Virus record (IMG/VR): IMGVR_UViG_3300025889_000073
Coordinates: 1-64,000 of that record
Strand: one strand, 5' to 3'
Length of the DNA: 64,000 bases
Source of the DNA: a virus
Part shown: positions 1 through 64,000 of the stretch, piece by piece
Layout: each line of letters begins with the position of its first letter
How positions within the stretch are numbered: position 1 is the stretch's first letter
Translations under genes and position numbers: made by a program
The notes under the pieces: generated by a model
Told to the model about the DNA's origin: nothing
The model's database searches: none
The model's input: the letters and a program-made list of their open reading frames with translations, nothing else

Positions 1-1
1 A

Positions 2-685
2 TGTGCAATTATGGGTTTTGTTATTGTACCAGCACAACCTTTTGGGTTTAATTACCTTGGCGGTAAATTACTTGCGGCAATCTGCACATCACACGAAGTT
101 CGGCAAATGATGGATGCGAAATATAAAATGACGACTTGCCTATTTGAGACTACCAGTTTATATGGTAGTTCTAAGGCAGTATCACAATATGACGGTATGA
201 AACCTCTGATTCGTTTCAAAGGACTAACTGATAGTGATTTTTTACCTATGTTGCATGGTAAAACTTATACAGACCTAAAAGAATATATTGAAGGAATTAT
301 TGGTGAACCACTTGCACCAGAGGGTGCTTCTAGTCGAAAACTAAAGATATCCAATGCGATGGTAAGCATCATTAAAGCATCATTAAAGAGTGATAAAGAC
401 GCTTTAAGCACGTTTAATGCGACATTAGAAAATGCCAAGAATTTGAATGAACATAAGAGGTATTTTGTTTCAGATTATGGTTTTAAAAACATGGTTGATT
501 TTGTAAACGGAAAGGATACAAAACTGGTACCAGGTGAAAACTATGAGAAACATAACCTAACTAATATTATTGAGTGGTGGCGCAAGAAGGCCATCAACCG
601 ATTTGAAACTTTGAAAACGGAGGGTCGAATTCGTAACGAACAAGAGGTTTGGACCAACGGAAAAGTGCTTGACATTATTCGGTAA
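2..685 (+). CDS. DUF4338-like phage protein, 5' end outside window
   Basis: The reading frame is open from the first bases, so the gene probably starts upstream; the first in-window ATG is at 11. The motif FNYLGGKLLAAIC, then LFETTSLYG and SQYDGMKP, matches my memory of the DUF4338 domain (a family that also contains DruA), found in T4-like phages. Its biochemical role is not established. The C-terminal third is basic and ends in a helical stretch. The domain call is fairly sure; no function is claimed. Confidence 0.6.
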   Translation, partial: CAIMGFVIVPAQPFGFNYLGGKLLAAICTSHEVRQMMDAKYKMTTCLFETTSLYGSSKAVSQYDGMKPLIRFKGLTDSDFLPMLHGKTYTDLKEYIEGIIGEPLAPEGASSRKLKISNAMVSIIKASLKSDKDALSTFNATLENAKNLNEHKRYFVSDYGFKNMVDFVNGKDTKLVPGENYEKHNLTNIIEWWRKKAINRFETLKTEGRIRNEQEVWTNGKVLDIIR

Positions 686-693
686 ATATGTAG

Positions 694-701
694 GATAAAT
701 A
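694..701 (+). promoter_or_regulatory. T4-type late promoter (GATAAATA)
   Basis: GATAAATA lies 21 bases upstream of the start at 723 and resembles the T4 late box TATAAATA read by a gp55-type sigma factor. Similar boxes precede other late genes in this window (9256, 16183, 28898, 38532, 43612). Confidence 0.5.
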
Positions 702-722
702 CTCCATTAAATTGGAGTGCCT

Positions 723-1844
723 ATGGCAAATATCAAATCTGTCAAATCTGATGCAAGCACAAACAGAAATGAACAAACACAACAGTCTGGCGCTGGCGCT
801 GAGCTAACAGCTTTGGCTGAATCATTGCAGGCCTATGCTTGTGCTACAAGACAACATCTTGGTAAAGATTTGACGGACATTTCTCAAGTCACCGCTAAAA
901 CAATTACTGATGCAGATTGTGATAGAACTTTGGCACAATGTATGAAAGGTATAAAAGATGAACAATGGTTTTATAGCATCGTAAAAACAGCCAATAAAAT
1001 TTTTCACGATGTTCCTGGTGTAAAATCTGGGAAAAAATACAAGTTTTATCGTGGCGGAACTCTTGTCGATTCAATTTATGATGCTTGGAGAGTACACAAA
1101 AAATCTAGTGGAATTACAGGCGATGATAAATGGAATCCTGCTGACATATGGATGATAAAAAAGAATCACACACATAAAACTAATTTTCCTTCATTGCAAG
1201 AATATAATGAGTATATGCACAATCTTTTTGCTAATGCACAATGTATTGGTATCTCTTTGAAGAAACTTGGAAAAGGTGATGAACCCCATTCAAAAATCTT
1301 TAATGCGGGTAAAGTAGAAACAGCCGATTTTACGGGAATAAAATTAGGCGAAAACATGACGGACTCTAAAGACATATACATCCAATACAAAAGTGACAAC
1401 AAAGCTGGAGAAGTTCAATTGAGAAACTTTTCTAGCCGGCCAGTTACATCATCTTGGCAAGGAGAAATCAAAGGTAAGGCTGCTGCAGGTGGTAAAATAG
1501 GTGGCGGTGTTATTTTTGAAGGCGCTCAATTAGTAGGGGTTCAAAAAGTTAAATTAAAATTACCGCAACAAACACCAATATTAAATCCATCAGAAAAAGA
1601 CTTTAAAGAGTTCGCTACTGCATTTAAGACCTTATCTGGTACAAGAAAGGCCGTGGGCGATTTAATTATAGAAGCTAAAGCTGGACACAGAAAAGATAAA
1701 ACTTGGTGGATGTCAAAATATATTGGAATCATGTTGGTGAATACTGTTAAGAATGAGGGCAAACTTAGCGATTTGTGTTCATATATTTACCAATATGCTT
1801 CATCGGCCACAAAGAATAGTTGTATTTTTATAAAGTATAGTTAA
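723..1844 (+). CDS. Conserved T4-like phage protein, unknown function
   Basis: This protein of about 373 residues has no motif I can name. The start at 723 is preferred over a GTG at 717 because GGAG at 714-717 is a well-spaced ribosome binding site for it. The N-terminus is Ser/Asn/Gln-rich. The middle carries an aromatic segment with DKWNPADIW, and the C-terminal half is Gly/Lys-rich. The late-type box just upstream suggests late expression. No signal peptide or membrane segment is visible. Confidence 0.6.
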   Translation: MANIKSVKSDASTNRNEQTQQSGAGAELTALAESLQAYACATRQHLGKDLTDISQVTAKTITDADCDRTLAQCMKGIKDEQWFYSIVKTANKIFHDVPGVKSGKKYKFYRGGTLVDSIYDAWRVHKKSSGITGDDKWNPADIWMIKKNHTHKTNFPSLQEYNEYMHNLFANAQCIGISLKKLGKGDEPHSKIFNAGKVETADFTGIKLGENMTDSKDIYIQYKSDNKAGEVQLRNFSSRPVTSSWQGEIKGKAAAGGKIGGGVIFEGAQLVGVQKVKLKLPQQTPILNPSEKDFKEFATAFKTLSGTRKAVGDLIIEAKAGHRKDKTWWMSKYIGIMLVNTVKNEGKLSDLCSYIYQYASSATKNSCIFIKYS

Positions 1845-1848
1845 ACAC

Positions 1849-1877
1849 TTGACAAACGAACTAATCTCTGTTATAAT
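1849..1877 (+). promoter_or_regulatory. Sigma70-type promoter
   Basis: TTGACA (1849-1854) and TATAAT (1872-1877) are 17 bases apart, a consensus promoter. It directs transcription of the gene starting at 1905 with a short leader. Confidence 0.75.
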
Positions 1878-1904
1878 AACGGTAGAGAGTGAGAAAAAAA
1901 GCAA

Positions 1905-3134
1905 ATGAATTTCACACAATTTTTAACAGAATCTAAAGAAGGAAAGAACCTTCACCTAGAACACCTTGAGGACAATGTTCTCAATCGTGGAGTTATTGGT
2001 GCGAGGGAATCTATCAACTTTCTTCAAGCATTGAGAGATATGCTTGCAGGCAACTCACAGTCTAAATTGAATGTGACAACAAAGTGGGATGGTGCACCCG
2101 CAATCTTTGCTGGCATTAATCCAGAGAATGGTAAATTCTTTGTTGGTACAAAAGGTGTGTTCGCAAAGAACGCCAAACTAAACTACACAGATGCAGACAT
2201 TGACCAGAATCATCCTGGTTCTGGTCTGAATGACAAGTTGAAGATTGCACTTGCATTTCTTCCAAAACTTGGCATTAAAGGGGTTTTGCAAGGCGACATG
2301 ATGTTCACAAAAAGTGACTTAAAGAAAGAAAGAATAAATGGTGAAAAGTATTTAACTTTTCAACCTAATACGATTGTGTATGCGGTGCCAGAAGACACCA
2401 AGTTGGCAGATATGATTACTAGCGCTCAACTTGGAATTGTGTTCCATACTTCTTATTCAGGTAGAAAATTAGAAGATATGAAGGCTTCATTTAATATAGA
2501 TATTGGTCATCTACAGAGAACAAAGGATGTTTGGTTTCGAGATGCATCCTTTGTTGACGCTTCTGGCACCGCTACCTTTACAGAACAAGAGACTAAAGTT
2601 ATCACATCTCTACTTTCGTCAGCTGGTAGAACATTACAATCAATCAGTTCTTTGACCATGAATCGAATCGCAGCATCTGAAACCATACTAAATCAAATTA
2701 AAACATTTAATAACACAAAAGTTAGAGCAGGCCAAAAAATCACTAACACTAAACTTCACACAGCACAATTAATTAAGTATGTGGAAGATAAACTAAATAA
2801 GGAAATATTGGCTGCAAAAAGGGAAGAAACGAAAAGAAAAAGGCAGTTGGAAAAAAATGAAGTGCTTAGATTCTATCGTTCCAATTCTACACAACTACAA
2901 TTGATTTTTGACCTTATGAATTTAATTGTTGAATCTAAGAATATGGTGGTTAAAAAATTACAAGAAATGACACAGGTTACAGGAACATTTCTTAGAACGG
3001 ATAATGGATTTAAAGTTACAAATCCAGAAGGTTTCGTAGCAGTAGATAGACTAACTGGCGGCGCATTAAAACTTATTGACCGATTAGAGTTTGCTCATGC
3101 TAACTTTAATGCTCAGAAACAATGGGACAAATAA
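1905..3134 (+). CDS. DUF6267-like protein with KWDG nucleotidyltransferase motif
   Basis: This 409-residue protein has an N-terminus (FTQFLTE, then GVIGARESIN) typical of a family common in T4-like cyanophages that I recall as DUF6267. Near residue 60 it has TTKWDGAPAIFAG, which fits motif I (KxDG) of ATP-dependent ligases and mRNA-capping nucleotidyltransferases, where the Lys is adenylylated or guanylylated. A later LQGDMM segment could be motif III. The C-terminal half is helical and basic. A nucleotidyl transfer activity is inference. A promoter lies directly upstream. Confidence 0.65.
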   Translation: MNFTQFLTESKEGKNLHLEHLEDNVLNRGVIGARESINFLQALRDMLAGNSQSKLNVTTKWDGAPAIFAGINPENGKFFVGTKGVFAKNAKLNYTDADIDQNHPGSGLNDKLKIALAFLPKLGIKGVLQGDMMFTKSDLKKERINGEKYLTFQPNTIVYAVPEDTKLADMITSAQLGIVFHTSYSGRKLEDMKASFNIDIGHLQRTKDVWFRDASFVDASGTATFTEQETKVITSLLSSAGRTLQSISSLTMNRIAASETILNQIKTFNNTKVRAGQKITNTKLHTAQLIKYVEDKLNKEILAAKREETKRKRQLEKNEVLRFYRSNSTQLQLIFDLMNLIVESKNMVVKKLQEMTQVTGTFLRTDNGFKVTNPEGFVAVDRLTGGALKLIDRLEFAHANFNAQKQWDK

Positions 3135-3410
3135 ATGGCAGCATACGACATTAATACAATTTTAAAAGAATATGGTGATAATGACTTTGGTTTTACCGCA
3201 GTTGACGAAGCTGAATATCAAGCAGTTATTGCTGAGAAAGACGAAACGGTTGAAGAATACAAAGAACGGTTGGCTCAAGTTGAAAAAATTATAATGCCAT
3301 TTCTGACGAATCTTTACAAAACTAGAGAACAACCTTACATACATTGGCCAAATCGTGGCACAGTTTTAGAAACACAAATGCAAAAGATTTTAACTTTAAC
3401 TAGAGGATAA
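3135..3410 (+). CDS. Small conserved phage protein, unknown function
   Basis: This 91-residue acidic protein abuts the previous stop codon, so it is probably co-translated with it. It ends with an aromatic motif YIHWPNR that I associate with a short protein conserved in T4-like cyanophages. The middle is a predicted helix rich in Glu and Lys. No function is known to me. Confidence 0.6.
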   Translation: MAAYDINTILKEYGDNDFGFTAVDEAEYQAVIAEKDETVEEYKERLAQVEKIIMPFLTNLYKTREQPYIHWPNRGTVLETQMQKILTLTRG

Positions 3411-3411
3411 A

Positions 3412-3798
3412 ATGGCATATTCCGAAAAAGTTTTAGACCATTACGAAAATCCTCGTAATGTTGGTTCTTTAGATAAATCAAGTCCAAATGTTGGAACTGG
3501 AATGGTTGGAGCACCTGCTTGTGGAGATGTAATGAAACTACAAATAAAAGTGGAAGAGGGAATCATCACAGATGCAAAATTCAAAACCTACGGCTGTGGA
3601 AGTGCGATTGCGTCAAGTTCGCTTGTTACTGAATGGGTCAAAGGACGGACAATTGACCAAGCGGCACAAATTAAGAATAGCGAGATTGCTATGGAACTCG
3701 CCCTTCCCCCTGTTAAAATTCATTGTTCAATACTTGCGGAAGAAGCGGTTAAAGCAGCAATCAAAGACTATGAATTGAAATGTGAGTGTTCAACATGA
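3412..3798 (+). CDS. iscU: IscU-type iron-sulfur cluster scaffold
   Basis: This is a 128-residue full-length IscU/NifU N-terminal homologue. The three cluster-ligand cysteines are present in [19 protein letters not shown] and HCS. The chaperone-recognition motif LPPVKIHCS is also clear; in bacteria LPPVK is bound by HscA. Scaffolds of this family assemble [2Fe-2S] clusters from cysteine desulfurase sulfur. The stop overlaps the next gene, an A-type cluster carrier, as ATGA, so the two form a module. Possible clients encoded nearby are the radical SAM enzyme at 6932 and host Fe-S proteins. No IscS or HscA is seen in the window. Confidence 0.93.
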
Positions 3799-4106
3799 TT
3801 ACACTTACTGAATCCGCAAAAGAAAAAATAATGGATTTAATTGCAGAAGAAAACAATCCAGACATTAAAGTCCGTTTATTCATTCAAGGGGGTGGTTGTT
3901 CTGGATTTAACTATGGGTTTACTTTTGATGAAATTCAGAACGACGATGACTGGGAAATAGATGGTCTTTTGATTGATGCTTTGTCTATGCAATATCTTGA
4001 AGGTGCAACTATCAAATGGAAAAAAGAAATCATGGGTAGTAGTTTTGTAATTGAAAATCCAAATGCCGTACAAACTTGTGGTTGCGGCCAAAGCTTTACT
4101 GTGTAA
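3795..4106 (+). CDS. erpA: A-type iron-sulfur carrier (IscA/ErpA/SufA family)
   Basis: This 103-residue protein starts at an ATG that overlaps the iscU stop. It has the family pattern LTESAKEKI, then [15 protein letters not shown], and a C-terminal TCGCGQSF, which together give the three conserved cysteines (one upstream, then CxC). Family members carry Fe-S clusters from the scaffold to apoproteins. The ErpA/IscA/SufA subfamily cannot be decided by eye, so the symbol is tentative. Confidence 0.9.
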
Positions 4107-4108
4107 CT

Positions 4109-4558
4109 ATGTTAAAACAAAAAGACGGTAAATGGGCATTAATGTCCAAGAAAACACAAAGACCTCTTGCTTACTATAAGGGTGAAGGTAAGCCATCTGA
4201 TGAATGGGTTAAAAAACAAGAAGCAAGAGTTCAATATTTTAAGCATATAGGTGAAGCTGCTTATCCTGGTAATGTTGGGTTTATGGAACTAATGAAGTTT
4301 CATTCGAAGGCAACGCCAGAACAAAAGAAACAGTTACAATCTCATATACAGAACAAGAAACATAAAGAGTTTCGTGATTTGATTCATACTGTAACTGGAG
4401 TTAGATTACATAAAAGTGTAAATGAGAAAATTGACCCAGACATTTTACCCAAATCTGGCGCTGGCCAAGATGGTACTGATGAATTAACTAAAACATATAT
4501 GAAAGATACACCAGGTCAAAACTATAAAAAATTTAGAGAATATATAGATAGTAAATAA
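4109..4558 (+). CDS. Conserved phage protein, unknown function
   Basis: This 149-residue basic protein starts at 4109, two bases after the erpA stop. The N-terminus (LKQKDGKWALMS, then YYKGEGKP and QYFKHIGEA) is a pattern I have met in T4-like phage hypothetical proteins. It is rich in Lys and Gln, and its C-terminal half is likely helical. Function unknown. Confidence 0.6.
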   Translation: MLKQKDGKWALMSKKTQRPLAYYKGEGKPSDEWVKKQEARVQYFKHIGEAAYPGNVGFMELMKFHSKATPEQKKQLQSHIQNKKHKEFRDLIHTVTGVRLHKSVNEKIDPDILPKSGAGQDGTDELTKTYMKDTPGQNYKKFREYIDSK

Positions 4559-4575
4559 AATTTTTGGAGATTGTT

Positions 4576-5433
4576 ATGAAAGACATTGTGATAGGTTGTA
4601 TAACCGGTTATGACTTTGACAAAATTAAACCGTGGGTTAATTCATTAGACACCTGTGGTTTTGATGGTGTAAAAGCCATGATTTGTTATGATATAGATTA
4701 TGAAACAGTTGAAGAATTGACCAAGAGAAAATATACAATTCTTGCTTTTAATCGTGATGAAGAAAATAAAAAGTTTTTTTATGGTAAAGAAAATTTCTCC
4801 ATTGTGGTTGATAGATTTTTACATTTATGGTATTTCCTCAAAAAGTTTGAAGGCGAATATCGGTATGTTGTTACTACCGATGTTAAAGATGTTATTTTCC
4901 AAACAGACCCAATTAAATGGTTAGAACAAAACATTGGTGATAAACAAATCAATGTTGCTTGTGAATCTATTCATTACAGAAATGAATCTTGGGGTAAAAA
5001 CAATCTAGTCAAATCTTTTGGACCATATTTGTACGAACATTGTGAAAAGAATTTAATTTACAATGCTGGCACAATATCTGGTAAGTTCGATACGATGTTA
5101 GATTTGTTTTTGAATGTTTTTATGTTGTGTCAAGGTACCACGCCTCACGTTGAGGGTGGAGGAGGTCCAGACCAGGCTGCATTGAATATACTTTTAAATA
5201 TGAATTCTTATAAAAATATTACCAATTTTGCAATGAGTGAGGATGGTTATGCTGCACAATTAGGTACAACAGGACCTCAGGTACAAGATAAATTCGGTGA
5301 ATTTTTGGTTGAAAAATGTCCAATATTGAAAGACGATTTAGTTTGTACGAGCGAAGGTGTTCCATTTAGTATCGTACATCAATATGATAGAGTACCTGAA
5401 TGGCGTGATATGATAGAAAAAAAATATGAATAG
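4576..5433 (+). CDS. Glycosyltransferase-like protein (GT-A type)
   Basis: This 285-residue protein starts at 4576, behind GGAG at 4566-4569. It shows a nucleotide-sugar transferase layout: an N-terminal beta strand, then an acidic TTDVKDVIFQTDP segment that fits a DxD-type metal site, then a GGGGPDQAALN loop. It begins a run of six sugar- or methyl-modifying genes (to 9251) and overlaps the next one. Likely role: modifying phage or host glycans; donor and acceptor cannot be read from the sequence. Confidence 0.7.
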   Translation: MKDIVIGCITGYDFDKIKPWVNSLDTCGFDGVKAMICYDIDYETVEELTKRKYTILAFNRDEENKKFFYGKENFSIVVDRFLHLWYFLKKFEGEYRYVVTTDVKDVIFQTDPIKWLEQNIGDKQINVACESIHYRNESWGKNNLVKSFGPYLYEHCEKNLIYNAGTISGKFDTMLDLFLNVFMLCQGTTPHVEGGGGPDQAALNILLNMNSYKNITNFAMSEDGYAAQLGTTGPQVQDKFGEFLVEKCPILKDDLVCTSEGVPFSIVHQYDRVPEWRDMIEKKYE

Positions 5434-6208
5434 GCAAGGATATATTTTAATAGGTCTTGGTGAAAAATATGTCGAAGAAGCTGCGATGTGTGCCAAGTCT
5501 ATTAAAAAATTTGATAGTCGGCCAATAAATGTTTTAGTATTACCAGAACACACCGAATTGGCCAAAACCAAAGAAGTTTTTGATGATATCACAGAGTTCA
5601 AAGCTGTCTCGAAGTTCTACAAATATTGCCAACCAGGTTTCGAACAGTACGGCACTTATCCTAAAATAAATCTAATACACTATTGCCGTTATACCGAAAA
5701 CATTTTTGTTGACACGGACGTAATTTGTCAGTATAATCCAGATGAATTATGGAATTTTGCAAATAGTAGAAAAGAACCGATTATGATGATGGGTACTAAA
5801 GAAGACCATAATTGGCATTGGGGTTTTATTGATGAAGTTTCGGCCAAATTTGGTAAACCTGTTCCACACATACATGGCGGATTCTTATATTTCAGGAAAA
5901 CAGCATTTGAATTTTTTGAATTTTGTGATATGATTGCTTATCGTTATGATGAATTGGGTTGTAAACGTATGTTTAGGGGTGGAATGTGTGATGAAATAAT
6001 TTTTGCATTGGCTCATTCACATTTTAATTATTCACCTATAGAATTTGATGACCATCCAATGATGACATTTAATTATAGTGAAGAAATTAAACTACCATCC
6101 AAACTACAAACACACAACAACAGAGAATTGAAAGATTATATACCTTTTGTTCATATGTATGATAGGGATAAAATAAAACCTTTTTTTGAAAGAGTGATGA
6201 AACTTTGA
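5426..6208 (+). CDS. Glycosyltransferase, GT8-like
   Basis: This 260-residue protein overlaps the previous gene by 8 bases. NIFVDTDVIC near residue 92 is a DxD motif in the setting usual for GT8-like retaining transferases, and HIHGGFLYFRK fits the following acceptor-loop region. A C-terminal FVHMYDRDK segment is the usual last His-containing motif. It probably acts with the neighbouring transferases in glycan assembly. Confidence 0.75.
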   Translation: MNRQGYILIGLGEKYVEEAAMCAKSIKKFDSRPINVLVLPEHTELAKTKEVFDDITEFKAVSKFYKYCQPGFEQYGTYPKINLIHYCRYTENIFVDTDVICQYNPDELWNFANSRKEPIMMMGTKEDHNWHWGFIDEVSAKFGKPVPHIHGGFLYFRKTAFEFFEFCDMIAYRYDELGCKRMFRGGMCDEIIFALAHSHFNYSPIEFDDHPMMTFNYSEEIKLPSKLQTHNNRELKDYIPFVHMYDRDKIKPFFERVMKL

Positions 6209-6930
6209 ATGTAATATTTTGTCCGGTTGGAATACCTATAGCCTTTCACGAAGCTTATGATTTAAATAATCATTGGAGATTTACTAAGCCAGAAAGGAAT
6301 TATCAAACCATTGTGTGTAACTACAATGATTTTGAAGTTGAAAAAAACACCTATGATATCATATTCAAAGATAAAGGTTTCAAGTGGGATTTAGTTAAAC
6401 ATTTTTTAGATACATTTGATTATCGTGACTATGAATACATAGGGTTTTGGGATGATGATTTAATTACTGACATTCAAAGTGTTAATCGTGGCCTTGAAAT
6501 TGCCAGTAATAACAACATTAAAATATGGCAATTATCCACATTAAGAGGTTCCGATTCTACACATAAGATTTTACACCAAGACGAAACATTGAAATACACA
6601 TTAACCAATTTTAATGAGGGTATGGGTACTTTTTTTCATTCTTCTTTAATTCCAAAACTATTAAAATTTTATGAGTTACATGAACCGAAAAGTGGTTATG
6701 GTTTAGATGTTATATTTTCTCCTATGATGAAAGAGAAAGCTGGTGTCATACATGAATGTTCTATGTTTCATCCAGGAAAAGAAAGTTATTATGATAAAGG
6801 TGCAGCTATGAGAGAGATGTATCATATAATGGGGTCAATTTATCCTAAATTTATGAAAGAGGTTTGGGATGAAGATGTAGGACCTTATCAAGATTCACAG
6901 AAAATTTACGAAATTGTTTTGAAAGTATAA
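6205..6930 (+). CDS. DUF707-like putative glycosyltransferase
   Basis: This 241-residue protein uses a TTG start that overlaps the previous TGA stop (TTGA). GFWDDDLITD near residue 80 is an acidic WDDD motif like that of DUF707 proteins, which are regarded as GT-A-fold transferases. A GSGYGLD-type segment follows (seen as KSGYGLDVIF). It is third in the glycan island and nearly abuts the radical SAM gene. Confidence 0.6.
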   Translation: MNVIFCPVGIPIAFHEAYDLNNHWRFTKPERNYQTIVCNYNDFEVEKNTYDIIFKDKGFKWDLVKHFLDTFDYRDYEYIGFWDDDLITDIQSVNRGLEIASNNNIKIWQLSTLRGSDSTHKILHQDETLKYTLTNFNEGMGTFFHSSLIPKLLKFYELHEPKSGYGLDVIFSPMMKEKAGVIHECSMFHPGKESYYDKGAAMREMYHIMGSIYPKFMKEVWDEDVGPYQDSQKIYEIVLKV

Positions 6931-6931
6931 A

Positions 6932-8050
6932 ATGGGACAAGTTATTAATATTAATAAACTAAAAAAGAAAAACGAATATGTGGTAGATAACCAAATTCGT
7001 GGTCGCAGTTATTCCAGTAATCATGCTAAATTGTTGAAGCATATGGACCGACTGATTGATTTGCAACAAGGCAAAAGGCCAAGACCGGTGATGTTTCATA
7101 TGTCACCATGTAATCCTTGTAACTTGACCTGTTCTTTCTGTTGTTTCGCCAATCGTGCAATGAAGGAGATGTTGACAGTAGACCAAATGAAATCTGCTAT
7201 CGACCAGTTCGTTGCATTAGGCGCAACAGGTATGGAATTTACTGGCGGTGGAGAACCAACACTACATCCAAAACTAGATGAAGTTATTGAATATGCTTAC
7301 AATAAAGGTTTGAAGATTGGTATTTGTACCAATGGTTCTAAACTGAAAAAAGTTAAGAATTGGCATATGATGAGTTGGGTTCGTCTTGGAATGTATTCTT
7401 GGGATGAAAAGAAACCTTATCCATATCACTTAGAAGTGTTTGAAGGTTTAGATATTCAAGTTACTGCGGCCTATGTTTGGGATGGTGCAACTGATACATC
7501 AACAAATCCAAATATCACCGGCAACTGGGATGATCCAAAAGCAAAACGTCTAGCATCAAATGAATATAAAGAAGAAAATTTTATGAAGATGTTGGCTTGG
7601 GTTGAAGAAAAGAAAATTCCTTGTCGTATTGCTTTCAATGCAATCAAAGACCCCAAAATTGTTCAACAAGATATTGAATCGATTAAAGTATTAATTGCTA
7701 AACATGAAGCTCAGCACGGCAAATTACAATATGCTTTCTTGTCAGACTTTAATTTTAAGGGTGAACGTAGAAACAATCATTGTTATATGCATGGTGTGAA
7801 ACCATGTGTCTTTACTGATGGTAATGTATATGTTTGTCCTTCAGCCGAACTGGCACCAGAAAACAACTATGCAGTAAATGATGAATTTAAGATTTGTGAT
7901 ATTGAAGGTATCACCGATTTTTACAACACCCAAGTCGGCGGGCCAGATAATTTTAGAAGACACCATGATTGTTCATTTTGCAAGTATGCTTATCAAAACG
8001 AATTGATTGATGATGTTTTAATGCCAACAACACATAATGAGTTTGCGTAA
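6932..8050 (+). CDS. Radical SAM enzyme with C-terminal SPASM-like cysteines
   Basis: This 372-residue protein has the radical SAM motif CxxxCxxC as CNLTCSFC at about residues 63-70, followed by FTGGGEPTLHP and ICTNGS (the SAM-binding GGE segment). C-terminal cysteines in KPCVFTDGNVYVCPS and CSFCKYA look like a SPASM/twitch auxiliary cluster. Family members make radical-based changes in peptides, sugars or cofactors; the substrate here is unknown. Its position between glycosyltransferase and methyltransferase genes suggests a sugar or peptidyl target. It would need Fe-S supply, which the iscU/erpA pair could help with. Confidence 0.88.
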   Translation: MGQVININKLKKKNEYVVDNQIRGRSYSSNHAKLLKHMDRLIDLQQGKRPRPVMFHMSPCNPCNLTCSFCCFANRAMKEMLTVDQMKSAIDQFVALGATGMEFTGGGEPTLHPKLDEVIEYAYNKGLKIGICTNGSKLKKVKNWHMMSWVRLGMYSWDEKKPYPYHLEVFEGLDIQVTAAYVWDGATDTSTNPNITGNWDDPKAKRLASNEYKEENFMKMLAWVEEKKIPCRIAFNAIKDPKIVQQDIESIKVLIAKHEAQHGKLQYAFLSDFNFKGERRNNHCYMHGVKPCVFTDGNVYVCPSAELAPENNYAVNDEFKICDIEGITDFYNTQVGGPDNFRRHHDCSFCKYAYQNELIDDVLMPTTHNEFA

Positions 8051-8664
8051 TGAAAAATTTATTTGATGAAAAATATTTTGAAGATGGCGTTCGTCATCGG
8101 GTAAGTGCTTATGAGAATTATAGGTGGATGCCAGAAAGAACTATTCGTGAGGCCTCATCTATAATTAATAACATTTCTTTCGATACAGTTTTAGATTTTG
8201 GTTGTGCCAAAGGATTCATGGTTTATGCAATGAGACTATTAGGCAAAGAAGCATATGGTGCCGATGTGTCTGAATATGCCGTGGCCAATTGCCATCCAAA
8301 AGTAAAAGATTATTTACAGGTCATTGAATCTGCTTCTGAATTGCCTGGTGGTTATGATTTAATTATTGCTAAAGATGTATTAGAACACATACCGCATGAA
8401 GTTATTCCAGAAGTTCTTTCTGAATTGAGAAGAAGGTGTAAAACCATATTCATTGCAGTACCGTTAGGTGATGGTAAAAGATTTAGGATTCGTGAATATG
8501 AAATGGATGTAACACATATCGTTAGAGAACCTGAGGAATGGTGGTTAAATACTATTGTTGATGCTGGTTTTAAAATTAAATTTTTTGATTATGAATTTGG
8601 CCATCTCAAAGAAAATTGGACTGAACCACATCCACATGGAAATGCATTTATTGTTGCGGAATAA
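8050..8664 (+). CDS. Class I SAM-dependent methyltransferase
   Basis: This 204-residue protein overlaps the previous stop by one base. VLDFGCAKGFMVYAM is motif I (glycine-rich SAM site) and YGADVS gives the acidic residue for the ribose. LIIAKDVLEHIPHE is the usual motif IV/post region of Methyltransf_11/23-type enzymes. The likely acceptor is a sugar or small molecule made by this island. Confidence 0.85.
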   Translation: MKNLFDEKYFEDGVRHRVSAYENYRWMPERTIREASSIINNISFDTVLDFGCAKGFMVYAMRLLGKEAYGADVSEYAVANCHPKVKDYLQVIESASELPGGYDLIIAKDVLEHIPHEVIPEVLSELRRRCKTIFIAVPLGDGKRFRIREYEMDVTHIVREPEEWWLNTIVDAGFKIKFFDYEFGHLKENWTEPHPHGNAFIVAE

Positions 8665-8672
8665 ATAAAACT

Positions 8673-9251
8673 ATGAAGATACAACACTTTTACACAAAAA
8701 TACATGGTCACTTCGACTTTCAAAAATTATATACTGAAATGGTAAATATTCATCCATCTGAATCACATTTTGTTGAAGTTGGAGTGTTTTACGGTAAAAG
8801 CGCTGCTTATATGGCGGTTGAAATAGCAAACAGCGGAAAAAATATTAAATTTGATGTGGTTGATACTTGGCGTGGTAGTCCAGAACACCAAAAAGGTGCT
8901 TGGGCTTATAGAGAAGATATGGTCAATGATACTGCATATGATGTATTTTTAAAAAACATGAAACCAGCTGAAGGATATTATAATCCAGTCAAACTAACAA
9001 GTGTTGAAGCTGCCAAATTATATGAAGATGGTAGTTTAGATTTTGTCTTTGTTGATGCTGCTCATGAATATGAATCGGTTAGAGATGATATTCAAGCTTG
9101 GTATCCAAAAGTTAAAATAGACGGATATATTGGAGGCCATGATTTCATTAAAAACAATACAAAAAATGGAGTTTATCAGGCCGTTTATGAAAGATTTGGA
9201 ACAGATTATGAAATATATGGTGTTTCTTGGTTACATAAAGTAAAATCTTAA
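8673..9251 (+). CDS. Class I methyltransferase, Methyltransf_24-like
   Basis: This 192-residue protein has FVEVGVFYGKSAAYMA as motif I and DFVFVDAAHEYESVRDDI as the motif IV/metal-site segment, a pattern seen in Methyltransf_24 and cephalosporin-hydroxylase-like proteins. YIGGHDF follows, as expected. It ends the glycan island; the next gene has its own late promoter. The substrate is unknown. Confidence 0.8.
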   Translation: MKIQHFYTKIHGHFDFQKLYTEMVNIHPSESHFVEVGVFYGKSAAYMAVEIANSGKNIKFDVVDTWRGSPEHQKGAWAYREDMVNDTAYDVFLKNMKPAEGYYNPVKLTSVEAAKLYEDGSLDFVFVDAAHEYESVRDDIQAWYPKVKIDGYIGGHDFIKNNTKNGVYQAVYERFGTDYEIYGVSWLHKVKS

Positions 9252-9255
9252 ATGA

Positions 9256-9263
9256 TATAAATA
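9256..9263 (+). promoter_or_regulatory. T4-type late promoter (TATAAATA)
   Basis: TATAAATA is an exact match to the T4 late promoter consensus, 34 bases upstream of the ATG at 9298. This is the best evidence in the window for a gp55-type late sigma factor in this phage. Confidence 0.75.
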
Positions 9264-9297
9264 GAAGAAACAATAACTGCTGTAGAGGCGGACAAAA

Positions 9298-11568
9298 ATG
9301 AAATTTTTAGATTTTCTGGAAGAACAGAAAGAAAAACACGGTGTATTTGCGTTTGGGAGAATGAATCCCATAACTATAGGCCATGAAAAATTAGTACAAA
9401 AAGTCAAAGATATAGCTACAGCAGTAGGTGGTTCACACCACATAGTATTATCACATACACAAGATTCTAAAAAAAATCCCTTATCAGCTAAGCAGAAAGT
9501 GCAACACGCAAAAAAAGCATTTCCTGACACAAACTTTACACATTCAACAAAAGAATCTCCCAATTTCCTAACACAAGCAGCTGACCTGCACAAGAAGGGT
9601 ATAACACATCTTCATGCGGTCGGTGGCTCTGACCGTGTTGCAGAATTTAAAAAGACATTGAACAAATACAATGGCACACATCAAGGTGCATTGTTCAATT
9701 TCAAAAAAATTACTGTACATTCTTCTGGAGAAAGAGACCCGGATGCAGAAGGAGTGGGTGGTATGTCTGCTTCGAAAATGCGTGGCCATGCTACAGCTGG
9801 AGATTTTGAATCTTTCCGTAAAGGAGTTCCTTCTACCATGGGACATTCTCATGCTAAATCATTATATAACGATGTTCGTAAAGGATTAGGACTCCGTGAA
9901 GATATTGATTTAATTTTTGAAGATTTGTTGACAGAAGGGGTGCATGACCAGTCCATTTTTAAAGCAGTATTTCTTGCAGGTGGACCAGGCTCAGGTAAAG
10001 ATTATGTCTTGGACAATACACTTGAAGGCCATGGCCTGATAGAAATTAATTCGGATAAAGCATTAGAGTTTTTAATGGACAAAAAAGGTCTCGACAAAAA
10101 GATGCCATCATCCGAAAAAGAAATGAGAGATGATGTTCGTAGTCAAGCTAAAATTATGACTGAGTTAAAACAAAAGCTTGCTTTAACCGGTCGAAACGGA
10201 ATAATCATTAATGGAACAGGTGATGACCTTGAAAAAATAACTAGGATTAAAAGTGGTTTAGAAAAACTTGGTTATGATACAGCAATGATTATGGTCAACA
10301 CTTCTGATGATGTTTCATCACAAAGAAATATTGAACGTGGCCAACGTGGTGGTAGAACTGTTCCGGAAACAATTCGTAAAGAAAAGTGGGATGCATCACA
10401 AGATGCGAGAACAGAGTATGCAAAAATGTTTGGTGCTAACTACCACGAATTTGATAACTCTGAAGATTTGAGACAAGCTTCACCCGATATAGTGAAGCAA
10501 AAGAAAATGGAATTGTTGGATATATTTAAAACAATGAAAGAGTTTGTCTCCTCTCCTCCAAACTCAGACATTGCAAAAGAATGGGTTGCTTCTGAATTAC
10601 AAAAGAAAGATACTCTACCTGTTGCTCAATCGGGCACAGAAAATGTGCCTCCACACGATTCTAAGGCTGCTGAGCAAGCCAGAGAATTAGGATTACAATA
10701 TTACGGTTTTGGTAGATATGGTAAAAATGGTAAAGTAACACACAGGTCAGTACATGATAACCTTGTTTCTGTGGAAGAAATTCAATCAGCCTCAGATAAA
10801 CAAAAAGTTAAAAAAGAAGAAATAGATTTAGAATTTGAAAATTTATTTAATGAGTCTTATCAGTTGTCGGATTCTTCCGCACTAAATCTATTATTATTAG
10901 GAAATTCAATAGACGAAAGAGACTTTCAGATTGGTGAAGAAAAACAAATTAAACTTCTAAAAGATAAATCTGGAAGACCTAGGATTTTTATGTTAAGGTC
11001 TGCTGCTGCAAAAGAATCTCACACCCATGGCGGCGAAGTCATAAAATATAAGAATGGTTATGTTATTAAACTTAAAGAGGAGAATGAAAATGACAAACTG
11101 GTTGAAAAACTTATTTTTGAGAATTTTAGGAAAAAGAAAAGAGGAAACGAAGTACGAAATGGAACCTCCGGTGATGGAGGAGAATTGGCCATTTCCGAAA
11201 GCAACTTCGTTACCGACGGAGATAATCGAATCACCAACGCCGTCACAAGAAAAACCATTACCCTCCAAGAAGCAAGGAACCGCCAAAAAACCAAAGCAGC
11301 AACCAGCATCGAAAAACACCAAAACAACTGGACGGGGCAGGTCCAAGAAAGCATCGACAAAGGAATAGAACCTGGCCTTTCGATGTCAACGGGTGGTGAG
11401 AATTTAACCAGAACTTCAGGTAAAAACAAACAATTGAAAAAGCCATTTGAAGAAGCAATTGGTTCAGATGGTTCAATTGTTACATCTATCTCCGATAAAA
11501 AGGAAGATGAACTGAAGAAATCAGGAATCAATTTACAATCATTTAGAGCAAAGAGACACATAGGATGA
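9298..11568 (+). CDS. Nucleotidyltransferase-kinase fusion protein
   Basis: This 756-residue protein has at least two enzyme-like domains. Residues about 15-165 form a cytidylyltransferase-fold (NMNAT-like) domain with MNPITIGHEKL as the (H)xGH site and GGMSASKMRG as the SxSxxR-type site. From about residue 222, FLAGGPGSGKDYVL is a Walker A motif of a P-loop kinase, similar to zeta-toxin or polynucleotide-kinase-like domains. The last 350 residues are hydrophilic, low in complexity and probably disordered or virion-linked. The combination recalls NAD-salvage or nucleic-acid repair enzymes but the substrate is unknown. It is late-transcribed, which suits a protein packaged in the virion. Confidence 0.75.
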   Translation: MKFLDFLEEQKEKHGVFAFGRMNPITIGHEKLVQKVKDIATAVGGSHHIVLSHTQDSKKNPLSAKQKVQHAKKAFPDTNFTHSTKESPNFLTQAADLHKKGITHLHAVGGSDRVAEFKKTLNKYNGTHQGALFNFKKITVHSSGERDPDAEGVGGMSASKMRGHATAGDFESFRKGVPSTMGHSHAKSLYNDVRKGLGLREDIDLIFEDLLTEGVHDQSIFKAVFLAGGPGSGKDYVLDNTLEGHGLIEINSDKALEFLMDKKGLDKKMPSSEKEMRDDVRSQAKIMTELKQKLALTGRNGIIINGTGDDLEKITRIKSGLEKLGYDTAMIMVNTSDDVSSQRNIERGQRGGRTVPETIRKEKWDASQDARTEYAKMFGANYHEFDNSEDLRQASPDIVKQKKMELLDIFKTMKEFVSSPPNSDIAKEWVASELQKKDTLPVAQSGTENVPPHDSKAAEQARELGLQYYGFGRYGKNGKVTHRSVHDNLVSVEEIQSASDKQKVKKEEIDLEFENLFNESYQLSDSSALNLLLLGNSIDERDFQIGEEKQIKLLKDKSGRPRIFMLRSAAAKESHTHGGEVIKYKNGYVIKLKEENENDKLVEKLIFENFRKKKRGNEVRNGTSGDGGELAISESNFVTDGDNRITNAVTRKTITLQEARNRQKTKAATSIEKHQNNWTGQVQESIDKGIEPGLSMSTGGENLTRTSGKNKQLKKPFEEAIGSDGSIVTSISDKKEDELKKSGINLQSFRAKRHIG

Positions 11569-12110
11569 AATCATTCAAAACATTTATTGCTGAAGGTCGT
11601 CCATCTCAACGTCATCCACTTGAGGGACATGAGTATCATAGAAAAACTAATGCAGAATTGGAATACATTGCTAAAGATGCACACAAAGCGGCTGAAGCAA
11701 TGAAATCCCACAATACTACGGCCGAGAATAAGTATCGTGATCAAGCAAACGATTCAGCAACAGTTCGTTACTATCGTCAAAAACATGGTATGGCCGATTG
11801 GTATAAGAAAAAATACGGTCATGTCAAAGAAGAAGTTGTAGACGAATCGGCCGCATGGCAACGTAAAGAAGGAAAAAATCCCGAAGGTGGTTTGAACCAA
11901 AAAGGCGTTGATTCATATCGCCGTGAAAATCCTGGTTCTAAATTACAAACAGCTGTAACTACACCACCATCAAAATTAAAACCTGGCAGTAAAGCTGCCA
12001 ATCGTAGAAAATCTTTTTGTGCGAGAATGGGTGGTATGCCTGGTCCTATGAAAGATGAGAAGGGCCGGCCAACTCGTAAAGCACTATCATTGAGAAAGTG
12101 GAATTGTTAA
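11565..12110 (+). CDS. DUF6321-like protein
   Basis: This 181-residue basic protein overlaps the previous stop (ATGA). Its C-terminal 85 residues carry the conserved run AAWQRKEGKNPEGGLN, then a PSKLKPGSKAA segment and RRKSFCARM, ending in ALSLRKWNC. I recognise this as the DUF6321 domain found in phages and bacteria. The N-terminal half is rich in Ala, Lys and His. Function is unknown; the late region suggests a virion or DNA-binding role. Confidence 0.75.
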   Translation: MKSFKTFIAEGRPSQRHPLEGHEYHRKTNAELEYIAKDAHKAAEAMKSHNTTAENKYRDQANDSATVRYYRQKHGMADWYKKKYGHVKEEVVDESAAWQRKEGKNPEGGLNQKGVDSYRRENPGSKLQTAVTTPPSKLKPGSKAANRRKSFCARMGGMPGPMKDEKGRPTRKALSLRKWNC

Positions 12111-13655
12111 GTGGCACAATTTAGAATAGACCAGCAACAATACGTTCAACCTCATAACAGAACGTTGTTTGAGGTGAATATGCAAGCCGATGAGTATGGT
12201 CATATTCAGGGTGGGTCTGCATCTGGTCCAACCAAGTATAGTGCATTTGGTGAACCTGTTTCTGTGCCTATTGACCCAATCATTCAGTTAGATGCTTTAT
12301 ATGGTTTTGACCCAAGAGAGTTTGAAACACTATCTGCATCTACTGGGACCTATGAATCAACCGGTACTTTATTTAAAACTCATACTGGTACAGGTGCATA
12401 TGGTTATGCTGTAATTCGTTCAAACAGAATTTTACGTTATCGTCCCGGTCAAGGAGCATTGTTAAGATTTACTGCCGGCTTTGATAATCCACAAACAGGT
12501 GTTACACTCAGAGCAGGATTCTTTACACAAGAACAATCAATTATGGTTGGTTATGATGGTGATAGATTTGGTATATTAAGACAGAATGGTGGTAAAGCTC
12601 ATATAGCAAAATTAACTGTATCTGCTGGTGGTACCGGTAATGCAACAATCACACTCAATGGTGTTGCTACTGTAGTTGCAATTGCTTCTACCGACACAAC
12701 TGTTGTAGCAAAGACAATTGCATCCGCATCATTCTCCGGATGGATAACAGAACAAGTTGGTAATACAGTATATTTCTTATCGACATCACTAGGGGTCAAA
12801 TCAGGAACATATAGTTTAACAGACACAGGTACAGGAACATTTACTACAAGTCAAGAAGGTGCTGATGATGTAACAAACTGGGTTTATCAAGAAGACTTTA
12901 ATGTAGATAAACTTGACGGCACCGGTACATCAGGTGTTACAATTGACCCAACAAAATTAAACATCTATCAAATTAACTTTAGATGGCTGGGTGCAGGTGA
13001 GATTAGATTTGCAATGGAGAATCCTTTGAATGGAGATATGATATTCTTTCATCATATACATTTCTCCAACGAAAACACCGATGTTCACATAAACAATCCA
13101 TCATTTAGAATTGGATATGTTGCTGCCAATCTAACTGCAAGTACAATTACAGATGCACACACATACGGTGCATCAATGATGGCTGCAATCGAGGGTCTCA
13201 CAAAAGAGTCAGGATTTCCAACAGGAATTAGCAGCGATTCAAAATCATCATTAGGTGCTGGAACTTATCACTCTATTATATCACTAAAGAATTCATTAAT
13301 ATATCAAAACAGAATTAATCTAAGAATAGTAGTATTAAAAAACTTAGACATTGCGGTTACCTGTAATGGTCCTACGAGATATTATTTTGTACTCAGAGGA
13401 ACAAAGAGCACTGGAAATACTTGGAATAGAGTTGCAAACTATAGTGCTGTATTACAAGATGTTTCAACAGGGTCTTTTACATTTGCAAACGAACATCCAT
13501 TAGCGGCATTTACTCTACCATCTGGAGGTTCAAACTCATGGAATTTGAATGATTTAAAACTTACGATACCACCAGGAATGTGGATAGATTTGATGGTCGT
13601 TAGTAATCAACAAATCAACGATGTCACAGCAACTTTAACTTGGATAGAAATTTAA
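12111..13655 (+). CDS. Virion structural protein (probable)
   Basis: This 514-residue protein uses a GTG start that abuts the previous stop. Segments such as NRILRYRPGQGALLRF and GILRQNGGKAHIAKL are conserved in large phage structural proteins I have seen. A Thr/Gly/Ala-rich beta region near residues 165-255 resembles an inserted Ig-like domain. Overall composition (beta-rich, few Cys, no signal) fits a head, neck or fibre component. The exact location in the virion is not known. Confidence 0.65.
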   Translation: MAQFRIDQQQYVQPHNRTLFEVNMQADEYGHIQGGSASGPTKYSAFGEPVSVPIDPIIQLDALYGFDPREFETLSASTGTYESTGTLFKTHTGTGAYGYAVIRSNRILRYRPGQGALLRFTAGFDNPQTGVTLRAGFFTQEQSIMVGYDGDRFGILRQNGGKAHIAKLTVSAGGTGNATITLNGVATVVAIASTDTTVVAKTIASASFSGWITEQVGNTVYFLSTSLGVKSGTYSLTDTGTGTFTTSQEGADDVTNWVYQEDFNVDKLDGTGTSGVTIDPTKLNIYQINFRWLGAGEIRFAMENPLNGDMIFFHHIHFSNENTDVHINNPSFRIGYVAANLTASTITDAHTYGASMMAAIEGLTKESGFPTGISSDSKSSLGAGTYHSIISLKNSLIYQNRINLRIVVLKNLDIAVTCNGPTRYYFVLRGTKSTGNTWNRVANYSAVLQDVSTGSFTFANEHPLAAFTLPSGGSNSWNLNDLKLTIPPGMWIDLMVVSNQQINDVTATLTWIEI

Positions 13656-13670
13656 TTTAGGAGAAAAACA

Positions 13671-15314
13671 ATGCAATTCGACAACGAAAAAACTCGCAAT
13701 GTCGCAGATGTCGCTGCCAGAATTATGGCTGGCGAATCTATTAAACCTCAACAACTTGATGAAAAACTTCATCCTAATCAACAGGTACTTGATGTACATG
13801 AACCTGACAAAGATGAATTAACAGCTAAAGATTTTGAAATGCTTCGTAAAAAGAAAAAGATGAAAGAAGAAAATGAAGTTTGTCCAAAATGTGATGGCAA
13901 AGGATGTGAACATTGCGGTGGTAAAGGTTACCATGAAGAAGTTGAAGAGGAACAAGCCGAACAGATTGATGAAGTTAAGATGGCTGACCTGCCTTCCAGA
14001 AAAGTACAAGGCAAATCATATGGTGCATCGAAGCCTAACACCAATCCGTTTGACGTTCTGAAAGGCCCAAAGAATAAAGACTTAGACGCCATTAAGAAAG
14101 ATGAAAAGAAAATGGTTCCTAATTGGGCAAGAGGTCCTAATGAATCAGTCAGCACATTTTCTGCAATGTTGGAACAATACAAAGAAACGGGCCTAAAATC
14201 TCTCAAAGAGTGGGCCAAGAAGAAAGTTGTAAAAGAAGAACCAACACAAGAAGAATATGAGGAAGAATTACAAACACAAAAAGCCAAATCTGAAGGTAAA
14301 GTAAAACAACCAGATTTGACCAAAGGTGATGTCATGGCTGTTCAACAAGAAGAAATTGAACAGATTGATGAAGGTGAGAGAAGTGCTAACTACATTGGTA
14401 CCGCACACAAAAGTGATCCAGACTATGACAAAAAATTGAGTGATTTGAAGTCACGGGCTATTGGTGGCCATCGTATTCGTGGTCGTTCTCCTGCACCAGA
14501 ACACAAAGAAAAATATCAAGAAGGCGGTGAACTAAAACGTCCACATCAAGATATTAAACCAGAACACGCAACAAGAGTTGATGTATATGGTAGAAAAGGT
14601 GTTAAAAGTGTTTCTGAAGAAACTGAACAAATTGATGAGTTGAGTAAAGATACTTTACAAAACTATACTCAAAAAGCCAAGGCTGTTTCTAAAAATGCAA
14701 AAGCTTACGGTTCTTATAATGCTGACCCGGACGATTCTGATCTTGCTGATAAAAATTGGAAAAAGCATGAGAAACTTGAAAAAGGAATCATGAAAGCTAA
14801 AGAGAAAATGAACAAAGAAGAAATTGAACAGATTGATGAAGTTGGTGATACACCAGCTGGCAGAAAAGTACTGAGCAGTTATGTCAACAAAGCACTTGGT
14901 GACAAAAATCGTGAGAAAGGTCTGCGTAAAGCAACATCACGCCTATACAAAGACAACTACTATGGCAAAAAGAATGAAGAAGTTGTCTCTGAATCTAAAG
15001 CAGGTTGGTCTGATAATAATGGAACAGTTAAAAAATATGAACCCCAGAAGAAAGCTCCTACACCTCATTGGAGATTCAACAAGGATGGGTCACATACTGA
15101 TATGAATACCGGCAAAACCCATCACCGAGATGGTTCTGTAACGGAAGAAGCTGAACAAGTTGATGAACGTCATATGACTGATGCTGAAATGGACAAAAGA
15201 GAAGATATTGTTAAGGGCATGAAAAAAAGTATGCAAGGATTCAAAGACCGTTACGGTGACAAAGCAAAAAATGTCATGTACGCAACCGCCACTAAACAGG
15301 CCATGAAGGACTAA
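13671..15314 (+). CDS. Repeat-containing virion-associated protein with DnaJ-type zinc motif
   Basis: This 547-residue charged protein carries CPKCDGKGCEHCGGKGYH near residue 68, a CxxC..CxxC zinc-binding motif like one DnaJ repeat. It has at least five copies of a motif E(x)EQ(I/V)DE, each followed by helical basic sequence (for example DELSKDTLQNY). The IDE tripeptide fits the (I/L)xE cleavage site of T4 prohead protease gp21, so a prohead core protein that is processed in the capsid is a reasonable inference. The next gene carries the same motif. GGAG at 13661-13664 precedes the ATG. Confidence 0.6.
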   Translation: MQFDNEKTRNVADVAARIMAGESIKPQQLDEKLHPNQQVLDVHEPDKDELTAKDFEMLRKKKKMKEENEVCPKCDGKGCEHCGGKGYHEEVEEEQAEQIDEVKMADLPSRKVQGKSYGASKPNTNPFDVLKGPKNKDLDAIKKDEKKMVPNWARGPNESVSTFSAMLEQYKETGLKSLKEWAKKKVVKEEPTQEEYEEELQTQKAKSEGKVKQPDLTKGDVMAVQQEEIEQIDEGERSANYIGTAHKSDPDYDKKLSDLKSRAIGGHRIRGRSPAPEHKEKYQEGGELKRPHQDIKPEHATRVDVYGRKGVKSVSEETEQIDELSKDTLQNYTQKAKAVSKNAKAYGSYNADPDDSDLADKNWKKHEKLEKGIMKAKEKMNKEEIEQIDEVGDTPAGRKVLSSYVNKALGDKNREKGLRKATSRLYKDNYYGKKNEEVVSESKAGWSDNNGTVKKYEPQKKAPTPHWRFNKDGSHTDMNTGKTHHRDGSVTEEAEQVDERHMTDAEMDKREDIVKGMKKSMQGFKDRYGDKAKNVMYATATKQAMKD

Positions 15315-15315
15315 C

Positions 15316-16182
15316 ATGAAAAAAGCATCAGAAGTTTTTAAATCAATTCGGTTTGCGAAAGGTGAACCGAGAGACAAACCACATATGTCTACAGATGATG
15401 AAGAACATTATGTTGTAGGTGAAAAAGAATGGAATCAACAAGTTGCCCATGCAAAGAAAATGGCTATGCAAGAAGAAAATTTGGATGAACTTTCAAATGA
15501 TTTGTTAACACGTTATAAAAAATCTGCTTCCAACCAAGCGTCTGCAGCAGATAAAGCAGGTGATTTTAAGAAAGGTGATAAGCGTTTCTCTGGTATCGTT
15601 AAAGCAACCAAGAAACAGTTTGACAACGATCTTAAAAAAGAAGAAGTTGAGCAGGTTGATGAAATAATCAAAAGAGATGTTTCACGGGATGTGCAAACAA
15701 TGGATAAAGTTTCATTCGTTAAGAAACATGGTGTATCAAAATCTCAAGCGAAAGTTTTAACGCAAGAAGGAGAGAATAAACAAATGAAAAAAGACCCGTG
15801 TTGGAATGGATATCAAATGGTTGGTATGAAAAAGAAAAACGGAAAAGAAGTTCCGAATTGTGTACCAACAAACGAAGGTGTTTATTCAGAAAAAGATATT
15901 GAGGACCGTGAAAATGCTTCAAATCCTGGCATGAGGTCATTTAGAAAACCTCAGACTCCTCCGTTTGAAGGTCCTTATAAAAAGAAACCTTCAGCCAAAC
16001 CTGGTAAATATGGTTCAGGTTACTCAACAGCCAAACATTTAGCCAAACAAGGATTAAAGAAGGCTATGGGTGAAGCCAAAGAAGTTAAACTGTCTAAGAA
16101 AGCTCAAATTGTCAAAAACGCAGCAAAAGAAAAATTTAATAAAGACCCCGAACTTAGCGATTCGGTAACAAAAAACTTATAA
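15316..16182 (+). CDS. Paralogue of the upstream EQIDE-repeat protein
   Basis: This 288-residue protein starts one base after the previous stop. It shares EEVEQVDEI and the LDELSNDLLTRYKK module with the gene at 13671, so the two are related by duplication of a repeat unit. It is basic and Lys-rich with several helical stretches. A virion-internal or prohead core role is inferred by shared motifs and late context. Confidence 0.55.
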   Translation: MKKASEVFKSIRFAKGEPRDKPHMSTDDEEHYVVGEKEWNQQVAHAKKMAMQEENLDELSNDLLTRYKKSASNQASAADKAGDFKKGDKRFSGIVKATKKQFDNDLKKEEVEQVDEIIKRDVSRDVQTMDKVSFVKKHGVSKSQAKVLTQEGENKQMKKDPCWNGYQMVGMKKKNGKEVPNCVPTNEGVYSEKDIEDRENASNPGMRSFRKPQTPPFEGPYKKKPSAKPGKYGSGYSTAKHLAKQGLKKAMGEAKEVKLSKKAQIVKNAAKEKFNKDPELSDSVTKNL

Positions 16183-16190
16183 CATAAATA
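16183..16190 (+). promoter_or_regulatory. T4-type late promoter (CATAAATA)
   Basis: CATAAATA sits 27 bases before the ATG at 16218, with AGGAG at 16208-16212 as ribosome binding site. It fits the late box used elsewhere in the window. Confidence 0.6.
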
Positions 16191-16217
16191 ACCAATAAAA
16201 CTTTTTAGGAGAAAAAA

Positions 16218-16562
16218 ATGGCACTATGGGGAAACAACGATGAAGCTAACAACGCACCAGTTTGGGCTGTTGCTAGCGGATTAGGTGTCTCTGCTAATGG
16301 AGAAACACTTTATCAAAATACAACGGTTGATGATTATGTCAATGGTGTAGCTATTGGCGTTTTTGGTGTTGATGCGGCTGAACAGGCCAATACTGCAACT
16401 CAAGCCAATACAGGCGCTCATGCTGGTTGGGTAGTTCGTACAGAAGGTACCGGTGGCCGTGCAGGTCGTGTTCACGTTGAAACACTTGTTGCAATGGGTT
16501 CTATGACCAGCGATGGTTCTTCTGGTGACGATGACGTTACATTAGAAGATACAGCTGAATAA
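16218..16562 (+). CDS. Small virion structural protein (probable)
   Basis: This 114-residue protein begins MALWGNNDEANNAPVW and contains AHAGWVVRT and GGRAGRVHVETLVAM. This layout is conserved in T4-like cyanophage proteins that have been annotated as structural. It is Gly/Ala/Thr-rich with an acidic tail. It has its own late promoter and good ribosome binding site, which suggests abundant late production. Confidence 0.65.
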   Translation: MALWGNNDEANNAPVWAVASGLGVSANGETLYQNTTVDDYVNGVAIGVFGVDAAEQANTATQANTGAHAGWVVRTEGTGGRAGRVHVETLVAMGSMTSDGSSGDDDVTLEDTAE

Positions 16563-17062
16563 TGAAGTTTAAAGAGTATTTGCAGGAGCTATCACAGATA
16601 GATGATGGCCAAGCAATCGTTGCTCACGAGCCTACTGGTGAAGAATCTTTACAGATTTTAAATCCAAAAACTTTAGTAAAAGCAAATCTTGAATTGAGTA
16701 ATGAACTCAATGATGTGATTGTATCTCCTTATGTTGGTGTTCAAAAGATTCGTAAGGTGTTGTACAGGTACGCATTAGACCTGCCAGCACTTTACGATGT
16801 TGACCCACAAGGAGATGAAGTTGTTATTGAAGTTGACCAGTTTGGTGACACACTAGGTGATAATATATTCAGTAATTCGAATTGGGATGAATACAATGCC
16901 AACCCAACCGATGATGATTTAGATGGTCAAAAAGATGAACAATGCTTTGTCTATATACTATATTATCCGACCGATGAAGGTGGTTATGAATTTTATGCGG
17001 AAATTGGAGATAATGCTCGCATGGAAGAACTTTTGTCGGAAGAGGAGTCAGACGAAGAATAA
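16562..17062 (+). CDS. Conserved acidic phage protein, unknown function
   Basis: This 166-residue protein starts on the last base of the previous stop codon. It is strongly acidic, with a C-terminus of Glu/Asp/Ser. A segment with RKVLYRYALDLPALYD is the most conserved-looking part. I recall similar proteins in T4-like phages but no function. Confidence 0.55.
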   Translation: MKFKEYLQELSQIDDGQAIVAHEPTGEESLQILNPKTLVKANLELSNELNDVIVSPYVGVQKIRKVLYRYALDLPALYDVDPQGDEVVIEVDQFGDTLGDNIFSNSNWDEYNANPTDDDLDGQKDEQCFVYILYYPTDEGGYEFYAEIGDNARMEELLSEEESDEE

Positions 17063-17064
17063 TA

Positions 17065-17460
17065 ATGCTTTTTGATAATTTGACAAATGAAAACATAATG
17101 TTATATTTGGTTAAAGCTTACGATAAACCAAATATGTTAATGAGTGAATTCAAAGATGATATGAAAAGGTTTAATTACCTTAAAAGGTTGTTTCAACGGT
17201 ACAGGAAATATAGAGAACTACGGGAGCAGTTGGTTTTAAATCATCTCGTAGTTCTCTATAATGTTTTTGGCCTAGAGGTTACTACAAGAACACTTTTTTT
17301 TAAAATGACTAAAGAAGATTATCCTGCTCTTAAAACATATTTACTTTTTTTGAATTATATGCCAGAAATTGTTTATGGAATTAAAAATGAAGATATAAAA
17401 TCTTCTGATATAGATATTGATAATAATATACAAAAAGTTTTAGGAAAAATAAATGGGTGA
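17065..17460 (+). CDS. Conserved phage protein, unknown function
   Basis: This 131-residue protein is mostly helical. The N-terminal LYLVKAYDKPNML and DMKRFNYLKRLFQRY segments recall a family seen next to structural genes in T4-like phages. It overlaps the following adhesin-like gene by 8 bases. Confidence 0.5.
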   Translation: MLFDNLTNENIMLYLVKAYDKPNMLMSEFKDDMKRFNYLKRLFQRYRKYRELREQLVLNHLVVLYNVFGLEVTTRTLFFKMTKEDYPALKTYLLFLNYMPEIVYGIKNEDIKSSDIDIDNNIQKVLGKING

Positions 17461-18445
17461 ACCCTTTAAGATAACACCAGGACCTAACGGACCAAGATTT
17501 GGTTCTGGAATTACTGTAACTCCAAATTTTGTTGTGTCCGTTCCGATCGGGAGTACACCGTTTCCCGTTTCTAATCCAGAGTTGCAATGGTATATTTCAG
17601 CTGACGCTATAAACAAATCATCTGGAGCAAGTATAGGGAATTCTTCTAGTAGTACTCAAGATACGGTGACTAACCCATATAATGTTTCAATACCTAGTTC
17701 TGGTTTAACTTGGCAATGTCAACCAAATGATTTTAGCCCAGCTACTCCTAGTCCTGGTGGTACCGTAAGTACATGGACAAGTTTATATGGTAAAACAATA
17801 TATTATATAAACTTGGGCAACGCAGCAAATTATAGAACTGTAAGTAGTTGTTGGGATTATGCATCAATTATCAGTAATGGTGGATTTACTTGGTGGTGTG
17901 TAAGACCTTATGTGTTAACCTACAAAGCCAACTACCGGCGGCCTTTATACTTTGCTGACCCAAATACGTCCAGCTGGAACGACCAAAATTATGGCGGTAT
18001 TGCTTGGTATTTTAATGACACCGGCCCCGCCAGCGTGGCGCAAAATTTCCGTTACGGGAACACTACTAGCAACTTATCAGGATATTTTTACGGACCTTCA
18101 GGGGCTTCATATAATGTTAGTTCTAATTATGTACTGATTCAGGTTATTACATCAACACCAGGCGCAAGCTCTTATGGTCAATATATAATTTCCGCCTACA
18201 ATAAAAATACAGAATCAACTGTATTTTTCACATCGACCCAGACTGTGTCCCAAGCCGGCGCCACCGGTTGGTCTTTACCTAATACAAGTACTGTTAGTCC
18301 TAGAATTCATTGTTATTATGCCTCCGGCAACAATAATGCCCATAATGATTCATTTTGTGAATATGGTTTTGCTAACCGACCATGGACTTTTAGTGAGAGT
18401 ACAGCTATGCATAATTATCTGGTTTCTAAATATACTGGAACATAA
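17453..18445 (+). CDS. LamG/concanavalin-like virion adhesin (probable)
   Basis: This 330-residue protein is rich in Ser, Thr, Tyr, Asn and Gly with little charge, as in tail fibre and adhesin beta-sandwiches. The last 170 residues have the alternating strands and closing motif (ending AMHNYLVSKYTGT) typical of phage LamG-like lectin domains. Start at 17453 overlaps the upstream gene. It may bind host surface glycans. Confidence 0.5.
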   Translation: MGEPFKITPGPNGPRFGSGITVTPNFVVSVPIGSTPFPVSNPELQWYISADAINKSSGASIGNSSSSTQDTVTNPYNVSIPSSGLTWQCQPNDFSPATPSPGGTVSTWTSLYGKTIYYINLGNAANYRTVSSCWDYASIISNGGFTWWCVRPYVLTYKANYRRPLYFADPNTSSWNDQNYGGIAWYFNDTGPASVAQNFRYGNTTSNLSGYFYGPSGASYNVSSNYVLIQVITSTPGASSYGQYIISAYNKNTESTVFFTSTQTVSQAGATGWSLPNTSTVSPRIHCYYASGNNNAHNDSFCEYGFANRPWTFSESTAMHNYLVSKYTGT

Positions 18446-18462
18446 AATGAAAGGTGAAAAAA

Positions 18463-18609
18463 ATGGCTAAAATTGCGACAAACAAAAAAACAATTGACCA
18501 TGTGAAGAAAAAAACTATTCAAGCTGGGAAAAAATCATCTACTAAGATGGCCGGCATGAACAAATCTAAAAAGAAAAGTTATAAAGCTTACAGAGGACAA
18601 GGAAGATGA
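18463..18609 (+). CDS. Small highly basic protein
   Basis: A 48-residue reading frame behind AAGGTG starts MAKIATNKKTID and is about one third Lys/Arg. Its stop overlaps the next start as ATGA, which supports translation. Such short basic peptides may bind nucleic acid; no family is recognised. Confidence 0.5.
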   Translation: MAKIATNKKTIDHVKKKTIQAGKKSSTKMAGMNKSKKKSYKAYRGQGR

Positions 18610-18764
18610 ATGGCAAAAAAGAAAAACCATTAAAAGAAGATGCACCAGTTAATGCAGTAGGTGATGGTTCTGCCGTTGCTGGCCTTGGTGTTGGTCCTCA
18701 AGGTGAACCTGGTGTCAAAAAGAAAAAGAAACTTGTGTCGTTTAAAATGTTCAAGAGGAAATAA
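18606..18764 (+). CDS. Small conserved phage protein with Val-Gly-rich motif
   Basis: A 52-residue reading frame overlaps both neighbours by ATGA/TAATG junctions. The core DAPVNAVGDGSAVAGLGVG followed by QGEPGV and a Lys run is a motif I recognise from many T4-like phages. Function unknown. Confidence 0.6.
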   Translation: MNGKKEKPLKEDAPVNAVGDGSAVAGLGVGPQGEPGVKKKKKLVSFKMFKRK

Positions 18765-19243
18765 TGTTCCCTATTGGTGCCATAATTAAAGGTTTAATCT
18801 ACTTAGCAATTGTATTGGTGGTTGCAGGTGGATTTTATTATATTACTGGTTTGCGAGCAGACCTTGCCATATCAGAGGCAAACAATGCTAAACTAGAAGA
18901 AGGCATCAAAGAACAACAAGAGTTGTTAGAGTCGATGAAGAAAGACATTGCACAGATTCAAGAAACAAATAAACAATTACAAGAACAAAACGAGAAACAA
19001 AAACAAGATGTTGATGCATTGGCCAAAAAATTTGATAAAAGAGATTTTGGTGTATTTGCCGCAGCACAAACAGAAAAGGCAGAAAAATTAATAAATCGTG
19101 GTACAGTTAATGCACTCAGATGTATAGAATTGGCATCAGGTGCACCTTTAACAGAAGAAGAAAAGAATGCTAAAACACCTATGGAGGCCAATCGTGAATG
19201 TCCTGCGCTTATCGACCCTAACTTTAAGCCTATCCTTAATTAG
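18764..19243 (+). CDS. Inner-membrane spanin-like protein (Rz-like)
   Basis: This 159-residue protein has one N-terminal membrane segment (about residues 8-28), then a long coiled coil of Glu/Gln/Lys heptads (about 35-85) and a C-terminal domain with two Cys. This is the layout of an i-spanin, which links inner to outer membrane during lysis. A lipoprotein gene is nested in its 3' end in another frame, as Rz1 is in Rz. The C-terminal domain is larger than usual, so the spanin role is inference. Confidence 0.6.
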   Translation: MFPIGAIIKGLIYLAIVLVVAGGFYYITGLRADLAISEANNAKLEEGIKEQQELLESMKKDIAQIQETNKQLQEQNEKQKQDVDALAKKFDKRDFGVFAAAQTEKAEKLINRGTVNALRCIELASGAPLTEEEKNAKTPMEANRECPALIDPNFKPILN

Positions 19244-19589
19244 TGGTTGTGCTTCTATTTGGCCATTTGGTGATAAAACACCAGAGGTCAAACAAATAGA
19301 AATACAAAAGAAAGAGGTTGCAAGAACACCTTTAAATTTAAGTGACCCAAAACCAATCAAGGCGAGAGAACTTAAATGGGTTATTATCACACCTGAAAAT
19401 GCTGAAGCAGTATGGGCAAAATTAAAAGAATCAAATACAGATTTGGTTTTGATTGCTCTGACTGATGATGGTTATCAAGAACTTGCTATGACAATGGCTG
19501 AGATAAGAAATTTAATATCATCACAAAGAACAGTAATAATCAAATATAAGGAATACTATGAACCGCCTAAAACTCCTGATACTAAGTAG
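19194..19589 (+). CDS. Lipoprotein overlapping the spanin-like gene (o-spanin candidate)
   Basis: A GTG start at 19194 is chosen because GGAGG at 19183-19187 sits six bases upstream; an ATG at 19167 in the same frame is possible. The first 19 residues form a lipoprotein signal peptide with lipobox LISGC. The mature part ends with a conserved region (WVIITPENAEAVW, LTDDGYQELAM, IIKYKEYYE) seen in many phage lysis-region proteins. It overlaps the upstream gene by 50 bases. Outer-membrane lipoprotein partner of the upstream protein is the likely role. Confidence 0.6.
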   Translation: MNVLRLSTLTLSLSLISGCASIWPFGDKTPEVKQIEIQKKEVARTPLNLSDPKPIKARELKWVIITPENAEAVWAKLKESNTDLVLIALTDDGYQELAMTMAEIRNLISSQRTVIIKYKEYYEPPKTPDTK

Positions 19590-19983
19590 TGCATTTTTAA
19601 CCCTGTCTGGATGTGGTACATTACAAGATATGTACGATGCCTATTTTATGGCAGGTTATGATAATAATGAGTATGCATTAGTGAATCAAATCAGAACCGA
19701 ATCAGAATTAAATATAAATAAGTGTACTGATGATTTATTGGCAAGAACTGTTTTTGTTGATTTGTACGATAAATCTGTTGAACTGAAAAACTTTTCACAA
19801 TATGTTCCTGATAATGAAGATGCATTTAAACTTGCATCAGGTCTAGTAGAATTATCCAAACAAGGAAAAGATGCTTACGATAAAGGTGACAAAGTTAGTC
19901 CCACATTCTGTAAGTTGAAATTAAAATCTATTAACAGAGCTTCTGAAAAGGCTCAAGAAGTTATTGGGAAGAAACCAAGATGA
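19558..19983 (+). CDS. Lipoprotein, unknown function
   Basis: This 141-residue protein overlaps the previous gene by 32 bases and starts with a signal peptide ending in lipobox LSGC. The mature part is helical with two Cys. It belongs to the lysis/envelope cluster by position. Confidence 0.6.
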   Translation: MNRLKLLILSSAFLTLSGCGTLQDMYDAYFMAGYDNNEYALVNQIRTESELNINKCTDDLLARTVFVDLYDKSVELKNFSQYVPDNEDAFKLASGLVELSKQGKDAYDKGDKVSPTFCKLKLKSINRASEKAQEVIGKKPR

Positions 19984-20186
19984 ACATCAATCAAGTCGAA
20001 GCAGAATTTTCGGAAATCCAATCGGCATACGAAAACAGAGAAATCTCTAAAGAAGAATATTTAAATCTACTACAAGGTTTAGAAGTTGAACAGGCAATTG
20101 CCGAAGACGCTGAAGAACTAAGTCGCAAAGAAAATTTAAATACTATGATAAATGCTGCAATCACAACGGTGTCTATGTTAGGATAA
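19980..20186 (+). CDS. Small acidic helical protein
   Basis: This 68-residue protein overlaps the previous stop by four bases. It is Glu-rich and probably two helices with a short hydrophobic C-terminus. Similar short proteins are common next to holin-like genes; function unknown. Confidence 0.55.
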   Translation: MNINQVEAEFSEIQSAYENREISKEEYLNLLQGLEVEQAIAEDAEELSRKENLNTMINAAITTVSMLG

Positions 20187-20195
20187 TGAATTCAA

Positions 20196-20552
20196 ATGGA
20201 CACACCAGAAAGAATAGCTAAATTGGAAGCACAAGTCGAATCAATCAAAGATGATGTTGTTGAATTGAGGTCTGATGTAAAAGACCTACATTCACGCATC
20301 ACAACTGGTAATCGTGAGATTATGGATAAGATTGATTCCGTTTCACAATCTTTAGAGACAAAGATGAGACAGAATCAAGAAACATCTACACAACAACACG
20401 AACTTATCGAACAAGAAGTAAAAAAAGATATTAATACATTGTATGATAAATTATCCTCGTTGGAAAAATGGAAATGGATGGTAATTGGCGGCGCCATTGT
20501 TGTCGGTTACATTTTAGGTAATATTGATATAACAAAATTGTTTGGCAATTAA
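20196..20552 (+). CDS. XhlA-like coiled coil protein with C-terminal membrane anchor (holin-associated)
   Basis: This 118-residue protein is a coiled coil from about residue 8 to 90, followed by WKWMVIGGAIVVGYILG, one membrane segment. This matches the hemolysin XhlA family that works with holins in cell lysis. It closes the lysis-like cluster just before the primase promoter. Confidence 0.6.
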   Translation: MDTPERIAKLEAQVESIKDDVVELRSDVKDLHSRITTGNREIMDKIDSVSQSLETKMRQNQETSTQQHELIEQEVKKDINTLYDKLSSLEKWKWMVIGGAIVVGYILGNIDITKLFGN

Positions 20553-20563
20553 ATTAACTCCTA

Positions 20564-20592
20564 TTGACACCACAACTGTGGTGTGTTATATT
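20564..20592 (+). promoter_or_regulatory. Sigma70-type promoter giving an almost leaderless primase mRNA
   Basis: TTGACA (20564-20569) and TATATT (20587-20592) are 17 bases apart. The primase ATG at 20601 is only 8 bases after the -10 box, so the transcript would begin at or next to the start codon. No ribosome binding site is present. Confidence 0.7.
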
Positions 20593-20600
20593 ATGGTTCT

Positions 20601-21626
20601 ATGTTATCAGTTGATTCAAAGTATATAAGGTTACTTTCTTCTCGCTTGCGAAACTTCAAGCAGAAGAATAATTACCTATGGAATTTCTCCTGCCCGTATT
20701 GTGGCGATTCCCAAAAGAATAAAACAAAGGCAAGAGGATATGTTTTTCAAAAAGGCACCGATTTGTTCTATCGTTGCCATAACTGTGGAGTGAGTACAAA
20801 TGCAGGTAACCTCATTAAACAAGTTGACGGTGCATTACACAAGGAGTATGTTCTCGAGCGGTACACTTCCGGTAAATCCAATAACGCCCGTACCGCCAAT
20901 ACAATCCTCAACATATCGCCACCGAGATTTGATAAGGTTGCAAAACAGAAATTCTTTGAACACGGAGAATTCGTCAACAATTTACCGAGTGGACATTTTT
21001 GTTTAGATTATTTGGCAAAACGTAAAATACCAGAAAAGTTTTACGATAAATTATTATTCACACAACACTACAAACAATTCTGTGATGCCCTAATACCCAA
21101 TCATGGCAAAATAATAATCGATGATGCAAGGCTTGTAATACCATTTTACAATGAGTATAATGAGTTGGTTGCTGTCTCAGGTCGTGCCCTAGAGACAGGA
21201 GACAAGACCTTGAGATATGTTACAATACGAACTAACGAATCTGATAGTAAACTTGTTTATGGTTTAGACAGAATAGATAAGAAGAAAACCGTAAAGATTA
21301 TAGAAGGACCATTGGATTCATTGTTTATAAGTAACTGTGTAGCAAGTGGTGATGCAAATCTAACAATTACGGCAAAAAATATTGATTGTGAAAAAATATT
21401 AATTTTTGATAATGAACCTCGAAATAAAGAGATTGTGAAGATGATGCAGGATGCAATCAAATTAGATTATAATGTTGTCATTTGGCCAGATACCGTAATT
21501 GGTAAAGATATAAATGAGATGGTGATGAACGGCCTATCACCTGATGAAATTGAAAAAATTATAAGTATTAACACCTCTAAAGGTTTGCAAGCTCAAACCA
21601 AATTTGTTTTTTGGAAAAAAGTATGA
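20601..21626 (+). CDS. DNA primase (DnaG/T4 gp61 type)
   Basis: This 341-residue protein has an N-terminal zinc-binding motif (CPYCGD at residue 31, CHNCG near 59), a middle part with RLVIPFYNEYNELVAVSGR, and a TOPRIM domain with IIEGPLDSLF and ILIFDNE acidic motifs. This is the layout of phage primases that make RNA primers for lagging-strand synthesis. An in-frame GTG at 20583 lies inside the promoter, so 20601 is the likely start. The stop overlaps the next gene. Confidence 0.88.
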   Translation: MLSVDSKYIRLLSSRLRNFKQKNNYLWNFSCPYCGDSQKNKTKARGYVFQKGTDLFYRCHNCGVSTNAGNLIKQVDGALHKEYVLERYTSGKSNNARTANTILNISPPRFDKVAKQKFFEHGEFVNNLPSGHFCLDYLAKRKIPEKFYDKLLFTQHYKQFCDALIPNHGKIIIDDARLVIPFYNEYNELVAVSGRALETGDKTLRYVTIRTNESDSKLVYGLDRIDKKKTVKIIEGPLDSLFISNCVASGDANLTITAKNIDCEKILIFDNEPRNKEIVKMMQDAIKLDYNVVIWPDTVIGKDINEMVMNGLSPDEIEKIISINTSKGLQAQTKFVFWKKV

Positions 21627-22318
21627 AAATAAAATTGATTAGTTATTCACAACACGCTGTTGATCCGTCAATCGGCCTCGATATTGAGTTGGACTTGATG
21701 AATATGCAGGATTTGATTGCGTATTGTGCTAGAGTTTCAAATCCATCCAATCAATCAAACACAGAAACTTCCGAGAAATTAATTCGTTACTTAATCAACA
21801 ATCAACATTGGTCACCACTTGAAATGGTGAGCGCTTGCTTGGAAATTGAAACGACTAGAGATATTGCTAGACAGATGTTACGCCACAGGTCATTCTCGTT
21901 TCAGGAATTCAGTCAGAGGTATGCAGACCCGACCAAAGATTTGGATTTTGTGATTAGAGAAGCAAGACTACAAGATAAAACAAACAGACAAAACTCTGTT
22001 CAAATTGATATGAATAATGATGAGCATCGATATATCGCTGTTGGGTGGGAAGAAATGCAGAAACGTGCTATCAATGAAGCACGCAACGCCTACGATTGGG
22101 CAATTGCTAAAGGTATTGCCAAAGAACAAGCTCGAGCTGTATTGCCTGAAGGGAATACAGTTTCTCGCCTCTACATGAACGGCACCTTGCGTTCGTGGAT
22201 TCACTATATACAACTCCGTTCTTCTAATGGAACACAGAAAGAGCACATGGACGTGGCCAAAGCGTGTGCTGAAGTAATATCAAAAGTGTTCCCTATGTCT
22301 AAAGAGTTTGTAGAATAA
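21623..22318 (+). CDS. thyX: Flavin-dependent thymidylate synthase ThyX
   Basis: This 231-residue protein has the ThyX signature RHRxxSxxxxSxR as RHRSFSFQEFSQRYA at about residues 87-101, plus QARAVLPEG and SWIHYIQLR near the C-terminus. ThyX converts dUMP to dTMP with FAD, NADPH and methylene-tetrahydrofolate. The ATG at 21623 overlaps the primase stop. It leads a deoxynucleotide-synthesis run with nrdA and nrdB. Confidence 0.95.
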   Translation: MKIKLISYSQHAVDPSIGLDIELDLMNMQDLIAYCARVSNPSNQSNTETSEKLIRYLINNQHWSPLEMVSACLEIETTRDIARQMLRHRSFSFQEFSQRYADPTKDLDFVIREARLQDKTNRQNSVQIDMNNDEHRYIAVGWEEMQKRAINEARNAYDWAIAKGIAKEQARAVLPEGNTVSRLYMNGTLRSWIHYIQLRSSNGTQKEHMDVAKACAEVISKVFPMSKEFVE

Positions 22319-22336
22319 TAATAAATGGAGTAATTA

Positions 22337-24145
22337 ATGGAAGAAATTGTACATGGTATCAAGGTAGACTATAATCGGGACACATTGTTTGATAAATTAG
22401 GACTGACAAGACTAAAAGAAAGTTACATGAAAGATGATGAAGTTTCACCACAAGAAAGATTTGCCTTTGTTTCAAGCTCGTTTGGTTCCACTCCGGAACA
22501 CGCCCAACGACTTTACGAATACAGTAGTAAACATTGGCTTAGTTATTCCACTCCTATCCTTAGTTACGGTCGTAGCAAGCGTGGGTTGCCTATATCTTGC
22601 TTCCTCCCGTATCTCGACGATTCTGCGGAAGGATTAGTTGATACTTTATCAGAAGTAAATTGGCTTTCAATGTTGGGAGGAGGTGTTGGAATTGGAATCG
22701 GTATTAGATCTGCTGATGATAAGTCTGTGGGGGTCATGCCTCACCTTAGGACTTACGATGCTAGTTCGCTTGCTTACAGACAGGGACGTACTCGTAGAGG
22801 TAGTTATGCTTGTTATCTTGATATCAGCCACCCTGACATACTCATATTTTTGGAAATGCGAAAGCCAACCGGCGACCAAAATATGCGTTGTCTAAACTTG
22901 CATCATGGAATTAATATTACTGATGATTTTATGAATTTAATTGAAAGGTGTATGATTGATAAAGATGCAGATGACACATGGGAACTAAAAGACCCGCACA
23001 CAGGTGAGGTGCGTGACAGCGTGCCTGCTAGAGAATTGTGGCAACGTATCTTAGAGATTCGTATGCAAACCGGCGAACCTTATTTACATTTCATTGACAC
23101 CAGTAATCGTGCAATGCCTGAGTTTCAAAAGAAATTAGGACTAAGCATCAAACAATCGAACTTGTGTTCTGAAATTATTTTACCTACAGACAAGAAGCGT
23201 ACTGCTGTTTGCTGTCTTTCATCCGTTAACTTGGAGTATTTTGATGAATGGTCTAAAGAGAAACTTTTTCTTAGAGATGTTGCTGAAATGCTTGACAATG
23301 TTCTTCAGCATTTTATTGATAATGCTCCTTCTGCTGTTAAGCGTGCCGTATATTCTGCTCGTAATGAACGCAGCATTGGTATCGGTGCTCTTGGATTCCA
23401 CGCATACTTACAAAAACAAAACCTGCCATGGGAATCAGCACAAGCAACAGGTTTAAACATAAAAATGTTCAAACATATAAGGGAGAATTTAGATGTCGCA
23501 AACAAGGAACTCGGTGCTGAGAGAGGTGAAGCACTCGATGCAGTCGGCACTGGTCTTAGGTTTAGTCATGTTATGGCAATTGCTCCCAATGCTTCTTCTT
23601 CCATCCTTATGGGCAATACCTCTCCTAGTATTGAACCTTATCGTGCTAATGCTTATCGCCAAGATACATTATCAGGAGCATATCTTAATAAAAACCGATA
23701 CTTAGATAAAATTATAAAGGAAAAATGTGATGGTGACACTAAGTTGGACTATAACGAAATCTGGTCAAGTATTATCGCAAACGATGGAAGCGTTCAACAT
23801 CTTGAATTCTTGGACCAATGGACCAAAGATGTATTTAAAACATCCATGGAAATTGACCAAAGATGGATTGTTGACCATGCAGCTCACAGGCAACAATATA
23901 TCGACCAAGCACAATCGGTCAACCTATTCTTTAGGCCTGATGTAAACATTCTATTGCTCCATGCCGTACACTTTCAGGCATGGAAACAAGGCCTCAAAAC
24001 ACTTTACTACTGCCGTTCAGAAAAACTAGCAAAGGCTGATAAAGTTGCTAAAAAAATTGAACGTGAAGTGATTAAAGAAATTGATTTGTCAGCACTAACC
24101 AATCTATCGGAAGGTGAAGAAATTTGTCTTGCTTGTGAAGGTTGA
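22337..24145 (+). CDS. nrdA: Ribonucleotide reductase class Ia large subunit
   Basis: This 602-residue protein is shorter than the E. coli subunit (about 760) and lacks the N-terminal ATP-cone. The catalytic residues are visible: GLPISCFLP (first redox Cys, residue 88), SNLCSEI (Asn, thiyl-radical Cys, Glu), and AVCCLSSVNL (second redox Cys). The C-terminus CLACEG holds the shuttle cysteines that a thioredoxin reduces. GGAG at 22327 precedes the ATG. Without the ATP-cone, dATP feedback inhibition would be lost, as in other phage enzymes (inference). Confidence 0.95.
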   Translation: MEEIVHGIKVDYNRDTLFDKLGLTRLKESYMKDDEVSPQERFAFVSSSFGSTPEHAQRLYEYSSKHWLSYSTPILSYGRSKRGLPISCFLPYLDDSAEGLVDTLSEVNWLSMLGGGVGIGIGIRSADDKSVGVMPHLRTYDASSLAYRQGRTRRGSYACYLDISHPDILIFLEMRKPTGDQNMRCLNLHHGINITDDFMNLIERCMIDKDADDTWELKDPHTGEVRDSVPARELWQRILEIRMQTGEPYLHFIDTSNRAMPEFQKKLGLSIKQSNLCSEIILPTDKKRTAVCCLSSVNLEYFDEWSKEKLFLRDVAEMLDNVLQHFIDNAPSAVKRAVYSARNERSIGIGALGFHAYLQKQNLPWESAQATGLNIKMFKHIRENLDVANKELGAERGEALDAVGTGLRFSHVMAIAPNASSSILMGNTSPSIEPYRANAYRQDTLSGAYLNKNRYLDKIIKEKCDGDTKLDYNEIWSSIIANDGSVQHLEFLDQWTKDVFKTSMEIDQRWIVDHAAHRQQYIDQAQSVNLFFRPDVNILLLHAVHFQAWKQGLKTLYYCRSEKLAKADKVAKKIEREVIKEIDLSALTNLSEGEEICLACEG

Positions 24146-24147
24146 TT

Positions 24148-24972
24148 ATGATTGAAAAATTAAATATGAAGGTCAATGCGACCGAGTTGAGAACTACAAT
24201 ACCAAAATTGAAAGAGATTGGACCTATGGTTTTTCAAGGTTCCGAATTTGGTTACAAAAATTTTGGTGGTTGGAATCTACAAAGTAGAACGGGTGATTAC
24301 AAAGATGGTTTTCAAGTAGGTGTTGAAAAGTGTTGGAGAAATGGAAAATTTGACTATAGACTTGCTAAATTCTTAAACTATTCTCACGCTTTCGAACACA
24401 ACAATAAAACTCAAGCTTGTTTAAAACCTTACGCCACAATACTAAATTTTTTAGAATCGGAAGGTTTTTATCCAAGAAGAGCTAGAGTTACCTGTTTAAA
24501 AGCAGGTTCTAATAGCATCATACACAGAGATGCGCCTGATGATGTTTATATGTGTAGAATACATATACCTATCATAACAAACGACCAATGTTATCATTGG
24601 ATGGATTATAAAGGTGACCAAAAATATTTTCATATGCCAGCTGACGGAAGTGTTTTCATCTTACCTGTAAATGTGATGCATCGAATTACGAATCAATCCA
24701 AACACGACAGATATCATATGATTGTTGACGTTTATGATACGAAAAAGGTCACGAAAAATTTTAAGTATGATGGTGATATAAATTTTTTAATAAATGAAGC
24801 CAAAGAATATAGGAAAATAATTGATTCAACACCATTACCATGGTATTGGAAAATTGTTTATTCGATTGGTAGACAAATTGTTGTAACCAAATTTAAAATG
24901 GAACAAAAAATGATTCATGCTTCTTATAAACTAAATTCTACAAAATTTGTTCGTTCTACAATATCAAAATGA
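24148..24972 (+). CDS. 2-oxoglutarate/Fe(II) oxygenase, Asp/Asn beta-hydroxylase-like
   Basis: This 274-residue protein starts at 24148 behind GAAGG. The likely iron site is HRDAPDD (HxD) near residue 130 and a distal His in VMHRITN, with a following Arg for 2-oxoglutarate. GSVFILPVNVMHRI is typical of the aspartyl/asparaginyl beta-hydroxylase fold. The C-terminal 70 residues are basic and aromatic and end against the desaturase gene, which overlaps. It could hydroxylate a protein, a lipid or a small molecule. Its coupling to a desaturase is suggestive only. Confidence 0.65.
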   Translation: MIEKLNMKVNATELRTTIPKLKEIGPMVFQGSEFGYKNFGGWNLQSRTGDYKDGFQVGVEKCWRNGKFDYRLAKFLNYSHAFEHNNKTQACLKPYATILNFLESEGFYPRRARVTCLKAGSNSIIHRDAPDDVYMCRIHIPIITNDQCYHWMDYKGDQKYFHMPADGSVFILPVNVMHRITNQSKHDRYHMIVDVYDTKKVTKNFKYDGDINFLINEAKEYRKIIDSTPLPWYWKIVYSIGRQIVVTKFKMEQKMIHASYKLNSTKFVRSTISK

Positions 24973-25760
24973 ATATAAGAAATAATTCATTTGTAAAAAC
25001 ATATATCACATCAACATATACAGTATCACAAGTTGTGATAATGACACAACTAATGTTGTCGTTCATTGGTATAATTTATATTGCAACAAATTTTTCTTGG
25101 GCGTATGTCGGATTGTGTTTTTTTTGGTACGCTGCTTTATTGTGGTGGTCACATCATATAGGATTACATAGATATTTTTCACACAATTCTTTTAATGTGA
25201 ATAAATTTTGGCATATTGTATTGTGTTACACCAGTTGTTTAATTTCTTTTGGTTCTCCATTTTCATATTCTCTAATGCACAGAGCGCACCATAAACATTC
25301 AGATACAGATAAAGATACTCATGCTCCTACGAAGATTGGATTTTTAAGAGTCATGTTTTTCAATTGGAAATTGGAAAATGTTAATCTAATGGACAGAAAT
25401 AAAAAAATAGATAACTGGGCAATCAATGCTCACACCTTCTATACACTAATTATTTTGTTGTTTTATGCACTACTACATACAATTGACACAGGACTTGCTT
25501 TCACTTATAATATAGGTGTTACGGTAGCATTATTTGGTGTTGCTTATGTTAATGTATTTTCTCACATCAAAAATCCTTTAAACTATAGGAATTTTGATAC
25601 TGACGATTTATCATCTAATAATTTATTTGTTGGTATGGTGGGTGGTGAATGGCACAACAACCATCACAATAATCCTCAAAAATGGAATCAAAGAGTTAAG
25701 TGGTGGGAATTAGATATACCTGCTCAAATTATAAAATTAATTAAAAAGGAACAACAATGA
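24969..25760 (+). CDS. Fatty acid desaturase, acyl-CoA delta-9 type
   Basis: This 263-residue membrane protein has the three histidine boxes of the di-iron desaturases: HRYFSH (67-72), HRAHH (104-108) and WHNNHH (about 231-236). Four hydrophobic segments flank them, two before box 1 and two between boxes 2 and 3. Family members place a double bond in acyl chains using O2 and an electron donor. It is short but seems complete. It overlaps the oxygenase upstream and the thioredoxin downstream by four bases each. A second desaturase is at 61186. Confidence 0.93.
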   Translation: MNIRNNSFVKTYITSTYTVSQVVIMTQLMLSFIGIIYIATNFSWAYVGLCFFWYAALLWWSHHIGLHRYFSHNSFNVNKFWHIVLCYTSCLISFGSPFSYSLMHRAHHKHSDTDKDTHAPTKIGFLRVMFFNWKLENVNLMDRNKKIDNWAINAHTFYTLIILLFYALLHTIDTGLAFTYNIGVTVALFGVAYVNVFSHIKNPLNYRNFDTDDLSSNNLFVGMVGGEWHNNHHNNPQKWNQRVKWWELDIPAQIIKLIKKEQQ

Positions 25761-26008
25761 AGTTAATAAAATTTTATGCTGATTGGTGTCAGCCATGTAA
25801 AATGTTATCCAAAGTTATGAAAAACATTGAATTTCCATATCCAGTAGAAGAAGTAAATATTGACAAAGATAATGAAACAACTATGAATTATGGAATTCGT
25901 AGTGTTCCTGCATTATTATTGATTGATGAAAATAATAATATTGTTAAGAGAATGAGTGGTTACATGGACGCAAATAAATTAAAACAAGAACTAGGATTGG
26001 ACAACTAA
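25757..26008 (+). CDS. Thioredoxin-like protein
   Basis: This 83-residue protein has FYADWCQPCKML (active site WCxPC) and the cis-proline loop SVPALLLI. It lies between nrdA and nrdB, so it probably reduces the shuttle cysteines of the reductase. It is shorter than cellular thioredoxins (about 105) but keeps the core fold. Confidence 0.9.
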   Translation: MKLIKFYADWCQPCKMLSKVMKNIEFPYPVEEVNIDKDNETTMNYGIRSVPALLLIDENNNIVKRMSGYMDANKLKQELGLDN

Positions 26009-26009
26009 A

Positions 26010-26999
26010 ATGGTAAAAAATAAATCTGACATTACATCTGAAAGAGATGCGTTTAAACCATTTCATTATCCATGGGCATATGAGGCGTGGTTAAAACACG
26101 AACAAGCCCATTGGTTACATAGTGAAGTGCCTATGCTTGAAGATGTAAAAGACTGGAAGAATAAACTAACAAAAGAACAAAAACAATTCCTGACACACAT
26201 CTTCCGTTTCTTTACACAAGGTGATATTGATGTTGCAGGTGGTTATGTAAAGAACTATCTGCCTTACTTTGCACAACCAGAAGTTCGTATGATGCTTCTT
26301 GGCTTTGCTGCAAGAGAGGCATTACACATCGCTGCATACTCACATCTTATTGAAACTCTTGGTCTGCCAGATACCACATACAATCAATTCTTGGAGTATC
26401 AACAGATGCGTGATAAACACGATTATGTGAAGGAGTTGTCATCACAGAATTCTACAAAAGAAAATACAGCCAAACATATTGCTGTGTTCTCGGCATTTAC
26501 TGAAGGTATGCAGTTGTTCTCATCATTCATTATGTTACTGAACTTCCCACGACATGGAATGATGAAAGGTATGGGACAGATTGTTACATGGTCTATTGTT
26601 GATGAAACCATGCACACAGAAAACATGATTAAGTTGTTTAGGACTTATATACAAGAGAACAATGAGATTTGGAATGATGAACTCAAATCTGAAATCTATG
26701 TTGTTGCTGAGAAGATGGTTGAACTAGAAGATAAATTTATTGACCTTGCTTTTGAAATGGGTGAAATGCCAAACCTAACATCAGAAGAAGTGAAACGATA
26801 TATTCGATATATTGCTGACCGTAGATTAATTTCTATGGGTATGAAAGGCATATTTAAGGTTAAGAAGAATCCTTTGCCATGGGTTGAAGAAATGATTAAT
26901 GCGCCAATTCACGGTAACTTCTTTGAGAATCGTGTTACTGATTACGCTAAAGGTGCATTAAAAGGTTCATGGGAAGATGTATGGGGGAAAGCAGCATGA
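26010..26999 (+). CDS. nrdB: Ribonucleotide reductase class Ia small subunit
   Basis: This 329-residue protein has the di-iron and radical residues in the expected order: GDIDVAGG, then [10 protein letters not shown] with Glu103, His106 and the radical Tyr110, then [11 protein letters not shown] and [11 protein letters not shown]. It pairs with nrdA upstream. The final codons overlap the isocitrate lyase start. Confidence 0.95.
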
Positions 27000-28201
27000 A
27001 GAAAAGAGATTACACACAAGAAACAGTTAATAAGTTAAGAGGTAGTATACAGATTGAACATACTTTGGCCAAACATGGCGCCAGACACCTTAGAGAATTG
27101 CTGCAACGTGAACCTTACATTAATACACTTGGTGCATACAATGGCCAGCAGGCAGTACAACACGCAAAGGCAGGCCTGAAAGCAATTTATCTATCTGGTT
27201 GGCAAGTTGCTGCAGCACAAAACTCAGCACTACAAACTTATCCCGACCAATCATTGTATCCAGTTGATTCTGTACCTAAGGTTGTAAAGGCTATCAATAA
27301 TGCATTACGCCGTGCTGACCAAATTGAATGGTCTGAAGGTAAATTGTCAACATATTATTATTTGCCTATTGTCGCCGATGCTGAAGCAGGTTTTGGTGGT
27401 GCATTGAATGTCTATGAACTGATGATGGCCATGATTGAAGCAGGCGCATCTGGCGTACACTTTGAAGACCAATTGTCGAGTGAAAAGAAATGTGGCCATT
27501 TGGGTGGTAAGGTCCTTGTACCTACAAGTCAAATGATTCGAACACTTAATGCTGCACGTTTGGCTGCTGACGTAGCGGGTGTTGATACTGTTATTATGGC
27601 TCGTACTGATGCGGAAGCAGCGACACTTATTACCAGTAACCACGACCCATTAGACAAGGATTTTATCATCGATGAAAGGACTGAAGAAGGTTTTTACAAA
27701 TTTAAAAATGGCATTGATGCTTGTATTAGCAGAGGTCTTGCTTTTGCCCCTTACGCTGATCTCTTATGGTTTGAAACTAGCACACCTGATCTGGCACAAG
27801 CTAAAAAATTCGCCAATGCTATACACGCTAAGTTTCCAGACCAAATGCTTGCTTACAATTGCAGTCCTAGTTTTAATTGGCGCAAGTTTTTATCTATAGA
27901 TGAGTGTGAAACATTCCAACGTGAATTAGGAGAGCTTGGTTATAAGTTCCAGTTCATTACACTAGCAGGTTTTCATAATGTTAATCTTGCCACATTTGAA
28001 CTAGCAGAAGCATACAAACAACGTGGAATGGCAGGTTATGCTGAGATGCAAGAACGTGAGTTTGCAGCACAAGAACGTGGTTTCACTACAGTTAAACATC
28101 AACGTGAAGTTGGTGTTGGTTACTTTGACATTATTAGCGAGGCAGTTGGTGCCAAATCTACAGTAGCAAATAAAACATCAACTGAAGCGGAACAGTTTTA
28201 A
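26996..28201 (+). CDS. aceA: Isocitrate lyase
   Basis: This 401-residue protein is a recognisable isocitrate lyase: YLSGWQVAA near residue 65, [12 protein letters not shown] with the metal-binding Asp (about 125), and [14 protein letters not shown] with the catalytic Cys at 166. [10 protein letters not shown] and FQFITLAG follow in order. The enzyme splits isocitrate into succinate and glyoxylate, the first step of the glyoxylate shunt. It is shorter than the E. coli enzyme mostly at the N-terminus. No malate synthase is in the window, so host malate synthase or another fate of glyoxylate must be assumed. It overlaps nrdB by ATGA, tying it to the nucleotide operon. Confidence 0.96.
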
Positions 28202-28212
28202 TGGGAGATACT

Positions 28213-28368
28213 ATGAACACACTACACCACATATGTGATAACTGTAATTCAGAATTTCTCATAAAGTACCACGATGAAAGTGTTGAGGATACTCCCAGTT
28301 ATTGTCCATTTTGTGCTGAATATATAATTGATATAGACGACATTGAAATGGAAGAAGATGATGAATGA
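28213..28368 (+). CDS. Small zinc-ribbon protein
   Basis: A 51-residue reading frame behind GGGAGA has two CxxC pairs (CDNC and CPFC) and a strongly acidic tail. It overlaps the next gene by ATGA. It probably binds one zinc; function unknown. Confidence 0.6.
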   Translation: MNTLHHICDNCNSEFLIKYHDESVEDTPSYCPFCAEYIIDIDDIEMEEDDE

Positions 28369-28796
28369 GTTGGACGTATAAGGGACAAGACTTCACAGAA
28401 GATATGATTGGTGATGCATATGGTTATGTCTATTGTATCACCAATCTACAAAATGGTAAAAAATACATCGGAAAGAAGTTTTTTACTAAATCTGGACAAA
28501 AACAAAAAAATGGTAAGCGTAGGAGAGTTCGGAAGAAATCGGACTGGCTGACCTACTGGGGCAGTAATAAACGCCTCCAAGAAGATTTTCGCAATATTGG
28601 TGAAGATAATTTTAAGAGAGAGATTTTACACCTCTGTAAGACACGTTCCGAGTGTTCCTATCTAGAGCTCAAAGAACAAATGGACAATAGAGTATTAGAA
28701 TCCGATAAATGGTATAATGATTGGATTATGGTCAGAGTAAGGAAGGACCATATTTTATCTAAAGGCAGCACCAATACTTATAATGAAAATAAGTGA
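28365..28796 (+). CDS. GIY-YIG-like endonuclease
   Basis: This 143-residue protein has GYVYCITNLQNGKKYIGKK at about residues 19-37, the two strands of the GIY-YIG nuclease core, then a basic stretch and a conserved Glu in SYLELKE. Proteins like this are common in T4-like phages; some are homing endonucleases, others may process DNA. No intron is seen around it. Confidence 0.75.
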   Translation: MSWTYKGQDFTEDMIGDAYGYVYCITNLQNGKKYIGKKFFTKSGQKQKNGKRRRVRKKSDWLTYWGSNKRLQEDFRNIGEDNFKREILHLCKTRSECSYLELKEQMDNRVLESDKWYNDWIMVRVRKDHILSKGSTNTYNENK

Positions 28797-28859
28797 AATC
28801 TACGGCAATTTTAAAAGATTGCCATTTAGTAATTAGAACAACAACTCTAAAAACAGGTA

Positions 28860-28886
28860 AATATTAGTGAAAACACTAATATTTTG
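28860..28886 (+). terminator. Rho-independent terminator
   Basis: AATATTAGTG and CACTAATATT form a perfect 10-bp stem with an AAAA loop, followed by TTTG. It separates the nucleotide/ICL operon from the late gene at 28963. The stem is AT-rich and the U-run short, so strength is uncertain. Confidence 0.6.
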
Positions 28887-28897
28887 ATGTTGCGGTG

Positions 28898-28930
28898 CAT
28901 AAATAAATGTGTGACGCCGTAAGGGTCACA
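28898..28930 (+). promoter_or_regulatory. T4-type late promoter with leader hairpin
   Basis: CATAAATA (28898-28905) is a late box. Just downstream the leader can form a 6-bp hairpin, TGTGAC (28910-28915) with GTCACA (28925-28930). TAGGAG lies before the ATG at 28963. The long structured leader may stabilise the message. Confidence 0.6.
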
Positions 28931-28962
28931 TCATTTTAACCTCGCTTAATAGGAGAATTACC

Positions 28963-29205
28963 ATGCTATACGCTTATAACCAATTAGTTGACCTTGTTCA
29001 AAACGCTAAAACCGATTTCATCAAATCATATATCACCAACGAAGAATTTAGTAAGCCTGCTCAAACTTATGTTGATGCTCAAACAAAATTTGCCAAAGCA
29101 GTTGGCCAAAATGTTTGGGACTTTGCCTCAGTAATGGGCACATCGATGTACAATTTTAACCCAGCTAATGCTTTTACTAAGCCTGCGAAAGCGAGCGCAA
29201 AGTAA
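28963..29205 (+). CDS. Small late protein, weakly phasin-like
   Basis: This 80-residue protein is helical and amphipathic with Ala/Lys-rich C-terminus (ending KPAKASAK). PAQTYVDAQTKFAKAV recalls phasin-family helices, proteins that coat polyhydroxyalkanoate granules, but the match is weak. It has its own late promoter, hairpin leader and good ribosome binding site, so it is probably made in large amounts. Confidence 0.5.
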   Translation: MLYAYNQLVDLVQNAKTDFIKSYITNEEFSKPAQTYVDAQTKFAKAVGQNVWDFASVMGTSMYNFNPANAFTKPAKASAK

Positions 29206-29364
29206 ATGGCCAAAAAAGTTAAGAGGGTATTTAAAAGTGTGTATTGTTTCTTTGAAGATATTGGGTACTCTAAAGCAATAACAACAATGAATCGCTACGG
29301 TTTATATAAAGAAGCAAAAAATCTTATGCAATATAGAAAGGACCGTTATGAAAGACCTTTTTAA
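29206..29364 (+). CDS. Small basic protein, unknown function
   Basis: A 52-residue reading frame abuts the previous stop. It is basic with a helix KAITTMNRYGLYKEAKNLM. No family is recognised beyond similar short frames in related phages. Confidence 0.45.
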   Translation: MAKKVKRVFKSVYCFFEDIGYSKAITTMNRYGLYKEAKNLMQYRKDRYERPF

Positions 29365-29500
29365 GAAGATTTTTAAACTAAACACTAAGCCATATCATTC
29401 AGAGTTGGAGTCTTTTATCAATTCAAAAAAACCACAAACAAATTTTGATGTGGAATATTGGTCAAGACTTTTTGAAAGAAAATACTACCACAACCAATAG
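29348..29500 (+). CDS. Small protein, unknown function
   Basis: A 50-residue reading frame overlaps the previous one by 17 bases. It starts MKDLFKKIFKLN and has an aromatic segment DVEYWSRLFERKYY. It is followed directly by a strong terminator, so it ends the late unit. Confidence 0.45.
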   Translation: MKDLFKKIFKLNTKPYHSELESFINSKKPQTNFDVEYWSRLFERKYYHNQ

Positions 29501-29504
29501 TATA

Positions 29505-29532
29505 GAGGGGGATTTAATCCCCCTCAATTTTT
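29505..29532 (+). terminator. Rho-independent terminator
   Basis: GAGGGGGAT and ATCCCCCTC form a 9-bp stem with a TTA loop, followed by AATTTTTT. This is one of the two strongest terminators in the window. Confidence 0.9.
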
Positions 29533-29551
29533 TCCAAGCATACATAATAGT

Positions 29552-29803
29552 ATGCGTATCAATCAACCACCATCCAAGAACTTTTTACAATATGCTTCAC
29601 GGCTGAAGATTTGGCAGCCTGTTGTTCGGGATGGTTGGGTCATAAAGTTTTCTCAATATAGAGATATGTTTTTATTATTGACCATTGTTTCACAACATAC
29701 AGGTCAAACAATACTCCGATATTTCAACAATGAAGATGAGGCTTGCGCTTTCATCAATATGGTGTTATGTTTGGATGCATTTGATTACCAAGAAATGCTC
29801 TAA
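29552..29803 (+). CDS. Hypothetical protein
   Basis: This 83-residue protein contains several Trp/Tyr/Phe and a C-terminal FNNEDEACAFINMVL segment like that of small phage proteins handling an unknown partner. No motif can be named. Confidence 0.45.
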   Translation: MRINQPPSKNFLQYASRLKIWQPVVRDGWVIKFSQYRDMFLLLTIVSQHTGQTILRYFNNEDEACAFINMVLCLDAFDYQEML

Positions 29804-29832
29804 GTTATTGATTTTTCACATTAAAATAAAGC

Positions 29833-29860
29833 TTGACAAATTGTTATATTATGATATAAT
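29833..29860 (+). promoter_or_regulatory. Sigma70-type promoter, leaderless
   Basis: TTGACA (29833-29838) and TATAAT (29855-29860) are 16 bases apart. The ATG at 29867 is 6 bases after the -10 box, at the expected transcription start. Confidence 0.8.
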
Positions 29861-29866
29861 ACCAGT

Positions 29867-30274
29867 ATGAAAATTAACGGCAAATTATCAAAAAATCAAT
29901 TATCGGCAATAAACCATTTTGTCGATATTTTGTTTTCCAAACAGTTAAAACCTTACCTAGAATTTAATTTCCGTTTTGTCAATATGAAAAATATGCAAGG
30001 TACGGTCATTGTTGAAGATTATAATACAAAAGGTGTTCCCCGTGAATTTACTATTGAAATCAATAGAAACGATACACCAGAAGAAAAATTAAAGACCATC
30101 GCTCACGAATTGGTTCATGCAAAACAATATGCAAAAAATGAATTGAACGAAGAAATGAATATATGGCTTGGCCAAAAGGTTGATTCTGAGACGATGAAAT
30201 ATTTTGAACAACCATGGGAAATTGAAGCAGAATCCGTTGGTCTAAATATGTACGAATCGTTTATACGGACATGA
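29867..30274 (+). CDS. SprT-like zinc metallopeptidase
   Basis: This 135-residue protein has HELVHAKQ at residues 80-87 (HExxH zincin motif), with a downstream Glu-rich helix (WEIEAESVGLNMYE) that can give the third ligand. Cellular SprT/Spartan proteins cut DNA-protein crosslinks; here the role could be removal of host DNA-bound proteins, which is inference. The start lies at the transcription start of its own promoter. Confidence 0.75.
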   Translation: MKINGKLSKNQLSAINHFVDILFSKQLKPYLEFNFRFVNMKNMQGTVIVEDYNTKGVPREFTIEINRNDTPEEKLKTIAHELVHAKQYAKNELNEEMNIWLGQKVDSETMKYFEQPWEIEAESVGLNMYESFIRT

Positions 30275-30423
30275 ATTACGAACTGGTAAAATACCGAGAT
30301 GCTGGTTTAACGACCTACACCTATTTTTGGATAGATGAAAATAGGACAGTTATTAGTCCGTATTTTGATAGTAATGAAGAAGCTATAGCGTGGCTAGAAG
30401 AAAGGTTGAACGAAAATGAATAA
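30271..30423 (+). CDS. Small protein, unknown function
   Basis: A 50-residue reading frame overlaps the SprT stop (ATGA) and the next gene. It has a hydrophilic helix AIAWLEERLNENE at its end. Translation is supported only by the coupled junctions. Confidence 0.5.
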   Translation: MNYELVKYRDAGLTTYTYFWIDENRTVISPYFDSNEEAIAWLEERLNENE

Positions 30424-30601
30424 TTTTTGGGGCGAACCAGATGATGAACCATTGCCAGACTGGATGGACCCGGTCAAGTGTAGAATGGTCAACGAACAAA
30501 AAGAAATGCGTAAGAAGAATGGCCAAGACCTATTCTCCGTAATACAAGAAGCATTAAATAAACCTTGTGTCGATGTTATCATAAGAGAGCCAGAATTATG
30601 A
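30416..30601 (+). CDS. Small protein, unknown function
   Basis: This 61-residue acidic protein begins with a Trp/Pro/Asp-rich segment (NNFWGEPDDEPLPDW) and continues as a helix. It overlaps both neighbours by a few bases. Function unknown. Confidence 0.5.
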   Translation: MNNFWGEPDDEPLPDWMDPVKCRMVNEQKEMRKKNGQDLFSVIQEALNKPCVDVIIREPEL

Positions 30602-30801
30602 CTACCGTTGAAAGTGTAATCTACAGAATGAAAAACCTAAAATTGTTTGAGGTTGAATTTGATTTGCCTGATGAATTTGTATTTAAAGGACGAATACCAT
30701 TTGATATGAAAATAGAAGATGGTAAGATAATGGCCAAAGTATATGCCATAGACCTTGATGAGGCATATTTAAAAGTCGCTTATTTTTTTGAGGAACTATA
30801 G
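30598..30801 (+). CDS. Small protein, unknown function
   Basis: This 67-residue protein starts at the ATG that overlaps the previous stop. It has alternating beta strands (LKLFEVEFDLP, KIMAKVYAIDLDEAYLK) and an acidic end. GAGGA near its end serves the next gene. Confidence 0.5.
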   Translation: MTTVESVIYRMKNLKLFEVEFDLPDEFVFKGRIPFDMKIEDGKIMAKVYAIDLDEAYLKVAYFFEEL

Positions 30802-30802
30802 T

Positions 30803-30985
30803 ATGAATGACTTTGAAACCCATGATATCGGTACAACCAGAGAGATACAATTGTCCCGTGAATTGGCCAAGTCCATAGAACAAATCACCAAACAATATGG
30901 CGGAGTAGTACCAGAATCCGTGATGCAGGCCTATAACCGCCTAGTAGAACATTATAATTGGCAGCAAGAGAATGGAAAAGCTTAG
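30803..30985 (+). CDS. Small helical protein
   Basis: This 60-residue protein starts at 30803 behind GAGGA at 30790-30794. It is a helical protein with QITKQYGGVVPESVMQAYNR in the middle. Function unknown. Confidence 0.5.
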   Translation: MNDFETHDIGTTREIQLSRELAKSIEQITKQYGGVVPESVMQAYNRLVEHYNWQQENGKA

Positions 30986-30999
30986 AAGCGGAGTCATTA

Positions 31000-31317
31000 G
31001 TGCCAAACCAATATAGACTAAAGAATTGTCCTACTTGTGGTGTCGAACACCGTAAGAAAGGACCATATTGTTCTAGGTCGTGTGGCAATGGCCGAGAGTT
31101 TACAGAAGAACAGAAAAAGAATTTAAGAATAAAGAACCGAGAGTATTATCAAACACCCGAAGGTATTGCAACAGCTAAAAAGATATCAGCAGTAAATTCT
31201 GGTGAAGTGGCCTCTGGTGTTGATATTGATGAATGGTCTGTAGATATACCAGAAGTACATGATTTAAGAGACTATGATAATTTTTTAGAAGGATTTGACC
31301 GTGCAGATAAATGGTAA
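31000..31317 (+). CDS. Zinc-finger protein, possible nuclease accessory
   Basis: A GTG start at 31000 is favoured by GGAG at 30990-30993. The 105-residue product opens with CPTCG and CSRSCG, a four-Cys zinc site, followed by a basic region (REFTEEQKKNLRIKNREYY) like those found in phage homing-nuclease-associated modules. The acidic C-terminus is unlike a nuclease core, so only a zinc-binding role is supported. Confidence 0.55.
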   Translation: MPNQYRLKNCPTCGVEHRKKGPYCSRSCGNGREFTEEQKKNLRIKNREYYQTPEGIATAKKISAVNSGEVASGVDIDEWSVDIPEVHDLRDYDNFLEGFDRADKW

Positions 31318-31516
31318 AACAATTGAACCTCATCCAGATTCCGGTGAGTATGAAAAAAAAGTAATATCTTTTCCTGAGGGTGATGTCTATAGAATAGAGG
31401 TTTATGTCAATGATGAGTTGTATAAATCAACGACAGCGGCATCAGCCAATGCGGCTAAAAACGTGATAGAATATTATGAGCACCCAAAATATGAACCCTG
31501 GAAATTGGCCGATTGA
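31295..31516 (+). CDS. Small protein, unknown function
   Basis: This protein of up to 73 residues starts at TTG 31295 or GTG 31301; AGAAGGA lies just upstream of both. It is beta-rich in its first half with an Ala-rich C-terminal helix. It overlaps the previous and next genes. Confidence 0.45.
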   Translation: MTVQINGKTIEPHPDSGEYEKKVISFPEGDVYRIEVYVNDELYKSTTAASANAAKNVIEYYEHPKYEPWKLAD

Positions 31517-31637
31517 GTTTCAAATAGAGGATTTTTTGAGGTTCTACAATTATGATGTACCGAACCCCGAAAACTATCCGAAGACCTTTGAATATCTTGT
31601 AAGACTTTGGCGTTACACCAGAACGGTTTCTTCTTAA
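31476..31637 (+). CDS. Small conserved phage protein
   Basis: A 53-residue reading frame contains IEDFLRFYNYDVPNPENYPK, a motif I have seen in short T4-like cyanophage proteins. It ends just before a bulged hairpin and promoter, so it closes this operon. Confidence 0.55.
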   Translation: MSTQNMNPGNWPIEFQIEDFLRFYNYDVPNPENYPKTFEYLVRLWRYTRTVSS

Positions 31638-31640
31638 AAA

Positions 31641-31660
31641 GTGAGTACTAACGTACTACT
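31641..31660 (+). repeat. Bulged inverted repeat, element A copy 1
   Basis: AGTAC-TAAC-GTACT forms a small hairpin extended by GT on the left with a one-base G bulge. Copy 2 at 33322 has the same bulged form, and unbulged hairpins occur at 52348 and 53842, each upstream of a sigma70-type promoter. Confidence 0.5.
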
Positions 31661-31691
31661 AAGTGGTTGATTTATAATGCTTTTTTAGGGC

Positions 31692-31719
31692 TTGCCATTT
31701 GCCCGAAATTGTGTATAAT
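31692..31719 (+). promoter_or_regulatory. Sigma70-type promoter, leaderless
   Basis: TTGCCA (31692-31697) and TATAAT (31714-31719) are 16 bases apart with TGTG ahead of the -10. The ATG at 31727 lies 7 bases downstream, so the message is leaderless. Confidence 0.7.
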
Positions 31720-31726
31720 CCACACC

Positions 31727-32029
31727 ATGATACGAAAAAAACGAAACGACAGGAATTACATTCTCTACCAATTGAATGTAGATGGCCAGACCTATATTGG
31801 TTTGACCGTTGCCGTAGGTCGTGCGTTCTGGCGGTCCGTCAAGGTTCGGGTTCAGAAGCATATGAGTAGAGCCCGCATTGAATCGAAAGACTGGACGCTG
31901 TGCCAGGCGCTCCGAGAAGCTAAATCCGTAGAGTATTCGGTGCTCGAAGTGGTGCGAGGTCGTAAGACCGCATACCAGCGTGAGCGTCAATTGATTGCCG
32001 AATACAGTCCACAATTGAATGATTTTTAA
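31727..32029 (+). CDS. Small GIY-YIG-like nuclease domain protein
   Basis: This 100-residue protein starts at the transcription start. YILYQLNVDGQTYIGLT near residue 11 fits the GIY-YIG core strands, followed by basic residues (WRSVKVRVQKHMSRAR) and a conserved Glu region RERQLIAEYSPQLND. Such minimal domains occur in many phages. The DNA is more GC-rich than the surroundings. Confidence 0.65.
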   Translation: MIRKKRNDRNYILYQLNVDGQTYIGLTVAVGRAFWRSVKVRVQKHMSRARIESKDWTLCQALREAKSVEYSVLEVVRGRKTAYQRERQLIAEYSPQLNDF

Positions 32030-32038
32030 GGAAAGATT

Positions 32039-32296
32039 ATGCGTACCAAAGTGATTATTGATGGGTTGAAAAACAGCCAGAAATTCCGTGCCATTATTAA
32101 TGGGGTTTTTATTGGTGATTGTGAGGTGAAAGACCTGGTTGGTTCCAGATTCCTGCACCAAGCGCAAAGGGTTGCAGTATGGGATGCTCTGGCGCATATT
32201 GCTATAACTAATCGTATCGGAAAGCGTAATGGCAAGACCATATCGGGTTTTGGTACGAACCGTGATGGAATTGATGTTCAGGTTGATTTGTTGTAA
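32039..32296 (+). CDS. Hypothetical protein
   Basis: This 85-residue protein starts behind AAGGAAAG. It is alternating basic and hydrophobic (FRAIINGVFIGDCEV, ALAHIAITNRIGKRNG). No known family. It shares its transcript with the GIY-YIG gene. Confidence 0.5.
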   Translation: MRTKVIIDGLKNSQKFRAIINGVFIGDCEVKDLVGSRFLHQAQRVAVWDALAHIAITNRIGKRNGKTISGFGTNRDGIDVQVDLL

Positions 32297-32322
32297 AAAA
32301 ACAACAAGACCAAAATAAGGGC

Positions 32323-32350
32323 TTGACATTTGCCGAAAAACCTGTATAAT
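32323..32350 (+). promoter_or_regulatory. Sigma70-type promoter
   Basis: TTGACA (32323-32328) and TATAAT (32345-32350) are 16 bases apart. The leader that follows (CATGATGATTGATAAAGAAG) matches the leaders at 33436 and 52893. Confidence 0.8.
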
Positions 32351-32384
32351 TGTTTACATGATGATTGATAAAGAAGACCAAAAA

Positions 32385-32648
32385 ATGCAATATACCGCTG
32401 AGATTTATAAGATGGATGCTCGCTGCAAAAAAGGCGAGAAATTGGTCGCTAAGGTTGATTATGAGGATGTGACCAAAAAAGGTGTTGAAAGGTCCTGCAA
32501 AAAGAATTGGCCTGCACCTAAGTTTCGTTTTGTGATTTTCGACACCTTTGTGACCAAAAAAAATCTTATGAGTGGTGAAGAATTCCAAGAGCGTTACGAC
32601 ACACCGTATTATTGCTCGCCTTCCTCTGAATCTTTCTGGAGTATGTAA
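32385..32648 (+). CDS. Hypothetical protein
   Basis: Start at 32385 is preferred because AAAGAAGA lies upstream and the parallel leaders at 33437 and 52894 also place the true start after a GA-rich stretch; ATG codons at 32358 and 32361 are possible leaderless starts. The 87-residue product is basic with a C-terminal Ser/Tyr-rich tail. Function unknown. Confidence 0.5.
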   Translation: MQYTAEIYKMDARCKKGEKLVAKVDYEDVTKKGVERSCKKNWPAPKFRFVIFDTFVTKKNLMSGEEFQERYDTPYYCSPSSESFWSM

Positions 32649-32650
32649 TC

Positions 32651-32800
32651 ATGTCCAAATCCGATATAATTCATGGTCTAATGGAAGACTTAATCGTGCT
32701 CTGCGAAATCCGTGGAGAATTAGACCCCGAATCCAATGCAATAACCGAAAAGCGTATTTCCGCCCTCCAGCAACAAATTGAAACCCTCGAAAAGGAATAA
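32651..32800 (+). CDS. Small coiled coil protein
   Basis: A 49-residue acidic reading frame follows the previous stop closely and ends four bases before the next start. The C-terminal half is a likely coiled coil (ISALQQQIETLEKE). Function unknown. Confidence 0.5.
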   Translation: MSKSDIIHGLMEDLIVLCEIRGELDPESNAITEKRISALQQQIETLEKE

Positions 32801-32803
32801 ATC

Positions 32804-33235
32804 ATGGCTTACATTAACCAAGAAACCAAAAAGAAAATTGTCGCCGCTGTTAAACCCATATTAAAGAAATATGGTGTTAAAGGCACCTTTGCTGTTCGTA
32901 ATAATTCAACCATTGTGCTGAATGTAAAATCCGGTAAGCTTGATTTTATTGAAAATTACTTGGCTACTGATGCTGCTTTGCCTCATGCTGGTAAAATGCC
33001 ACAAGATCAGATTGATTATATTCGTAAACAAAAAACACTGGATGTAAATCCTTACTGGTTTCAAAATCATTTTTCTGGTAAAGTAAGAACATTTTTACTG
33101 GAAGTTTTCTCTGCTATGAAAAAAGCGGGTAATTGGTATGATAATTCTGATGCTCAAATTGATTATTTTGATACCGCTTATTATGTGGATGTGAATATCG
33201 GTAAGTGGAATAAACCCTATGAAAAGACGGTTTAA
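32804..33235 (+). CDS. LPD29-like phage protein
   Basis: This 143-residue protein starts MAYINQETKKKI and continues VKPILKKYGVKGTFAVRNNS, which resembles the polyvalent-protein domain LPD29 found in phage and mobile-element proteins. The recall is from memory and cannot be verified here. AAAAGGAA precedes the ATG. Confidence 0.55.
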   Translation: MAYINQETKKKIVAAVKPILKKYGVKGTFAVRNNSTIVLNVKSGKLDFIENYLATDAALPHAGKMPQDQIDYIRKQKTLDVNPYWFQNHFSGKVRTFLLEVFSAMKKAGNWYDNSDAQIDYFDTAYYVDVNIGKWNKPYEKTV

Positions 33236-33290
33236 ATAATGGATGGAATGGATGGTAGATATCGGAAGGATTAGGAATATGCGGTGGAGC

Positions 33291-33310
33291 TGTGGATAAA
33301 ATGTGGATAA
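33291..33310 (+). promoter_or_regulatory. Two tandem DnaA boxes
   Basis: TGTGGATAA occurs at 33291-33299 and again at 33302-33310; its complement TTATCCACA is the exact consensus DnaA box. The two are in the same direction and 11 bases apart, one helical turn, as in bacterial origins and DnaA-regulated promoters. The surrounding 33236-33400 has no gene. Confidence 0.6.
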
Positions 33311-33321
33311 GTCTGCGTAGA

Positions 33322-33341
33322 AGTGAATACTAACTTATTAC
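33322..33341 (+). repeat. Bulged inverted repeat, element A copy 2
   Basis: AGT-G-AATA and TATTACT pair with a single G bulge around a CTAACT loop, matching the copy at 31641. It lies 60 bases ahead of the promoter at 33401. Confidence 0.5.
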
Positions 33342-33400
33342 TGCGAGAATCCGCCGATTTGTCTCTTTTTCGCAACAATAAAAATATTTGCCGAAACCGC

Positions 33401-33429
33401 TTGCCAAAACCCTCAAACTGTGACATAAT
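33401..33429 (+). promoter_or_regulatory. Sigma70-type promoter
   Basis: TTGCCA (33401-33406) and CATAAT (33424-33429) are 17 bases apart. It is followed by the CCATTCCATG leader shared with 52887. Confidence 0.7.
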
Positions 33430-33466
33430 CCATTCCATGTTGAGTGAGATTGAAAAGGAAATTGAA

Positions 33467-33790
33467 ATGTCAAACTTTATTACTAACTACATTTTCCCCT
33501 GTGCCACCGTGAATGGCATGACCCTTAACCAAAAGCGTGAAGCCGTGAAAGCGCTCCGTGTCGCTATCAAGGAAGAGGCTATTATTCGCAAGCAAGTCCG
33601 TGAGGATGCAAAGGCTGCGAAAGAAGCCGCAAAGGCAGAAAAAGCCGCTGCCCGTGAGGCGAAGCGAGTTGAAGCGATTGCCCGCCTCGAAGCTCGTTTA
33701 GCGAAGCTTCAGCGGAATGCTTCGAAGAAAGCCGGTCCTGTGAAGGTTTTTTCTGCTTCTGAAATCGCTCAATTGAATGCTGGAGTTTAA
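33467..33790 (+). CDS. Ala/Lys-rich helical protein
   Basis: Start at 33467 is chosen behind AAAAGGAA; the ATG at 33437 belongs to the leader shared with 52894. The 107-residue product has a long Ala-Lys-Glu-Arg helix (about residues 30-90) that could be a coiled coil or bind nucleic acid. The DNA is distinctly GC-rich for this genome, as are the next three genes. Confidence 0.5.
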   Translation: MSNFITNYIFPCATVNGMTLNQKREAVKALRVAIKEEAIIRKQVREDAKAAKEAAKAEKAAAREAKRVEAIARLEARLAKLQRNASKKAGPVKVFSASEIAQLNAGV

Positions 33791-34023
33791 TGATGCAAAT
33801 TGATTTTATTAGCGCTGTGGACGGGAAAGTCTGCCTTTATTCTGGTTCTGAGCTAATCGTGGCTAGCGCTGATACCGTTGAGCTTGCTGATGCGATTCGA
33901 AGCCAAGCTCTTGACCTTGGTGACGCTTATTGCAGCAGCTCGATGGATTTTGCTGATGAATACGGCTTTTTGTATCCCTCAGAAGCCGTTGTGGTTTTGA
34001 CTAATGCTTTGGAGATTGTTTAA
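33790..34023 (+). CDS. Hypothetical protein
   Basis: This 77-residue acidic protein starts on the last base of the previous stop and shares its last base with the next start. It is rich in Ala, Asp, Ser and Val. No family known. Confidence 0.5.
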   Translation: MMQIDFISAVDGKVCLYSGSELIVASADTVELADAIRSQALDLGDAYCSSSMDFADEYGFLYPSEAVVVLTNALEIV

Positions 34024-34355
34024 TGGCTATGCTGGTAATTGCTACTCAGGTTCATGAAAACTACGGTGCCCACGATTGGGACGGTACCGGTGAGTGCCCC
34101 CAATATTGGAAGGCCAAGGGTGGCCATGAGTATAAAATTACCAATATTCCGCTTAATGTGGACCTAGCCGAGATTGTGGCTATGGCCAATGTGGAGACGG
34201 ATGACCATTATTTCCGTGAGACCATTATTGACTGGTCCGTAGAGGACGATAATTATATGAGCTGGTATGAGAAAACCCAGCTGGAATTTGATGGCGAGGT
34301 GGAGTACCCCGAGCCTGAAGTGGATTACAATGATTTAAACAGGAGCTTTGCATGA
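34023..34355 (+). CDS. Conserved phage protein, unknown function
   Basis: This 110-residue acidic protein begins LVIATQVHENYGAHDWDG, a segment I recall from T4-like phage hypothetical proteins. Several Tyr, Trp and His suggest a small globular fold. It overlaps both neighbours. Confidence 0.55.
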   Translation: MAMLVIATQVHENYGAHDWDGTGECPQYWKAKGGHEYKITNIPLNVDLAEIVAMANVETDDHYFRETIIDWSVEDDNYMSWYEKTQLEFDGEVEYPEPEVDYNDLNRSFA

Positions 34356-34606
34356 GCCGAATGAGTGAGTTGGCTATGGAGATTGAGCAGGCTATTGAGG
34401 ATGGTGAGCTGACCTTCCAACAAATAGCTGATAAATTTAATGTGCCCCTAGACTGGGTGCTGGATGTAGCTTATCAAAACCCAGAATACCTTTCCGAACC
34501 AGACCCTGGGGATATGGATGGGGATATGGCATCCGGACTGGCTTCTGCTGGATGGGGTACGGATGAGGACTACTGCTGGGAAAATGACTATTGCGATGAC
34601 TACTAA
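34352..34606 (+). CDS. Small acidic protein with helix-turn-helix-like segment
   Basis: This 84-residue protein has ELTFQQIADKFNVPLDWVL, which looks like a helix-turn-helix, followed by a very acidic tail (many Asp, Trp, Tyr). It could be a DNA-mimic or regulator; this is inference. Confidence 0.5.
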   Translation: MSRMSELAMEIEQAIEDGELTFQQIADKFNVPLDWVLDVAYQNPEYLSEPDPGDMDGDMASGLASAGWGTDEDYCWENDYCDDY

Positions 34607-34783
34607 GCGCTCACTATAGCGCTGCTGTCCCATAGGTCAAAAACAGCGTCCGGACAGTTGGAAGGAGTCCTCTAATAGCAGACTACTGGCGTTCTAAGGA
34701 TTCTTGTCTCGCTCTGGTCAATTTCATAATCCTCCACTAAAGCGCCTCAAAAATTTTTTCCGGTAAATTTTCGTCTGGACCTC
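34607..34783 (+). other. Non-coding stretch with inverted repeats
   Basis: No gene is seen here. AGCGCT occurs as AGCGCTCACTATAGCGCT, an inverted repeat just after the upstream stop. The stretch is locally more GC-rich and contains GGAAGGAGTCCTCTAAT, partly similar to GGAAGGAGCGTATGCTCTA in the candidate RNA at 55852. It may hold a small RNA or terminator; I cannot settle which. Confidence 0.35.
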
Positions 34784-34812
34784 TTGACAAGTTTCTATAT
34801 ACCTGATACAAT
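34784..34812 (+). promoter_or_regulatory. Sigma70-type promoter
   Basis: TTGACA (34784-34789) and TACAAT (34807-34812) are 17 bases apart, serving the long run of small genes from 34827 to about 38526. Confidence 0.7.
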
Positions 34813-34826
34813 CTTGGTGTTGCCTG

Positions 34827-34967
34827 ATGAAGATAATTACTACTTTATTACTATACCTGGTATTAGTTGCTATGGGGCTTGCTTTTTCCATGGTTTTTGT
34901 TATAATAGGTTCTATGGTATATGTGGTGTTCACTAACCCTTTAATGTTGTTTGGATTGACTGTATGA
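34827..34967 (+). CDS. Small membrane peptide
   Basis: A 46-residue reading frame directly after the promoter is almost wholly hydrophobic, with one or two membrane segments. Its stop overlaps the next start by ATGA. It may act at the host membrane early in infection. Confidence 0.5.
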   Translation: MKIITTLLLYLVLVAMGLAFSMVFVIIGSMVYVVFTNPLMLFGLTV

Positions 34968-35092
34968 AAATGATTAAACCTAGAAATCACATTGTAAGGA
35001 ATTCTAAGTCTTGTGGTGCAGGCCGTCATAAGGTCCGTACCAAGTATTCTCGTAACGTTAAGCATCGGAGTAAGTATGAACGAACGAATTAA
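34964..35092 (+). CDS. Small basic protein, DUF7230-like
   Basis: A 42-residue very basic frame opens MKMIKPRNHIV, followed by a GAGRHK segment. This resembles a widespread short phage protein (I recall it as DUF7230) with PRNHFV and AGxHxK motifs. Function unknown. Confidence 0.55.
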   Translation: MKMIKPRNHIVRNSKSCGAGRHKVRTKYSRNVKHRSKYERTN

Positions 35093-35333
35093 AGAACTTG
35101 CCAAACAGGCAGAAGACCATGCTGATAATCAAGGCTTTTTCGTTACAATCGATTTCGCAAGTGATTACCAAGACTGTCTCATGGAAAAGTTCGCCGAGTT
35201 GATTGTTCGAGAATGTGTTAAAGAAATGTCTGAGCAAATGTATTTGCATCATATTCATACCGATCAGTCAAACAATCCTAACTTTTATAAAGCAGTCGAG
35301 AAAACCCTAAAACATTTCGGAGTTGAAGAATGA
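35076..35333 (+). CDS. MNERI-family small protein, copy 1
   Basis: This 85-residue protein starts MNERIKELAKQAE and has KFAELIVRECVKEM, a pattern repeated in the genes at 35330, 35707 and 35931. Similar short proteins are common in phages. The nucleotides around the start are nearly identical between copies, which suggests tandem duplication. Function unknown. Confidence 0.6.
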   Translation: MNERIKELAKQAEDHADNQGFFVTIDFASDYQDCLMEKFAELIVRECVKEMSEQMYLHHIHTDQSNNPNFYKAVEKTLKHFGVEE

Positions 35334-35536
35334 ACGAACGAATTAAAGAACTTGCTCATGAGGCTGGATTACCAACATATAATCCGGAAGGCATTCCAAC
35401 TAAATTAGAAAAGTTCGCCGAGTTGATCCTAGAGGATGTTATGTCTATCTGCGAGGATTTTGGCGATAAGGGTATGGATGGTCATTATTGTGTCGATGCA
35501 ATTGCAAAAAAGTATTCGATGCATCAATGGAGTTGA
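35330..35536 (+). CDS. MNERI-family small protein, copy 2
   Basis: This 68-residue protein starts MNERIKELAHEAG and keeps KLEKFAELILEDV. It overlaps copy 1 by ATGA. The C-terminal third differs from copy 1. Confidence 0.6.
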   Translation: MNERIKELAHEAGLPTYNPEGIPTKLEKFAELILEDVMSICEDFGDKGMDGHYCVDAIAKKYSMHQWS

Positions 35537-35539
35537 AGA

Positions 35540-35710
35540 ATGACTAAATGGATTGATCCGCCGAGTGGATGGAAATACGGATTCCCCAAGCCTATTCCCG
35601 ATGATATCGTTAATTTTGAAGATTGGCTCGTATCTGAGGGTTATCCCCGTGCTGAAATAGAAAAGATGGGTGATTACTTCTTTTGTAGTCATTGGGAAAC
35701 TGAAGAATGA
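35540..35710 (+). CDS. Small Trp-rich protein
   Basis: A 56-residue frame sits between MNERI copies, behind GTTGAAGAA. It has KWIDPPSGWKYGFPKP and an acidic end. The shared junction sequence with its neighbours suggests it travelled as a cassette. Confidence 0.5.
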   Translation: MTKWIDPPSGWKYGFPKPIPDDIVNFEDWLVSEGYPRAEIEKMGDYFFCSHWETEE

Positions 35711-35934
35711 ACGAACGAATTCGAAAACTTGTAAAACAAGCCGGCGGTGAATTCTGGCAACGACTGGAAAATGATGTGGTCAATCCAGAAGCATACATTA
35801 CCTTTGACCCGCCCGAGAGTTTGGAAAATTTTGTGATGCTAGTGATCCAAGACTACGAAAACGACAAACGAGAAAGTCGCCGTGAAGTTAAAAGCAAGTT
35901 AGGTTACAGTCGTATAGGAAGGAACAATGTATGA
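35707..35934 (+). CDS. MNERI-family small protein, copy 3
   Basis: This 75-residue protein starts MNERIRKLVKQAGGEF and has LENFVMLVIQDYEN in place of the FAELI motif, so it is the most diverged copy. The C-terminus is basic. Confidence 0.55.
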   Translation: MNERIRKLVKQAGGEFWQRLENDVVNPEAYITFDPPESLENFVMLVIQDYENDKRESRREVKSKLGYSRIGRNNV

Positions 35935-36173
35935 ACGAACGAATTAAACACCTTGCTGAACAAACATCATACATTTGGCATACCAGCGGCGACCCACAAA
36001 TTTACGAATTTACACCAGAGAAATTGGAAAAGTTCTCCGAGTTGATTGTTAAGGAGCGTGAATGGGTTTGGTTGACAAAAGAAGAAGTTGACTCATGGGA
36101 ACTACCTGATTGCCCTACGGTGTTTGAGTTTGTGCAGTTCATTGAAGCCAAGGTCAAGGAGAAAAACACATGA
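35931..36173 (+). CDS. MNERI-family small protein, copy 4
   Basis: This 80-residue protein starts MNERIKHLAEQTS and has KLEKFSELIVKERE, then WVWLTKEEVDSWELPD and an EAKVKEKNT tail. That tail recurs in the next gene (EAKLKEKNT), a further sign of segment shuffling. Confidence 0.6.
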   Translation: MNERIKHLAEQTSYIWHTSGDPQIYEFTPEKLEKFSELIVKEREWVWLTKEEVDSWELPDCPTVFEFVQFIEAKVKEKNT

Positions 36174-36412
36174 GCATCCCAGCAATGAGGCAAGCATCGG
36201 ATGCTATTCTTAATGTTTTGGCTGGTGGGGAGTTTGATAACCCAGTATGTGACTTGAAGCAAGCTGCATTAGCACTACAGCAAGCCATAGCAAAAGCTGA
36301 GAAGCGTGAATGGGTTGGTCTGACGGATGAGGAAAAAGGCTGGTGTGCTGCGTCTACATATACTGAAACAATTGAACGTGTAGAAGCCAAGCTCAAGGAA
36401 AAGAATACATGA
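36170..36412 (+). CDS. Small protein sharing its tail with copy 4
   Basis: This 80-residue protein has an Ala-rich N-terminal helix and a C-terminal half (EWVGLTDEEKGWCAA, then VEAKLKEKNT) that matches the tail of the previous gene. EWVGLTDEE-type tails are common in phage and prophage small proteins. Function unknown. Confidence 0.55.
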   Translation: MSIPAMRQASDAILNVLAGGEFDNPVCDLKQAALALQQAIAKAEKREWVGLTDEEKGWCAASTYTETIERVEAKLKEKNT

Positions 36413-36606
36413 TACAAGGTTCCTGCGGACACGAAGTAGAGCATATATCAGATTTATGGAAGTGTACCATTGGGGATTATGATGAACACAATCAGCGGTG
36501 TATATATTATGGCACGGCGTGTAAGGAATGCTATGACAAATACGAAAAAGATGGTATAATCCTACATGACGAAGGCGAAGAAAATAAATGGATGGACGGT
36601 AAATGA
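36409..36606 (+). CDS. Small Cys-rich protein
   Basis: This 65-residue protein has five Cys and two His in positions (SCGHEVEH, KCT, RCIYYGTACKEC) that suggest a zinc-binding knuckle. It overlaps both neighbours. Confidence 0.5.
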   Translation: MIQGSCGHEVEHISDLWKCTIGDYDEHNQRCIYYGTACKECYDKYEKDGIILHDEGEENKWMDGK

Positions 36607-36998
36607 CGGTCACATACTCTACTAACTGGATGGGTCCGGTCGGGATGTGGTGGTATCGTGAGCGAAATCTTACCGTGACAAAGACTGTGGTTCAGAAAGA
36701 AGATTCTAAGTATACCAGACGTAAGAAGGGTGACATCTACCAGGTAGAGGAAGTAACTCAGCAATGGGGTGGTGGTCGTATTGATATCCGAGGTGAAGGC
36801 CTAGGTCCTTATGGCGACGAGATGGGCTTGCCAATCATGCGAGGTGATTGTTACAGACGATTCAGCGAGTGGTTAAATACATTTGAAACAGATGATGTTT
36901 GGACTCTTGCTCAGTTGGTTGAGATGTACGAAAAAGACAATCCTAAGATCATTTGGGCTGATGATGTTTTTGGGGATATGGAGAAAAACAATGGATGA
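36603..36998 (+). CDS. Conserved phage protein, unknown function
   Basis: This 131-residue protein is rich in Trp, Tyr, Gly and charged residues, with GGGRIDIRGEG and LPIMRGDCYRRFSEWL as its best-defined segments. I recall similar phage proteins without function. Confidence 0.55.
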   Translation: MTVTYSTNWMGPVGMWWYRERNLTVTKTVVQKEDSKYTRRKKGDIYQVEEVTQQWGGGRIDIRGEGLGPYGDEMGLPIMRGDCYRRFSEWLNTFETDDVWTLAQLVEMYEKDNPKIIWADDVFGDMEKNNG

Positions 36999-37173
36999 AT
37001 TTAGTGATGGTAAAGCAATTTTTTCAAACAACATGACAAAAGAAGACGTAAATCGAGAAAATGCTCAACAACAGAAAGAAGATATTGAGCATCAGAAAAA
37101 ACAGATTGACGAGCAGGCAGAAGAAATTAAGCGTCAGCAAGAACTAATTGAAAAGAGATTACGAGGCGAATAA
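36991..37173 (+). CDS. Small coiled coil protein
   Basis: Start at 36991 overlaps the previous gene by 8 bases. The 60-residue product has a Gln/Glu/Lys coiled coil (about residues 24-58). Function unknown. Confidence 0.55.
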   Translation: MDEFSDGKAIFSNNMTKEDVNRENAQQQKEDIEHQKKQIDEQAEEIKRQQELIEKRLRGE

Positions 37174-37176
37174 CAC

Positions 37177-37332
37177 ATGACAAAAGAAGAAAAGATTGTA
37201 AATGCAGCATTGCAAGTACAAGCTGGATGCTCTCTTAAAGATTTTCTTGATGATGATGAAATTGAAGAAGCAATATCCATGTTGGCTGATGTTTTGATAG
37301 CCACTGGTGTAAGATTGGATCCTGAAGAATGA
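37177..37332 (+). CDS. Small acidic protein
   Basis: A 51-residue frame between two coupled genes, with an acidic DFLDDDEIEEA segment and a hydrophobic helix. Its stop overlaps the next ATG. Confidence 0.45.
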   Translation: MTKEEKIVNAALQVQAGCSLKDFLDDDEIEEAISMLADVLIATGVRLDPEE

Positions 37333-38003
37333 AAGTCTATATTGGCCCTTATAAAAATTGGTACGGTCCACATCAGCTGGCCAAGACGCTATGCTTTTGG
37401 GCTAAGAAGACCGTTGTCGATGAATACGGTATGAAGGACTATCCTGACTATGTCTTCAAGCTCGGTGAGTGGCTTGCATATGGCAAGTGGCGTGGGATTG
37501 ATAACATTCCTATTGATTCTAAGAATTTATTCATGTCAGTCGATGAGGAGAAGAAGACTTTTCTTTATCATCTGTTAGAATGGATTGAATCCAAGCGTAG
37601 TCGTAAGATTAAGATTCGTATTGACGAGTACGATACGTGGTCAATGGATCACACTTTGGCGTTGATTGCACTTCCTATGCTTAAGCAATTGAAAGAGACT
37701 CAACACGGTTCTGCTCGGGTTGACTTGGAAGATGTACCGCCTGAGATGCAACTGGTCAGTACTGAAGACTGGGACGATCAACTGGTGTTCGACTTCTACA
37801 ACAATCCTGAATCATCAAAGCAAAAAGTTCAATGCGATGTTCATGATCGTTGGAATTGGGTGCTGGATGAGATGATCTTTGCATTTGAGTTTATTGCAGA
37901 TGACAACAAGCGCTATTCAGATAAGTTCGATGAAGAGGCAAATGCCCGAGTAGCAAACGGGTTGAGGTTGTTTGGTAAGTACTATCAAGGATTATGGGAT
38001 TGA
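37329..38003 (+). CDS. Conserved T4-like phage protein (MKVxIxxYKNW family)
   Basis: This 224-residue protein starts MKVYIGPYKNWYGPHQLA and has DEYDTWSMDHTLALIALPMLK, motifs conserved in many T4-like phages and also in a 19-residue remnant at 63498. The C-terminal WNWVLDEMIFAFEFI helix is also typical. Function is unknown to me. Confidence 0.7.
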   Translation: MKVYIGPYKNWYGPHQLAKTLCFWAKKTVVDEYGMKDYPDYVFKLGEWLAYGKWRGIDNIPIDSKNLFMSVDEEKKTFLYHLLEWIESKRSRKIKIRIDEYDTWSMDHTLALIALPMLKQLKETQHGSARVDLEDVPPEMQLVSTEDWDDQLVFDFYNNPESSKQKVQCDVHDRWNWVLDEMIFAFEFIADDNKRYSDKFDEEANARVANGLRLFGKYYQGLWD

Positions 38004-38005
38004 TT

Positions 38006-38059
38006 ATGGAATACAATAGATTTGATTTAGAATGGATGATGGAGTTTTATACGAAATGA
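38006..38059 (+). CDS. 17-residue micro-ORF coupled to next gene
   Basis: A short frame from ATG 38006 ends in ATGA shared with the ATG at 38056. It may only serve to bring ribosomes to the next gene, which lacks a good binding site. Confidence 0.25.
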   Translation: MEYNRFDLEWMMEFYTK

Positions 38060-38271
38060 ACCAGAAAATGCGAGATATAGTTGCCGACTGTATGATTATG
38101 AACCCATCGAATATGACACTTCCGGCGGATAGGTTTGATTATGGTAAGTTCGCATCACAAATTATACAAGAATGTGCTAATATAGCATTTGAGTATTCTT
38201 TATCAGAACGTACTCGTATTGCCATATTGAACCTATTGAAAGATGAAAATGGAAACCAAAGAGATATTTAA
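38056..38271 (+). CDS. Small protein related to the MNERI family
   Basis: This 71-residue protein starts MNQKMRDIVADC and has KFASQIIQECANIA, comparable to the KFAELIVREC motif of the 35 kb array. The start at 38032 is possible but 38056 is better aligned with the family. Confidence 0.5.
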   Translation: MNQKMRDIVADCMIMNPSNMTLPADRFDYGKFASQIIQECANIAFEYSLSERTRIAILNLLKDENGNQRDI

Positions 38272-38389
38272 ATGGATTGGTATCGCAGTACTTGTATACC
38301 TGGTCTTTAACTTACTGATGGCGGCGATGACTTTCGGACAAGCAATGTTGTTTTTTGGATTGTTTAAAAGTCTAATCGCTACAATGTAA
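38249..38389 (+). CDS. Small membrane peptide
   Basis: A 46-residue frame overlapping the previous gene by 23 bases has a long hydrophobic stretch (GIAVLVYLVFNLLMAAM). Probably a single-pass membrane peptide. Confidence 0.4.
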   Translation: METKEIFKWIGIAVLVYLVFNLLMAAMTFGQAMLFFGLFKSLIATM

Positions 38390-38526
38390 TGTTCGAAGAA
38401 TTTTTGTGGACGCTCAAAATATTAGGATGGAAAAATATACTCTTAATGTTTGTTGCATTCCTGTGCGAAATGTCTTTTATAGCGCTAATTATAATTTCGG
38501 CCGTACAGCTCGGAAACGCTGGATAA
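38389..38526 (+). CDS. Small membrane peptide
   Basis: A 45-residue frame coupled to the previous stop (TAATG) has one membrane segment (LMFVAFLCEMSFIALIII). Function unknown. Confidence 0.4.
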   Translation: MFEEFLWTLKILGWKNILLMFVAFLCEMSFIALIIISAVQLGNAG

Positions 38527-38531
38527 GATAG

Positions 38532-38539
38532 AATAAATA
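38532..38539 (+). promoter_or_regulatory. T4-type late promoter (AATAAATA)
   Basis: AATAAATA lies 25 bases before the ATG at 38565, which has AAAGGGG as binding site. It marks the change from early small genes to a late gene. Confidence 0.5.
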
Positions 38540-38564
38540 GCAAACGAAACTTAAAGGGGTTTTT

Positions 38565-38936
38565 ATGACAGCAGAAGCAATACTACCAAGAGTAAAACCA
38601 GGAGACGAAGAATTACCAGGAGGTAGTAAATCGTCCCAAGGAAATACAATTATACCTAGACCAAGAACTCAAAAGGTTTGGTGCCGGCAATGTAATGAAT
38701 TTCATTCGACTATGGATGTACAGGCCACCGGAACAGAAGAAGAAGGTGACAACACCATACTCAAGTTTAGATGTTGGAATAACAACAATGATGGCCAGGT
38801 TAATTTGAAAGGCCTTTTGGTTGACGAACATGAAGAAAACACATACGATGAACTACCAATCGAACTAATCCACGAAGGACCAGTAGAGGGTGCCATACTG
38901 GACGGAGATGGTACACCAGCAACACCACAGGAGTAA
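38565..38936 (+). CDS. Hypothetical late protein with CxxC
   Basis: This 123-residue acidic protein has VWCRQCNEFH and a later Cys in FRCWNNN, a possible zinc site. The N-terminus is Pro/Gly/Ser-rich and the C-terminus Glu/Asp/Gly-rich, so it may be partly disordered. A late box is upstream. Confidence 0.5.
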   Translation: MTAEAILPRVKPGDEELPGGSKSSQGNTIIPRPRTQKVWCRQCNEFHSTMDVQATGTEEEGDNTILKFRCWNNNNDGQVNLKGLLVDEHEENTYDELPIELIHEGPVEGAILDGDGTPATPQE

Positions 38937-38939
38937 AAT

Positions 38940-39059
38940 ATGAATGAATATGAAATTGATTATGAAAAACTTAATGAAACTGAATTGTATGTTACAATTA
39001 ATCCAGAAGATGTAGAAACTCAATGGGAAATTTCAGATGAGAATTACTGGACTGAATAA
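38940..39059 (+). CDS. Small acidic protein
   Basis: A 39-residue frame of mostly Glu, Asp, Tyr, Asn and Thr follows the previous gene by three bases and overlaps the next. Support is limited to context. Confidence 0.35.
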   Translation: MNEYEIDYEKLNETELYVTINPEDVETQWEISDENYWTE

Positions 39060-39276
39060 AAACCAAGTTGAAATGTTGGAGATGATGTGGTCGTTCGAAA
39101 CACAGGAAGAACTGGTGGAATGGATGGACACACTTACGGAAAAAGAAGTTCGGCAAGTACAATCTCTATTGGAACTTGTTAGATTTGAATTAATCGAAGA
39201 ACGAATTAATAGAGATGGTTGTTTTGATGCCATAGTTTACTTACAAAAATATAAATTGTATAATGACTTTCATTAA
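39037..39276 (+). CDS. Conserved small helical protein
   Basis: This 79-residue protein has MLEMMWSFETQEELVEWMD, a motif known to me from short T4-like phage proteins. It is helical throughout. Function unknown. Confidence 0.6.
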   Translation: MRITGLNKNQVEMLEMMWSFETQEELVEWMDTLTEKEVRQVQSLLELVRFELIEERINRDGCFDAIVYLQKYKLYNDFH

Positions 39277-39433
39277 AAATCCTCCTTCAGAAGAAATATT
39301 AGAAGCCTATAAAAAATGGTGGTTTGAAAGAATGAATAATGCGAAATATAGGAATGATAATACAAAAATTCCTCTGCTTCCAGATTTTTTCGAAACATTT
39401 ACAGCCGGCTGGGAAGCGAAAAAAAATAAATGA
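39263..39433 (+). CDS. Small protein, unknown function
   Basis: A 56-residue frame overlaps both neighbours and ends with FFETFTAGWEAKKNK, a pattern like the FxAGWxA motif of short phage proteins. Function unknown. Confidence 0.5.
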   Translation: MTFIKNPPSEEILEAYKKWWFERMNNAKYRNDNTKIPLLPDFFETFTAGWEAKKNK

Positions 39434-39828
39434 AACAAGAATATGATGGAATCTTTTTTACACCTAACCCCGATTCCGATGATGAAAATGAACTTAAACT
39501 TTCCTTTTTTGATTTTAAGGACGAGTTCGCCAACAAAGAATCAATAGAGGGTACACAAATCGGCGATAAGTATTATGTTGCTTTTTTTCAACGTGATGAA
39601 GAAGGTGATGTTGAATTTGATGGTTCTTTTGAGGCTATCTTTGCCGACCCTAAAGTTTATATACAAAGATTGGCTGGAACAAAAGTTTATGGCTGCATTG
39701 TTCGGAAAACAGAAAATTCGGGCGAATGGTTTCAAAATTACCTCACAAATGCTCTGGAAAAAGTTAAAATACGAAAATTGATGACATACTGTAAAGCAAT
39801 TGTAGATGCCGAAGTGAAAAGGACATGA
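39430..39828 (+). CDS. Hypothetical protein
   Basis: This 132-residue acidic protein appears beta-rich in its first two thirds and helical at its end. No family is recognised. It overlaps the previous gene by ATGA. Confidence 0.5.
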   Translation: MKQEYDGIFFTPNPDSDDENELKLSFFDFKDEFANKESIEGTQIGDKYYVAFFQRDEEGDVEFDGSFEAIFADPKVYIQRLAGTKVYGCIVRKTENSGEWFQNYLTNALEKVKIRKLMTYCKAIVDAEVKRT

Positions 39829-39830
39829 TT

Positions 39831-40100
39831 ATGGAAAATTTTAACACGCCAAGAGGCAAAGAATGGATTCATAGCGTTCTAAAAATGCATGAAACCTCAA
39901 TAGTGTTCACAAAAAAAGACGGAACTGAGCGAAAAATGCTTTGTACACTCTTGGAAGACAAAATTCCGAGCGAAAAAATGCCAAAAAATTCAGGAAAAGC
40001 AAAAAATGAAGATTCTATTGCTGTTTTTGACTTGGAAAAGCAAGACTGGCGCTCATTCCGGTTTGATTCTGTGAAGGAAGTTAATTTTTCAATCGAATAA
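39831..40100 (+). CDS. DUF2693-like SH3-barrel protein
   Basis: Start 39831 is chosen for the spacing from AAAGGA at 39818; ATG 39825 is possible. The 89-residue product has VFTKKDGTERKMLCTL and VFDLEKQDWRSFRFDS, which fit the SH3 beta-barrel family DUF2693 of phages. Function unknown. Confidence 0.7.
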   Translation: MENFNTPRGKEWIHSVLKMHETSIVFTKKDGTERKMLCTLLEDKIPSEKMPKNSGKAKNEDSIAVFDLEKQDWRSFRFDSVKEVNFSIE

Positions 40101-40101
40101 A

Positions 40102-40776
40102 ATGAAAAAAGCAATATTCACATATCACAATAGACAAATTTCGCCTAAAATTGTGACCTTACAACAAGAAGTCATTGCTAAATTTAGTTCAAAACTAGAT
40201 ATTGACTTTAAAAAGGCGTTTTATTCTGAACCGGATGGTGTAGTTTATCCGGATAATGTGATTGATGTATATTTGAATGAATTATTTTATGAACATGAGT
40301 ATGATTCTGTTTTAATTTTAGACATTGATTGTATTCCATTGAATAATGATGCTCTAGAAACTACGTTTGAAATGATTTCACGCAATTGGTTGGTTGGAAA
40401 TGCTCAGAGGTCACACCATTTAGATAATAATCAACACATTTTTTGTGGAGCTTCTTGTGTTGGAATTTCCAAACAACTTTATGAAGAATTGGGTAAACCT
40501 TCAGCTGAACCTAGTTCTAGGTCCGATATTTGTGAGGAATATACTTGGTTAGCTGAAGAAACAGGAAAAACTGTTAAATTTTTCAAACCATTAGGATATC
40601 AAAAACTTCCATATAATGAAACAAAACCTTGGACACTAAATCATGAAATGAATTCTTATGGAATTGGCACAACTTTTTGTCACGATGATATTCCTTTCTA
40701 TTATCATCTTTTCCAATCAAGATTAGGTTTATATGATGATTTGTTTATTAGAAAGTGTGAATCAATATTGAGATAA
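40102..40776 (+). CDS. Glycosyltransferase-like protein
   Basis: This 224-residue protein has DSVLILDIDCIPLNNDAL near residue 71, a DxD motif in a GT-A setting, and a conserved HIFCGASCVGISK segment. It sits right before the tRNA cluster and the ADP-heptose cassette, so it may use a sugar from that pathway (inference). Confidence 0.6.
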   Translation: MKKAIFTYHNRQISPKIVTLQQEVIAKFSSKLDIDFKKAFYSEPDGVVYPDNVIDVYLNELFYEHEYDSVLILDIDCIPLNNDALETTFEMISRNWLVGNAQRSHHLDNNQHIFCGASCVGISKQLYEELGKPSAEPSSRSDICEEYTWLAEETGKTVKFFKPLGYQKLPYNETKPWTLNHEMNSYGIGTTFCHDDIPFYYHLFQSRLGLYDDLFIRKCESILR

Positions 40777-40778
40777 AA

Positions 40779-40854
40779 GCCGGTTTAGCTCATTTGGTAG
40801 AGCAACGCACTTGTAATGCGTAGGTGGTCAGTTCGAATCCGACAACCGGCACCA
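40779..40854 (+). tRNA. tRNA-Thr (TGT)
   Basis: A full cloverleaf with acceptor GCCGGTT/AACCGGC, D-arm AGCTCATTTGGTAGAGC, anticodon loop CTTGTAA, T-loop TTCGAAT and encoded CCA. It reads ACA, a codon favoured by AT-rich genomes. Confidence 0.93.
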
Positions 40855-40873
40855 TATTAAAGGAGAAATAAAA

Positions 40874-40921
40874 ATGACAATTGAAGAATATTGGAAGTGG
40901 ATACACGAAAACGTACAATAA
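40874..40921 (+). CDS. 15-residue micro-ORF between tRNA genes
   Basis: A frame of 15 codons lies behind AAAGGAG, a good binding site, between tRNA-Thr and tRNA-Leu. It may be a decayed gene end or a micropeptide. Confidence 0.25.
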   Translation: MTIEEYWKWIHENVQ

Positions 40922-40932
40922 AAATTTGTTAT

Positions 40933-41017
40933 GCGACTGTGGCGGAATAGGTAGACGCAACAGACTTAAAATCTGTCGGCTTAGGCCGTGCCGGTTCGAT
41001 TCCGGCCAGTCGTACCA
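40933..41017 (+). tRNA. tRNA-Leu (TAA)
   Basis: An 85-nt class II tRNA with long variable arm, anticodon TAA, T-loop TTCGATT and encoded CCA. The acceptor has a G1-U72 pair. It reads UUA. Confidence 0.92.
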
Positions 41018-41020
41018 ATT

Positions 41021-41097
41021 CTGACCATAGTTCAGCTGGATAGAACAACAGCCTTCTAAGCTGTGGGTCGGGGGTTCGAATCCCTCTGGTCAGGCCA
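41021..41097 (+). tRNA. tRNA-Arg (TCT)
   Basis: A 77-nt cloverleaf with acceptor CTGACCA/TGGTCAG, anticodon loop around TCT, T-loop TTCGAAT and encoded CCA. It reads AGA. Confidence 0.92.
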
Positions 41098-41100
41098 ATT

Positions 41101-41127
41101 CCTCGATAGCTCAGTTGGTAGAGCAGT
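41101..41127 (+). pseudogene. 5' half of a tRNA
   Basis: CCTCGATAGCTCAGTTGGTAG continuing to GAGCAGT is a typical acceptor 5' strand plus complete D-arm, but it stops before any anticodon arm and is joined directly to tRNA-Pro. It is a truncated tRNA, likely left by deletion or recombination. Confidence 0.75.
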
Positions 41128-41204
<77 letters not shown>

Positions 41205-41208
41205 TTAT

Positions 41209-41283
41209 GTGAATGTGGTCGAATGGTTAGGCACCGGATTGCAAATCCGGACTATGCAGGTTCGAATCCTGTCATTCACTCCA
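41209..41283 (+). tRNA. tRNA-Cys (GCA)
   Basis: A 75-nt cloverleaf with acceptor GTGAATG/CATTCAC, anticodon GCA, discriminator U (as required by CysRS) and encoded CCA. Confidence 0.92.
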
Positions 41284-41284
41284 G

Positions 41285-41360
<76 letters not shown>

Positions 41361-41371
41361 TATATATTATT

Positions 41372-41764
41372 ATGAAGAAAATACTTGTTAATGGAACTTT
41401 TGATATTTTACACATTGGTCACATATCATTATTGAATTATGCTAAAGGCCTTGGTGATACTTTAACTGTTGCGATTGATGCTGATAAACGGGTAAAAGAA
41501 AAAAAAGGTGATAGCCGTCCAATAAATAATCAGTATGATAGAATGGTGATGTTAAATAATTTGAAATCTGTTGACAATGTTATTCTTTTTCATACTGATG
41601 AAGATTTGATAGATATAATTAAGAAACACGATGTTTTGGTTAAAGGCTCTGATTATAAAGGTAAAAGTATAATTGGAGAGAAATATGCTAAGGAATTGAT
41701 TTACTATGACCGAATTGAACCCTACTCAACAACAAAAACGATTGAATATATTGTGTCTAGGTGA
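41372..41764 (+). CDS. hldE: HldE adenylyltransferase domain (heptose 1-phosphate adenylyltransferase)
   Basis: This 130-residue protein has NGTFDILHIGHISLL, the nucleotide-binding HxGH motif of cytidylyltransferase-fold enzymes, then VAIDADKRVKEKKGDSRP and VLVKGSDY, typical of the C-terminal domain of HldE (RfaE). That domain makes ADP-glycero-manno-heptose from heptose 1-phosphate. Here it is a separate gene; the kinase domain follows. A glycerol-phosphate cytidylyltransferase is a possible alternative, but the neighbours favour HldE. Confidence 0.8.
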   Translation: MKKILVNGTFDILHIGHISLLNYAKGLGDTLTVAIDADKRVKEKKGDSRPINNQYDRMVMLNNLKSVDNVILFHTDEDLIDIIKKHDVLVKGSDYKGKSIIGEKYAKELIYYDRIEPYSTTKTIEYIVSR

Positions 41765-42512
41765 TTCTTGTATTGACTCCTACCAATTTGGTAATGTCAA
41801 ACGACTAAGTCCCGAAGCACCTGTTCCAATTTTTGAACCAACTGAAAAAATTGTTTCACAAGGAATGGTTACAAATGTTGTAAATAATTTTTTGAAGTTA
41901 GGAGTTACGACTTGTTGTTTATCTGGCCAAGATTATTCAGTTAAAAAAAGATTTATCGATTCTGCTACAAAAAAACATATAATGCGACTTGATGAAAATA
42001 AAATTAGTGACCCTATCAAATTTGAAACTGTAGTTAGAAATTTGCAATTGATGAAACAAGTTGATGCTATTGTAATTTCCGATTATGACAAAGGTTCTAT
42101 TTCAGATAAGTTATTAACGGATTTAAGATTTCATCTTCCTAATGAATTTCATTGTCCGGTTTTTATTGATACGAAGAAAAAAGATTTGGCACGGTTTGAT
42201 GATTGGTTTGTTAAAATAAACAAAAGAGAATTTGATTCTGCAACATCCACTTGTAAAAATTTAATTGTAACTTTAGGTGAAAAAGGTACTTTGGTTTGGA
42301 ATGACACAAAAACTGTACCAACCAAAAAAGTTGATGTTATTGATGTATGTGGTGCCGGCGATACTTATTTGGCTGCGTTTACTTACAAATACTTATTGAC
42401 TAAAGATGTTTATGAAGCTGTAAATTTTGCACATAAAGCAGCAGCTGTTACAGTACAAAAAATTGGAGTTTATGCGCCGACATTGGAGGAAATAAATGTA
42501 CATAACTGGTAA
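41706..42512 (+). CDS. hldE: HldE kinase domain, PfkB family
   Basis: This 268-residue protein overlaps the previous gene by 59 bases (a later TTG start at 41742 is possible). RLSPEAPVPIFEP near residue 32 is the substrate-binding segment of HldE kinases, and DVCGAGDTYLAAF near the C-terminus is the PfkB ATP/anion-hole motif with its catalytic Asp. It would phosphorylate heptose 7-phosphate at C1. Splitting of HldE into two genes, in reversed order from the fused enzyme, is notable. Confidence 0.85.
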   Translation: MTELNPTQQQKRLNILCLGDSCIDSYQFGNVKRLSPEAPVPIFEPTEKIVSQGMVTNVVNNFLKLGVTTCCLSGQDYSVKKRFIDSATKKHIMRLDENKISDPIKFETVVRNLQLMKQVDAIVISDYDKGSISDKLLTDLRFHLPNEFHCPVFIDTKKKDLARFDDWFVKINKREFDSATSTCKNLIVTLGEKGTLVWNDTKTVPTKKVDVIDVCGAGDTYLAAFTYKYLLTKDVYEAVNFAHKAAAVTVQKIGVYAPTLEEINVHNW

Positions 42513-42852
42513 AATTGATAAAGGTTGGGGACACGAAGACATTTGGGTTTCTAATGAAAAGTATTGCAGCAAGTTTTTACATTTTAAAAAAGACGCAAAA
42601 TTTTCAATGCACTTTCATGCTGAAAAGGAAGAAACTTGGTATATAATGAGTGGTGAATTTTTATTGCGAGTAATTGATTTGGATGATGCTAGTCAATACG
42701 AATTTGTTTTGACTAAAGGTGAAGTGTGGCACAATAAAAAATTACAACCACATCAATTGGTTTGTGTTGAAGAAGGAACTATTTTAGAAGTTTCTACTCC
42801 AGATTCTACTGAAGACAACTATAGGATTTTACCCGGAGATTCTCAAACGTGA
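42496..42852 (+). CDS. Cupin-fold protein, sugar-related
   Basis: This 118-residue protein has KFSMHFHAEKEETWYIMSGEF, the cupin metal-site motif (HxH...E), and GEVWHNKKLQPHQL with the second His. Cupins of this type include sugar-phosphate isomerases and sugar-nucleotide epimerases. Its place between HldE and HldD genes suggests a role on heptose intermediates. Confidence 0.75.
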   Translation: MYITGKIDKGWGHEDIWVSNEKYCSKFLHFKKDAKFSMHFHAEKEETWYIMSGEFLLRVIDLDDASQYEFVLTKGEVWHNKKLQPHQLVCVEEGTILEVSTPDSTEDNYRILPGDSQT

Positions 42853-43619
42853 AGATACTCGTAACTGGTTATAAAGGCTTTATTGGTTCACATATGGCTA
42901 GTTCGTTGAGTGAGCATGATGTTGAAGTTTATGATTGGGAACAACCTTATCCTGGTGTTATGGATTATGATTGGGTTATTCACATAGGAGGAATTTCATC
43001 AACAACTGAACGTAATATTGAAAAGATATTGCGGCAAAATTATGATTTTTCTTGCCGACTGTTTGATGATTGCAAAACTTTCGGAGTCAATTTTCAATTC
43101 GCTTCATCTGCTTCTGTATATGGATTAGGATTAGATTTTAGAGAAAATTCACCACCAGACCCAAGAACGCCTTATGCTTGGTCTAAATATCTTTTTGAAC
43201 GATATGCTATGAAAAATTTAGGCGGCAACATTGTTCAAATATTTCGTTATTTTAATGTGTATGGTCCTGGTGAAGAACACAAAGGAGACCAAGCCAGTCC
43301 ATTTACACAATTTGAGAGACAGGTTAAGAAAACCGGTCAGGTTAAAGTTTTCCGTGGAAGTGACGAATTCCGTAGAGACTTTATTCATGTTGATAAAATA
43401 GTATCTTTACATAAAAGTTTTTTGAATATACCGGAAAGTGGCATATGGAACTTTGGTACAGGCCGAACCATGAGTTTTATGGAAATAGCCAAAAAATTTA
43501 CTGATAATATAGTTGAAGTGGATGTACCGGAAAAATTAAAAGATAGTTATCAAAGATACACCTGTGCTGACCCAGCAAAGTTAAAATTGACTTTGAGGAC
43601 ATATAGTTCGACTAAATAG
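42849..43619 (+). CDS. hldD: NAD-dependent epimerase, HldD-like (ADP-heptose 6-epimerase)
   Basis: This 256-residue protein starts with GTG overlapping the previous stop. TGYKGFIGSHMA is the Rossmann NAD site, SSASVYG and YAWSKYLFE give the catalytic Ser and YxxxK, and NVYGPGEEHKGDQAS matches the HldD family motif. RRDFIHVDKIV follows. It would turn ADP-D-glycero- into ADP-L-glycero-manno-heptose. A different sugar epimerase cannot be excluded. Confidence 0.8.
   Translation: MKILVTGYKGFIGSHMASSLSEHDVEVYDWEQPYPGVMDYDWVIHIGGISSTTERNIEKILRQNYDFSCRLFDDCKTFGVNFQFASSASVYGLGLDFRENSPPDPRTPYAWSKYLFERYAMKNLGGNIVQIFRYFNVYGPGEEHKGDQASPFTQFERQVKKTGQVKVFRGSDEFRRDFIHVDKIVSLHKSFLNIPESGIWNFGTGRTMSFMEIAKKFTDNIVEVDVPEKLKDSYQRYTCADPAKLKLTLRTYSSTK
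43612..43618 (+). promoter_or_regulatory. T4-type late promoter (CTAAATA)
   Basis: CTAAATA overlaps the stop of the hldD-like gene and lies 63 bases ahead of the exported-protein gene at 43682. Another CTAAATA is at 63554. Confidence 0.5.
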
Positions 43620-43681
43620 ATAGTGCCTTTAAATTATTTCTCTTTGATTTTACTATTTTTTAAAAAAGGGGAAATAATCAA

Positions 43682-44476
43682 ATGAGAAAACTTTTAGTCG
43701 CAATCGCAATGGTTACGGCTTGGTCTGGTGTTTACGCTCAGACTTACGATAGCACTACACTTGTAGATACCAATAATAATTCTACATCCACAAGTACGGT
43801 CACGAGCACGAATACAAACACCAACACTAATACGAATGTCAATACAAATGACACAACGGTGAATAGCACCTCTACGGCTACGAATACTAACAATAATACA
43901 AACACGAACACCAGCACCTCTACGTCTACAAACACCAATAATAGTACCAATACAAATACTAATACATCTACCAGTACCAACACAAATACTAACACGAACC
44001 AAAACGTGAATACTGGTGACATGACGAATCGGAACATTAACGATACGAAGATGGAACAAACCATCAAATCTCCACCACCTACAGCTGTTGCACCTTCAAT
44101 GATGAGTGGCGGTGGAAATGATTTGTGTACGACTGGTGTAAGCGGTGCTGTACAAACACAAATACTAGGTATCTCTGGTGGTTCTACTGTAAGAGATTTG
44201 AATTGTGAAAGATTGAAGTTATCTAAAACTCTTTATGATATGGGAATGAAAGTGGCAGCTGTATCTGCATTGTGTCAAGACCGCCGTGTTTTTGATGCAA
44301 TGTGGAATGCAGGCACACCTTGTCCGTTTGAAGGCATGATTGGTAATGCTGCTAAATTGGCTTGGGAGGCACACCCAAATAAAATTCCTGAATACGAAAC
44401 GAAGAAAGAAGATGACACTTTCCAAAAGATTGGCATTGGGTTTGGCGTTGCTGCTGTGCTCGGTGTCTTATTCTAA
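43682..44476 (+). CDS. Exported protein with Asn-Thr-Ser low-complexity region
   Basis: This 264-residue protein has a signal peptide (first 19 residues, ending VYAQ). Residues about 28-112 are almost only Asn, Thr and Ser in short irregular repeats. The C-terminal part, with DLCTTGVSGAVQTQILG, CERLKLSKTLYDMGMK and MWNAGTPCPFEGMIG, is conserved in many phages. It ends with a short hydrophobic stretch. The likely location is the periplasm or membrane; function unknown. AAAGGGGAA precedes the ATG. Confidence 0.65.
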   Translation: MRKLLVAIAMVTAWSGVYAQTYDSTTLVDTNNNSTSTSTVTSTNTNTNTNTNVNTNDTTVNSTSTATNTNNNTNTNTSTSTSTNTNNSTNTNTNTSTSTNTNTNTNQNVNTGDMTNRNINDTKMEQTIKSPPPTAVAPSMMSGGGNDLCTTGVSGAVQTQILGISGGSTVRDLNCERLKLSKTLYDMGMKVAAVSALCQDRRVFDAMWNAGTPCPFEGMIGNAAKLAWEAHPNKIPEYETKKEDDTFQKIGIGFGVAAVLGVLF

Positions 44477-45806
44477 CGCACAAGTAAGCACTACTGGTAA
44501 CCTAATCCAAAACAATGCTTGGACAGGTTGTTGGACACCTACGGCCGATGGCTTTTGGGGTGGGACTTCTGGTGGACCATGTCCTGGTATTAGTAATGAT
44601 GGGTATGATGGTAGTAATCAAATCATCTTTAGTTATCAACAACAAACGATAAGTCAGACCACTGCTCTGGCAAATGCCTTGCCTAACTCTGGTACTGGTT
44701 TACAAGTGAATGGTTATAACTGGCATTGGCACGCAAAGAACTCAAACATCAATGATGGACAGCCTGGTGGTTATGATACTACTGCCTACATTACTGTTGA
44801 CTTGTTGAATGCTTCAGGCTCTATTCTTGAGTCTGACAAGTATGATTATGGTTATAGGATATCGGATTGGATCAATCCAAGTGGCACAAGGACATACACA
44901 AACCCATACAGTTTATCTACGGCCGATTCAATTCGTTTAAGTGTAACTGGTAAAGATGATGGGTTCTGGGCCGGTTACTGGGGTCCAGAGTTCATGCACG
45001 TTACTTTAAATGTTAATTATTCAGTAGATCCATGTTATGATAATCCTTTATACTCTCCAACCTGTTCAGGTTTTGCCGCTGCTCTTGCTTCTTTGACGGA
45101 AACATCTACAGCAGGAACAACCGATGCAGTCGATGGTGTATCGCAAACTGTTACACCTACTACTGTAGAAATAGTTGAAGAAACAAGTAATGCAGCGGCA
45201 CCCACTATTGATGCTGGTGGTATTGAAGTGTCCACTACAGGCGAATTATCTGTACCCGATGGCATTCCTGCCGTTGTGAAAGAAACTAAAAAAGAAGAAG
45301 AAAAAGAGAAAAAAGAAATCAATTATAGTTTGATTGCAATGGTTGTCAGACAGGCAACTGATTTAACAAATGTAATGAGTGTTGTAAATCAAAGTATCAT
45401 GCAGTCATCAAGTGTTGCCTCAAATCCAATAACAACAGAACAAGAAGAAGCGATTATTGAACAGGCAACAACAAGTCAAACAACAACGACAACTGCAACA
45501 ACACAACAACAAGAAAATACAAATCAAACTGTAACGACAGAAACGACAACAGAAAAACCAAAACAACAAACAACGGTTGCTGCTAAAAAACAAGATAATG
45601 AAGCAGCAAGCGGTGGTGTTAGTATGAATGACTTTGCTAAAGTACCTTCTGGTTTTGACGCATATCAAACTCAAATGAGAGATGTAGCATTTTATGCACC
45701 AAAAGAAATTTACAAAGGTCAAACTAATGTTGATAATCGTAGAGCTATGAGAGCACTTGGATCTGATAGGTTACACCAAGAAATGGTGAGGCAACAATAC
45801 AAATGA
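44412..45806 (+). CDS. Large exported protein, unknown function
   Basis: Start at 44412 gives a clear signal peptide (KRLALGLALLLCSVSYSNA). The 464-residue product has a beta-rich N-terminal half with many Trp, Tyr and Gly, and a Thr/Gln/Glu-rich low-complexity stretch near residues 330-400. It overlaps the previous gene by 65 bases in another frame. It probably acts in the periplasm or at the cell surface. Confidence 0.6.
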   Translation: MTLSKRLALGLALLLCSVSYSNAQVSTTGNLIQNNAWTGCWTPTADGFWGGTSGGPCPGISNDGYDGSNQIIFSYQQQTISQTTALANALPNSGTGLQVNGYNWHWHAKNSNINDGQPGGYDTTAYITVDLLNASGSILESDKYDYGYRISDWINPSGTRTYTNPYSLSTADSIRLSVTGKDDGFWAGYWGPEFMHVTLNVNYSVDPCYDNPLYSPTCSGFAAALASLTETSTAGTTDAVDGVSQTVTPTTVEIVEETSNAAAPTIDAGGIEVSTTGELSVPDGIPAVVKETKKEEEKEKKEINYSLIAMVVRQATDLTNVMSVVNQSIMQSSSVASNPITTEQEEAIIEQATTSQTTTTTATTQQQENTNQTVTTETTTEKPKQQTTVAAKKQDNEAASGGVSMNDFAKVPSGFDAYQTQMRDVAFYAPKEIYKGQTNVDNRRAMRALGSDRLHQEMVRQQYK

Positions 45807-45816
45807 GAGGACCATT

Positions 45817-46269
45817 ATGTTAGCAGAATTAGCCGCTATCAATGCCGCATATGGTGTTATTAAAGAAGTCGTTGGTAATGGTCAAGAATTGTATGCTGCT
45901 GGCCAACATATAGCACAATTTTTTAATAGTAAACATGAGTTGCAGAAAAAATTAAATGAGAAACCACCTGACCAAAGAAATCAATTGGAAGAATTTTTTG
46001 CATTAGAGGAAATAAAAGCAAGAGAACAAGAATTAAAAGATTTGATGATTATATCTGGCCGACCAGGTATGTGGGATGATTGGTTAAAATTCCAAGCTGA
46101 CCAAGCTAAAGCTCGGCGTGAAGAAATTGCAAAATTGGAAAGACAAGCTTATTTGAGGAGACAAAAAATTAAAAAATATTTTGATTATTTTTTAATAGCA
46201 TTTGTTTCGACAGCTGTTGTTGCTGGTATAACATGGTTAATAATTTTTATTTCAACATATAATAATTAA
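45817..46269 (+). CDS. Coiled coil protein with C-terminal membrane anchor
   Basis: This 150-residue protein is helical and charged from about residue 30 to 120, then has one membrane segment (FLIAFVSTAVVAGITWLIIFI). Such proteins are regular in T4-like phages near endolysin genes. A lysis or envelope role is likely. Confidence 0.6.
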   Translation: MLAELAAINAAYGVIKEVVGNGQELYAAGQHIAQFFNSKHELQKKLNEKPPDQRNQLEEFFALEEIKAREQELKDLMIISGRPGMWDDWLKFQADQAKARREEIAKLERQAYLRRQKIKKYFDYFLIAFVSTAVVAGITWLIIFISTYNN

Positions 46270-46281
46270 AGGGAGAAAAAT

Positions 46282-46695
46282 ATGAGTAATGAACTTACAC
46301 AAGCGGGTTGGCATCCGGCAGACACAAACGGAGATGGCCAAGTTGATGATTATGAAAGACAGATGTATCTAGAATTCAAACGTAAAGAACTTGAAGACGC
46401 TGATGCACAACGTGATGCCATGCGTAAAATGACTTGGTTTGCATTATTTGGAATGTTGTTATATCCAACAACAATTTTTATCACATCAGCATTTGGACTT
46501 GATAAAGCTGCTGCTATTATTGGAGATATTGCACCAACATATTTTGTTGCAATTTCTGCTTTAGTTGCTGCTTTTTTTGGTGCCAATGCTTATTCTAACA
46601 ATAAAAAATCGACAGGTACACCGCCTCCTGCGGCACCATCAGCACCAAGTGTACCTAAACCTTCAGTACCTTCGGTTTCAGTACCAAAACTATAA
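46282..46695 (+). CDS. Membrane protein with EF-hand-like loop (holin candidate)
   Basis: This 137-residue protein has DTNGDGQVDDYE near residue 14, an EF-hand calcium-binding loop, followed by two or three membrane segments and a Pro/Ser-rich tail. It lies two genes before the GH19 endolysin, so it may be a holin or holin partner. GGGAGA precedes the ATG. Confidence 0.6.
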   Translation: MSNELTQAGWHPADTNGDGQVDDYERQMYLEFKRKELEDADAQRDAMRKMTWFALFGMLLYPTTIFITSAFGLDKAAAIIGDIAPTYFVAISALVAAFFGANAYSNNKKSTGTPPPAAPSAPSVPKPSVPSVSVPKL

Positions 46696-46704
46696 GGATA
46701 AAAA

Positions 46705-47256
46705 ATGTCTAAAAATTTGGATGACCAAGTAGACAAATTGGAAAACGCAGTTGACCCCAATACTGTAATTAGTATTGGGGGATTTAACTTTACTCCAGCA
46801 AAAATTATGATTGCTGGAGGTATATTATCTACTGTATTAGGCGGCCTTTATGGTGCATTTGAAGTCTATAAAGACTATATGGATATGAAAGAGGCAATAC
46901 AATCATATGTTACTCCTGATTTGAGTGATATAAATAAAAATATGGCTGTGTTGAAAGAACAAATGGAAGCAACCTCAAAAGAGGTAACTGTCATTAAAGG
47001 TTCAGTTGCTGAGACTGCACAATATACACAAGAAATTAAGAATGATTTAAAAGGTGATATTCGTGGTATCGAGAAAGTAGTAGAAGGTATTGAAAGGTCA
47101 ACCAAAGAACAACAGAGACAAGTTGACGCCGATTTAAAAACGGCAAGAAATGAAATGAGGGATTTACAGAAAGAAACCGATAAAGGAATCAAAGAAGTAA
47201 AAGCCGAAATGGATAAAAAAATTAAAGAAGCGCTTGATAACCCGCTTGCAAATTAA
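46705..47256 (+). CDS. Membrane-anchored coiled coil protein
   Basis: This 183-residue protein has a membrane segment near residues 28-50 and then a long coiled coil (about 70-180) rich in Lys and Glu. It could span the periplasm in the lysis cluster. Confidence 0.6.
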   Translation: MSKNLDDQVDKLENAVDPNTVISIGGFNFTPAKIMIAGGILSTVLGGLYGAFEVYKDYMDMKEAIQSYVTPDLSDINKNMAVLKEQMEATSKEVTVIKGSVAETAQYTQEIKNDLKGDIRGIEKVVEGIERSTKEQQRQVDADLKTARNEMRDLQKETDKGIKEVKAEMDKKIKEALDNPLAN

Positions 47257-47270
47257 TATAGGAGCAAAAA

Positions 47271-47897
47271 ATGTCTTTTGATTTTGAATTTACGCAAGAT
47301 AAACTTGCACAAATTATTCCAAATGCTGCTTATGGAGTTGATGTTTGGTTTAATGAACTAAATGAACTTTTACCCGTATTTGAAATTAATACGGCACCAA
47401 GAGTTGCCGCTTTTATTGCACAGACAGCTCACGAATCCGGAGGATATCGTGCTCTTTCAGAAAATTTAAATTATTCTGGTGATGCTCTTTGCCGAGTTTG
47501 GCCAAGACATTTCAATGAAGAAAATAAAGAACAGTATCACCGTAATCCTGAAGCAATTGCAAATCGTGCCTATCGTAATCGTATGGGTAATGGTGATGAA
47601 GAATCCGGTGAAGGCTGGGCTTATCGTGGTCGTGGACTCATTCAATTGACAGGTAAAGATAATTATAGTAGATTTGCTGCATATGCTGAAATGGCTGTTG
47701 AACAGGCACCAGAATATATTGAAACTCCCCGTGGTGCGGTCCATTCAGCTTGCTGGTTCTGGTATTCTAATGACTTAAACACTTTTGCTGATGCTGGTGA
47801 TTTTACTGGCATGACTAAACGTATTAATGGTGGTACTATTGGTTTGGAAGACCGTATTAAACATTATGAAGAAGCATTACACCTTTTTGGAGCGTAA
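47271..47897 (+). CDS. Endolysin, glycoside hydrolase family 19
   Basis: This 208-residue protein has QTAHESGGYRALSENLNYS (catalytic Glu55) and YRGRGLIQLTGKDNYSRF, both hallmarks of GH19 chitinase-like endolysins that cut peptidoglycan. No signal peptide is present, so a holin is needed for release. TAGGAGC precedes the ATG. Confidence 0.92.
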   Translation: MSFDFEFTQDKLAQIIPNAAYGVDVWFNELNELLPVFEINTAPRVAAFIAQTAHESGGYRALSENLNYSGDALCRVWPRHFNEENKEQYHRNPEAIANRAYRNRMGNGDEESGEGWAYRGRGLIQLTGKDNYSRFAAYAEMAVEQAPEYIETPRGAVHSACWFWYSNDLNTFADAGDFTGMTKRINGGTIGLEDRIKHYEEALHLFGA

Positions 47898-47898
47898 T

Positions 47899-48129
47899 AT
47901 GAAATATATTTTAGGACTATTCATTGCTCTTTCGTTGGCATTTCCAGGTTATGCTGCAACGAAAACTCCCGTTAAAGTTGATTGTTCGGTAAAGAAAAAC
48001 GCTAAAAAATTGGAATGTAAAGAAGCACCAAAAACCAATGTGAAGGTTGAAGTTAAAAAACCAAAAAAGGTTGATAGAAAAGCACCAAAAAAAGTACAAA
48101 AAAAAGCTGAAGAAAACAATAAAAAATAA
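47899..48129 (+). CDS. Small exported Lys-rich protein
   Basis: Start at 47899, one base after the endolysin stop, gives a signal peptide (LGLFIALSLAFPGYA) and a mature part of about 55 residues with many Lys and Pro and two Cys. It may bind the outer membrane or peptidoglycan; function unknown. Confidence 0.6.
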   Translation: MKYILGLFIALSLAFPGYAATKTPVKVDCSVKKNAKKLECKEAPKTNVKVEVKKPKKVDRKAPKKVQKKAEENNKK

Positions 48130-48161
48130 TTGCCGCAAAGGTATATGAATTGTGTTATACT
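48130..48161 (+). promoter_or_regulatory. Promoter-like module, copy 1
   Basis: TTGCCG (48130-48135) is 20 bases from TATACT (48156-48161), which has TGTGT ahead of it as an extended -10. The spacing is long, so the TG may carry the activity. A very similar module is at 48246. Confidence 0.5.
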
Positions 48162-48169
48162 ACGAACAA

Positions 48170-48244
48170 ATGTTTGATGTTTTTGTACACTTTTGGGTAG
48201 AGTTTTATTATTTGCCGTATAGAATTATGGGTAAATTTGGATAG
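48170..48244 (+). CDS. 24-residue micropeptide
   Basis: A frame of 24 codons rich in Phe, Tyr and Val starts 8 bases after the first promoter-like module and ends just before the second. It would be leaderless, like several early genes here. It may be a short membrane peptide. Confidence 0.35.
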   Translation: MFDVFVHFWVEFYYLPYRIMGKFG

Positions 48245-48245
48245 A

Positions 48246-48277
48246 TTGCCGCAATAAATATCATTTTGTGATATACT
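48246..48277 (+). promoter_or_regulatory. Promoter-like module, copy 2, leaderless
   Basis: TTGCCG (48246-48251) is 20 bases from TATACT (48272-48277), with TGTGA before it. The RNase H ATG at 48287 follows after 9 bases. Confidence 0.55.
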
Positions 48278-48286
48278 GATGAAACT

Positions 48287-49135
48287 ATGATTATATTTGA
48301 CTTTAACCAGGTAGCAATATCAAATTTAATGGAACAAATAGGTTCTTCCAAAACTCAGGTCGAGGAGGGGCTTGTTCGTCACATGATATTAAATACCATT
48401 CGCACCTATGTGAAAAAATTTAAGCAATCACATGGACCTGAAGTTGTCATTGCTTGTGACAATAAAAATTATTGGCGCCGAGAAATATATCCACATTACA
48501 AAGCTTCACGAAAAAAAGCGAGGGAAGCTTCTGGACATGATTGGAATACTATTTTCGAATGCCTGAATAAAATTCGTGATGAACTAAAGGAATTTTCTCC
48601 CTATAAAGTTGTTGATGTTCATACCTGTGAAGCAGATGATATTATTGCTACGTTGGTGATGAAACATTCAGCAACACAAAAGGTTATGATTCTTTCCTCC
48701 GACAAAGACTTTGCTCAACTACAGAAATACCCTAATGTTGAACAATATTCTCCAATATTAAAGAAATTTATTAAAGAACCTCTGCCTTCAATGCAGTTGA
48801 AGCAGTTGATTATTCGTGGAGATAAAGGTGATGGAATTCCAAATATTCTTTCGGCCGATGATACGTTTGTTACTGGTACTAGGCAAAAACCTATTACTGA
48901 AACAAAAATTATCAAGTGGATGAATCAGGACGCTAAGGAGTTTTGTACTGAAGATATGTACCGTAATTTTATTCGGAACGAAACTTTAATTGACCTTTCA
49001 AAAATACCCGAAAATTTGACGCAAGAGATTCTAAATAAGTATGAAAATAGTGTAGTTCATTCTAAGTCTGAATTTATGAACTACATGATTAGTAACCGAC
49101 TAAAAAATTTAATTGAAGTGATTGATGAGTTTTAA
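48287..49135 (+). CDS. rnh: T4 Rnh-like RNase H / 5' exonuclease
   Basis: This 282-residue protein is a FEN1-family nuclease: IIFDFNQVAI (first acidic Asp), VVIACDNKNYWRREIYPHYKA, TCEADDIIATL, LSSDKDFAQL and IRGDKGDGIPN are in the right order. T4 Rnh removes RNA primers from lagging-strand fragments. The start is at the transcription start of its own promoter. Confidence 0.92.
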   Translation: MIIFDFNQVAISNLMEQIGSSKTQVEEGLVRHMILNTIRTYVKKFKQSHGPEVVIACDNKNYWRREIYPHYKASRKKAREASGHDWNTIFECLNKIRDELKEFSPYKVVDVHTCEADDIIATLVMKHSATQKVMILSSDKDFAQLQKYPNVEQYSPILKKFIKEPLPSMQLKQLIIRGDKGDGIPNILSADDTFVTGTRQKPITETKIIKWMNQDAKEFCTEDMYRNFIRNETLIDLSKIPENLTQEILNKYENSVVHSKSEFMNYMISNRLKNLIEVIDEF

Positions 49136-49552
49136 ATGATAAAAGGTAAATTATACACCGAAATTATTTCGGAATTTGAATCGTGTGAAACAAAAAAAGA
49201 TAGGATGTCTATATTGCAAAAATATGATACTCCTAGGTTTAGAAGTTTTTTAAACTATGTATTGGATGAATCTGTAGAATTCGATGTGCAAATTCCAAAC
49301 TATCGACCTGCATTAGAACCTGCTGGATTAAACTATACATATCTTGATAATGAAATTCCTAAACTTTACAGATTCATAAAAGGTCATCCTCAACGACCTA
49401 CTGGACTAACTCCCAAAAAACAAGAACAACTGCTGGTTGTTATTTTAGAATCTTTATATAAAGATGAAGCTGAAATGCTTTGTAAATTAATACAACGAAA
49501 ATTAAAAATCCCACATTTAACAAATAAATTTATTAAAGAAACTTATAATTAA
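49136..49552 (+). CDS. DUF6433-like protein
   Basis: This 138-residue protein abuts the rnh stop. RFRSFLNYVLDESVEFD, the Pro-rich middle and LVVILESLYKDEAEML fit a family of T4-like phages that I recall as DUF6433. It is adjacent to rnh in many such genomes. Function unknown. Confidence 0.7.
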   Translation: MIKGKLYTEIISEFESCETKKDRMSILQKYDTPRFRSFLNYVLDESVEFDVQIPNYRPALEPAGLNYTYLDNEIPKLYRFIKGHPQRPTGLTPKKQEQLLVVILESLYKDEAEMLCKLIQRKLKIPHLTNKFIKETYN

Positions 49553-49555
49553 TAT

Positions 49556-50326
49556 ATGAAAGTAGCTGTGATTACTCCAACTATTGGAGCAAACACATTA
49601 TCTCAATGTGTTGAATCTGTACAAAATCAAACCTATGAAAATTTAACCCATTACATTTATTTGGATGGCGAACAACATTATGACAAAATTCATCCTATAC
49701 TTGGCGAACATTCAGGCCGAAGAACTATCAAAACTACCTCTCTGGAAGAAAATGTTGGTAAAGGTTGGTATGGCCATCGTGTCTATGCTGCTTGTTCCTT
49801 TCTCGTTAATGCTGATGTTATATGTTACCTCGATGAAGATAATTTTTATGAGCCTAATCACGTTGAGGGGTTGGTTTCTAAAATTAAAGAAGGCGCTGAA
49901 TGGGCCTATTCATTAAGGAAAATTTATGATAAACAAGGAAACTATCTCTGTGAAGACAATTGTGAATCGATTGGTAAATGGCCTGTCTATTTTAATGATG
50001 AAGTATTTCACATTGATACATCTAGTTTTGCCATACGCCGTGATATTGCTGTTCGGATTGGCCATGCTTGGTACGGCAAATGGGGAGCAGATAGACAATT
50101 TTTTGGCACACTAAAACATCACTTTAAAGATTTTGAATGTTCTGGAGAATATACACTTTGTTATAGACTTGATGGTAATGAAGGTTCTGTGAATGAAGAA
50201 TTTTTCGAAAAGGGTAACAAAATTCAATCGGAAAAGTATGACAATAAATTTCCATGGAAAAAAGAATTTTATAAAAACAATGAAAGAGGACATACGATTG
50301 GACCAGGAATCAAAATTGTCCCCTGA
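49556..50326 (+). CDS. Glycosyltransferase family 2
   Basis: This 256-residue protein has VAVITPTIGANTLSQCVESV at the N-terminus and VICYLDEDNFYEPNH as the DxD metal site, typical of GT2. The C-terminal half is rich in aromatic residues. It overlaps the next gene by 47 bases and may act with it in sugar transfer. Confidence 0.85.
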   Translation: MKVAVITPTIGANTLSQCVESVQNQTYENLTHYIYLDGEQHYDKIHPILGEHSGRRTIKTTSLEENVGKGWYGHRVYAACSFLVNADVICYLDEDNFYEPNHVEGLVSKIKEGAEWAYSLRKIYDKQGNYLCEDNCESIGKWPVYFNDEVFHIDTSSFAIRRDIAVRIGHAWYGKWGADRQFFGTLKHHFKDFECSGEYTLCYRLDGNEGSVNEEFFEKGNKIQSEKYDNKFPWKKEFYKNNERGHTIGPGIKIVP

Positions 50327-51260
50327 TAAAAAAACAGCTTTTGTCACCGGCGCCGCAGGATATCTAGGAAGTCATTTGTGTAAGGCCTTGAAAAATGATG
50401 GGTGGAATGTTGTAGGTTTTGGCCATAGAAGATATACAAAAAATCCATATATTGATATAATGCACTATGGAGATATTCGTGACCAAGAGTCTTTATATTA
50501 TATTTTTGATAAGGTAAAAATTGACACCGTTTTCCATTTGGCGGGCAGAATTGAATCAGGCATATCTTTTGCGGAGCCAACAGAGTTTTATTCTGTTAAT
50601 GCGGGTGGTACCACAATATTATTGAATGTTATGAAAAAATATGATATTGAGAATATTGTGTTTTCATCAACTGCTGCCGTATACAAAACAAAAAACACTC
50701 CTATCAAAGAAGATGATGAGAAAGATGATAATTCTCCTTACGGTTATTCAAAACTTTTTGCTGAAAAAGCTATTGAGGCTTCTGGTTTAAATTATGTAAT
50801 TTTTAGATATTTCAATTTAACAGGTGCCGACCCATCTGGAGAATTTGGTGAAGCTCATGAACCAGAAACACATTTGATACCTAGACTCATATTAAATTCT
50901 GAAAATTTTGAGATTAATGGTAACGACCATGAAACAATAGACGGAACTTGTGTCAGAGATTATGTCCATGTTTCAGACGTTTCGGATATACATTCTAAAG
51001 CAGGAAATTATTTAATGTCTGGAAATAAATCTGTAATTTTAAACATAGGTACAGGCAAAGGATACTCTATATTGGAAGTGGTCTCAGAACTTGAAAAAAT
51101 TATAGATAAGAATATACCAATAAAATTTTTACCTAAAAGACCGGGTGATGCTTCTAGTTTAATTGCCGATATTACTCTTGCCCAAAAGATATTGAATTAC
51201 CAGCCAAAACATGATATAATCTCAATGTTAAAAACAGCACACAGATGGTATAAAAAATGA
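50280..51260 (+). CDS. UDP-glucose 4-epimerase-like (GalE family)
   Basis: Start at 50280 gives a 326-residue protein. FVTGAAGYLGSHLC is the NAD site, VFHLAGRIE and FSSTAAVYK match the second and Ser motifs, and YGYSK gives YxxxK. RYFNLTGADPSGEFGEAHEPETHLIP is the usual GalE substrate region (UDP-Glc/Gal). It may provide UDP-galactose to the GT2 enzyme. Confidence 0.88.
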   Translation: MKEDIRLDQESKLSPDKKTAFVTGAAGYLGSHLCKALKNDGWNVVGFGHRRYTKNPYIDIMHYGDIRDQESLYYIFDKVKIDTVFHLAGRIESGISFAEPTEFYSVNAGGTTILLNVMKKYDIENIVFSSTAAVYKTKNTPIKEDDEKDDNSPYGYSKLFAEKAIEASGLNYVIFRYFNLTGADPSGEFGEAHEPETHLIPRLILNSENFEINGNDHETIDGTCVRDYVHVSDVSDIHSKAGNYLMSGNKSVILNIGTGKGYSILEVVSELEKIIDKNIPIKFLPKRPGDASSLIADITLAQKILNYQPKHDIISMLKTAHRWYKK

Positions 51261-51826
51261 TAATGATGGAAAAAAATGATGATATTATAACTGCTGAAGA
51301 TAAAATATCTTTGGAGTTTTTGGAAAACCATGTACATTTCATAAACGGTGACATTAACGAAGATACTGTAGGGAAAGCTATTCGTTGGATTATCTATGAA
51401 AATCTAAAAGGTTCTGCTGCTTTGACTTTGTACATCAATTCTGATGGTGGTAATTTACCTGATGCTTTTGCTTTAATTGATGTTATGCGTATGTCTAAAT
51501 GCCCGGTTCGAACAATAGGAATTGGCTCTATTTGTTCCGCTGCATTTTTGATTTTTGCAGCTGGCACTACCGGACAAAGATTGATTGGAAAAAACACTCA
51601 AATAATGTGTCACCAATTTTATACCGATAGTGAAGGTAAATATCACGATTTGAAAACTAAAATTAAAGAAGATGATAGAATGAACAAGAGAATGGTTGAT
51701 TTACTTGTTTATTGTTCATCATTGACAGAAAAAGAAGTGAAAAATAAACTTTTACCCGCAAGCGATGTTTGGTTGTCAGCTGAAGACCTTTTATCATTTC
51801 ATTTAGCAGATAACATTATTTTTTAG
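51257..51826 (+). CDS. clpP: ClpP-like protease
   Basis: This 189-residue protein overlaps the previous stop. The catalytic triad can be placed: Ser in IGSICSAAFLIFAAG, His in TQIMCHQF, and Asp in ASDVWLSAEDL. It is close to ClpP in size and order (DGGNLPDAFALIDVM for the SGG..AG..IYDTM region). It would cut proteins fed by ClpX or ClpA, or be used in capsid processing as some phage ClpP-like proteins are. In this genome it could also act on tmRNA-tagged proteins. Confidence 0.88.
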   Translation: MIMMEKNDDIITAEDKISLEFLENHVHFINGDINEDTVGKAIRWIIYENLKGSAALTLYINSDGGNLPDAFALIDVMRMSKCPVRTIGIGSICSAAFLIFAAGTTGQRLIGKNTQIMCHQFYTDSEGKYHDLKTKIKEDDRMNKRMVDLLVYCSSLTEKEVKNKLLPASDVWLSAEDLLSFHLADNIIF

Positions 51827-51844
51827 GAAGGAAGGAAAATAAAT

Positions 51845-52006
51845 ATGATTTCTGGTGGTAAAAAATACCAAAAAACTATTAAAACAAAGTACAAAAAAAA
51901 TGAAGCCGACCAATCGGTATTTGAAAAAGAAAAAAATAAAAAAAGACATCACGATAAATCATATTATAGATTAATGAGAGAGGAGAAAGAAGATTATGCC
52001 CTCTGA
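51845..52006 (+). CDS. Small Lys-rich protein
   Basis: A 53-residue frame behind GGAAGGA is extremely basic at its start and middle. It overlaps the next gene by 11 bases. Function unknown. Confidence 0.45.
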   Translation: MISGGKKYQKTIKTKYKKNEADQSVFEKEKNKKRHHDKSYYRLMREEKEDYAL

Positions 52007-52181
52007 AGAAATAAAACCAACAATTCAAGTTCCTAGTGAAAAAAAATCTGTAATTATGGAATCAATTAGAGAGAAACAAAGTAAATTATTTAAAGCAAGA
52101 TTGGAACATATGAATCCGGATTTGAATATCAAATCTAAATTAACAAGTTTAAATTTAAAAAAATATGTTAAGGACGAATAA
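51996..52181 (+). CDS. Small basic helical protein
   Basis: This 61-residue protein has a helix with IREKQSKLFKARLEHM. AGGAG at 51980 is its likely binding site. No family recognised. Confidence 0.5.
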   Translation: MPSEEIKPTIQVPSEKKSVIMESIREKQSKLFKARLEHMNPDLNIKSKLTSLNLKKYVKDE

Positions 52182-52182
52182 T

Positions 52183-52353
52183 ATGAATTCTTACCGAAAA
52201 GAGTTGAAACTGAAAATTAGTGAGTTGGAAGAAAAAATTCTGAATGATGTTGGTGAAAAACAAAAATTGGAATTAGAATTAGCTAGACTCAAATTGGCAG
52301 AATTTGAAGAAGATTTGGTCGAAAGTAAAAACCAACAATTATTGAATGGTTAG
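52183..52353 (+). CDS. Small coiled coil protein
   Basis: Start at 52183 behind AAGGA gives a 56-residue Leu/Lys/Glu-rich coiled coil. It ends inside the left arm of a hairpin, which may terminate the transcript. Confidence 0.5.
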   Translation: MNSYRKELKLKISELEEKILNDVGEKQKLELELARLKLAEFEEDLVESKNQQLLNG

Positions 52354-52386
52354 TAAGCACTAACCTACTGTTGTTTTTATACAACA
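52348..52386 (+). repeat. Two adjacent inverted repeats
   Basis: GGTTAGT/ACTAACC (52348-52365, loop AAGC) is followed by TGTTGT/ACAACA (52369-52386, loop TTTTAT). The same order of two hairpins is at 53842-53884, ahead of another promoter. They may terminate or regulate. Confidence 0.6.
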
Positions 52387-52393
52387 AATACGC

Positions 52394-52421
52394 TTGACAT
52401 TTCCATTGGTTGTGTTATACT
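52394..52421 (+). promoter_or_regulatory. Sigma70-type promoter, near-leaderless
   Basis: TTGACA (52394-52399) and TATACT (52416-52421) are 16 bases apart with TGTGT before the -10. The ATG at 52431 follows after 9 bases. Confidence 0.75.
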
Positions 52422-52430
52422 CCAAGAACT

Positions 52431-52862
52431 ATGGAAATTTTAAAAGAAATTACTAATTGGCAAGTCGATTATCGGCAGCCAAATCATACTTATTTAATTA
52501 ATAATAAAAATCAAATAATTGCCTATGCAAAATGGCATTCAAATGATATTATGATATTTAAAACCAGAAGTGTTTTGAATAAACGATATCGCAAATTTGA
52601 AAAAGTTAATCATTCTGGATTATCTAAATTAATTAATCAATTTAAATCAGAAGATAATAAATCTGAAAACAAAAGTACTACTTTTACTAAAAGTATTAAT
52701 ACTCGTATATTTAAAGTTAAATCTAAAGATAAAGAATATAATGTAGAATATAATACTTTAGGTCACTATTTTGTCTGTTCTTGTGTAGGTTTTGGTTACA
52801 GACGAAAGTGCCGCCATGTTGATGCTGTTGCAAAAAAGATACAGCCCACAAAAAACGCTTGA
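52431..52862 (+). CDS. SWIM zinc-finger protein
   Basis: This 143-residue protein ends with a SWIM zinc motif, CSCVGFGYRRKCRH (CxC, eight residues, CxH), preceded by beta strands FKVKSKDKEYNVEYN. SWIM domains bind DNA or protein in recombination and regulation proteins. The N-terminal part is basic. It is transcribed from its own promoter. Confidence 0.75.
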   Translation: MEILKEITNWQVDYRQPNHTYLINNKNQIIAYAKWHSNDIMIFKTRSVLNKRYRKFEKVNHSGLSKLINQFKSEDNKSENKSTTFTKSINTRIFKVKSKDKEYNVEYNTLGHYFVCSCVGFGYRRKCRHVDAVAKKIQPTKNA

Positions 52863-52886
52863 CAATTTTGCCTAAACCTGTATAAT
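52859..52886 (+). promoter_or_regulatory. Sigma70-type promoter
   Basis: TTGACA (52859-52864, overlapping the previous stop) and TATAAT (52881-52886) are 16 bases apart. The leader is the shared CCATTCCATG type. Confidence 0.8.
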
Positions 52887-52917
52887 CCATTCCATGATGA
52901 TTGAAAAGGAAATTGAA

Positions 52918-53148
52918 ATGACCGAATTCGAAACCAAGTGCTACGGTATGTCAGAGCAAGATATCCGTGAGCAGTACATGAAATCCATCACTGCTAAGTG
53001 CTCCGGTCTGGAGATGGTTGTTGCTAGCATTCTGTCCGACTGCCAGGAAATGTTGGTCTGCGGTGATGATCGTGAAGATATTCGTAAGCAGTTAAATGTT
53101 GCAAAATTCATTTTGTTTGAGATGAGCGATGCAAAGGAGTCTGTATGA
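52918..53148 (+). CDS. Hypothetical protein
   Basis: Start at 52918 is behind AAAAGGAA; the upstream ATG at 52894 belongs to the leader. The 76-residue acidic product is helical with several Cys. Function unknown. Confidence 0.5.
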   Translation: MTEFETKCYGMSEQDIREQYMKSITAKCSGLEMVVASILSDCQEMLVCGDDREDIRKQLNVAKFILFEMSDAKESV

Positions 53149-53339
53149 AAAAAATTGACAATTTTGTAATTTCTTCTGTTGTAAAAAATATTGTTGAAAT
53201 GGATGATGAGCAGATTTACTGTTTAGCGGAACTATTAATTGATTATCCGCAAAAAGCTGAACGACTATCGAATTCAATTAATTTTGCATTTATGGACCGT
53301 CAGTTAACCGCTGTTGAAGTACAAGAACCTATTTGTTAA
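53145..53339 (+). CDS. Small helical protein
   Basis: This 64-residue protein overlaps the previous stop and is made of two or three short helices. No family recognised. Confidence 0.5.
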   Translation: MKKIDNFVISSVVKNIVEMDDEQIYCLAELLIDYPQKAERLSNSINFAFMDRQLTAVEVQEPIC

Positions 53340-53348
53340 GGATTTATT

Positions 53349-53507
53349 ATGTTTTTGGTTTGCCTTGGTTTCATGTTGGTGTTTGGTGCTGTGGGCGGCA
53401 TGGAAACCGACCTTTCGGGTCAATACTTTGCCTCACAATTAGTTTTTGCTGTGTTAGGATTGGTATTGATGTATGTTGGTACCGTTCAAATCAATAACAA
53501 ACAATGA
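53349..53507 (+). CDS. Small membrane peptide
   Basis: A 52-residue frame has two hydrophobic segments (LVCLGFMLVFGAVGG and LVFAVLGLVLMYVG). It overlaps the next gene by ATGA. Confidence 0.5.
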   Translation: MFLVCLGFMLVFGAVGGMETDLSGQYFASQLVFAVLGLVLMYVGTVQINNKQ

Positions 53508-53845
53508 TTATTTACACCCGATTCAAAAAAAGCAAAAAGAAGAAGCCTACTGCTAAGCAGCGTGAGCTTCAAGCTTCTTGGGAAGAATTGATTAAAAAAA
53601 CTGCTTTGAAAACCGTGGCTAAGCCACCGGTAGGTTTGACGCCATATACAGAACCAAAAATTTATCGGCGTGAAACTCAAAATTACCCAAGTTTAGATAC
53701 CGGCGCTGGGTTATGCACCAAGCCAATTCATGGCAAAGTATACACTGGTACTGCTATGAAAGGTATTGGCACTTTGCATAAATCCAATGCCGTTCCAATT
53801 TTCTCCGATGAAGAAGCTCGAGACCAGGCTGCAATGCGGAGGTAA
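53504..53845 (+). CDS. Conserved basic phage protein
   Basis: This 113-residue protein starts with a Lys-rich stretch and has YRRETQNYPSLDTG, GTAMKGIGTLHKSNAVPIF and DEEARDQAAMRR, a pattern common in phage hypothetical proteins. Function unknown. Confidence 0.65.
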   Translation: MIIYTRFKKSKKKKPTAKQRELQASWEELIKKTALKTVAKPPVGLTPYTEPKIYRRETQNYPSLDTGAGLCTKPIHGKVYTGTAMKGIGTLHKSNAVPIFSDEEARDQAAMRR

Positions 53846-53884
53846 TACTAAAGTATTACTTTTTAATGGTTGTATTTTTACAAC
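53842..53884 (+). repeat. Two adjacent inverted repeats, terminator-like
   Basis: GTAATAC/GTATTAC (53842-53859, loop TAAA) is followed by TTTTT, then GTTGTA/TACAAC (53869-53884). The first could end transcription of the gene it touches. Compare 52348. Confidence 0.6.
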
Positions 53885-53899
53885 ATTACCAAAAAATGC

Positions 53900-53927
53900 T
53901 TGCCTTTTTCTGTGGATTTGATATAAT
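53900..53927 (+). promoter_or_regulatory. Sigma70-type promoter
   Basis: TTGCCT (53900-53905) and TATAAT (53922-53927) are 16 bases apart. The leader continues CCTTCCATAG, the same as at 33430 and 52887 except that its ATG is lost, showing that this upstream ATG is not needed. Confidence 0.7.
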
Positions 53928-53960
53928 CCTTCCATAGAGAGTTGAGAAGGAAACAAGATT

Positions 53961-54710
53961 ATGAAACTGCTGTCAACCGGTAACCCAAAAGTTTTAAAAG
54001 GACTAAAACAAGGTTTTAATACTTATATCTTACATTTGGCACCAGCTAGTGTATCTGGTTATGAGACTTGTCCAAAACGGACTGCTGGTTGCACCTCCGC
54101 TTGTTTGAATACTGCTGGTCGTGGTGGTATGTTCAAAAAAGGCGAAAACACCAATGCAATTCAAAAAGCTCGTATTCGTAAGACCAAAATGTTTTTCGAA
54201 AACCGTGTTGAGTTTTTCTCACAATTGGTAAAAGATATTGAATTGGCGATTAAACAATCTGCCAAAAAAGATTTGACTCCCGTTTTTCGTTTGAATGGTA
54301 CCAGTGACCTTGCTTTCGAAAAATATGAAGTGGTTCGAAATGGTAAAATGTTTCGCAATATTTTCGCTGCGTTCCCTGAAGTCCAATTTTATGATTACAC
54401 TAAGGTGCTAGGTCGCAAAGTGAATCAAATTGAAAATTATCAATTGACTTTTTCTGCCGCTGATGGCAATGATGCTGATGTGACAAAAGCAATTGCTCAA
54501 GGTTATAATGTTGCTGTCGTGTTTGGTCTGAAAAAGACTGAAGCGATGCCTGAAAATTATCTTGGTATGCCAGTTTTCAATGGTGATGAAAGTGACCTAC
54601 GTTTTCTGGATCCAAAAAATGTTGTAGTTGGTTTGTATGCCAAAGGTAAAGCGAAAAAAGATACCTCTGGTTTTGTGAAATATCCTACTTTTATGTTGAA
54701 AGCTGCTTAA
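53961..54710 (+). CDS. Gene product 88-like Cys-containing protein
   Basis: This 249-residue protein has LHLAPASVSGYETCPKRT, then GCTSACLNTAGRGG, followed by NAIQKARIRKTKMFF. This N-terminal Cys-rich pattern fits a family recalled as phage gene product 88. The four Cys could bind a metal or cluster. The C-terminal half repeats beta-alpha units, as in a barrel. Function unknown. Confidence 0.65.
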   Translation: MKLLSTGNPKVLKGLKQGFNTYILHLAPASVSGYETCPKRTAGCTSACLNTAGRGGMFKKGENTNAIQKARIRKTKMFFENRVEFFSQLVKDIELAIKQSAKKDLTPVFRLNGTSDLAFEKYEVVRNGKMFRNIFAAFPEVQFYDYTKVLGRKVNQIENYQLTFSAADGNDADVTKAIAQGYNVAVVFGLKKTEAMPENYLGMPVFNGDESDLRFLDPKNVVVGLYAKGKAKKDTSGFVKYPTFMLKAA

Positions 54711-54714
54711 TATA

Positions 54715-54939
54715 ATGACTGAATTTGAAGGTATTGAATATGATGATAGGCACGGCGGCCCGTTTGACCGTGGTGCTGCTGATAGTTGGTACAATCGTGG
54801 AATCAATCCGCACTTTTATGTAGGCGACACGGGTTCAAGCACTCGTATTGAAATTACAAACTATGATTCGGATGCATATGAATCCTACATTGCTGGTTAT
54901 AATTGGAATGAACAGTTTGGTGGAAAGAAGGAGTGGTAG
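54715..54939 (+). CDS. Conserved small acidic protein
   Basis: This 74-residue protein has DRHGGPFDRGAADSWYNRG and YIAGYNWNEQFGG, a pattern common in short T4-like phage proteins (HGGPYDRGSADSYYGR type). Function unknown. Confidence 0.65.
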   Translation: MTEFEGIEYDDRHGGPFDRGAADSWYNRGINPHFYVGDTGSSTRIEITNYDSDAYESYIAGYNWNEQFGGKKEW

Positions 54940-54940
54940 G

Positions 54941-55111
54941 ATGTACGAAGAAGTAAATTTTGAATTGCAACTTTTGGCTGATGAAGTTAAATTACAAAAT
55001 GAAGAAGAAATTTATAATGATATGATTGACCAAATGTGTGCTGAACACGATATGCAAATGTATGCTTGTTATTCATATGATTTAGACGCAGAATTTTATG
55101 GAGTGAATTAA
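54941..55111 (+). CDS. Small acidic protein
   Basis: Start at 54941 behind AGGAG gives a 56-residue acidic helical protein with several Met, Tyr and Cys. Function unknown. Confidence 0.5.
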   Translation: MYEEVNFELQLLADEVKLQNEEEIYNDMIDQMCAEHDMQMYACYSYDLDAEFYGVN

Positions 55112-55112
55112 C

Positions 55113-55349
55113 ATGAATTTAAAATATTATCGTTCACCTATTCAAGAAATGTCTTTCTATAAAAATATTCCAATGACTAAATGTAACAAACAGTCATTGG
55201 ATGTGATTAGACGGATTTTGGACTTTCCAATCCGAATCCGCTATCGTGGGCCTCGACCATTTGATGGGAGAAGTTCACTAAATCGGCAATCCACTTGTCT
55301 CAAAAAGTATGCTACAAGCTTTGCCGTTTATGCTGACTATTCTCGGTAA
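55113..55349 (+). CDS. Small basic protein
   Basis: This 78-residue protein is basic, with IRIRYRGPRPFDGRSSLN and two Cys. Short phage proteins with an RYRGPR motif are familiar to me, function unknown. Confidence 0.55.
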   Translation: MNLKYYRSPIQEMSFYKNIPMTKCNKQSLDVIRRILDFPIRIRYRGPRPFDGRSSLNRQSTCLKKYATSFAVYADYSR

Positions 55350-55364
55350 ACATAAAAAAAGTGC

Positions 55365-55393
55365 TTGCCAAATGGTCTTGTTTGTGTTAGAAT
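55365..55393 (+). promoter_or_regulatory. Sigma70-type promoter
   Basis: TTGCCA (55365-55370) and TAGAAT (55388-55393) are 17 bases apart with TGTGT before the -10. A normal leader with AAGGAG precedes the ATG at 55426. Confidence 0.65.
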
Positions 55394-55425
55394 TATGTCC
55401 TCTAAATTAATTAAGGAGTTTTATT

Positions 55426-55851
55426 ATGGCTCGTGGTAAATCTACGAAACTGAAACCTTTCGAAAAGCTGTTGACCGTTATGGTCTCTGGCAAACCGGTG
55501 ACGCTTGAAGAAATTGAAGCAACACTCGGCAACGAAATTCATATGTATCGAATTTCAACCTATATTTGGCATATTAAAACATTTGCCAATGGCGTTGTAA
55601 AGGCTATCAAAGATGGCCGAAAAGTTACTGCTTATCAGGTCACAAATGTTGACAAGATTAAGGAGTATTTCCGTATTACTGGTATTGACCCTAGCAAATT
55701 TGTTCCTGGTCAAGCCGACAAGATTGTTCGTGCTAAGAAAAAAGTTGTTTCTAGCAAAGTGAATAAACTTGTAGATTTGAAGGCGAAGCCTCAACAAAAA
55801 AATGTTGTTGAAACCGAGGACATTGAAGTCGTTGAGGTTACTGAGCAATAG
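55426..55851 (+). CDS. Winged-helix-like phage protein
   Basis: This 141-residue basic protein has VTLEEIEATLGNEIHMYRISTY, which looks like a helix-turn-helix, then a wing-like beta segment GRKVTAYQVTN, and a charged tail. It could be a DNA-binding regulator (inference). It is followed by a GC-rich non-coding region. Confidence 0.55.
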   Translation: MARGKSTKLKPFEKLLTVMVSGKPVTLEEIEATLGNEIHMYRISTYIWHIKTFANGVVKAIKDGRKVTAYQVTNVDKIKEYFRITGIDPSKFVPGQADKIVRAKKKVVSSKVNKLVDLKAKPQQKNVVETEDIEVVEVTEQ

Positions 55852-56028
55852 ACGTTCCGCTTTGTTAGCGGATACTATGACCCGTAGGATGAGAAGTGGG
55901 GTGACTCCCAAGGGTGGTTCCAGTCTTACCAAACTGGCGCTGGCAATGCGAGAACGGTCCCTGTCGGGGAGCGGGTGGAAGGAGCGTATGCTCTATAATT
56001 ACCGCCGGGGGACGCAGAGCATTTTTTT
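55852..56028 (+). ncRNA. GC-rich candidate structured RNA with terminator
   Basis: About 180 bases here are clearly more GC-rich than all neighbours and hold no convincing gene. Several hairpins can form: CCGCT/AGCGG (55857-55871), CCAGT/ACTGG (about 55921-55938), CCC/GGG (about 55961-55970). ATGCTCT (55988-55994) pairs with AGAGCAT (56016-56022), followed by seven T, a terminator-like end. I compared it with RNase P, SRP, 6S and known ribozymes from memory and found no match. Confidence 0.5.
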
Positions 56029-56039
56029 ATAGGGTTGTT

Positions 56040-56342
56040 ATGAACGAAAAACAAGAAGAAGTTTTACGAATAGCACAAGAGGAATGCGCTGAAGTGATAC
56101 AGGCTATTTCCAAAGTGTTTAGATTTGGATTGCACACAGAACATAATGGCAAAACAAACCAATCAAGCTTGACTGATGAAGTTGGCGATTTACTTTGTAT
56201 GATTGAATTATTTTCCGAATTTGGTGTTTTGGATAAAAACAGAATTAAATTTTGTGCTTTGAAGAAACGTGAGAAACTGGAAAAGTGGTCGAGTATTTTT
56301 AAAAATGAAATTGAAGAATATCGTGCCGCCGGCGTTATCTAA
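56040..56342 (+). CDS. MazG-like nucleotide pyrophosphohydrolase
   Basis: This 100-residue protein has QEECAEVIQAISKVFRFG and LTDEVGDLLCMIE, the EExxE and ExxD metal-binding motifs of the MazG fold. Family members hydrolyse nucleoside triphosphates; phage MazG has been linked to control of nucleotide pools. AGGGTTG lies before the ATG. Confidence 0.85.
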   Translation: MNEKQEEVLRIAQEECAEVIQAISKVFRFGLHTEHNGKTNQSSLTDEVGDLLCMIELFSEFGVLDKNRIKFCALKKREKLEKWSSIFKNEIEEYRAAGVI

Positions 56343-57054
56343 AATCACATTATCTCTGTTGTTTGTTTCTGGTGTTTCTATGGCATCAGAAACTTTTGGT
56401 TCTGGTGAATACCGATTTGGTCCGGATACATCGGAGAATTTTGCTTGTGAGATGGCCGAAATAAAAGCTAAAGAAAATGCCATATCAAACTTTTTAGGCG
56501 AGACTGTAGAGTTTTCCTCACAGAGAAGTTGTATAAATGCACATTGTGATTTTAATGACCAAATTGTTTTGGATTCAAAAGGTGTTATAAAGAGTGTTTC
56601 AAGCTTACACAAAACAGTTCTGGTAAGAGAAGGTTATAAAAATTGTGTCGTTAAAGTTAAGGCTGATGTTGTAGAAATAAAATCAAATATTAAATTTCGG
56701 GTTGATGGTAAACTGGATTATTTTTATGGTGATTTAGTTGATTTTTCTTTGATGTCGAATAAACCTGGCCACGTTTATATTTTTAATTATTTTTCCGGCG
56801 AATACACACATATAATCAATGCTCAAATTTTTAGACAAAATACCGCAATACCAATCAATCAATTGACAGCATATTTACCAAAATATTTGGATTATTCAAA
56901 AGAACTTATGGTTTTTGTTTTTACCGAAAAACCAATTAGGCAAATAAAATACAAGTATGCCGCAAATGAAATGAAAAATATGATACTATCCATACCTGTA
57001 GAAAGTAGGAAAGTTGTTTATCGTTATTTAACTATACGCAGGAAAGTAAAATGA
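56305..57054 (+). CDS. Exported DUF4384/LPP20-like protein
   Basis: Start at 56305 (overlapping mazG by 38 bases) gives a signal peptide (KITLSLLFVSGVSMA). The N-terminal mature domain has ACEMAEIKAKENAISNFLG, as in LPP20-like domains, and the C-terminal part DFSLMSNKPGHVYIFNYFSG fits DUF4384. The next gene is a lipoprotein of similar type, so the two are probably partners in the envelope. Confidence 0.6.
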   Translation: MKLKNIVPPALSKITLSLLFVSGVSMASETFGSGEYRFGPDTSENFACEMAEIKAKENAISNFLGETVEFSSQRSCINAHCDFNDQIVLDSKGVIKSVSSLHKTVLVREGYKNCVVKVKADVVEIKSNIKFRVDGKLDYFYGDLVDFSLMSNKPGHVYIFNYFSGEYTHIINAQIFRQNTAIPINQLTAYLPKYLDYSKELMVFVFTEKPIRQIKYKYAANEMKNMILSIPVESRKVVYRYLTIRRKVK

Positions 57055-57632
57055 AAAAAACTCTTATTGTATTACCCCTAGTCCTTGCCATGACAGCTTG
57101 TTCTAGTTTAAAATACTCACAAGATATTGCAATTGAAGCACCAAAAATCGGAACATCTCCCGGTGATGAAGTGAAATATCCTGATTGGTATGTTGCTAGT
57201 GTTGATGACAAGGCCTTGTATTCCGTTGCTACTGAATATTCTTCTGATATGCAATTTGCTGTTGATAAAGCAATGTTATCCGGCAAACGTGAATTGGCTT
57301 CTAATTTCTCGTCACATATTAATGGTATGTTGAAAGATTATGCAGCTGAAGTTGGCGATTCTAGTGATTCTGTGATTAGAGATATTGACCGAACGACAAA
57401 GATGGTCGTTTCTCAAGTGAATCTAATTGGCGTACAAAGAACCAATTTTAAAATTGTACATGAAAAAACTGGTTATCGTGCTTTCGTAAAACTCCGTTAT
57501 GCAACTGATGATTCTAACCGAGTTTTGCTGTCAGAAATTAAAAAGAACTCAAAATTGAAAGCCAAACTTCAAGGTTCAAAATCATTTAAAGAGATGGAAG
57601 AATCCATAGAAAAAATTGAAAGTACTAATTAA
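57051..57632 (+). CDS. LPP20-like lipoprotein
   Basis: This 193-residue protein has a lipoprotein signal peptide with lipobox AMTAC. The mature part, with YPDWYVASVDDKALYSVATEYSS and a repeated helical pattern, resembles LPP20-family outer-membrane lipoproteins. It overlaps the previous stop by ATGA. Confidence 0.65.
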   Translation: MKKTLIVLPLVLAMTACSSLKYSQDIAIEAPKIGTSPGDEVKYPDWYVASVDDKALYSVATEYSSDMQFAVDKAMLSGKRELASNFSSHINGMLKDYAAEVGDSSDSVIRDIDRTTKMVVSQVNLIGVQRTNFKIVHEKTGYRAFVKLRYATDDSNRVLLSEIKKNSKLKAKLQGSKSFKEMEESIEKIESTN

Positions 57633-57804
57633 TTATCTCAAGTATTCCGGTATATGGGTTGGGTTTGTTCTTAACCCATATCATTGGGAATTTAAGTATC
57701 AAACAAAATCAAAAGAGTTTCCGGACAACTACAACTTATTCGATAATTGCATTTATTGTGGTCCAGTTTGGATTCGTTTAGTCATTGATGATGGGAGATG
57801 GTAG
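57616..57804 (+). CDS. Small conserved protein
   Basis: This 62-residue protein uses a TTG start overlapping the previous gene. VGFVLNPYHWEF and GPVWIRLVIDDG recall a short protein common in diverse phages. Function unknown. Confidence 0.6.
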   Translation: MKVLINYLKYSGIWVGFVLNPYHWEFKYQTKSKEFPDNYNLFDNCIYCGPVWIRLVIDDGRW

Positions 57805-58070
57805 TGAAAAAAAGTATAGATAAGATTTTTGATTTAGAACAATCAATCATGCAATGTTGGAATGTAATTGATGACATTAAATTGGTTACACAACAAGTTT
57901 ATGACCGGCCAAAACCACTTACAGAAGATGAATTAGGAAATCTTTTGATTGGTTTAGAATCAATGTATCAATTAAAATTCGAAAAACTTTGGAGCGAGTT
58001 TGAAGATATTTGTAAAGATTATCATAAATATCGAAAAATTGCTGAGTCCGTTCAGGATGATATGAAGTGA
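57798..58070 (+). CDS. Conserved helical protein
   Basis: This 90-residue protein has KIFDLEQSIMQCWNVIDDIK and QLKFEKLWSEFEDICKDYH, a pattern seen in short T4-like phage proteins. All helical. Function unknown. Confidence 0.6.
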   Translation: MVVKKSIDKIFDLEQSIMQCWNVIDDIKLVTQQVYDRPKPLTEDELGNLLIGLESMYQLKFEKLWSEFEDICKDYHKYRKIAESVQDDMK

Positions 58071-58660
58071 ATATTTTTTATCTTGACGCCAACCCTAAAA
58101 TCTGTGCTGAAATGCATTGTGATAAACATTGTGTAAAGATGATTATCGAATATGCACAACTTATGTCAACAGCACACCGCATACTCGATGGTCAAGAATA
58201 TATGGGTTTGACGGCCAATGGTCGTAAGATTCGGCGCTGGCGTATGGATGATGAAAAACTAGAAAATGGTTTGATGAAGGCATCACACATAAATCATCCG
58301 TCAAACATCTGGCTTCGTCAAAGTGGTGAAAACTATGATTGGCTTTTAAAGATGTGGTTGCATTTGATTTCTGAATACACACATCGTTATGGTAAACAAC
58401 ACGCTTGTGAAAAGTATATTGATTTTTTGTATTTCAAACCAAAAAATATTCCAAACGGAAAATTTACTGAGCCGACGCCAGCAATGCCAGATGACTGTAA
58501 GATTACCAATGATTCTATAGCGTCCTATCATAAATATTACATAGACAAGAAAATTTCTTTCGCAAAGTGGACTAAACGTGAAGTTCCACTTTGGTTTAAA
58601 AATGGAATTGGAATAAATATTAATAATGCCAACTTACAGTTTCTACAACAATCAAACTAA
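58067..58660 (+). CDS. Conserved phage protein (HCDKHCVKM family)
   Basis: This 197-residue protein uses a GTG start overlapping the previous stop. FYLDANPKICAEMHCDKHCVKMIIE and AQLMSTAHR form a conserved N-terminus known from many phages, sometimes annotated as a pyrimidine dimer glycosylase without good reason. His and Cys in the first 30 residues could bind metal. Function uncertain. Confidence 0.65.
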   Translation: MNIFYLDANPKICAEMHCDKHCVKMIIEYAQLMSTAHRILDGQEYMGLTANGRKIRRWRMDDEKLENGLMKASHINHPSNIWLRQSGENYDWLLKMWLHLISEYTHRYGKQHACEKYIDFLYFKPKNIPNGKFTEPTPAMPDDCKITNDSIASYHKYYIDKKISFAKWTKREVPLWFKNGIGININNANLQFLQQSN

Positions 58661-58919
58661 TGAATCGTTTGATGCCTTCATGAAAATAAGTGAGAGAGAA
58701 GATTACTTAAAAAATAATCCTCATATCACTTCAATAGTCTCTGCACCCGCCTTGGTCTCGGGTGTATCTACAACAAACAAAGTTCCCGATGGTTTTAAGG
58801 ATGTGCTTGCTAAAACAGCAGAAGCACATCCTTCTTCACCATTGGCACAGAAATATGGTAAAAAATCCTCCAAACAAATAAAGACGGAAAGTATCGTCAA
58901 AAAACATTTAGGAATTTGA
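58626..58919 (+). CDS. Conserved small phage protein
   Basis: This 97-residue protein starts MPTYSFYNNQTNESFDAFM, like the N-terminus of FmdB-like zinc-ribbon proteins but without the Cys pairs. ESIVKKHLGI at the end is typical of the phage family. It overlaps the previous gene by 35 bases. Confidence 0.6.
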   Translation: MPTYSFYNNQTNESFDAFMKISEREDYLKNNPHITSIVSAPALVSGVSTTNKVPDGFKDVLAKTAEAHPSSPLAQKYGKKSSKQIKTESIVKKHLGI

Positions 58920-58960
58920 GTGTATTTGTTATGATATTTTTTAACAAAAAGGAGAAGCCT

Positions 58961-59185
58961 ATGGCCAAGCGTTCAATGCAAAAGAAAGTAGCATTACTTC
59001 AACAGAAATGGGATGGTGATTTAAAAGATAAGGAGGAAGAAGACCCAAGATGGAGTAATCAAGAAGTTGCAAAGAACCGACAAAAAGCCATATATGAACA
59101 GAACCCATGGTTAGAATATAACATGACTTGTTCAGAGTGGTATGAAAAAATAATTAAACCAACATTAATGAAGGAAGCTGCTTAG
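58961..59185 (+). CDS. Small charged protein
   Basis: Start at 58961 is behind AAGGAGA. The 74-residue protein is rich in Lys, Glu and Trp and has a NPWLEYNMTCSEWYEK segment. Function unknown. Confidence 0.55.
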   Translation: MAKRSMQKKVALLQQKWDGDLKDKEEEDPRWSNQEVAKNRQKAIYEQNPWLEYNMTCSEWYEKIIKPTLMKEAA

Positions 59186-59192
59186 TAATATT

Positions 59193-59858
59193 ATGAATTT
59201 TTGTCATGTTAAATTGGATGAGTTGAATTTCGAAATGGAATCAGAAACCACGGAAAGGGGTAGAGTCTATAAAGTTCCAGGAGGAGGACTCTACCCTTCT
59301 ATCACAACAGTATTATCATCATACAATAAAAAAGCTCTGATGGAATGGCGCAAAAGAGTTGGTGAAGAAGAAGCTAATCGTGTAGCTAAAGCTGCATCTG
59401 GTCGTGGAACCAGATTACACAATACGGTTGAGAAATATCTCCTTAATGAGTTGACTGACGTTAAAATAAAAACTATGATGCCTGACATTAAGGAAATGTT
59501 TTTCGATATGCGTAAAATCATTGATGAGAATATTGGTGATATTTATGGTATTGAACAACCACTTTATTCCCACAAATTAAGACTCGCAGGCCGTTGTGAT
59601 TGTATTGCGGAATGGAATGGACAGTTATCAATCGTGGACTGGAAGACCGCAAGTAGAGCCAAAGACAAAGAACATATAAAGAACTATTTTATGCAGGCTA
59701 CGGCTTATGCAGAAATGTTTGAAGAACTGACCGGAAAGGCAATAGACACAATTGTTGTGGCGATAGCTGTGCAAAGTGAATCTCCGCAGGTGTTCATTGA
59801 GAGTAAGTATAAATACCTTCTCCCTTTAAATGAATATAACGAAAGGTACCAGAGATGA
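59193..59858 (+). CDS. RecB/Cas4-like PD-(D/E)xK exonuclease
   Basis: This 221-residue protein has GRGTRLHNTVEKYL (His/Glu), LAGRCDCIAEWNGQLSIVDWKTA (the D...DxK core) and YFMQATAYAEMF, the motif order of PD-(D/E)xK nucleases in phages. It would act in recombination or DNA degradation. The YPSITTVLS segment is also typical. Confidence 0.85.
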   Translation: MNFCHVKLDELNFEMESETTERGRVYKVPGGGLYPSITTVLSSYNKKALMEWRKRVGEEEANRVAKAASGRGTRLHNTVEKYLLNELTDVKIKTMMPDIKEMFFDMRKIIDENIGDIYGIEQPLYSHKLRLAGRCDCIAEWNGQLSIVDWKTASRAKDKEHIKNYFMQATAYAEMFEELTGKAIDTIVVAIAVQSESPQVFIESKYKYLLPLNEYNERYQR

Positions 59859-60217
59859 AAAGTATACTGGCAGCGCTTTTGATTATGTTGCCGGTGATTG
59901 GTTTTGCTGAACCAAAAAAGAAAGAAGAATCTAAGCCGTTAATGATGAATGTGGAAACAATGTGCAATGATTCATCATTATTAGATTTGGTTATGTTTAA
60001 ATATGGTGAAATGCCTGTTATAAAAATGGAATCAATTCGTAGTTTAACTAAAGGAGATGATACTACGTCATTTGTTTCAGTTTTATTTGTTAATCAAAAA
60101 ACAAGAAGTTGGACTTTGATTGAAGAACGAGGACCCTTATATTGTGTTATTGGTGTTGGAGTGAACATTCGAATTTTTTCTGATAAACAATCTGAGGAAC
60201 AAACTAAATATTATTGA
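59855..60217 (+). CDS. Small exported protein
   Basis: This 120-residue protein overlaps the nuclease stop and has a signal peptide ending VIGFA|E. The mature part has two Cys and a GPLYCVIGVGVN segment, seen in periplasmic proteins of T4-like phages. Function unknown. It ends just before the tmRNA. Confidence 0.6.
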   Translation: MKSILAALLIMLPVIGFAEPKKKEESKPLMMNVETMCNDSSLLDLVMFKYGEMPVIKMESIRSLTKGDDTTSFVSVLFVNQKTRSWTLIEERGPLYCVIGVGVNIRIFSDKQSEEQTKYY

Positions 60218-60219
60218 TA

Positions 60220-60570
60220 TATTGCTGTATGAAGCAATGAGAAAGGTGTTCTGGACGGCGGTTCGATTCCGCCCACCTCCACCATAAGCACACTGGCCTT
60301 TGGGTGTAGTCCGTAAGGATCAAGAGATAATTTCAAAGACCCCATATAACCAAGTTAGTGTGCTTTTGATGGGGGTGTACAGGTTTCGACAGGGCAATGA
60401 GTAACAGAGTGGACAGCAGGGCAATGTGAAAGCCCTTAGGGTTGAGACTACTCGGCCGAAGAAGCAAAAAAAGTAAACGCAAACGATGAAGTTTACGCAC
60501 TAGCTGCCTAATAAAAGGTAAGCAGGAGTTTTTGGAGGTTTTGACTTGGCAACAGAACAAAACCTCCTTT
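60220..60570 (+). ncRNA. ssrA: Circularly permuted (two-piece) tmRNA
   Basis: The acceptor piece comes first: T-stem GGCGG/CCGCC with loop TTCGATT (60257-60273), then acceptor strand CACCTCC and ACCA (60274-60284). After an 86-base spacer whose ends pair (AAGCACACT 60286-60294 with AGTGTGCTT 60357-60365), the coding piece starts with GGGGGTG (60371-60377), which pairs with CACCTCC over 7 bp. The third pair is G-U, the alanine identity element. GTTTCGACAGGG follows, the conserved tmRNA 5' region. The tag frame 60479-60508 reads ANDEVYALAA and ends with tandem TAA stops. A 10-bp stem (60535-60567) lies near the 3' end. This order is that of two-piece tmRNA, known from alphaproteobacteria, some cyanobacteria and some betaproteobacteria. 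The ends of the mature pieces and helix P2 are not resolved. Confidence 0.92.
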
Positions 60571-60599
60571 CGGAAAAGTATTGAAAAGAGTGAAAAGAT

Positions 60600-60929
60600 A
60601 TGATTGGTATAGATTTAACTAGAATTTCTAGGTTTGAAGGTATTGATTTAGAACGCCTTGGTATGAAATTAGGTCATAAATTAGATAGTCCAAAAACTGC
60701 TGCTAAAGTTTGGGCCTGTCTTGAGGCTTTAACAAAAGCTGAAGGAAAAAAGTTTAACCCCAAAAATATAAAGTTACTTTTTAACGTAGCCTGTGCGCCA
60801 ACGGTAAAAGGTGTTGACCCTAATCCTATGGTTTATTCTGACCGTGTATTATCTGGTGAATATATATTATCTTTAACCCATGAAGGCGACTATGTTGCCG
60901 TTGTTGCTTTGCGTAAGGAAATGAAATGA
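60600..60929 (+). CDS. acpS: Holo-ACP synthase (AcpS-like phosphopantetheinyl transferase)
   Basis: This 109-residue protein starts right after the tmRNA. MIGIDLTRISRF has the metal-binding Asp5 of AcpS, WACLEALTKAEGKKF is the second motif (usually WxxKEAxxKA; the first Lys is Leu here, the Glu is kept), and ILSLTHEGDYVAVVAL matches the C-terminal strand. AcpS moves 4'-phosphopantetheine from CoA to acyl carrier protein. The next gene is such a carrier. Substitution of the motif Lys lowers certainty about activity. Confidence 0.82.
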   Translation: MIGIDLTRISRFEGIDLERLGMKLGHKLDSPKTAAKVWACLEALTKAEGKKFNPKNIKLLFNVACAPTVKGVDPNPMVYSDRVLSGEYILSLTHEGDYVAVVALRKEMK

Positions 60930-61189
60930 CAAGAGAAGAAGTGATTAATCAAATAAGTGAACTTTTTAATTCCAAATATGGCATTTTGTTGACAGATTAT
61001 CCTGAAGATACTGATGTTACACTATTCGCTGAAATCAATGATAAATTAGATTCTATTGAATTTATGAATTTTATTTTTGATGTTGAGGATATGTTTGAGA
61101 TTAGAGATGCTGGTGACAATGGTGCACCAACAAAATTAGGTGAATTATACGATATGTTCGAAAAAGCTATTTTGGAAAAACAAAAATGA
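60926..61189 (+). CDS. acpP: Acyl carrier protein
   Basis: This 87-residue acidic protein overlaps acpS by ATGA. INDKLDSIEFMNFIFDVEDMF places Ser43 in the DS(L/I) phosphopantetheine site, followed by the helix II pattern with Glu-Asp-rich sequence. It would carry acyl chains as thioesters for the synthase at 62080. A short insertion (RDAGDNGAPT) near residue 60 differs from E. coli AcpP. Confidence 0.88.
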   Translation: MTREEVINQISELFNSKYGILLTDYPEDTDVTLFAEINDKLDSIEFMNFIFDVEDMFEIRDAGDNGAPTKLGELYDMFEKAILEKQK

Positions 61190-61971
61190 AAAATCTTTTT
61201 AGGGGAACATCGAAAAATTCTCAAATAGTCATAGTGTCTCAAGTTATATTGGGAACATTATCGGGAATATATTTCTTGTTTACCGGTGCATATAGTTATA
61301 TTTGGTATGCATTTATAATGTTTTTCGTTTTCAATCATTTTTTCCACAACGTAGCACTACATAGATATTTTTCACATAAAGCTTTTAAGACAAACAAATT
61401 TTGGCATATTTTTATGGCCATGTTTTCACCATTAGCTTCTGCGGGTTCTCCTTATGGTTATGCCATGGCACATAGAACTCATCATATGTATTCTGATGGA
61501 GAAAAAGACCCAACGAATTTAAATCAAGGCCTTTTGAACGTGGCTTTTTTTCGATGGAACTTAAAACACGTTCCATTACCAATTATGAGAAGTTTGGGTA
61601 ATGATAAGTGGATTATGTTATCACATAATTACTATGTCGGTATAATTTTACTTTTCTGGTTGACATTGATGATTATTGATGTTAGACTGGCCTTGATGTA
61701 TAATTTGGCCGGCCTGTTTATGTTTTTTGAATATTGTGTTATTAATATTGTCAATCATTCTGGATTGCCTTTTTCTTATCGAAATCACGACACCAAAGAC
61801 AATACAACAAATGATTTATTTACAGGACTATTTTGTGGTGACTGGCACAATAATCATCACAATAAGGCCACCAATTGGAATCAAAGGGAGAACTGGTGGG
61901 AGTTTGATATACCCGCACAAATGATAAAGATGATTAAATATGATGATGCAGATGATAAAGCATATAATTAA
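61186..61971 (+). CDS. Fatty acid desaturase, second copy
   Basis: This 261-residue membrane protein has the three His boxes HRYFSH (about 62-67), HRTHH (about 99-103) and WHNNHH (about 224-229) with four hydrophobic segments between and around them. It is related to the desaturase at 24969 but clearly diverged (for example GEKDPTNLNQG in place of TDKDTHAPTK). Here it is in a cassette with ACP and KAS, so an acyl-ACP or phospholipid substrate is possible. It overlaps ACP by ATGA. Confidence 0.93.
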   Translation: MKNLFRGTSKNSQIVIVSQVILGTLSGIYFLFTGAYSYIWYAFIMFFVFNHFFHNVALHRYFSHKAFKTNKFWHIFMAMFSPLASAGSPYGYAMAHRTHHMYSDGEKDPTNLNQGLLNVAFFRWNLKHVPLPIMRSLGNDKWIMLSHNYYVGIILLFWLTLMIIDVRLALMYNLAGLFMFFEYCVINIVNHSGLPFSYRNHDTKDNTTNDLFTGLFCGDWHNNHHNKATNWNQRENWWEFDIPAQMIKMIKYDDADDKAYN

Positions 61972-62083
61972 TCGAATATATCGCCTTTTGGGTGGTGAAT
62001 ATGTTTGGTGGCAAACTTTAGGATATTTAATCATACACTCATTAATTTTTTATCAAGTTGTGTACTTGGAATATATTAAATGA
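61952..62083 (+). CDS. Small membrane protein between desaturase and KAS
   Basis: A 43-residue frame (ATG 61952; earlier ATGs from 61940) overlaps the end of the desaturase gene and the start of KAS by ATGA. It is basic at the N-terminus and then hydrophobic (TLGYLIIHSLIFYQVVYL), so one membrane segment. It could tether the cassette enzymes to the membrane; this is inference. Confidence 0.5.
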   Translation: MIKHIINRIYRLLGGEYVWWQTLGYLIIHSLIFYQVVYLEYIK

Positions 62084-63273
62084 ACAGACGAGTTGTTATT
62101 ACTGGTATTGGATGTGTCACACCAATTGGTGTTTCTTATACTGAAGTCAAAGATTCTTTGATGACCGGTAAATCTGGTATCAAATATTATGAAGACATAA
62201 AAGCAAATCTTGGTCGAGTTGAGTTTGATATTGATTCACAAATTGAACCGTTAGACCAAACTATCACAGATAGAATTTCCAGATTTGCATGGTATTCTTA
62301 TTTGAAATGTATAGAAGATGCCAAAGTTACAAGTGAAGATGTTGATGGAATTTTCTTTGGTGTTGGTTTTTGTGGCAGTTATACGATTGAGAACACTTTT
62401 CCAGAATATTTAAAAAATCGCCGGGCAAGACCAAACACTTTAGTTAATATTTGTCCTAATTCTCCTGCTTGTTTCATTGCACTCAAGGAAAAAATTACAG
62501 GCATAAATTTTACATATAATAACGCTTGTGCTTCATCAACTTTAGCTTTGGGTGAAGCATATGAAAAAATTTCAAATGGCCAATGTGATGGTATGATTGT
62601 CGGCGGCACAGAATCCTCCGTTAACGATTATGGCATCACAACGTGGCACGGAATGAGAGCTATATCACCAAAAGATGAAGGTCCAACAGCGTGTAGACCT
62701 TTTTCTAAAGATAGAACTGGTGTTGTTGTGGCTGAAGGTTGTGCTGTTTTTTATTTGGAAGAATATGAAAAAGCTAAAGCTCGTGGCGCTAAAATTTATG
62801 CTGAGATATTTGGATATGGAACATCATGGGGCACAGAGTCTATGACCAAACCTAGTGTCGAAGGTGAAAAGAGGGCTATATTAAAAGCTATAGATAAAAT
62901 ACCACAAGGCAGAAAGGTAACCTTTATATCAGCTCATGGTACAGCTACTCCTACTGGTGATATGGTTGAACTACAAGCTATTAGTGAATGTTTTGGAGAG
63001 GAAGTTGAGGAAATTGCAATCACCTCGACAAAATCTCTACACGGTCATACACTAGGTGCCGCAGGGGCAATTGAAACTTTAGGATGTATTGCCGTTTTAG
63101 AAGAAGATAGAATTATACCAAATTGGCATTTAGGTGAACACGACCCGAATACGCCAGAAAATGTATTCTTACCCACTAAACCTATTGACAAAAAGCAGGA
63201 TTTGTGTTTTAATAACTCATTTGCTTTTGGTGGCAGCAATGCCGTTTTAGTTCTTGGTAAATGTTTGGAGTGA
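62080..63273 (+). CDS. fabF: Beta-ketoacyl-ACP synthase (FabF/FabB-like)
   Basis: This 397-residue full-length synthase has the nucleophile Cys150 in NNACASSTLALG, His286 in ISAHGTATPTGD, Lys318 and His323 in TSTKSLHGHTLGAAGA, and the C-terminal NNSFAFGGSNAVLVL. It condenses malonyl-ACP with acyl-ACP and so lengthens acyl chains or makes polyketides. It works on ACP, which two genes upstream provide. FabF, FabB or polyketide KS cannot be separated by eye, so the symbol is tentative. Confidence 0.92.
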   Translation: MNRRVVITGIGCVTPIGVSYTEVKDSLMTGKSGIKYYEDIKANLGRVEFDIDSQIEPLDQTITDRISRFAWYSYLKCIEDAKVTSEDVDGIFFGVGFCGSYTIENTFPEYLKNRRARPNTLVNICPNSPACFIALKEKITGINFTYNNACASSTLALGEAYEKISNGQCDGMIVGGTESSVNDYGITTWHGMRAISPKDEGPTACRPFSKDRTGVVVAEGCAVFYLEEYEKAKARGAKIYAEIFGYGTSWGTESMTKPSVEGEKRAILKAIDKIPQGRKVTFISAHGTATPTGDMVELQAISECFGEEVEEIAITSTKSLHGHTLGAAGAIETLGCIAVLEEDRIIPNWHLGEHDPNTPENVFLPTKPIDKKQDLCFNNSFAFGGSNAVLVLGKCLE

Positions 63274-63276
63274 AAA

Positions 63277-63501
63277 ATGCCGTTTTCGGTAAAACCAATT
63301 GAAGAAACTATCACACAGGTAGAACAACAGGTATCAAATATTAACATCGAAAAGTTCACAAATTCGGAAAAATTTGATGTACTTTTTGTCATTATGATTG
63401 TTTTGTTGATGTTTGCTTTTAGTCGTTTTACAGCAGTTATATTTAAACTTATAGGTGCTGTAATTATAGGCCTTGGTGTATATACATTGTTTTTAACATG
63501 A
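63277..63501 (+). CDS. Small membrane protein
   Basis: This 74-residue protein has a hydrophilic N-terminal half and two membrane segments in the last 40 residues (FVIMIVLLMFAFSRF, KLIGAVIIGLGVYTLF). It follows KAS by three bases. Its role in the lipid cassette is possible but unproven. Confidence 0.55.
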   Translation: MPFSVKPIEETITQVEQQVSNINIEKFTNSEKFDVLFVIMIVLLMFAFSRFTAVIFKLIGAVIIGLGVYTLFLT

Positions 63502-63557
63502 AAGTCTTAATCAGTAAATATCGTAATCATTGGTTGTCTCCTTATACAAACTACTAA
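63498..63557 (+). pseudogene. 19-codon remnant of an MKVxIxKYRNHW-family gene
   Basis: The frame reads MKVLISKYRNHWLSPYTNY and then stops. The same family start is seen in the full 224-residue gene at 37329 (MKVYIGPYKNW). It overlaps the previous stop by ATGA. It looks like the N-terminal end of a lost paralogue, or a micropeptide kept for coupling. Confidence 0.5.
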
Positions 63558-63560
63558 ATA
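63554..63560 (+). promoter_or_regulatory. T4-type late promoter (CTAAATA)
   Basis: CTAAATA lies 48 bases ahead of the ATG at 63609, with CAAGGA as binding site. It matches the box at 43612 exactly. Confidence 0.55.
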
Positions 63561-63608
63561 ACAGACCAGGTAAACTGGTACACACACAAAACACACAAGG
63601 ATAAAACT

Positions 63609-63872
63609 ATGTCAAATTTAACGCCTTTTGAAATTCGACTAGAGTTACTGAAAATGGCTCAAACGATGGTCGAACAAGATTATTATGCAAAACGTGAAGT
63701 CATCGCAAATCAATATGCAACAGATTGTGATGATGCAAAACTCCAGGGTAAACAACCACCTACACATCCTGGATTTCCTCCATACCCATCAGAAGCAGAA
63801 GTCATTGCGAAAGCACAGACTTTGAATACCTTTGTTTCTAATCTTCCTTTAGAATCTAAGAAGAAGCCTTGA
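63609..63872 (+). CDS. Conserved late phage protein
   Basis: This 87-residue protein has FEIRLELLKMAQTMVEQDYY and FPPYPSEAEVIAKAQTLNTFV, a pattern conserved in T4-like cyanophages. It is followed by a strong terminator. Its function is unknown; the late promoter suggests a virion or assembly role. Confidence 0.65.
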   Translation: MSNLTPFEIRLELLKMAQTMVEQDYYAKREVIANQYATDCDDAKLQGKQPPTHPGFPPYPSEAEVIAKAQTLNTFVSNLPLESKKKP

Positions 63873-63878
63873 TGAACC

Positions 63879-63902
63879 AGCCGGCCTTGTGCCGGCTTTT
63901 TT
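63879..63902 (+). terminator. Rho-independent terminator
   Basis: AGCCGGC and GCCGGCT form a 7-bp GC-rich stem with a CTTGT loop, followed by six T. Confidence 0.92.
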
Positions 63903-63914
63903 ATAGGAAAAACA

Positions 63915-64000
63915 ATGTTAAAATACCTTTCAATATCACTTATTATTGTGATGTCGATGATTATTTTAGAAGAACCAAAAAGTACACAAATAGGAAACTC
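63915..64000 (+). CDS. Exported protein, 3' end outside window
   Basis: An open frame from ATG 63915 behind AGGAAAA runs off the end of the window. The first residues (LKYLSISLIIVMSMIIL) look like a signal peptide or membrane segment. Nothing more can be said. Confidence 0.4.
   Translation, partial: MLKYLSISLIIVMSMIILEEPKSTQIGN

Follow-up and report, generated by a model that had tools for sequence, protein, structure and literature searches.

A permuted tmRNA gene at the exonuclease-gp33 locus of T4-like phages and the mosaic structure of its alleles

The first 64,000 nucleotides of the viral record IMGVR_UViG_3300025889_000073 (IMG/VR), hereafter the window, contain a stretch that a first-pass annotation, made from the letters alone, had read as a circularly permuted tmRNA gene of a phage. 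The questions raised by this locus are whether a phage keeps such a gene as a working RNA of its own, and what its place beside a changing set of genes means. The window opens a T4-like phage record of 171,728 bp, whose closest exonuclease and gp32 relatives belong to Kyanoviridae-type phages; among annotated exonucleases, the one of phage C48C1 is nearest (48%), with cyanophage exonucleases next.

Architecture of the gene and its surroundings

ARAGORN called a permuted tmRNA (tmRNA*) at 60192-60602, with the tag ANDEVYALAA followed by two stops, and Rfam cmscan matched two models at the same place: RF04321 (tmRNA_permuted) at 60223-60511 with 133.4 bits (cut-off 47, E=6e-26), and RF01850 (beta_tmRNA) at 60167-60584 with 102.5 bits (cut-off 84); most of the bacterial members found score well above this on the latter model, at 220-305 bits. 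The T-arm, acceptor strand and CCA precede the 5' acceptor strand, the tag and the 3' structures, which is the order that defines a permuted gene. The first-pass annotation had proposed these searches; they agree with its reading, including a 7-bp acceptor stem (60274-60280 with 60371-60377) with a G-U third pair, G3-U70, and a downstream tag frame closed by a double stop. The tag frame has a protease-directing C-terminus. The features of the locus are as follows.

59193-59858, + strand: PD-(D/E)XK exonuclease gene (Pfam PF12705), left neighbour of the tmRNA, kept beside it in relatives and in phage Melnitz
60223-60284, + strand: acceptor piece, with the 5' side of the inter-piece helices, the T-arm, the 3' acceptor strand CACCUCC and ACCA (RF04321 match starting at 60223; T-stem and acceptor pairs covary in 17 relatives)
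60257-60261/60269-60273, + strand: T-stem (T-arm and acceptor 3' strand together, 60257-60284)
60274-60280, + strand: acceptor 3' strand
60281-60284, + strand: ACCA
60285-60370, + strand: internal spacer of 86 nt, predicted to be removed from the precursor (helix compared with shuffles, fold, covariation)
60371-60478, + strand: coding piece, 5' part, with the acceptor 5' strand GGGGGUG (60371-60377), a D-like/UUCGAC region, an inter-piece helix and the stem AGGGC/GCCCU (ARAGORN, Rfam)
60479-60514, + strand: tag reading frame ANDEVYALAA with stops TAATAA (ARAGORN)
60534-60567, + strand: 3'-terminal hairpin GGAGGUUUUG-[ACUUGGCAACAGAA]-CAAAACCUCC, end of the tmRNA (stem changes, loop conserved)
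60600-63273, + strand: variable cassette of AcpS-like, ACP-like, fatty-acid desaturase and FabF-like ketoacyl synthase genes; the related contig L072 lacks it
63609-63872, + strand: small conserved gene, right border of the cassette, upstream of the endolysin, gp33 and gp59 homologues

A 9-bp pairing across the spacer (AAGCACACT/AGTGTGCTT), already pointed out in the first-pass annotation, held up against shuffled sequences and in the covariation of 17 phage homologues described below. It extends to a spacer-closing helix of 12 bp with two G-U pairs (60286-60297 with 60354-60365), matched by none of 200 shuffles, and the fold predicted for the precursor is 4.5 SD better than those of dinucleotide-shuffled sequences. 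The ACCA lies opposite UGAU (60367-60370) with one C.A mismatch, so that in the modelled fold the acceptor and spacer helices would form one interrupted helix with ACCA facing UGAU. The spacer helix and UGAU were considered as phage-specific traits and rejected as such, as bacterial genes have a helix in the same register and some of their spacers end in UGAU; it is mainly spacer length that separates the phage set, with the longer spacers, from the sampled bacterial genes.

Beyond the tmRNA and the cassette lie homologues of an endolysin, gp33 (late-transcription regulator), gp59 (helicase loader) and gp32. The four-gene block possibly represents a phage fatty-acid remodelling cassette; its desaturase matches PF00487, and its AcpS-like match to PF01648 is weak and below the cut-off. 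A protein search of viral contigs found no viral relatives of the FabF-like protein, and tblastn against phage records returned distant matches only, at about 36% identity or less, many in bacterial-looking records. No SmpB gene was found in the phage record, which may be incomplete, so that host SmpB would presumably be used. In addition, six tRNA genes (Thr, Leu, Arg, Pro, Cys, Met) were detected by ARAGORN in a cluster at 40779-41360 of the window.

Conservation at the locus and compensatory change

An exonuclease search of IMG/VR yielded 40 loci, some on contigs that are near-copies of one another. A permuted tmRNA stands beside the exonuclease in all 30 loci whose exonuclease has at least 58% protein identity, 28 being called by ARAGORN and two (L109 and L126) missed by it and found by Rfam only; among the more distant exonuclease loci it was present in 1/10. 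Further viral contigs, found with a tmRNA DNA pattern, carry the exonuclease, the tmRNA and the genes corresponding to those at 63609 and 63915 in the same order at lower identity. The isolate Melnitz has the order nuclease, permuted tmRNA, gp33 and gp59, which makes the locus the same as that of a published case. The tmRNA gene of this phage group is thus a fixed resident of the exonuclease-gp33 locus, at the left edge of a variable cassette site.

In the syntenic set, all ARAGORN-called alleles have open tags of the ordinary type, nearly all ending in -LAA, -IAA or -MAA. One of these tags, ANDERFALAA, occurs in several phage relatives and often also in the sampled bacteria of beta type. In L109 the gene is truncated (L056:7520-7800), the promoter and tRNA-like half being kept and the tag and 3' end lost, which indicates that full function is not always needed. 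This natural tag-less permuted allele is reminiscent of the domain-only tmRNA of mycobacteriophage DS6A. Near-consensus sigma-70 promoters, with 11-12 of 12 matches and 17-nt spacing, were found in eight relatives (L100, L101, L102, L106 and L110-L113), about 101-110 nt upstream of the CCA. Just upstream of the window tmRNA no promoter better than chance was found, so this copy may depend on read-through.

Covariation was scored in 17 distinct syntenic alleles, over gap-free anchored blocks that were joined: 30 nt up to the CCA, 12 nt from the start and 16 nt from the end of the spacer, and the 7-nt 5' strand. Their placement followed the known geometry and was done manually, they omit the middle of each spacer, and the alleles compared are related to one another. 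Within this frame, 95.6% of the 459 cells (27 pairs in 17 alleles) form standard pairs and 16 of the 27 pairs show double-sided changes. The covariation score was 0.515, compared with 0.147 for shuffled sets, none of 500 shuffles scoring as high, and it was at most 0.125 when partners were slid; the tmRNA structure is therefore not due to chance. Strong compensatory change was observed in the T-stem, the acceptor stem and the spacer helix. In the acceptor stem, for instance, GGGGGUG/CACCUCC is replaced by GGGCCAG/CUGGUCC or GGGGCUG/CAGCUCC, with the neighbouring pairs 4-6 changing on both sides and the third pair, G3-U70, invariant in 17/17 alleles. Compensatory change together with this invariant pair indicates that the RNA is under selection.

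Relation to known phage and bacterial tmRNAs

The first-pass annotation had pointed to standard tmRNA in some phages but to no well-described permuted one; the literature contradicts this. The Methylophilales phage Melnitz (MZ577097) was reported to carry one in 2022, and in the same work 53 two-piece tmRNAs were counted among 133 distinct phage tmRNA structures and about 2% of the phage genomes surveyed carried a tmRNA (PMC9004378); the 2025 tmRNA database contains 79 sequences from phages (PMC11915505). Permuted phage tmRNAs are thus already known, in some marine phages among others, and the window gene is a further case. Like the phage of the window, Melnitz is a T4-like phage of the same broad group with the permuted tmRNA between a PD-(D/E)XK nuclease and gp33/gp59, and its gene shares the spacer helix (TAAACACTT/AAGTGTTTA), UGAU before the mature 5' G and a long spacer (142 nt). 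However, Melnitz fits the alphaproteobacterial model, has a longer tag (ANDNYVPVDYALAA) and carries a glutamine riboswitch after the tmRNA, whereas the window gene fits the betaproteobacterial model, has a short tag and no riboswitch, and is followed by the fatty-acid gene cassette. Stenotrophomonas phage Mendera and Xanthomonas phage Rb1 also resemble the window in an ARAGORN-permuted call, a spacer helix and UGAU, but are other phages with different gene neighbourhoods and tags. In the stretches of their GenBank records examined (L085, L086) these permuted tmRNAs are unannotated. Mycobacteriophages (the Bxz1 group and the domain-only DS6A) and Bacillus phage G likewise carry tmRNAs, which are not described as permuted in PMC4131195, that of DS6A having no tag. 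A paper on Pseudomonas phage pf16 was set aside as a tmRNA case, since it concerns SspB and no tmRNA was found. Very long predicted tags of 28-29 aa, such as AENADTFDFTAMSFTGNTVTGSSKVALAA, were observed in other viral permuted tmRNAs (L031, L032, L041, L065, L069, L020). Earlier descriptions of a syntenic allele series, compensatory evolution, intragenic mosaicism or a cassette border were not found in a limited literature search.

Betaproteobacterial permuted tmRNAs (RF01850, RF04321) share with the window gene the segment order, G3-U70, T-arm, tag type and register of the spacer helix, but mostly have shorter spacers, have UGAU more rarely and form their own clade with the phage genes outside. 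In a tree of 63 permuted tmRNAs with spacer and tag removed, the 14 bacterial beta tmRNAs sampled group together in a single clade (97/84), and phage genes from syntenic and other loci alike fall outside it and intermixed; the window tmRNA does not group with the bacterial ones despite its RF01850 score above cut-off. Bacterial sampling in this tree is narrow, mostly from one family, and several of its branchings are poorly supported. Spacers measure 19-237 nt in phages (28-214 in the syntenic set) compared with 4-42 nt in the sampled bacterial beta genes, and 77% of the phage spacers end in UGAU compared with 7% of the bacterial beta ones. As the phage genes lie intermixed outside the bacterial clade, the sequences suggest a phage-resident tmRNA pool rather than recent captures from hosts. 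The bacterial side was sampled in several ways. When the phage tmRNA DNA was compared directly with a sample of bacterial genomes, most matches were short stretches of the T-arm, chiefly in standard tmRNAs; family searches in large taxa gave few beta-type genes, probably because only a few candidates per genome were scored; and one bacterial family gave 14 genes above the RF01850 cut-off. A bacterial genome of the same GTDB class as a Lysobacterales MAG (L183) carries a permuted tmRNA with the tag ANDDNFEVALAA and, judged by eye, an SmpB-like frame on the opposite strand nearby.

The suggestion in the first-pass annotation that the tag may reveal the host found no support. The exact tag ANDEVYALAA is found in only six GTDB r220 contigs, each of them gammaproteobacterial; ARAGORN calls a tmRNA in four, in every case standard rather than permuted. 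Tags also vary between close phage relatives, and a host assignment from the tag was rejected.

Mosaic alleles, possible cassette exchange and the probable role of the gene

A near-identical relative, the contig behind L099, is 99.95% identical to the window over 18 kb (36621-54620), with two differences between 53620 and 60222. Inside the 350-nt tmRNA there are about 35 differences, including compensated stem changes, such as those in AGGGC/GCCCU, and the L099 tag is ANDERFALAA; similarity stops at 60570, with none from 60571 on. The next 12.7 kb of the contig hold genes other than those of the window, encoding a TauD-like dioxygenase, a desaturase, a cytochrome P450 and a TctA transporter. 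The L099 contig may be a chimeric assembly at this junction, but the clustered and compensated differences inside its tmRNA are unlike an assembly error. This cargo of at least 12.7 kb after the tmRNA of a near-identical contig (L139:6958-19733) is unusual, or else the contig is chimeric. Similarity is also lost 45-60 nt past the tag in the pairs L114/L116, L114/L119 and L116/L122, and contig L072 encodes proteins 93-96% identical to those of the window further downstream, without the fatty-acid cassette. L072 also has the 3' hairpin twice (900-1260): the second copy follows a small ORF, about 300 nt further downstream, and has a T run and a stem that differs from that of the first copy yet remains complementary.

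The alleles are recombinant mosaics. In L106, the spacer agrees with L101 (29 informative sites against 3), whose place is taken by L102 in the tag and 3' end (33 against 0), a segmentation that exceeds all 300 permutations. A broader reading, to which we give an even chance, is that the tmRNA locus is actively recombining and multi-allelic, with acceptor/spacer and tag/3'-end modules reassorting, compensatory pairing keeping function and exchanges at the 3' end bringing other cassettes. If so, the phage tmRNA would combine its function as an RNA with that of a conserved crossover zone at which auxiliary genes are swapped.

As to function, the gene very probably encodes a working two-piece tmRNA of a T4-like phage that relies on the host for maturation and trans-translation. 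Judging from the predicted structure, a single transcript would fold back on itself, bringing the acceptor strands, ACCA/UGAU and the two ends of the spacer together in a long helix with interruptions, and host RNase P and 3'-processing enzymes would excise the spacer, leaving two base-paired RNAs. Alanyl-tRNA synthetase would charge the acceptor through G3-U70, host SmpB would bring the charged RNA to stalled ribosomes, and the tag ANDEVYALAA would direct the incomplete protein to host proteases. The phage would probably benefit by keeping ribosomes free when infection breaks up host mRNAs.

Other explanations of the locus are less probable. The lack of an SmpB gene in the phage record would also fit a decoy or modulator, in which the phage tRNA-like domain competes with the host tmRNA for SmpB and alanine and so dampens or retunes host ribosome rescue. 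The truncated L109, with its tRNA-like half and no tag, points the same way, as it resembles the domain-only tmRNA of DS6A, for which tmRNA inhibition has been reported (PMC4131195; PMC11915505). However, a decoy would need neither a tag nor conserved coding-piece structure, whereas all other ARAGORN-called syntenic alleles keep their open, ordinary tag and both the coding-piece stems and the 3' hairpin show compensatory change, which makes this reading unlikely.

That the sequence is kept only as a recombination or attachment site, with no RNA function, could account for its position at the border of variable cassettes and for the second 3' hairpin copy after the small ORF in L072. This is nevertheless very improbable, since covariation across the tRNA-like domain and spacer, with G3-U70 invariant, disfavours a mere recombination site; the dedicated promoters of relatives also argue against it. 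An attachment site proper was rejected: the tmRNA end is not directly repeated at the opposite border of the cassette in the window, the cassette genes examined include no integrase, and the only possible repeat is the one in L072. It is improbable in the extreme that the tmRNA belongs to a host chromosome and stands in this contig through misassembly or contamination, or that it was captured from the host very recently. The match to a betaproteobacterial-type model, and a tag (ANDERFALAA) common to sampled beta-type bacteria and several phage relatives, would be expected of such an origin, but 30 viral contigs, as well as the isolate Melnitz, have the gene at this locus, the 14 sampled bacterial genes form a separate clade, and the phage spacers are longer than those of the sampled bacterial beta genes.

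Most phages rely on the ribosome rescue of their host, and here a phage group keeps its own permuted tmRNA, in a fixed place and under structural selection. Its tags, which change between close relatives, offer a natural allele series for asking what phages gain from a rescue RNA of their own and whether the tag is adapted to the proteases of the host. Of greater interest is the shuffling at the locus, the permuted gene being kept at one site across the phage group, at the edge of a swappable gene block. Judging from the mosaic alleles, and from the break between cassettes at the 3' end of the RNA, a conserved RNA gene may serve as a crossover zone through which phages exchange genes independently of integrase systems.
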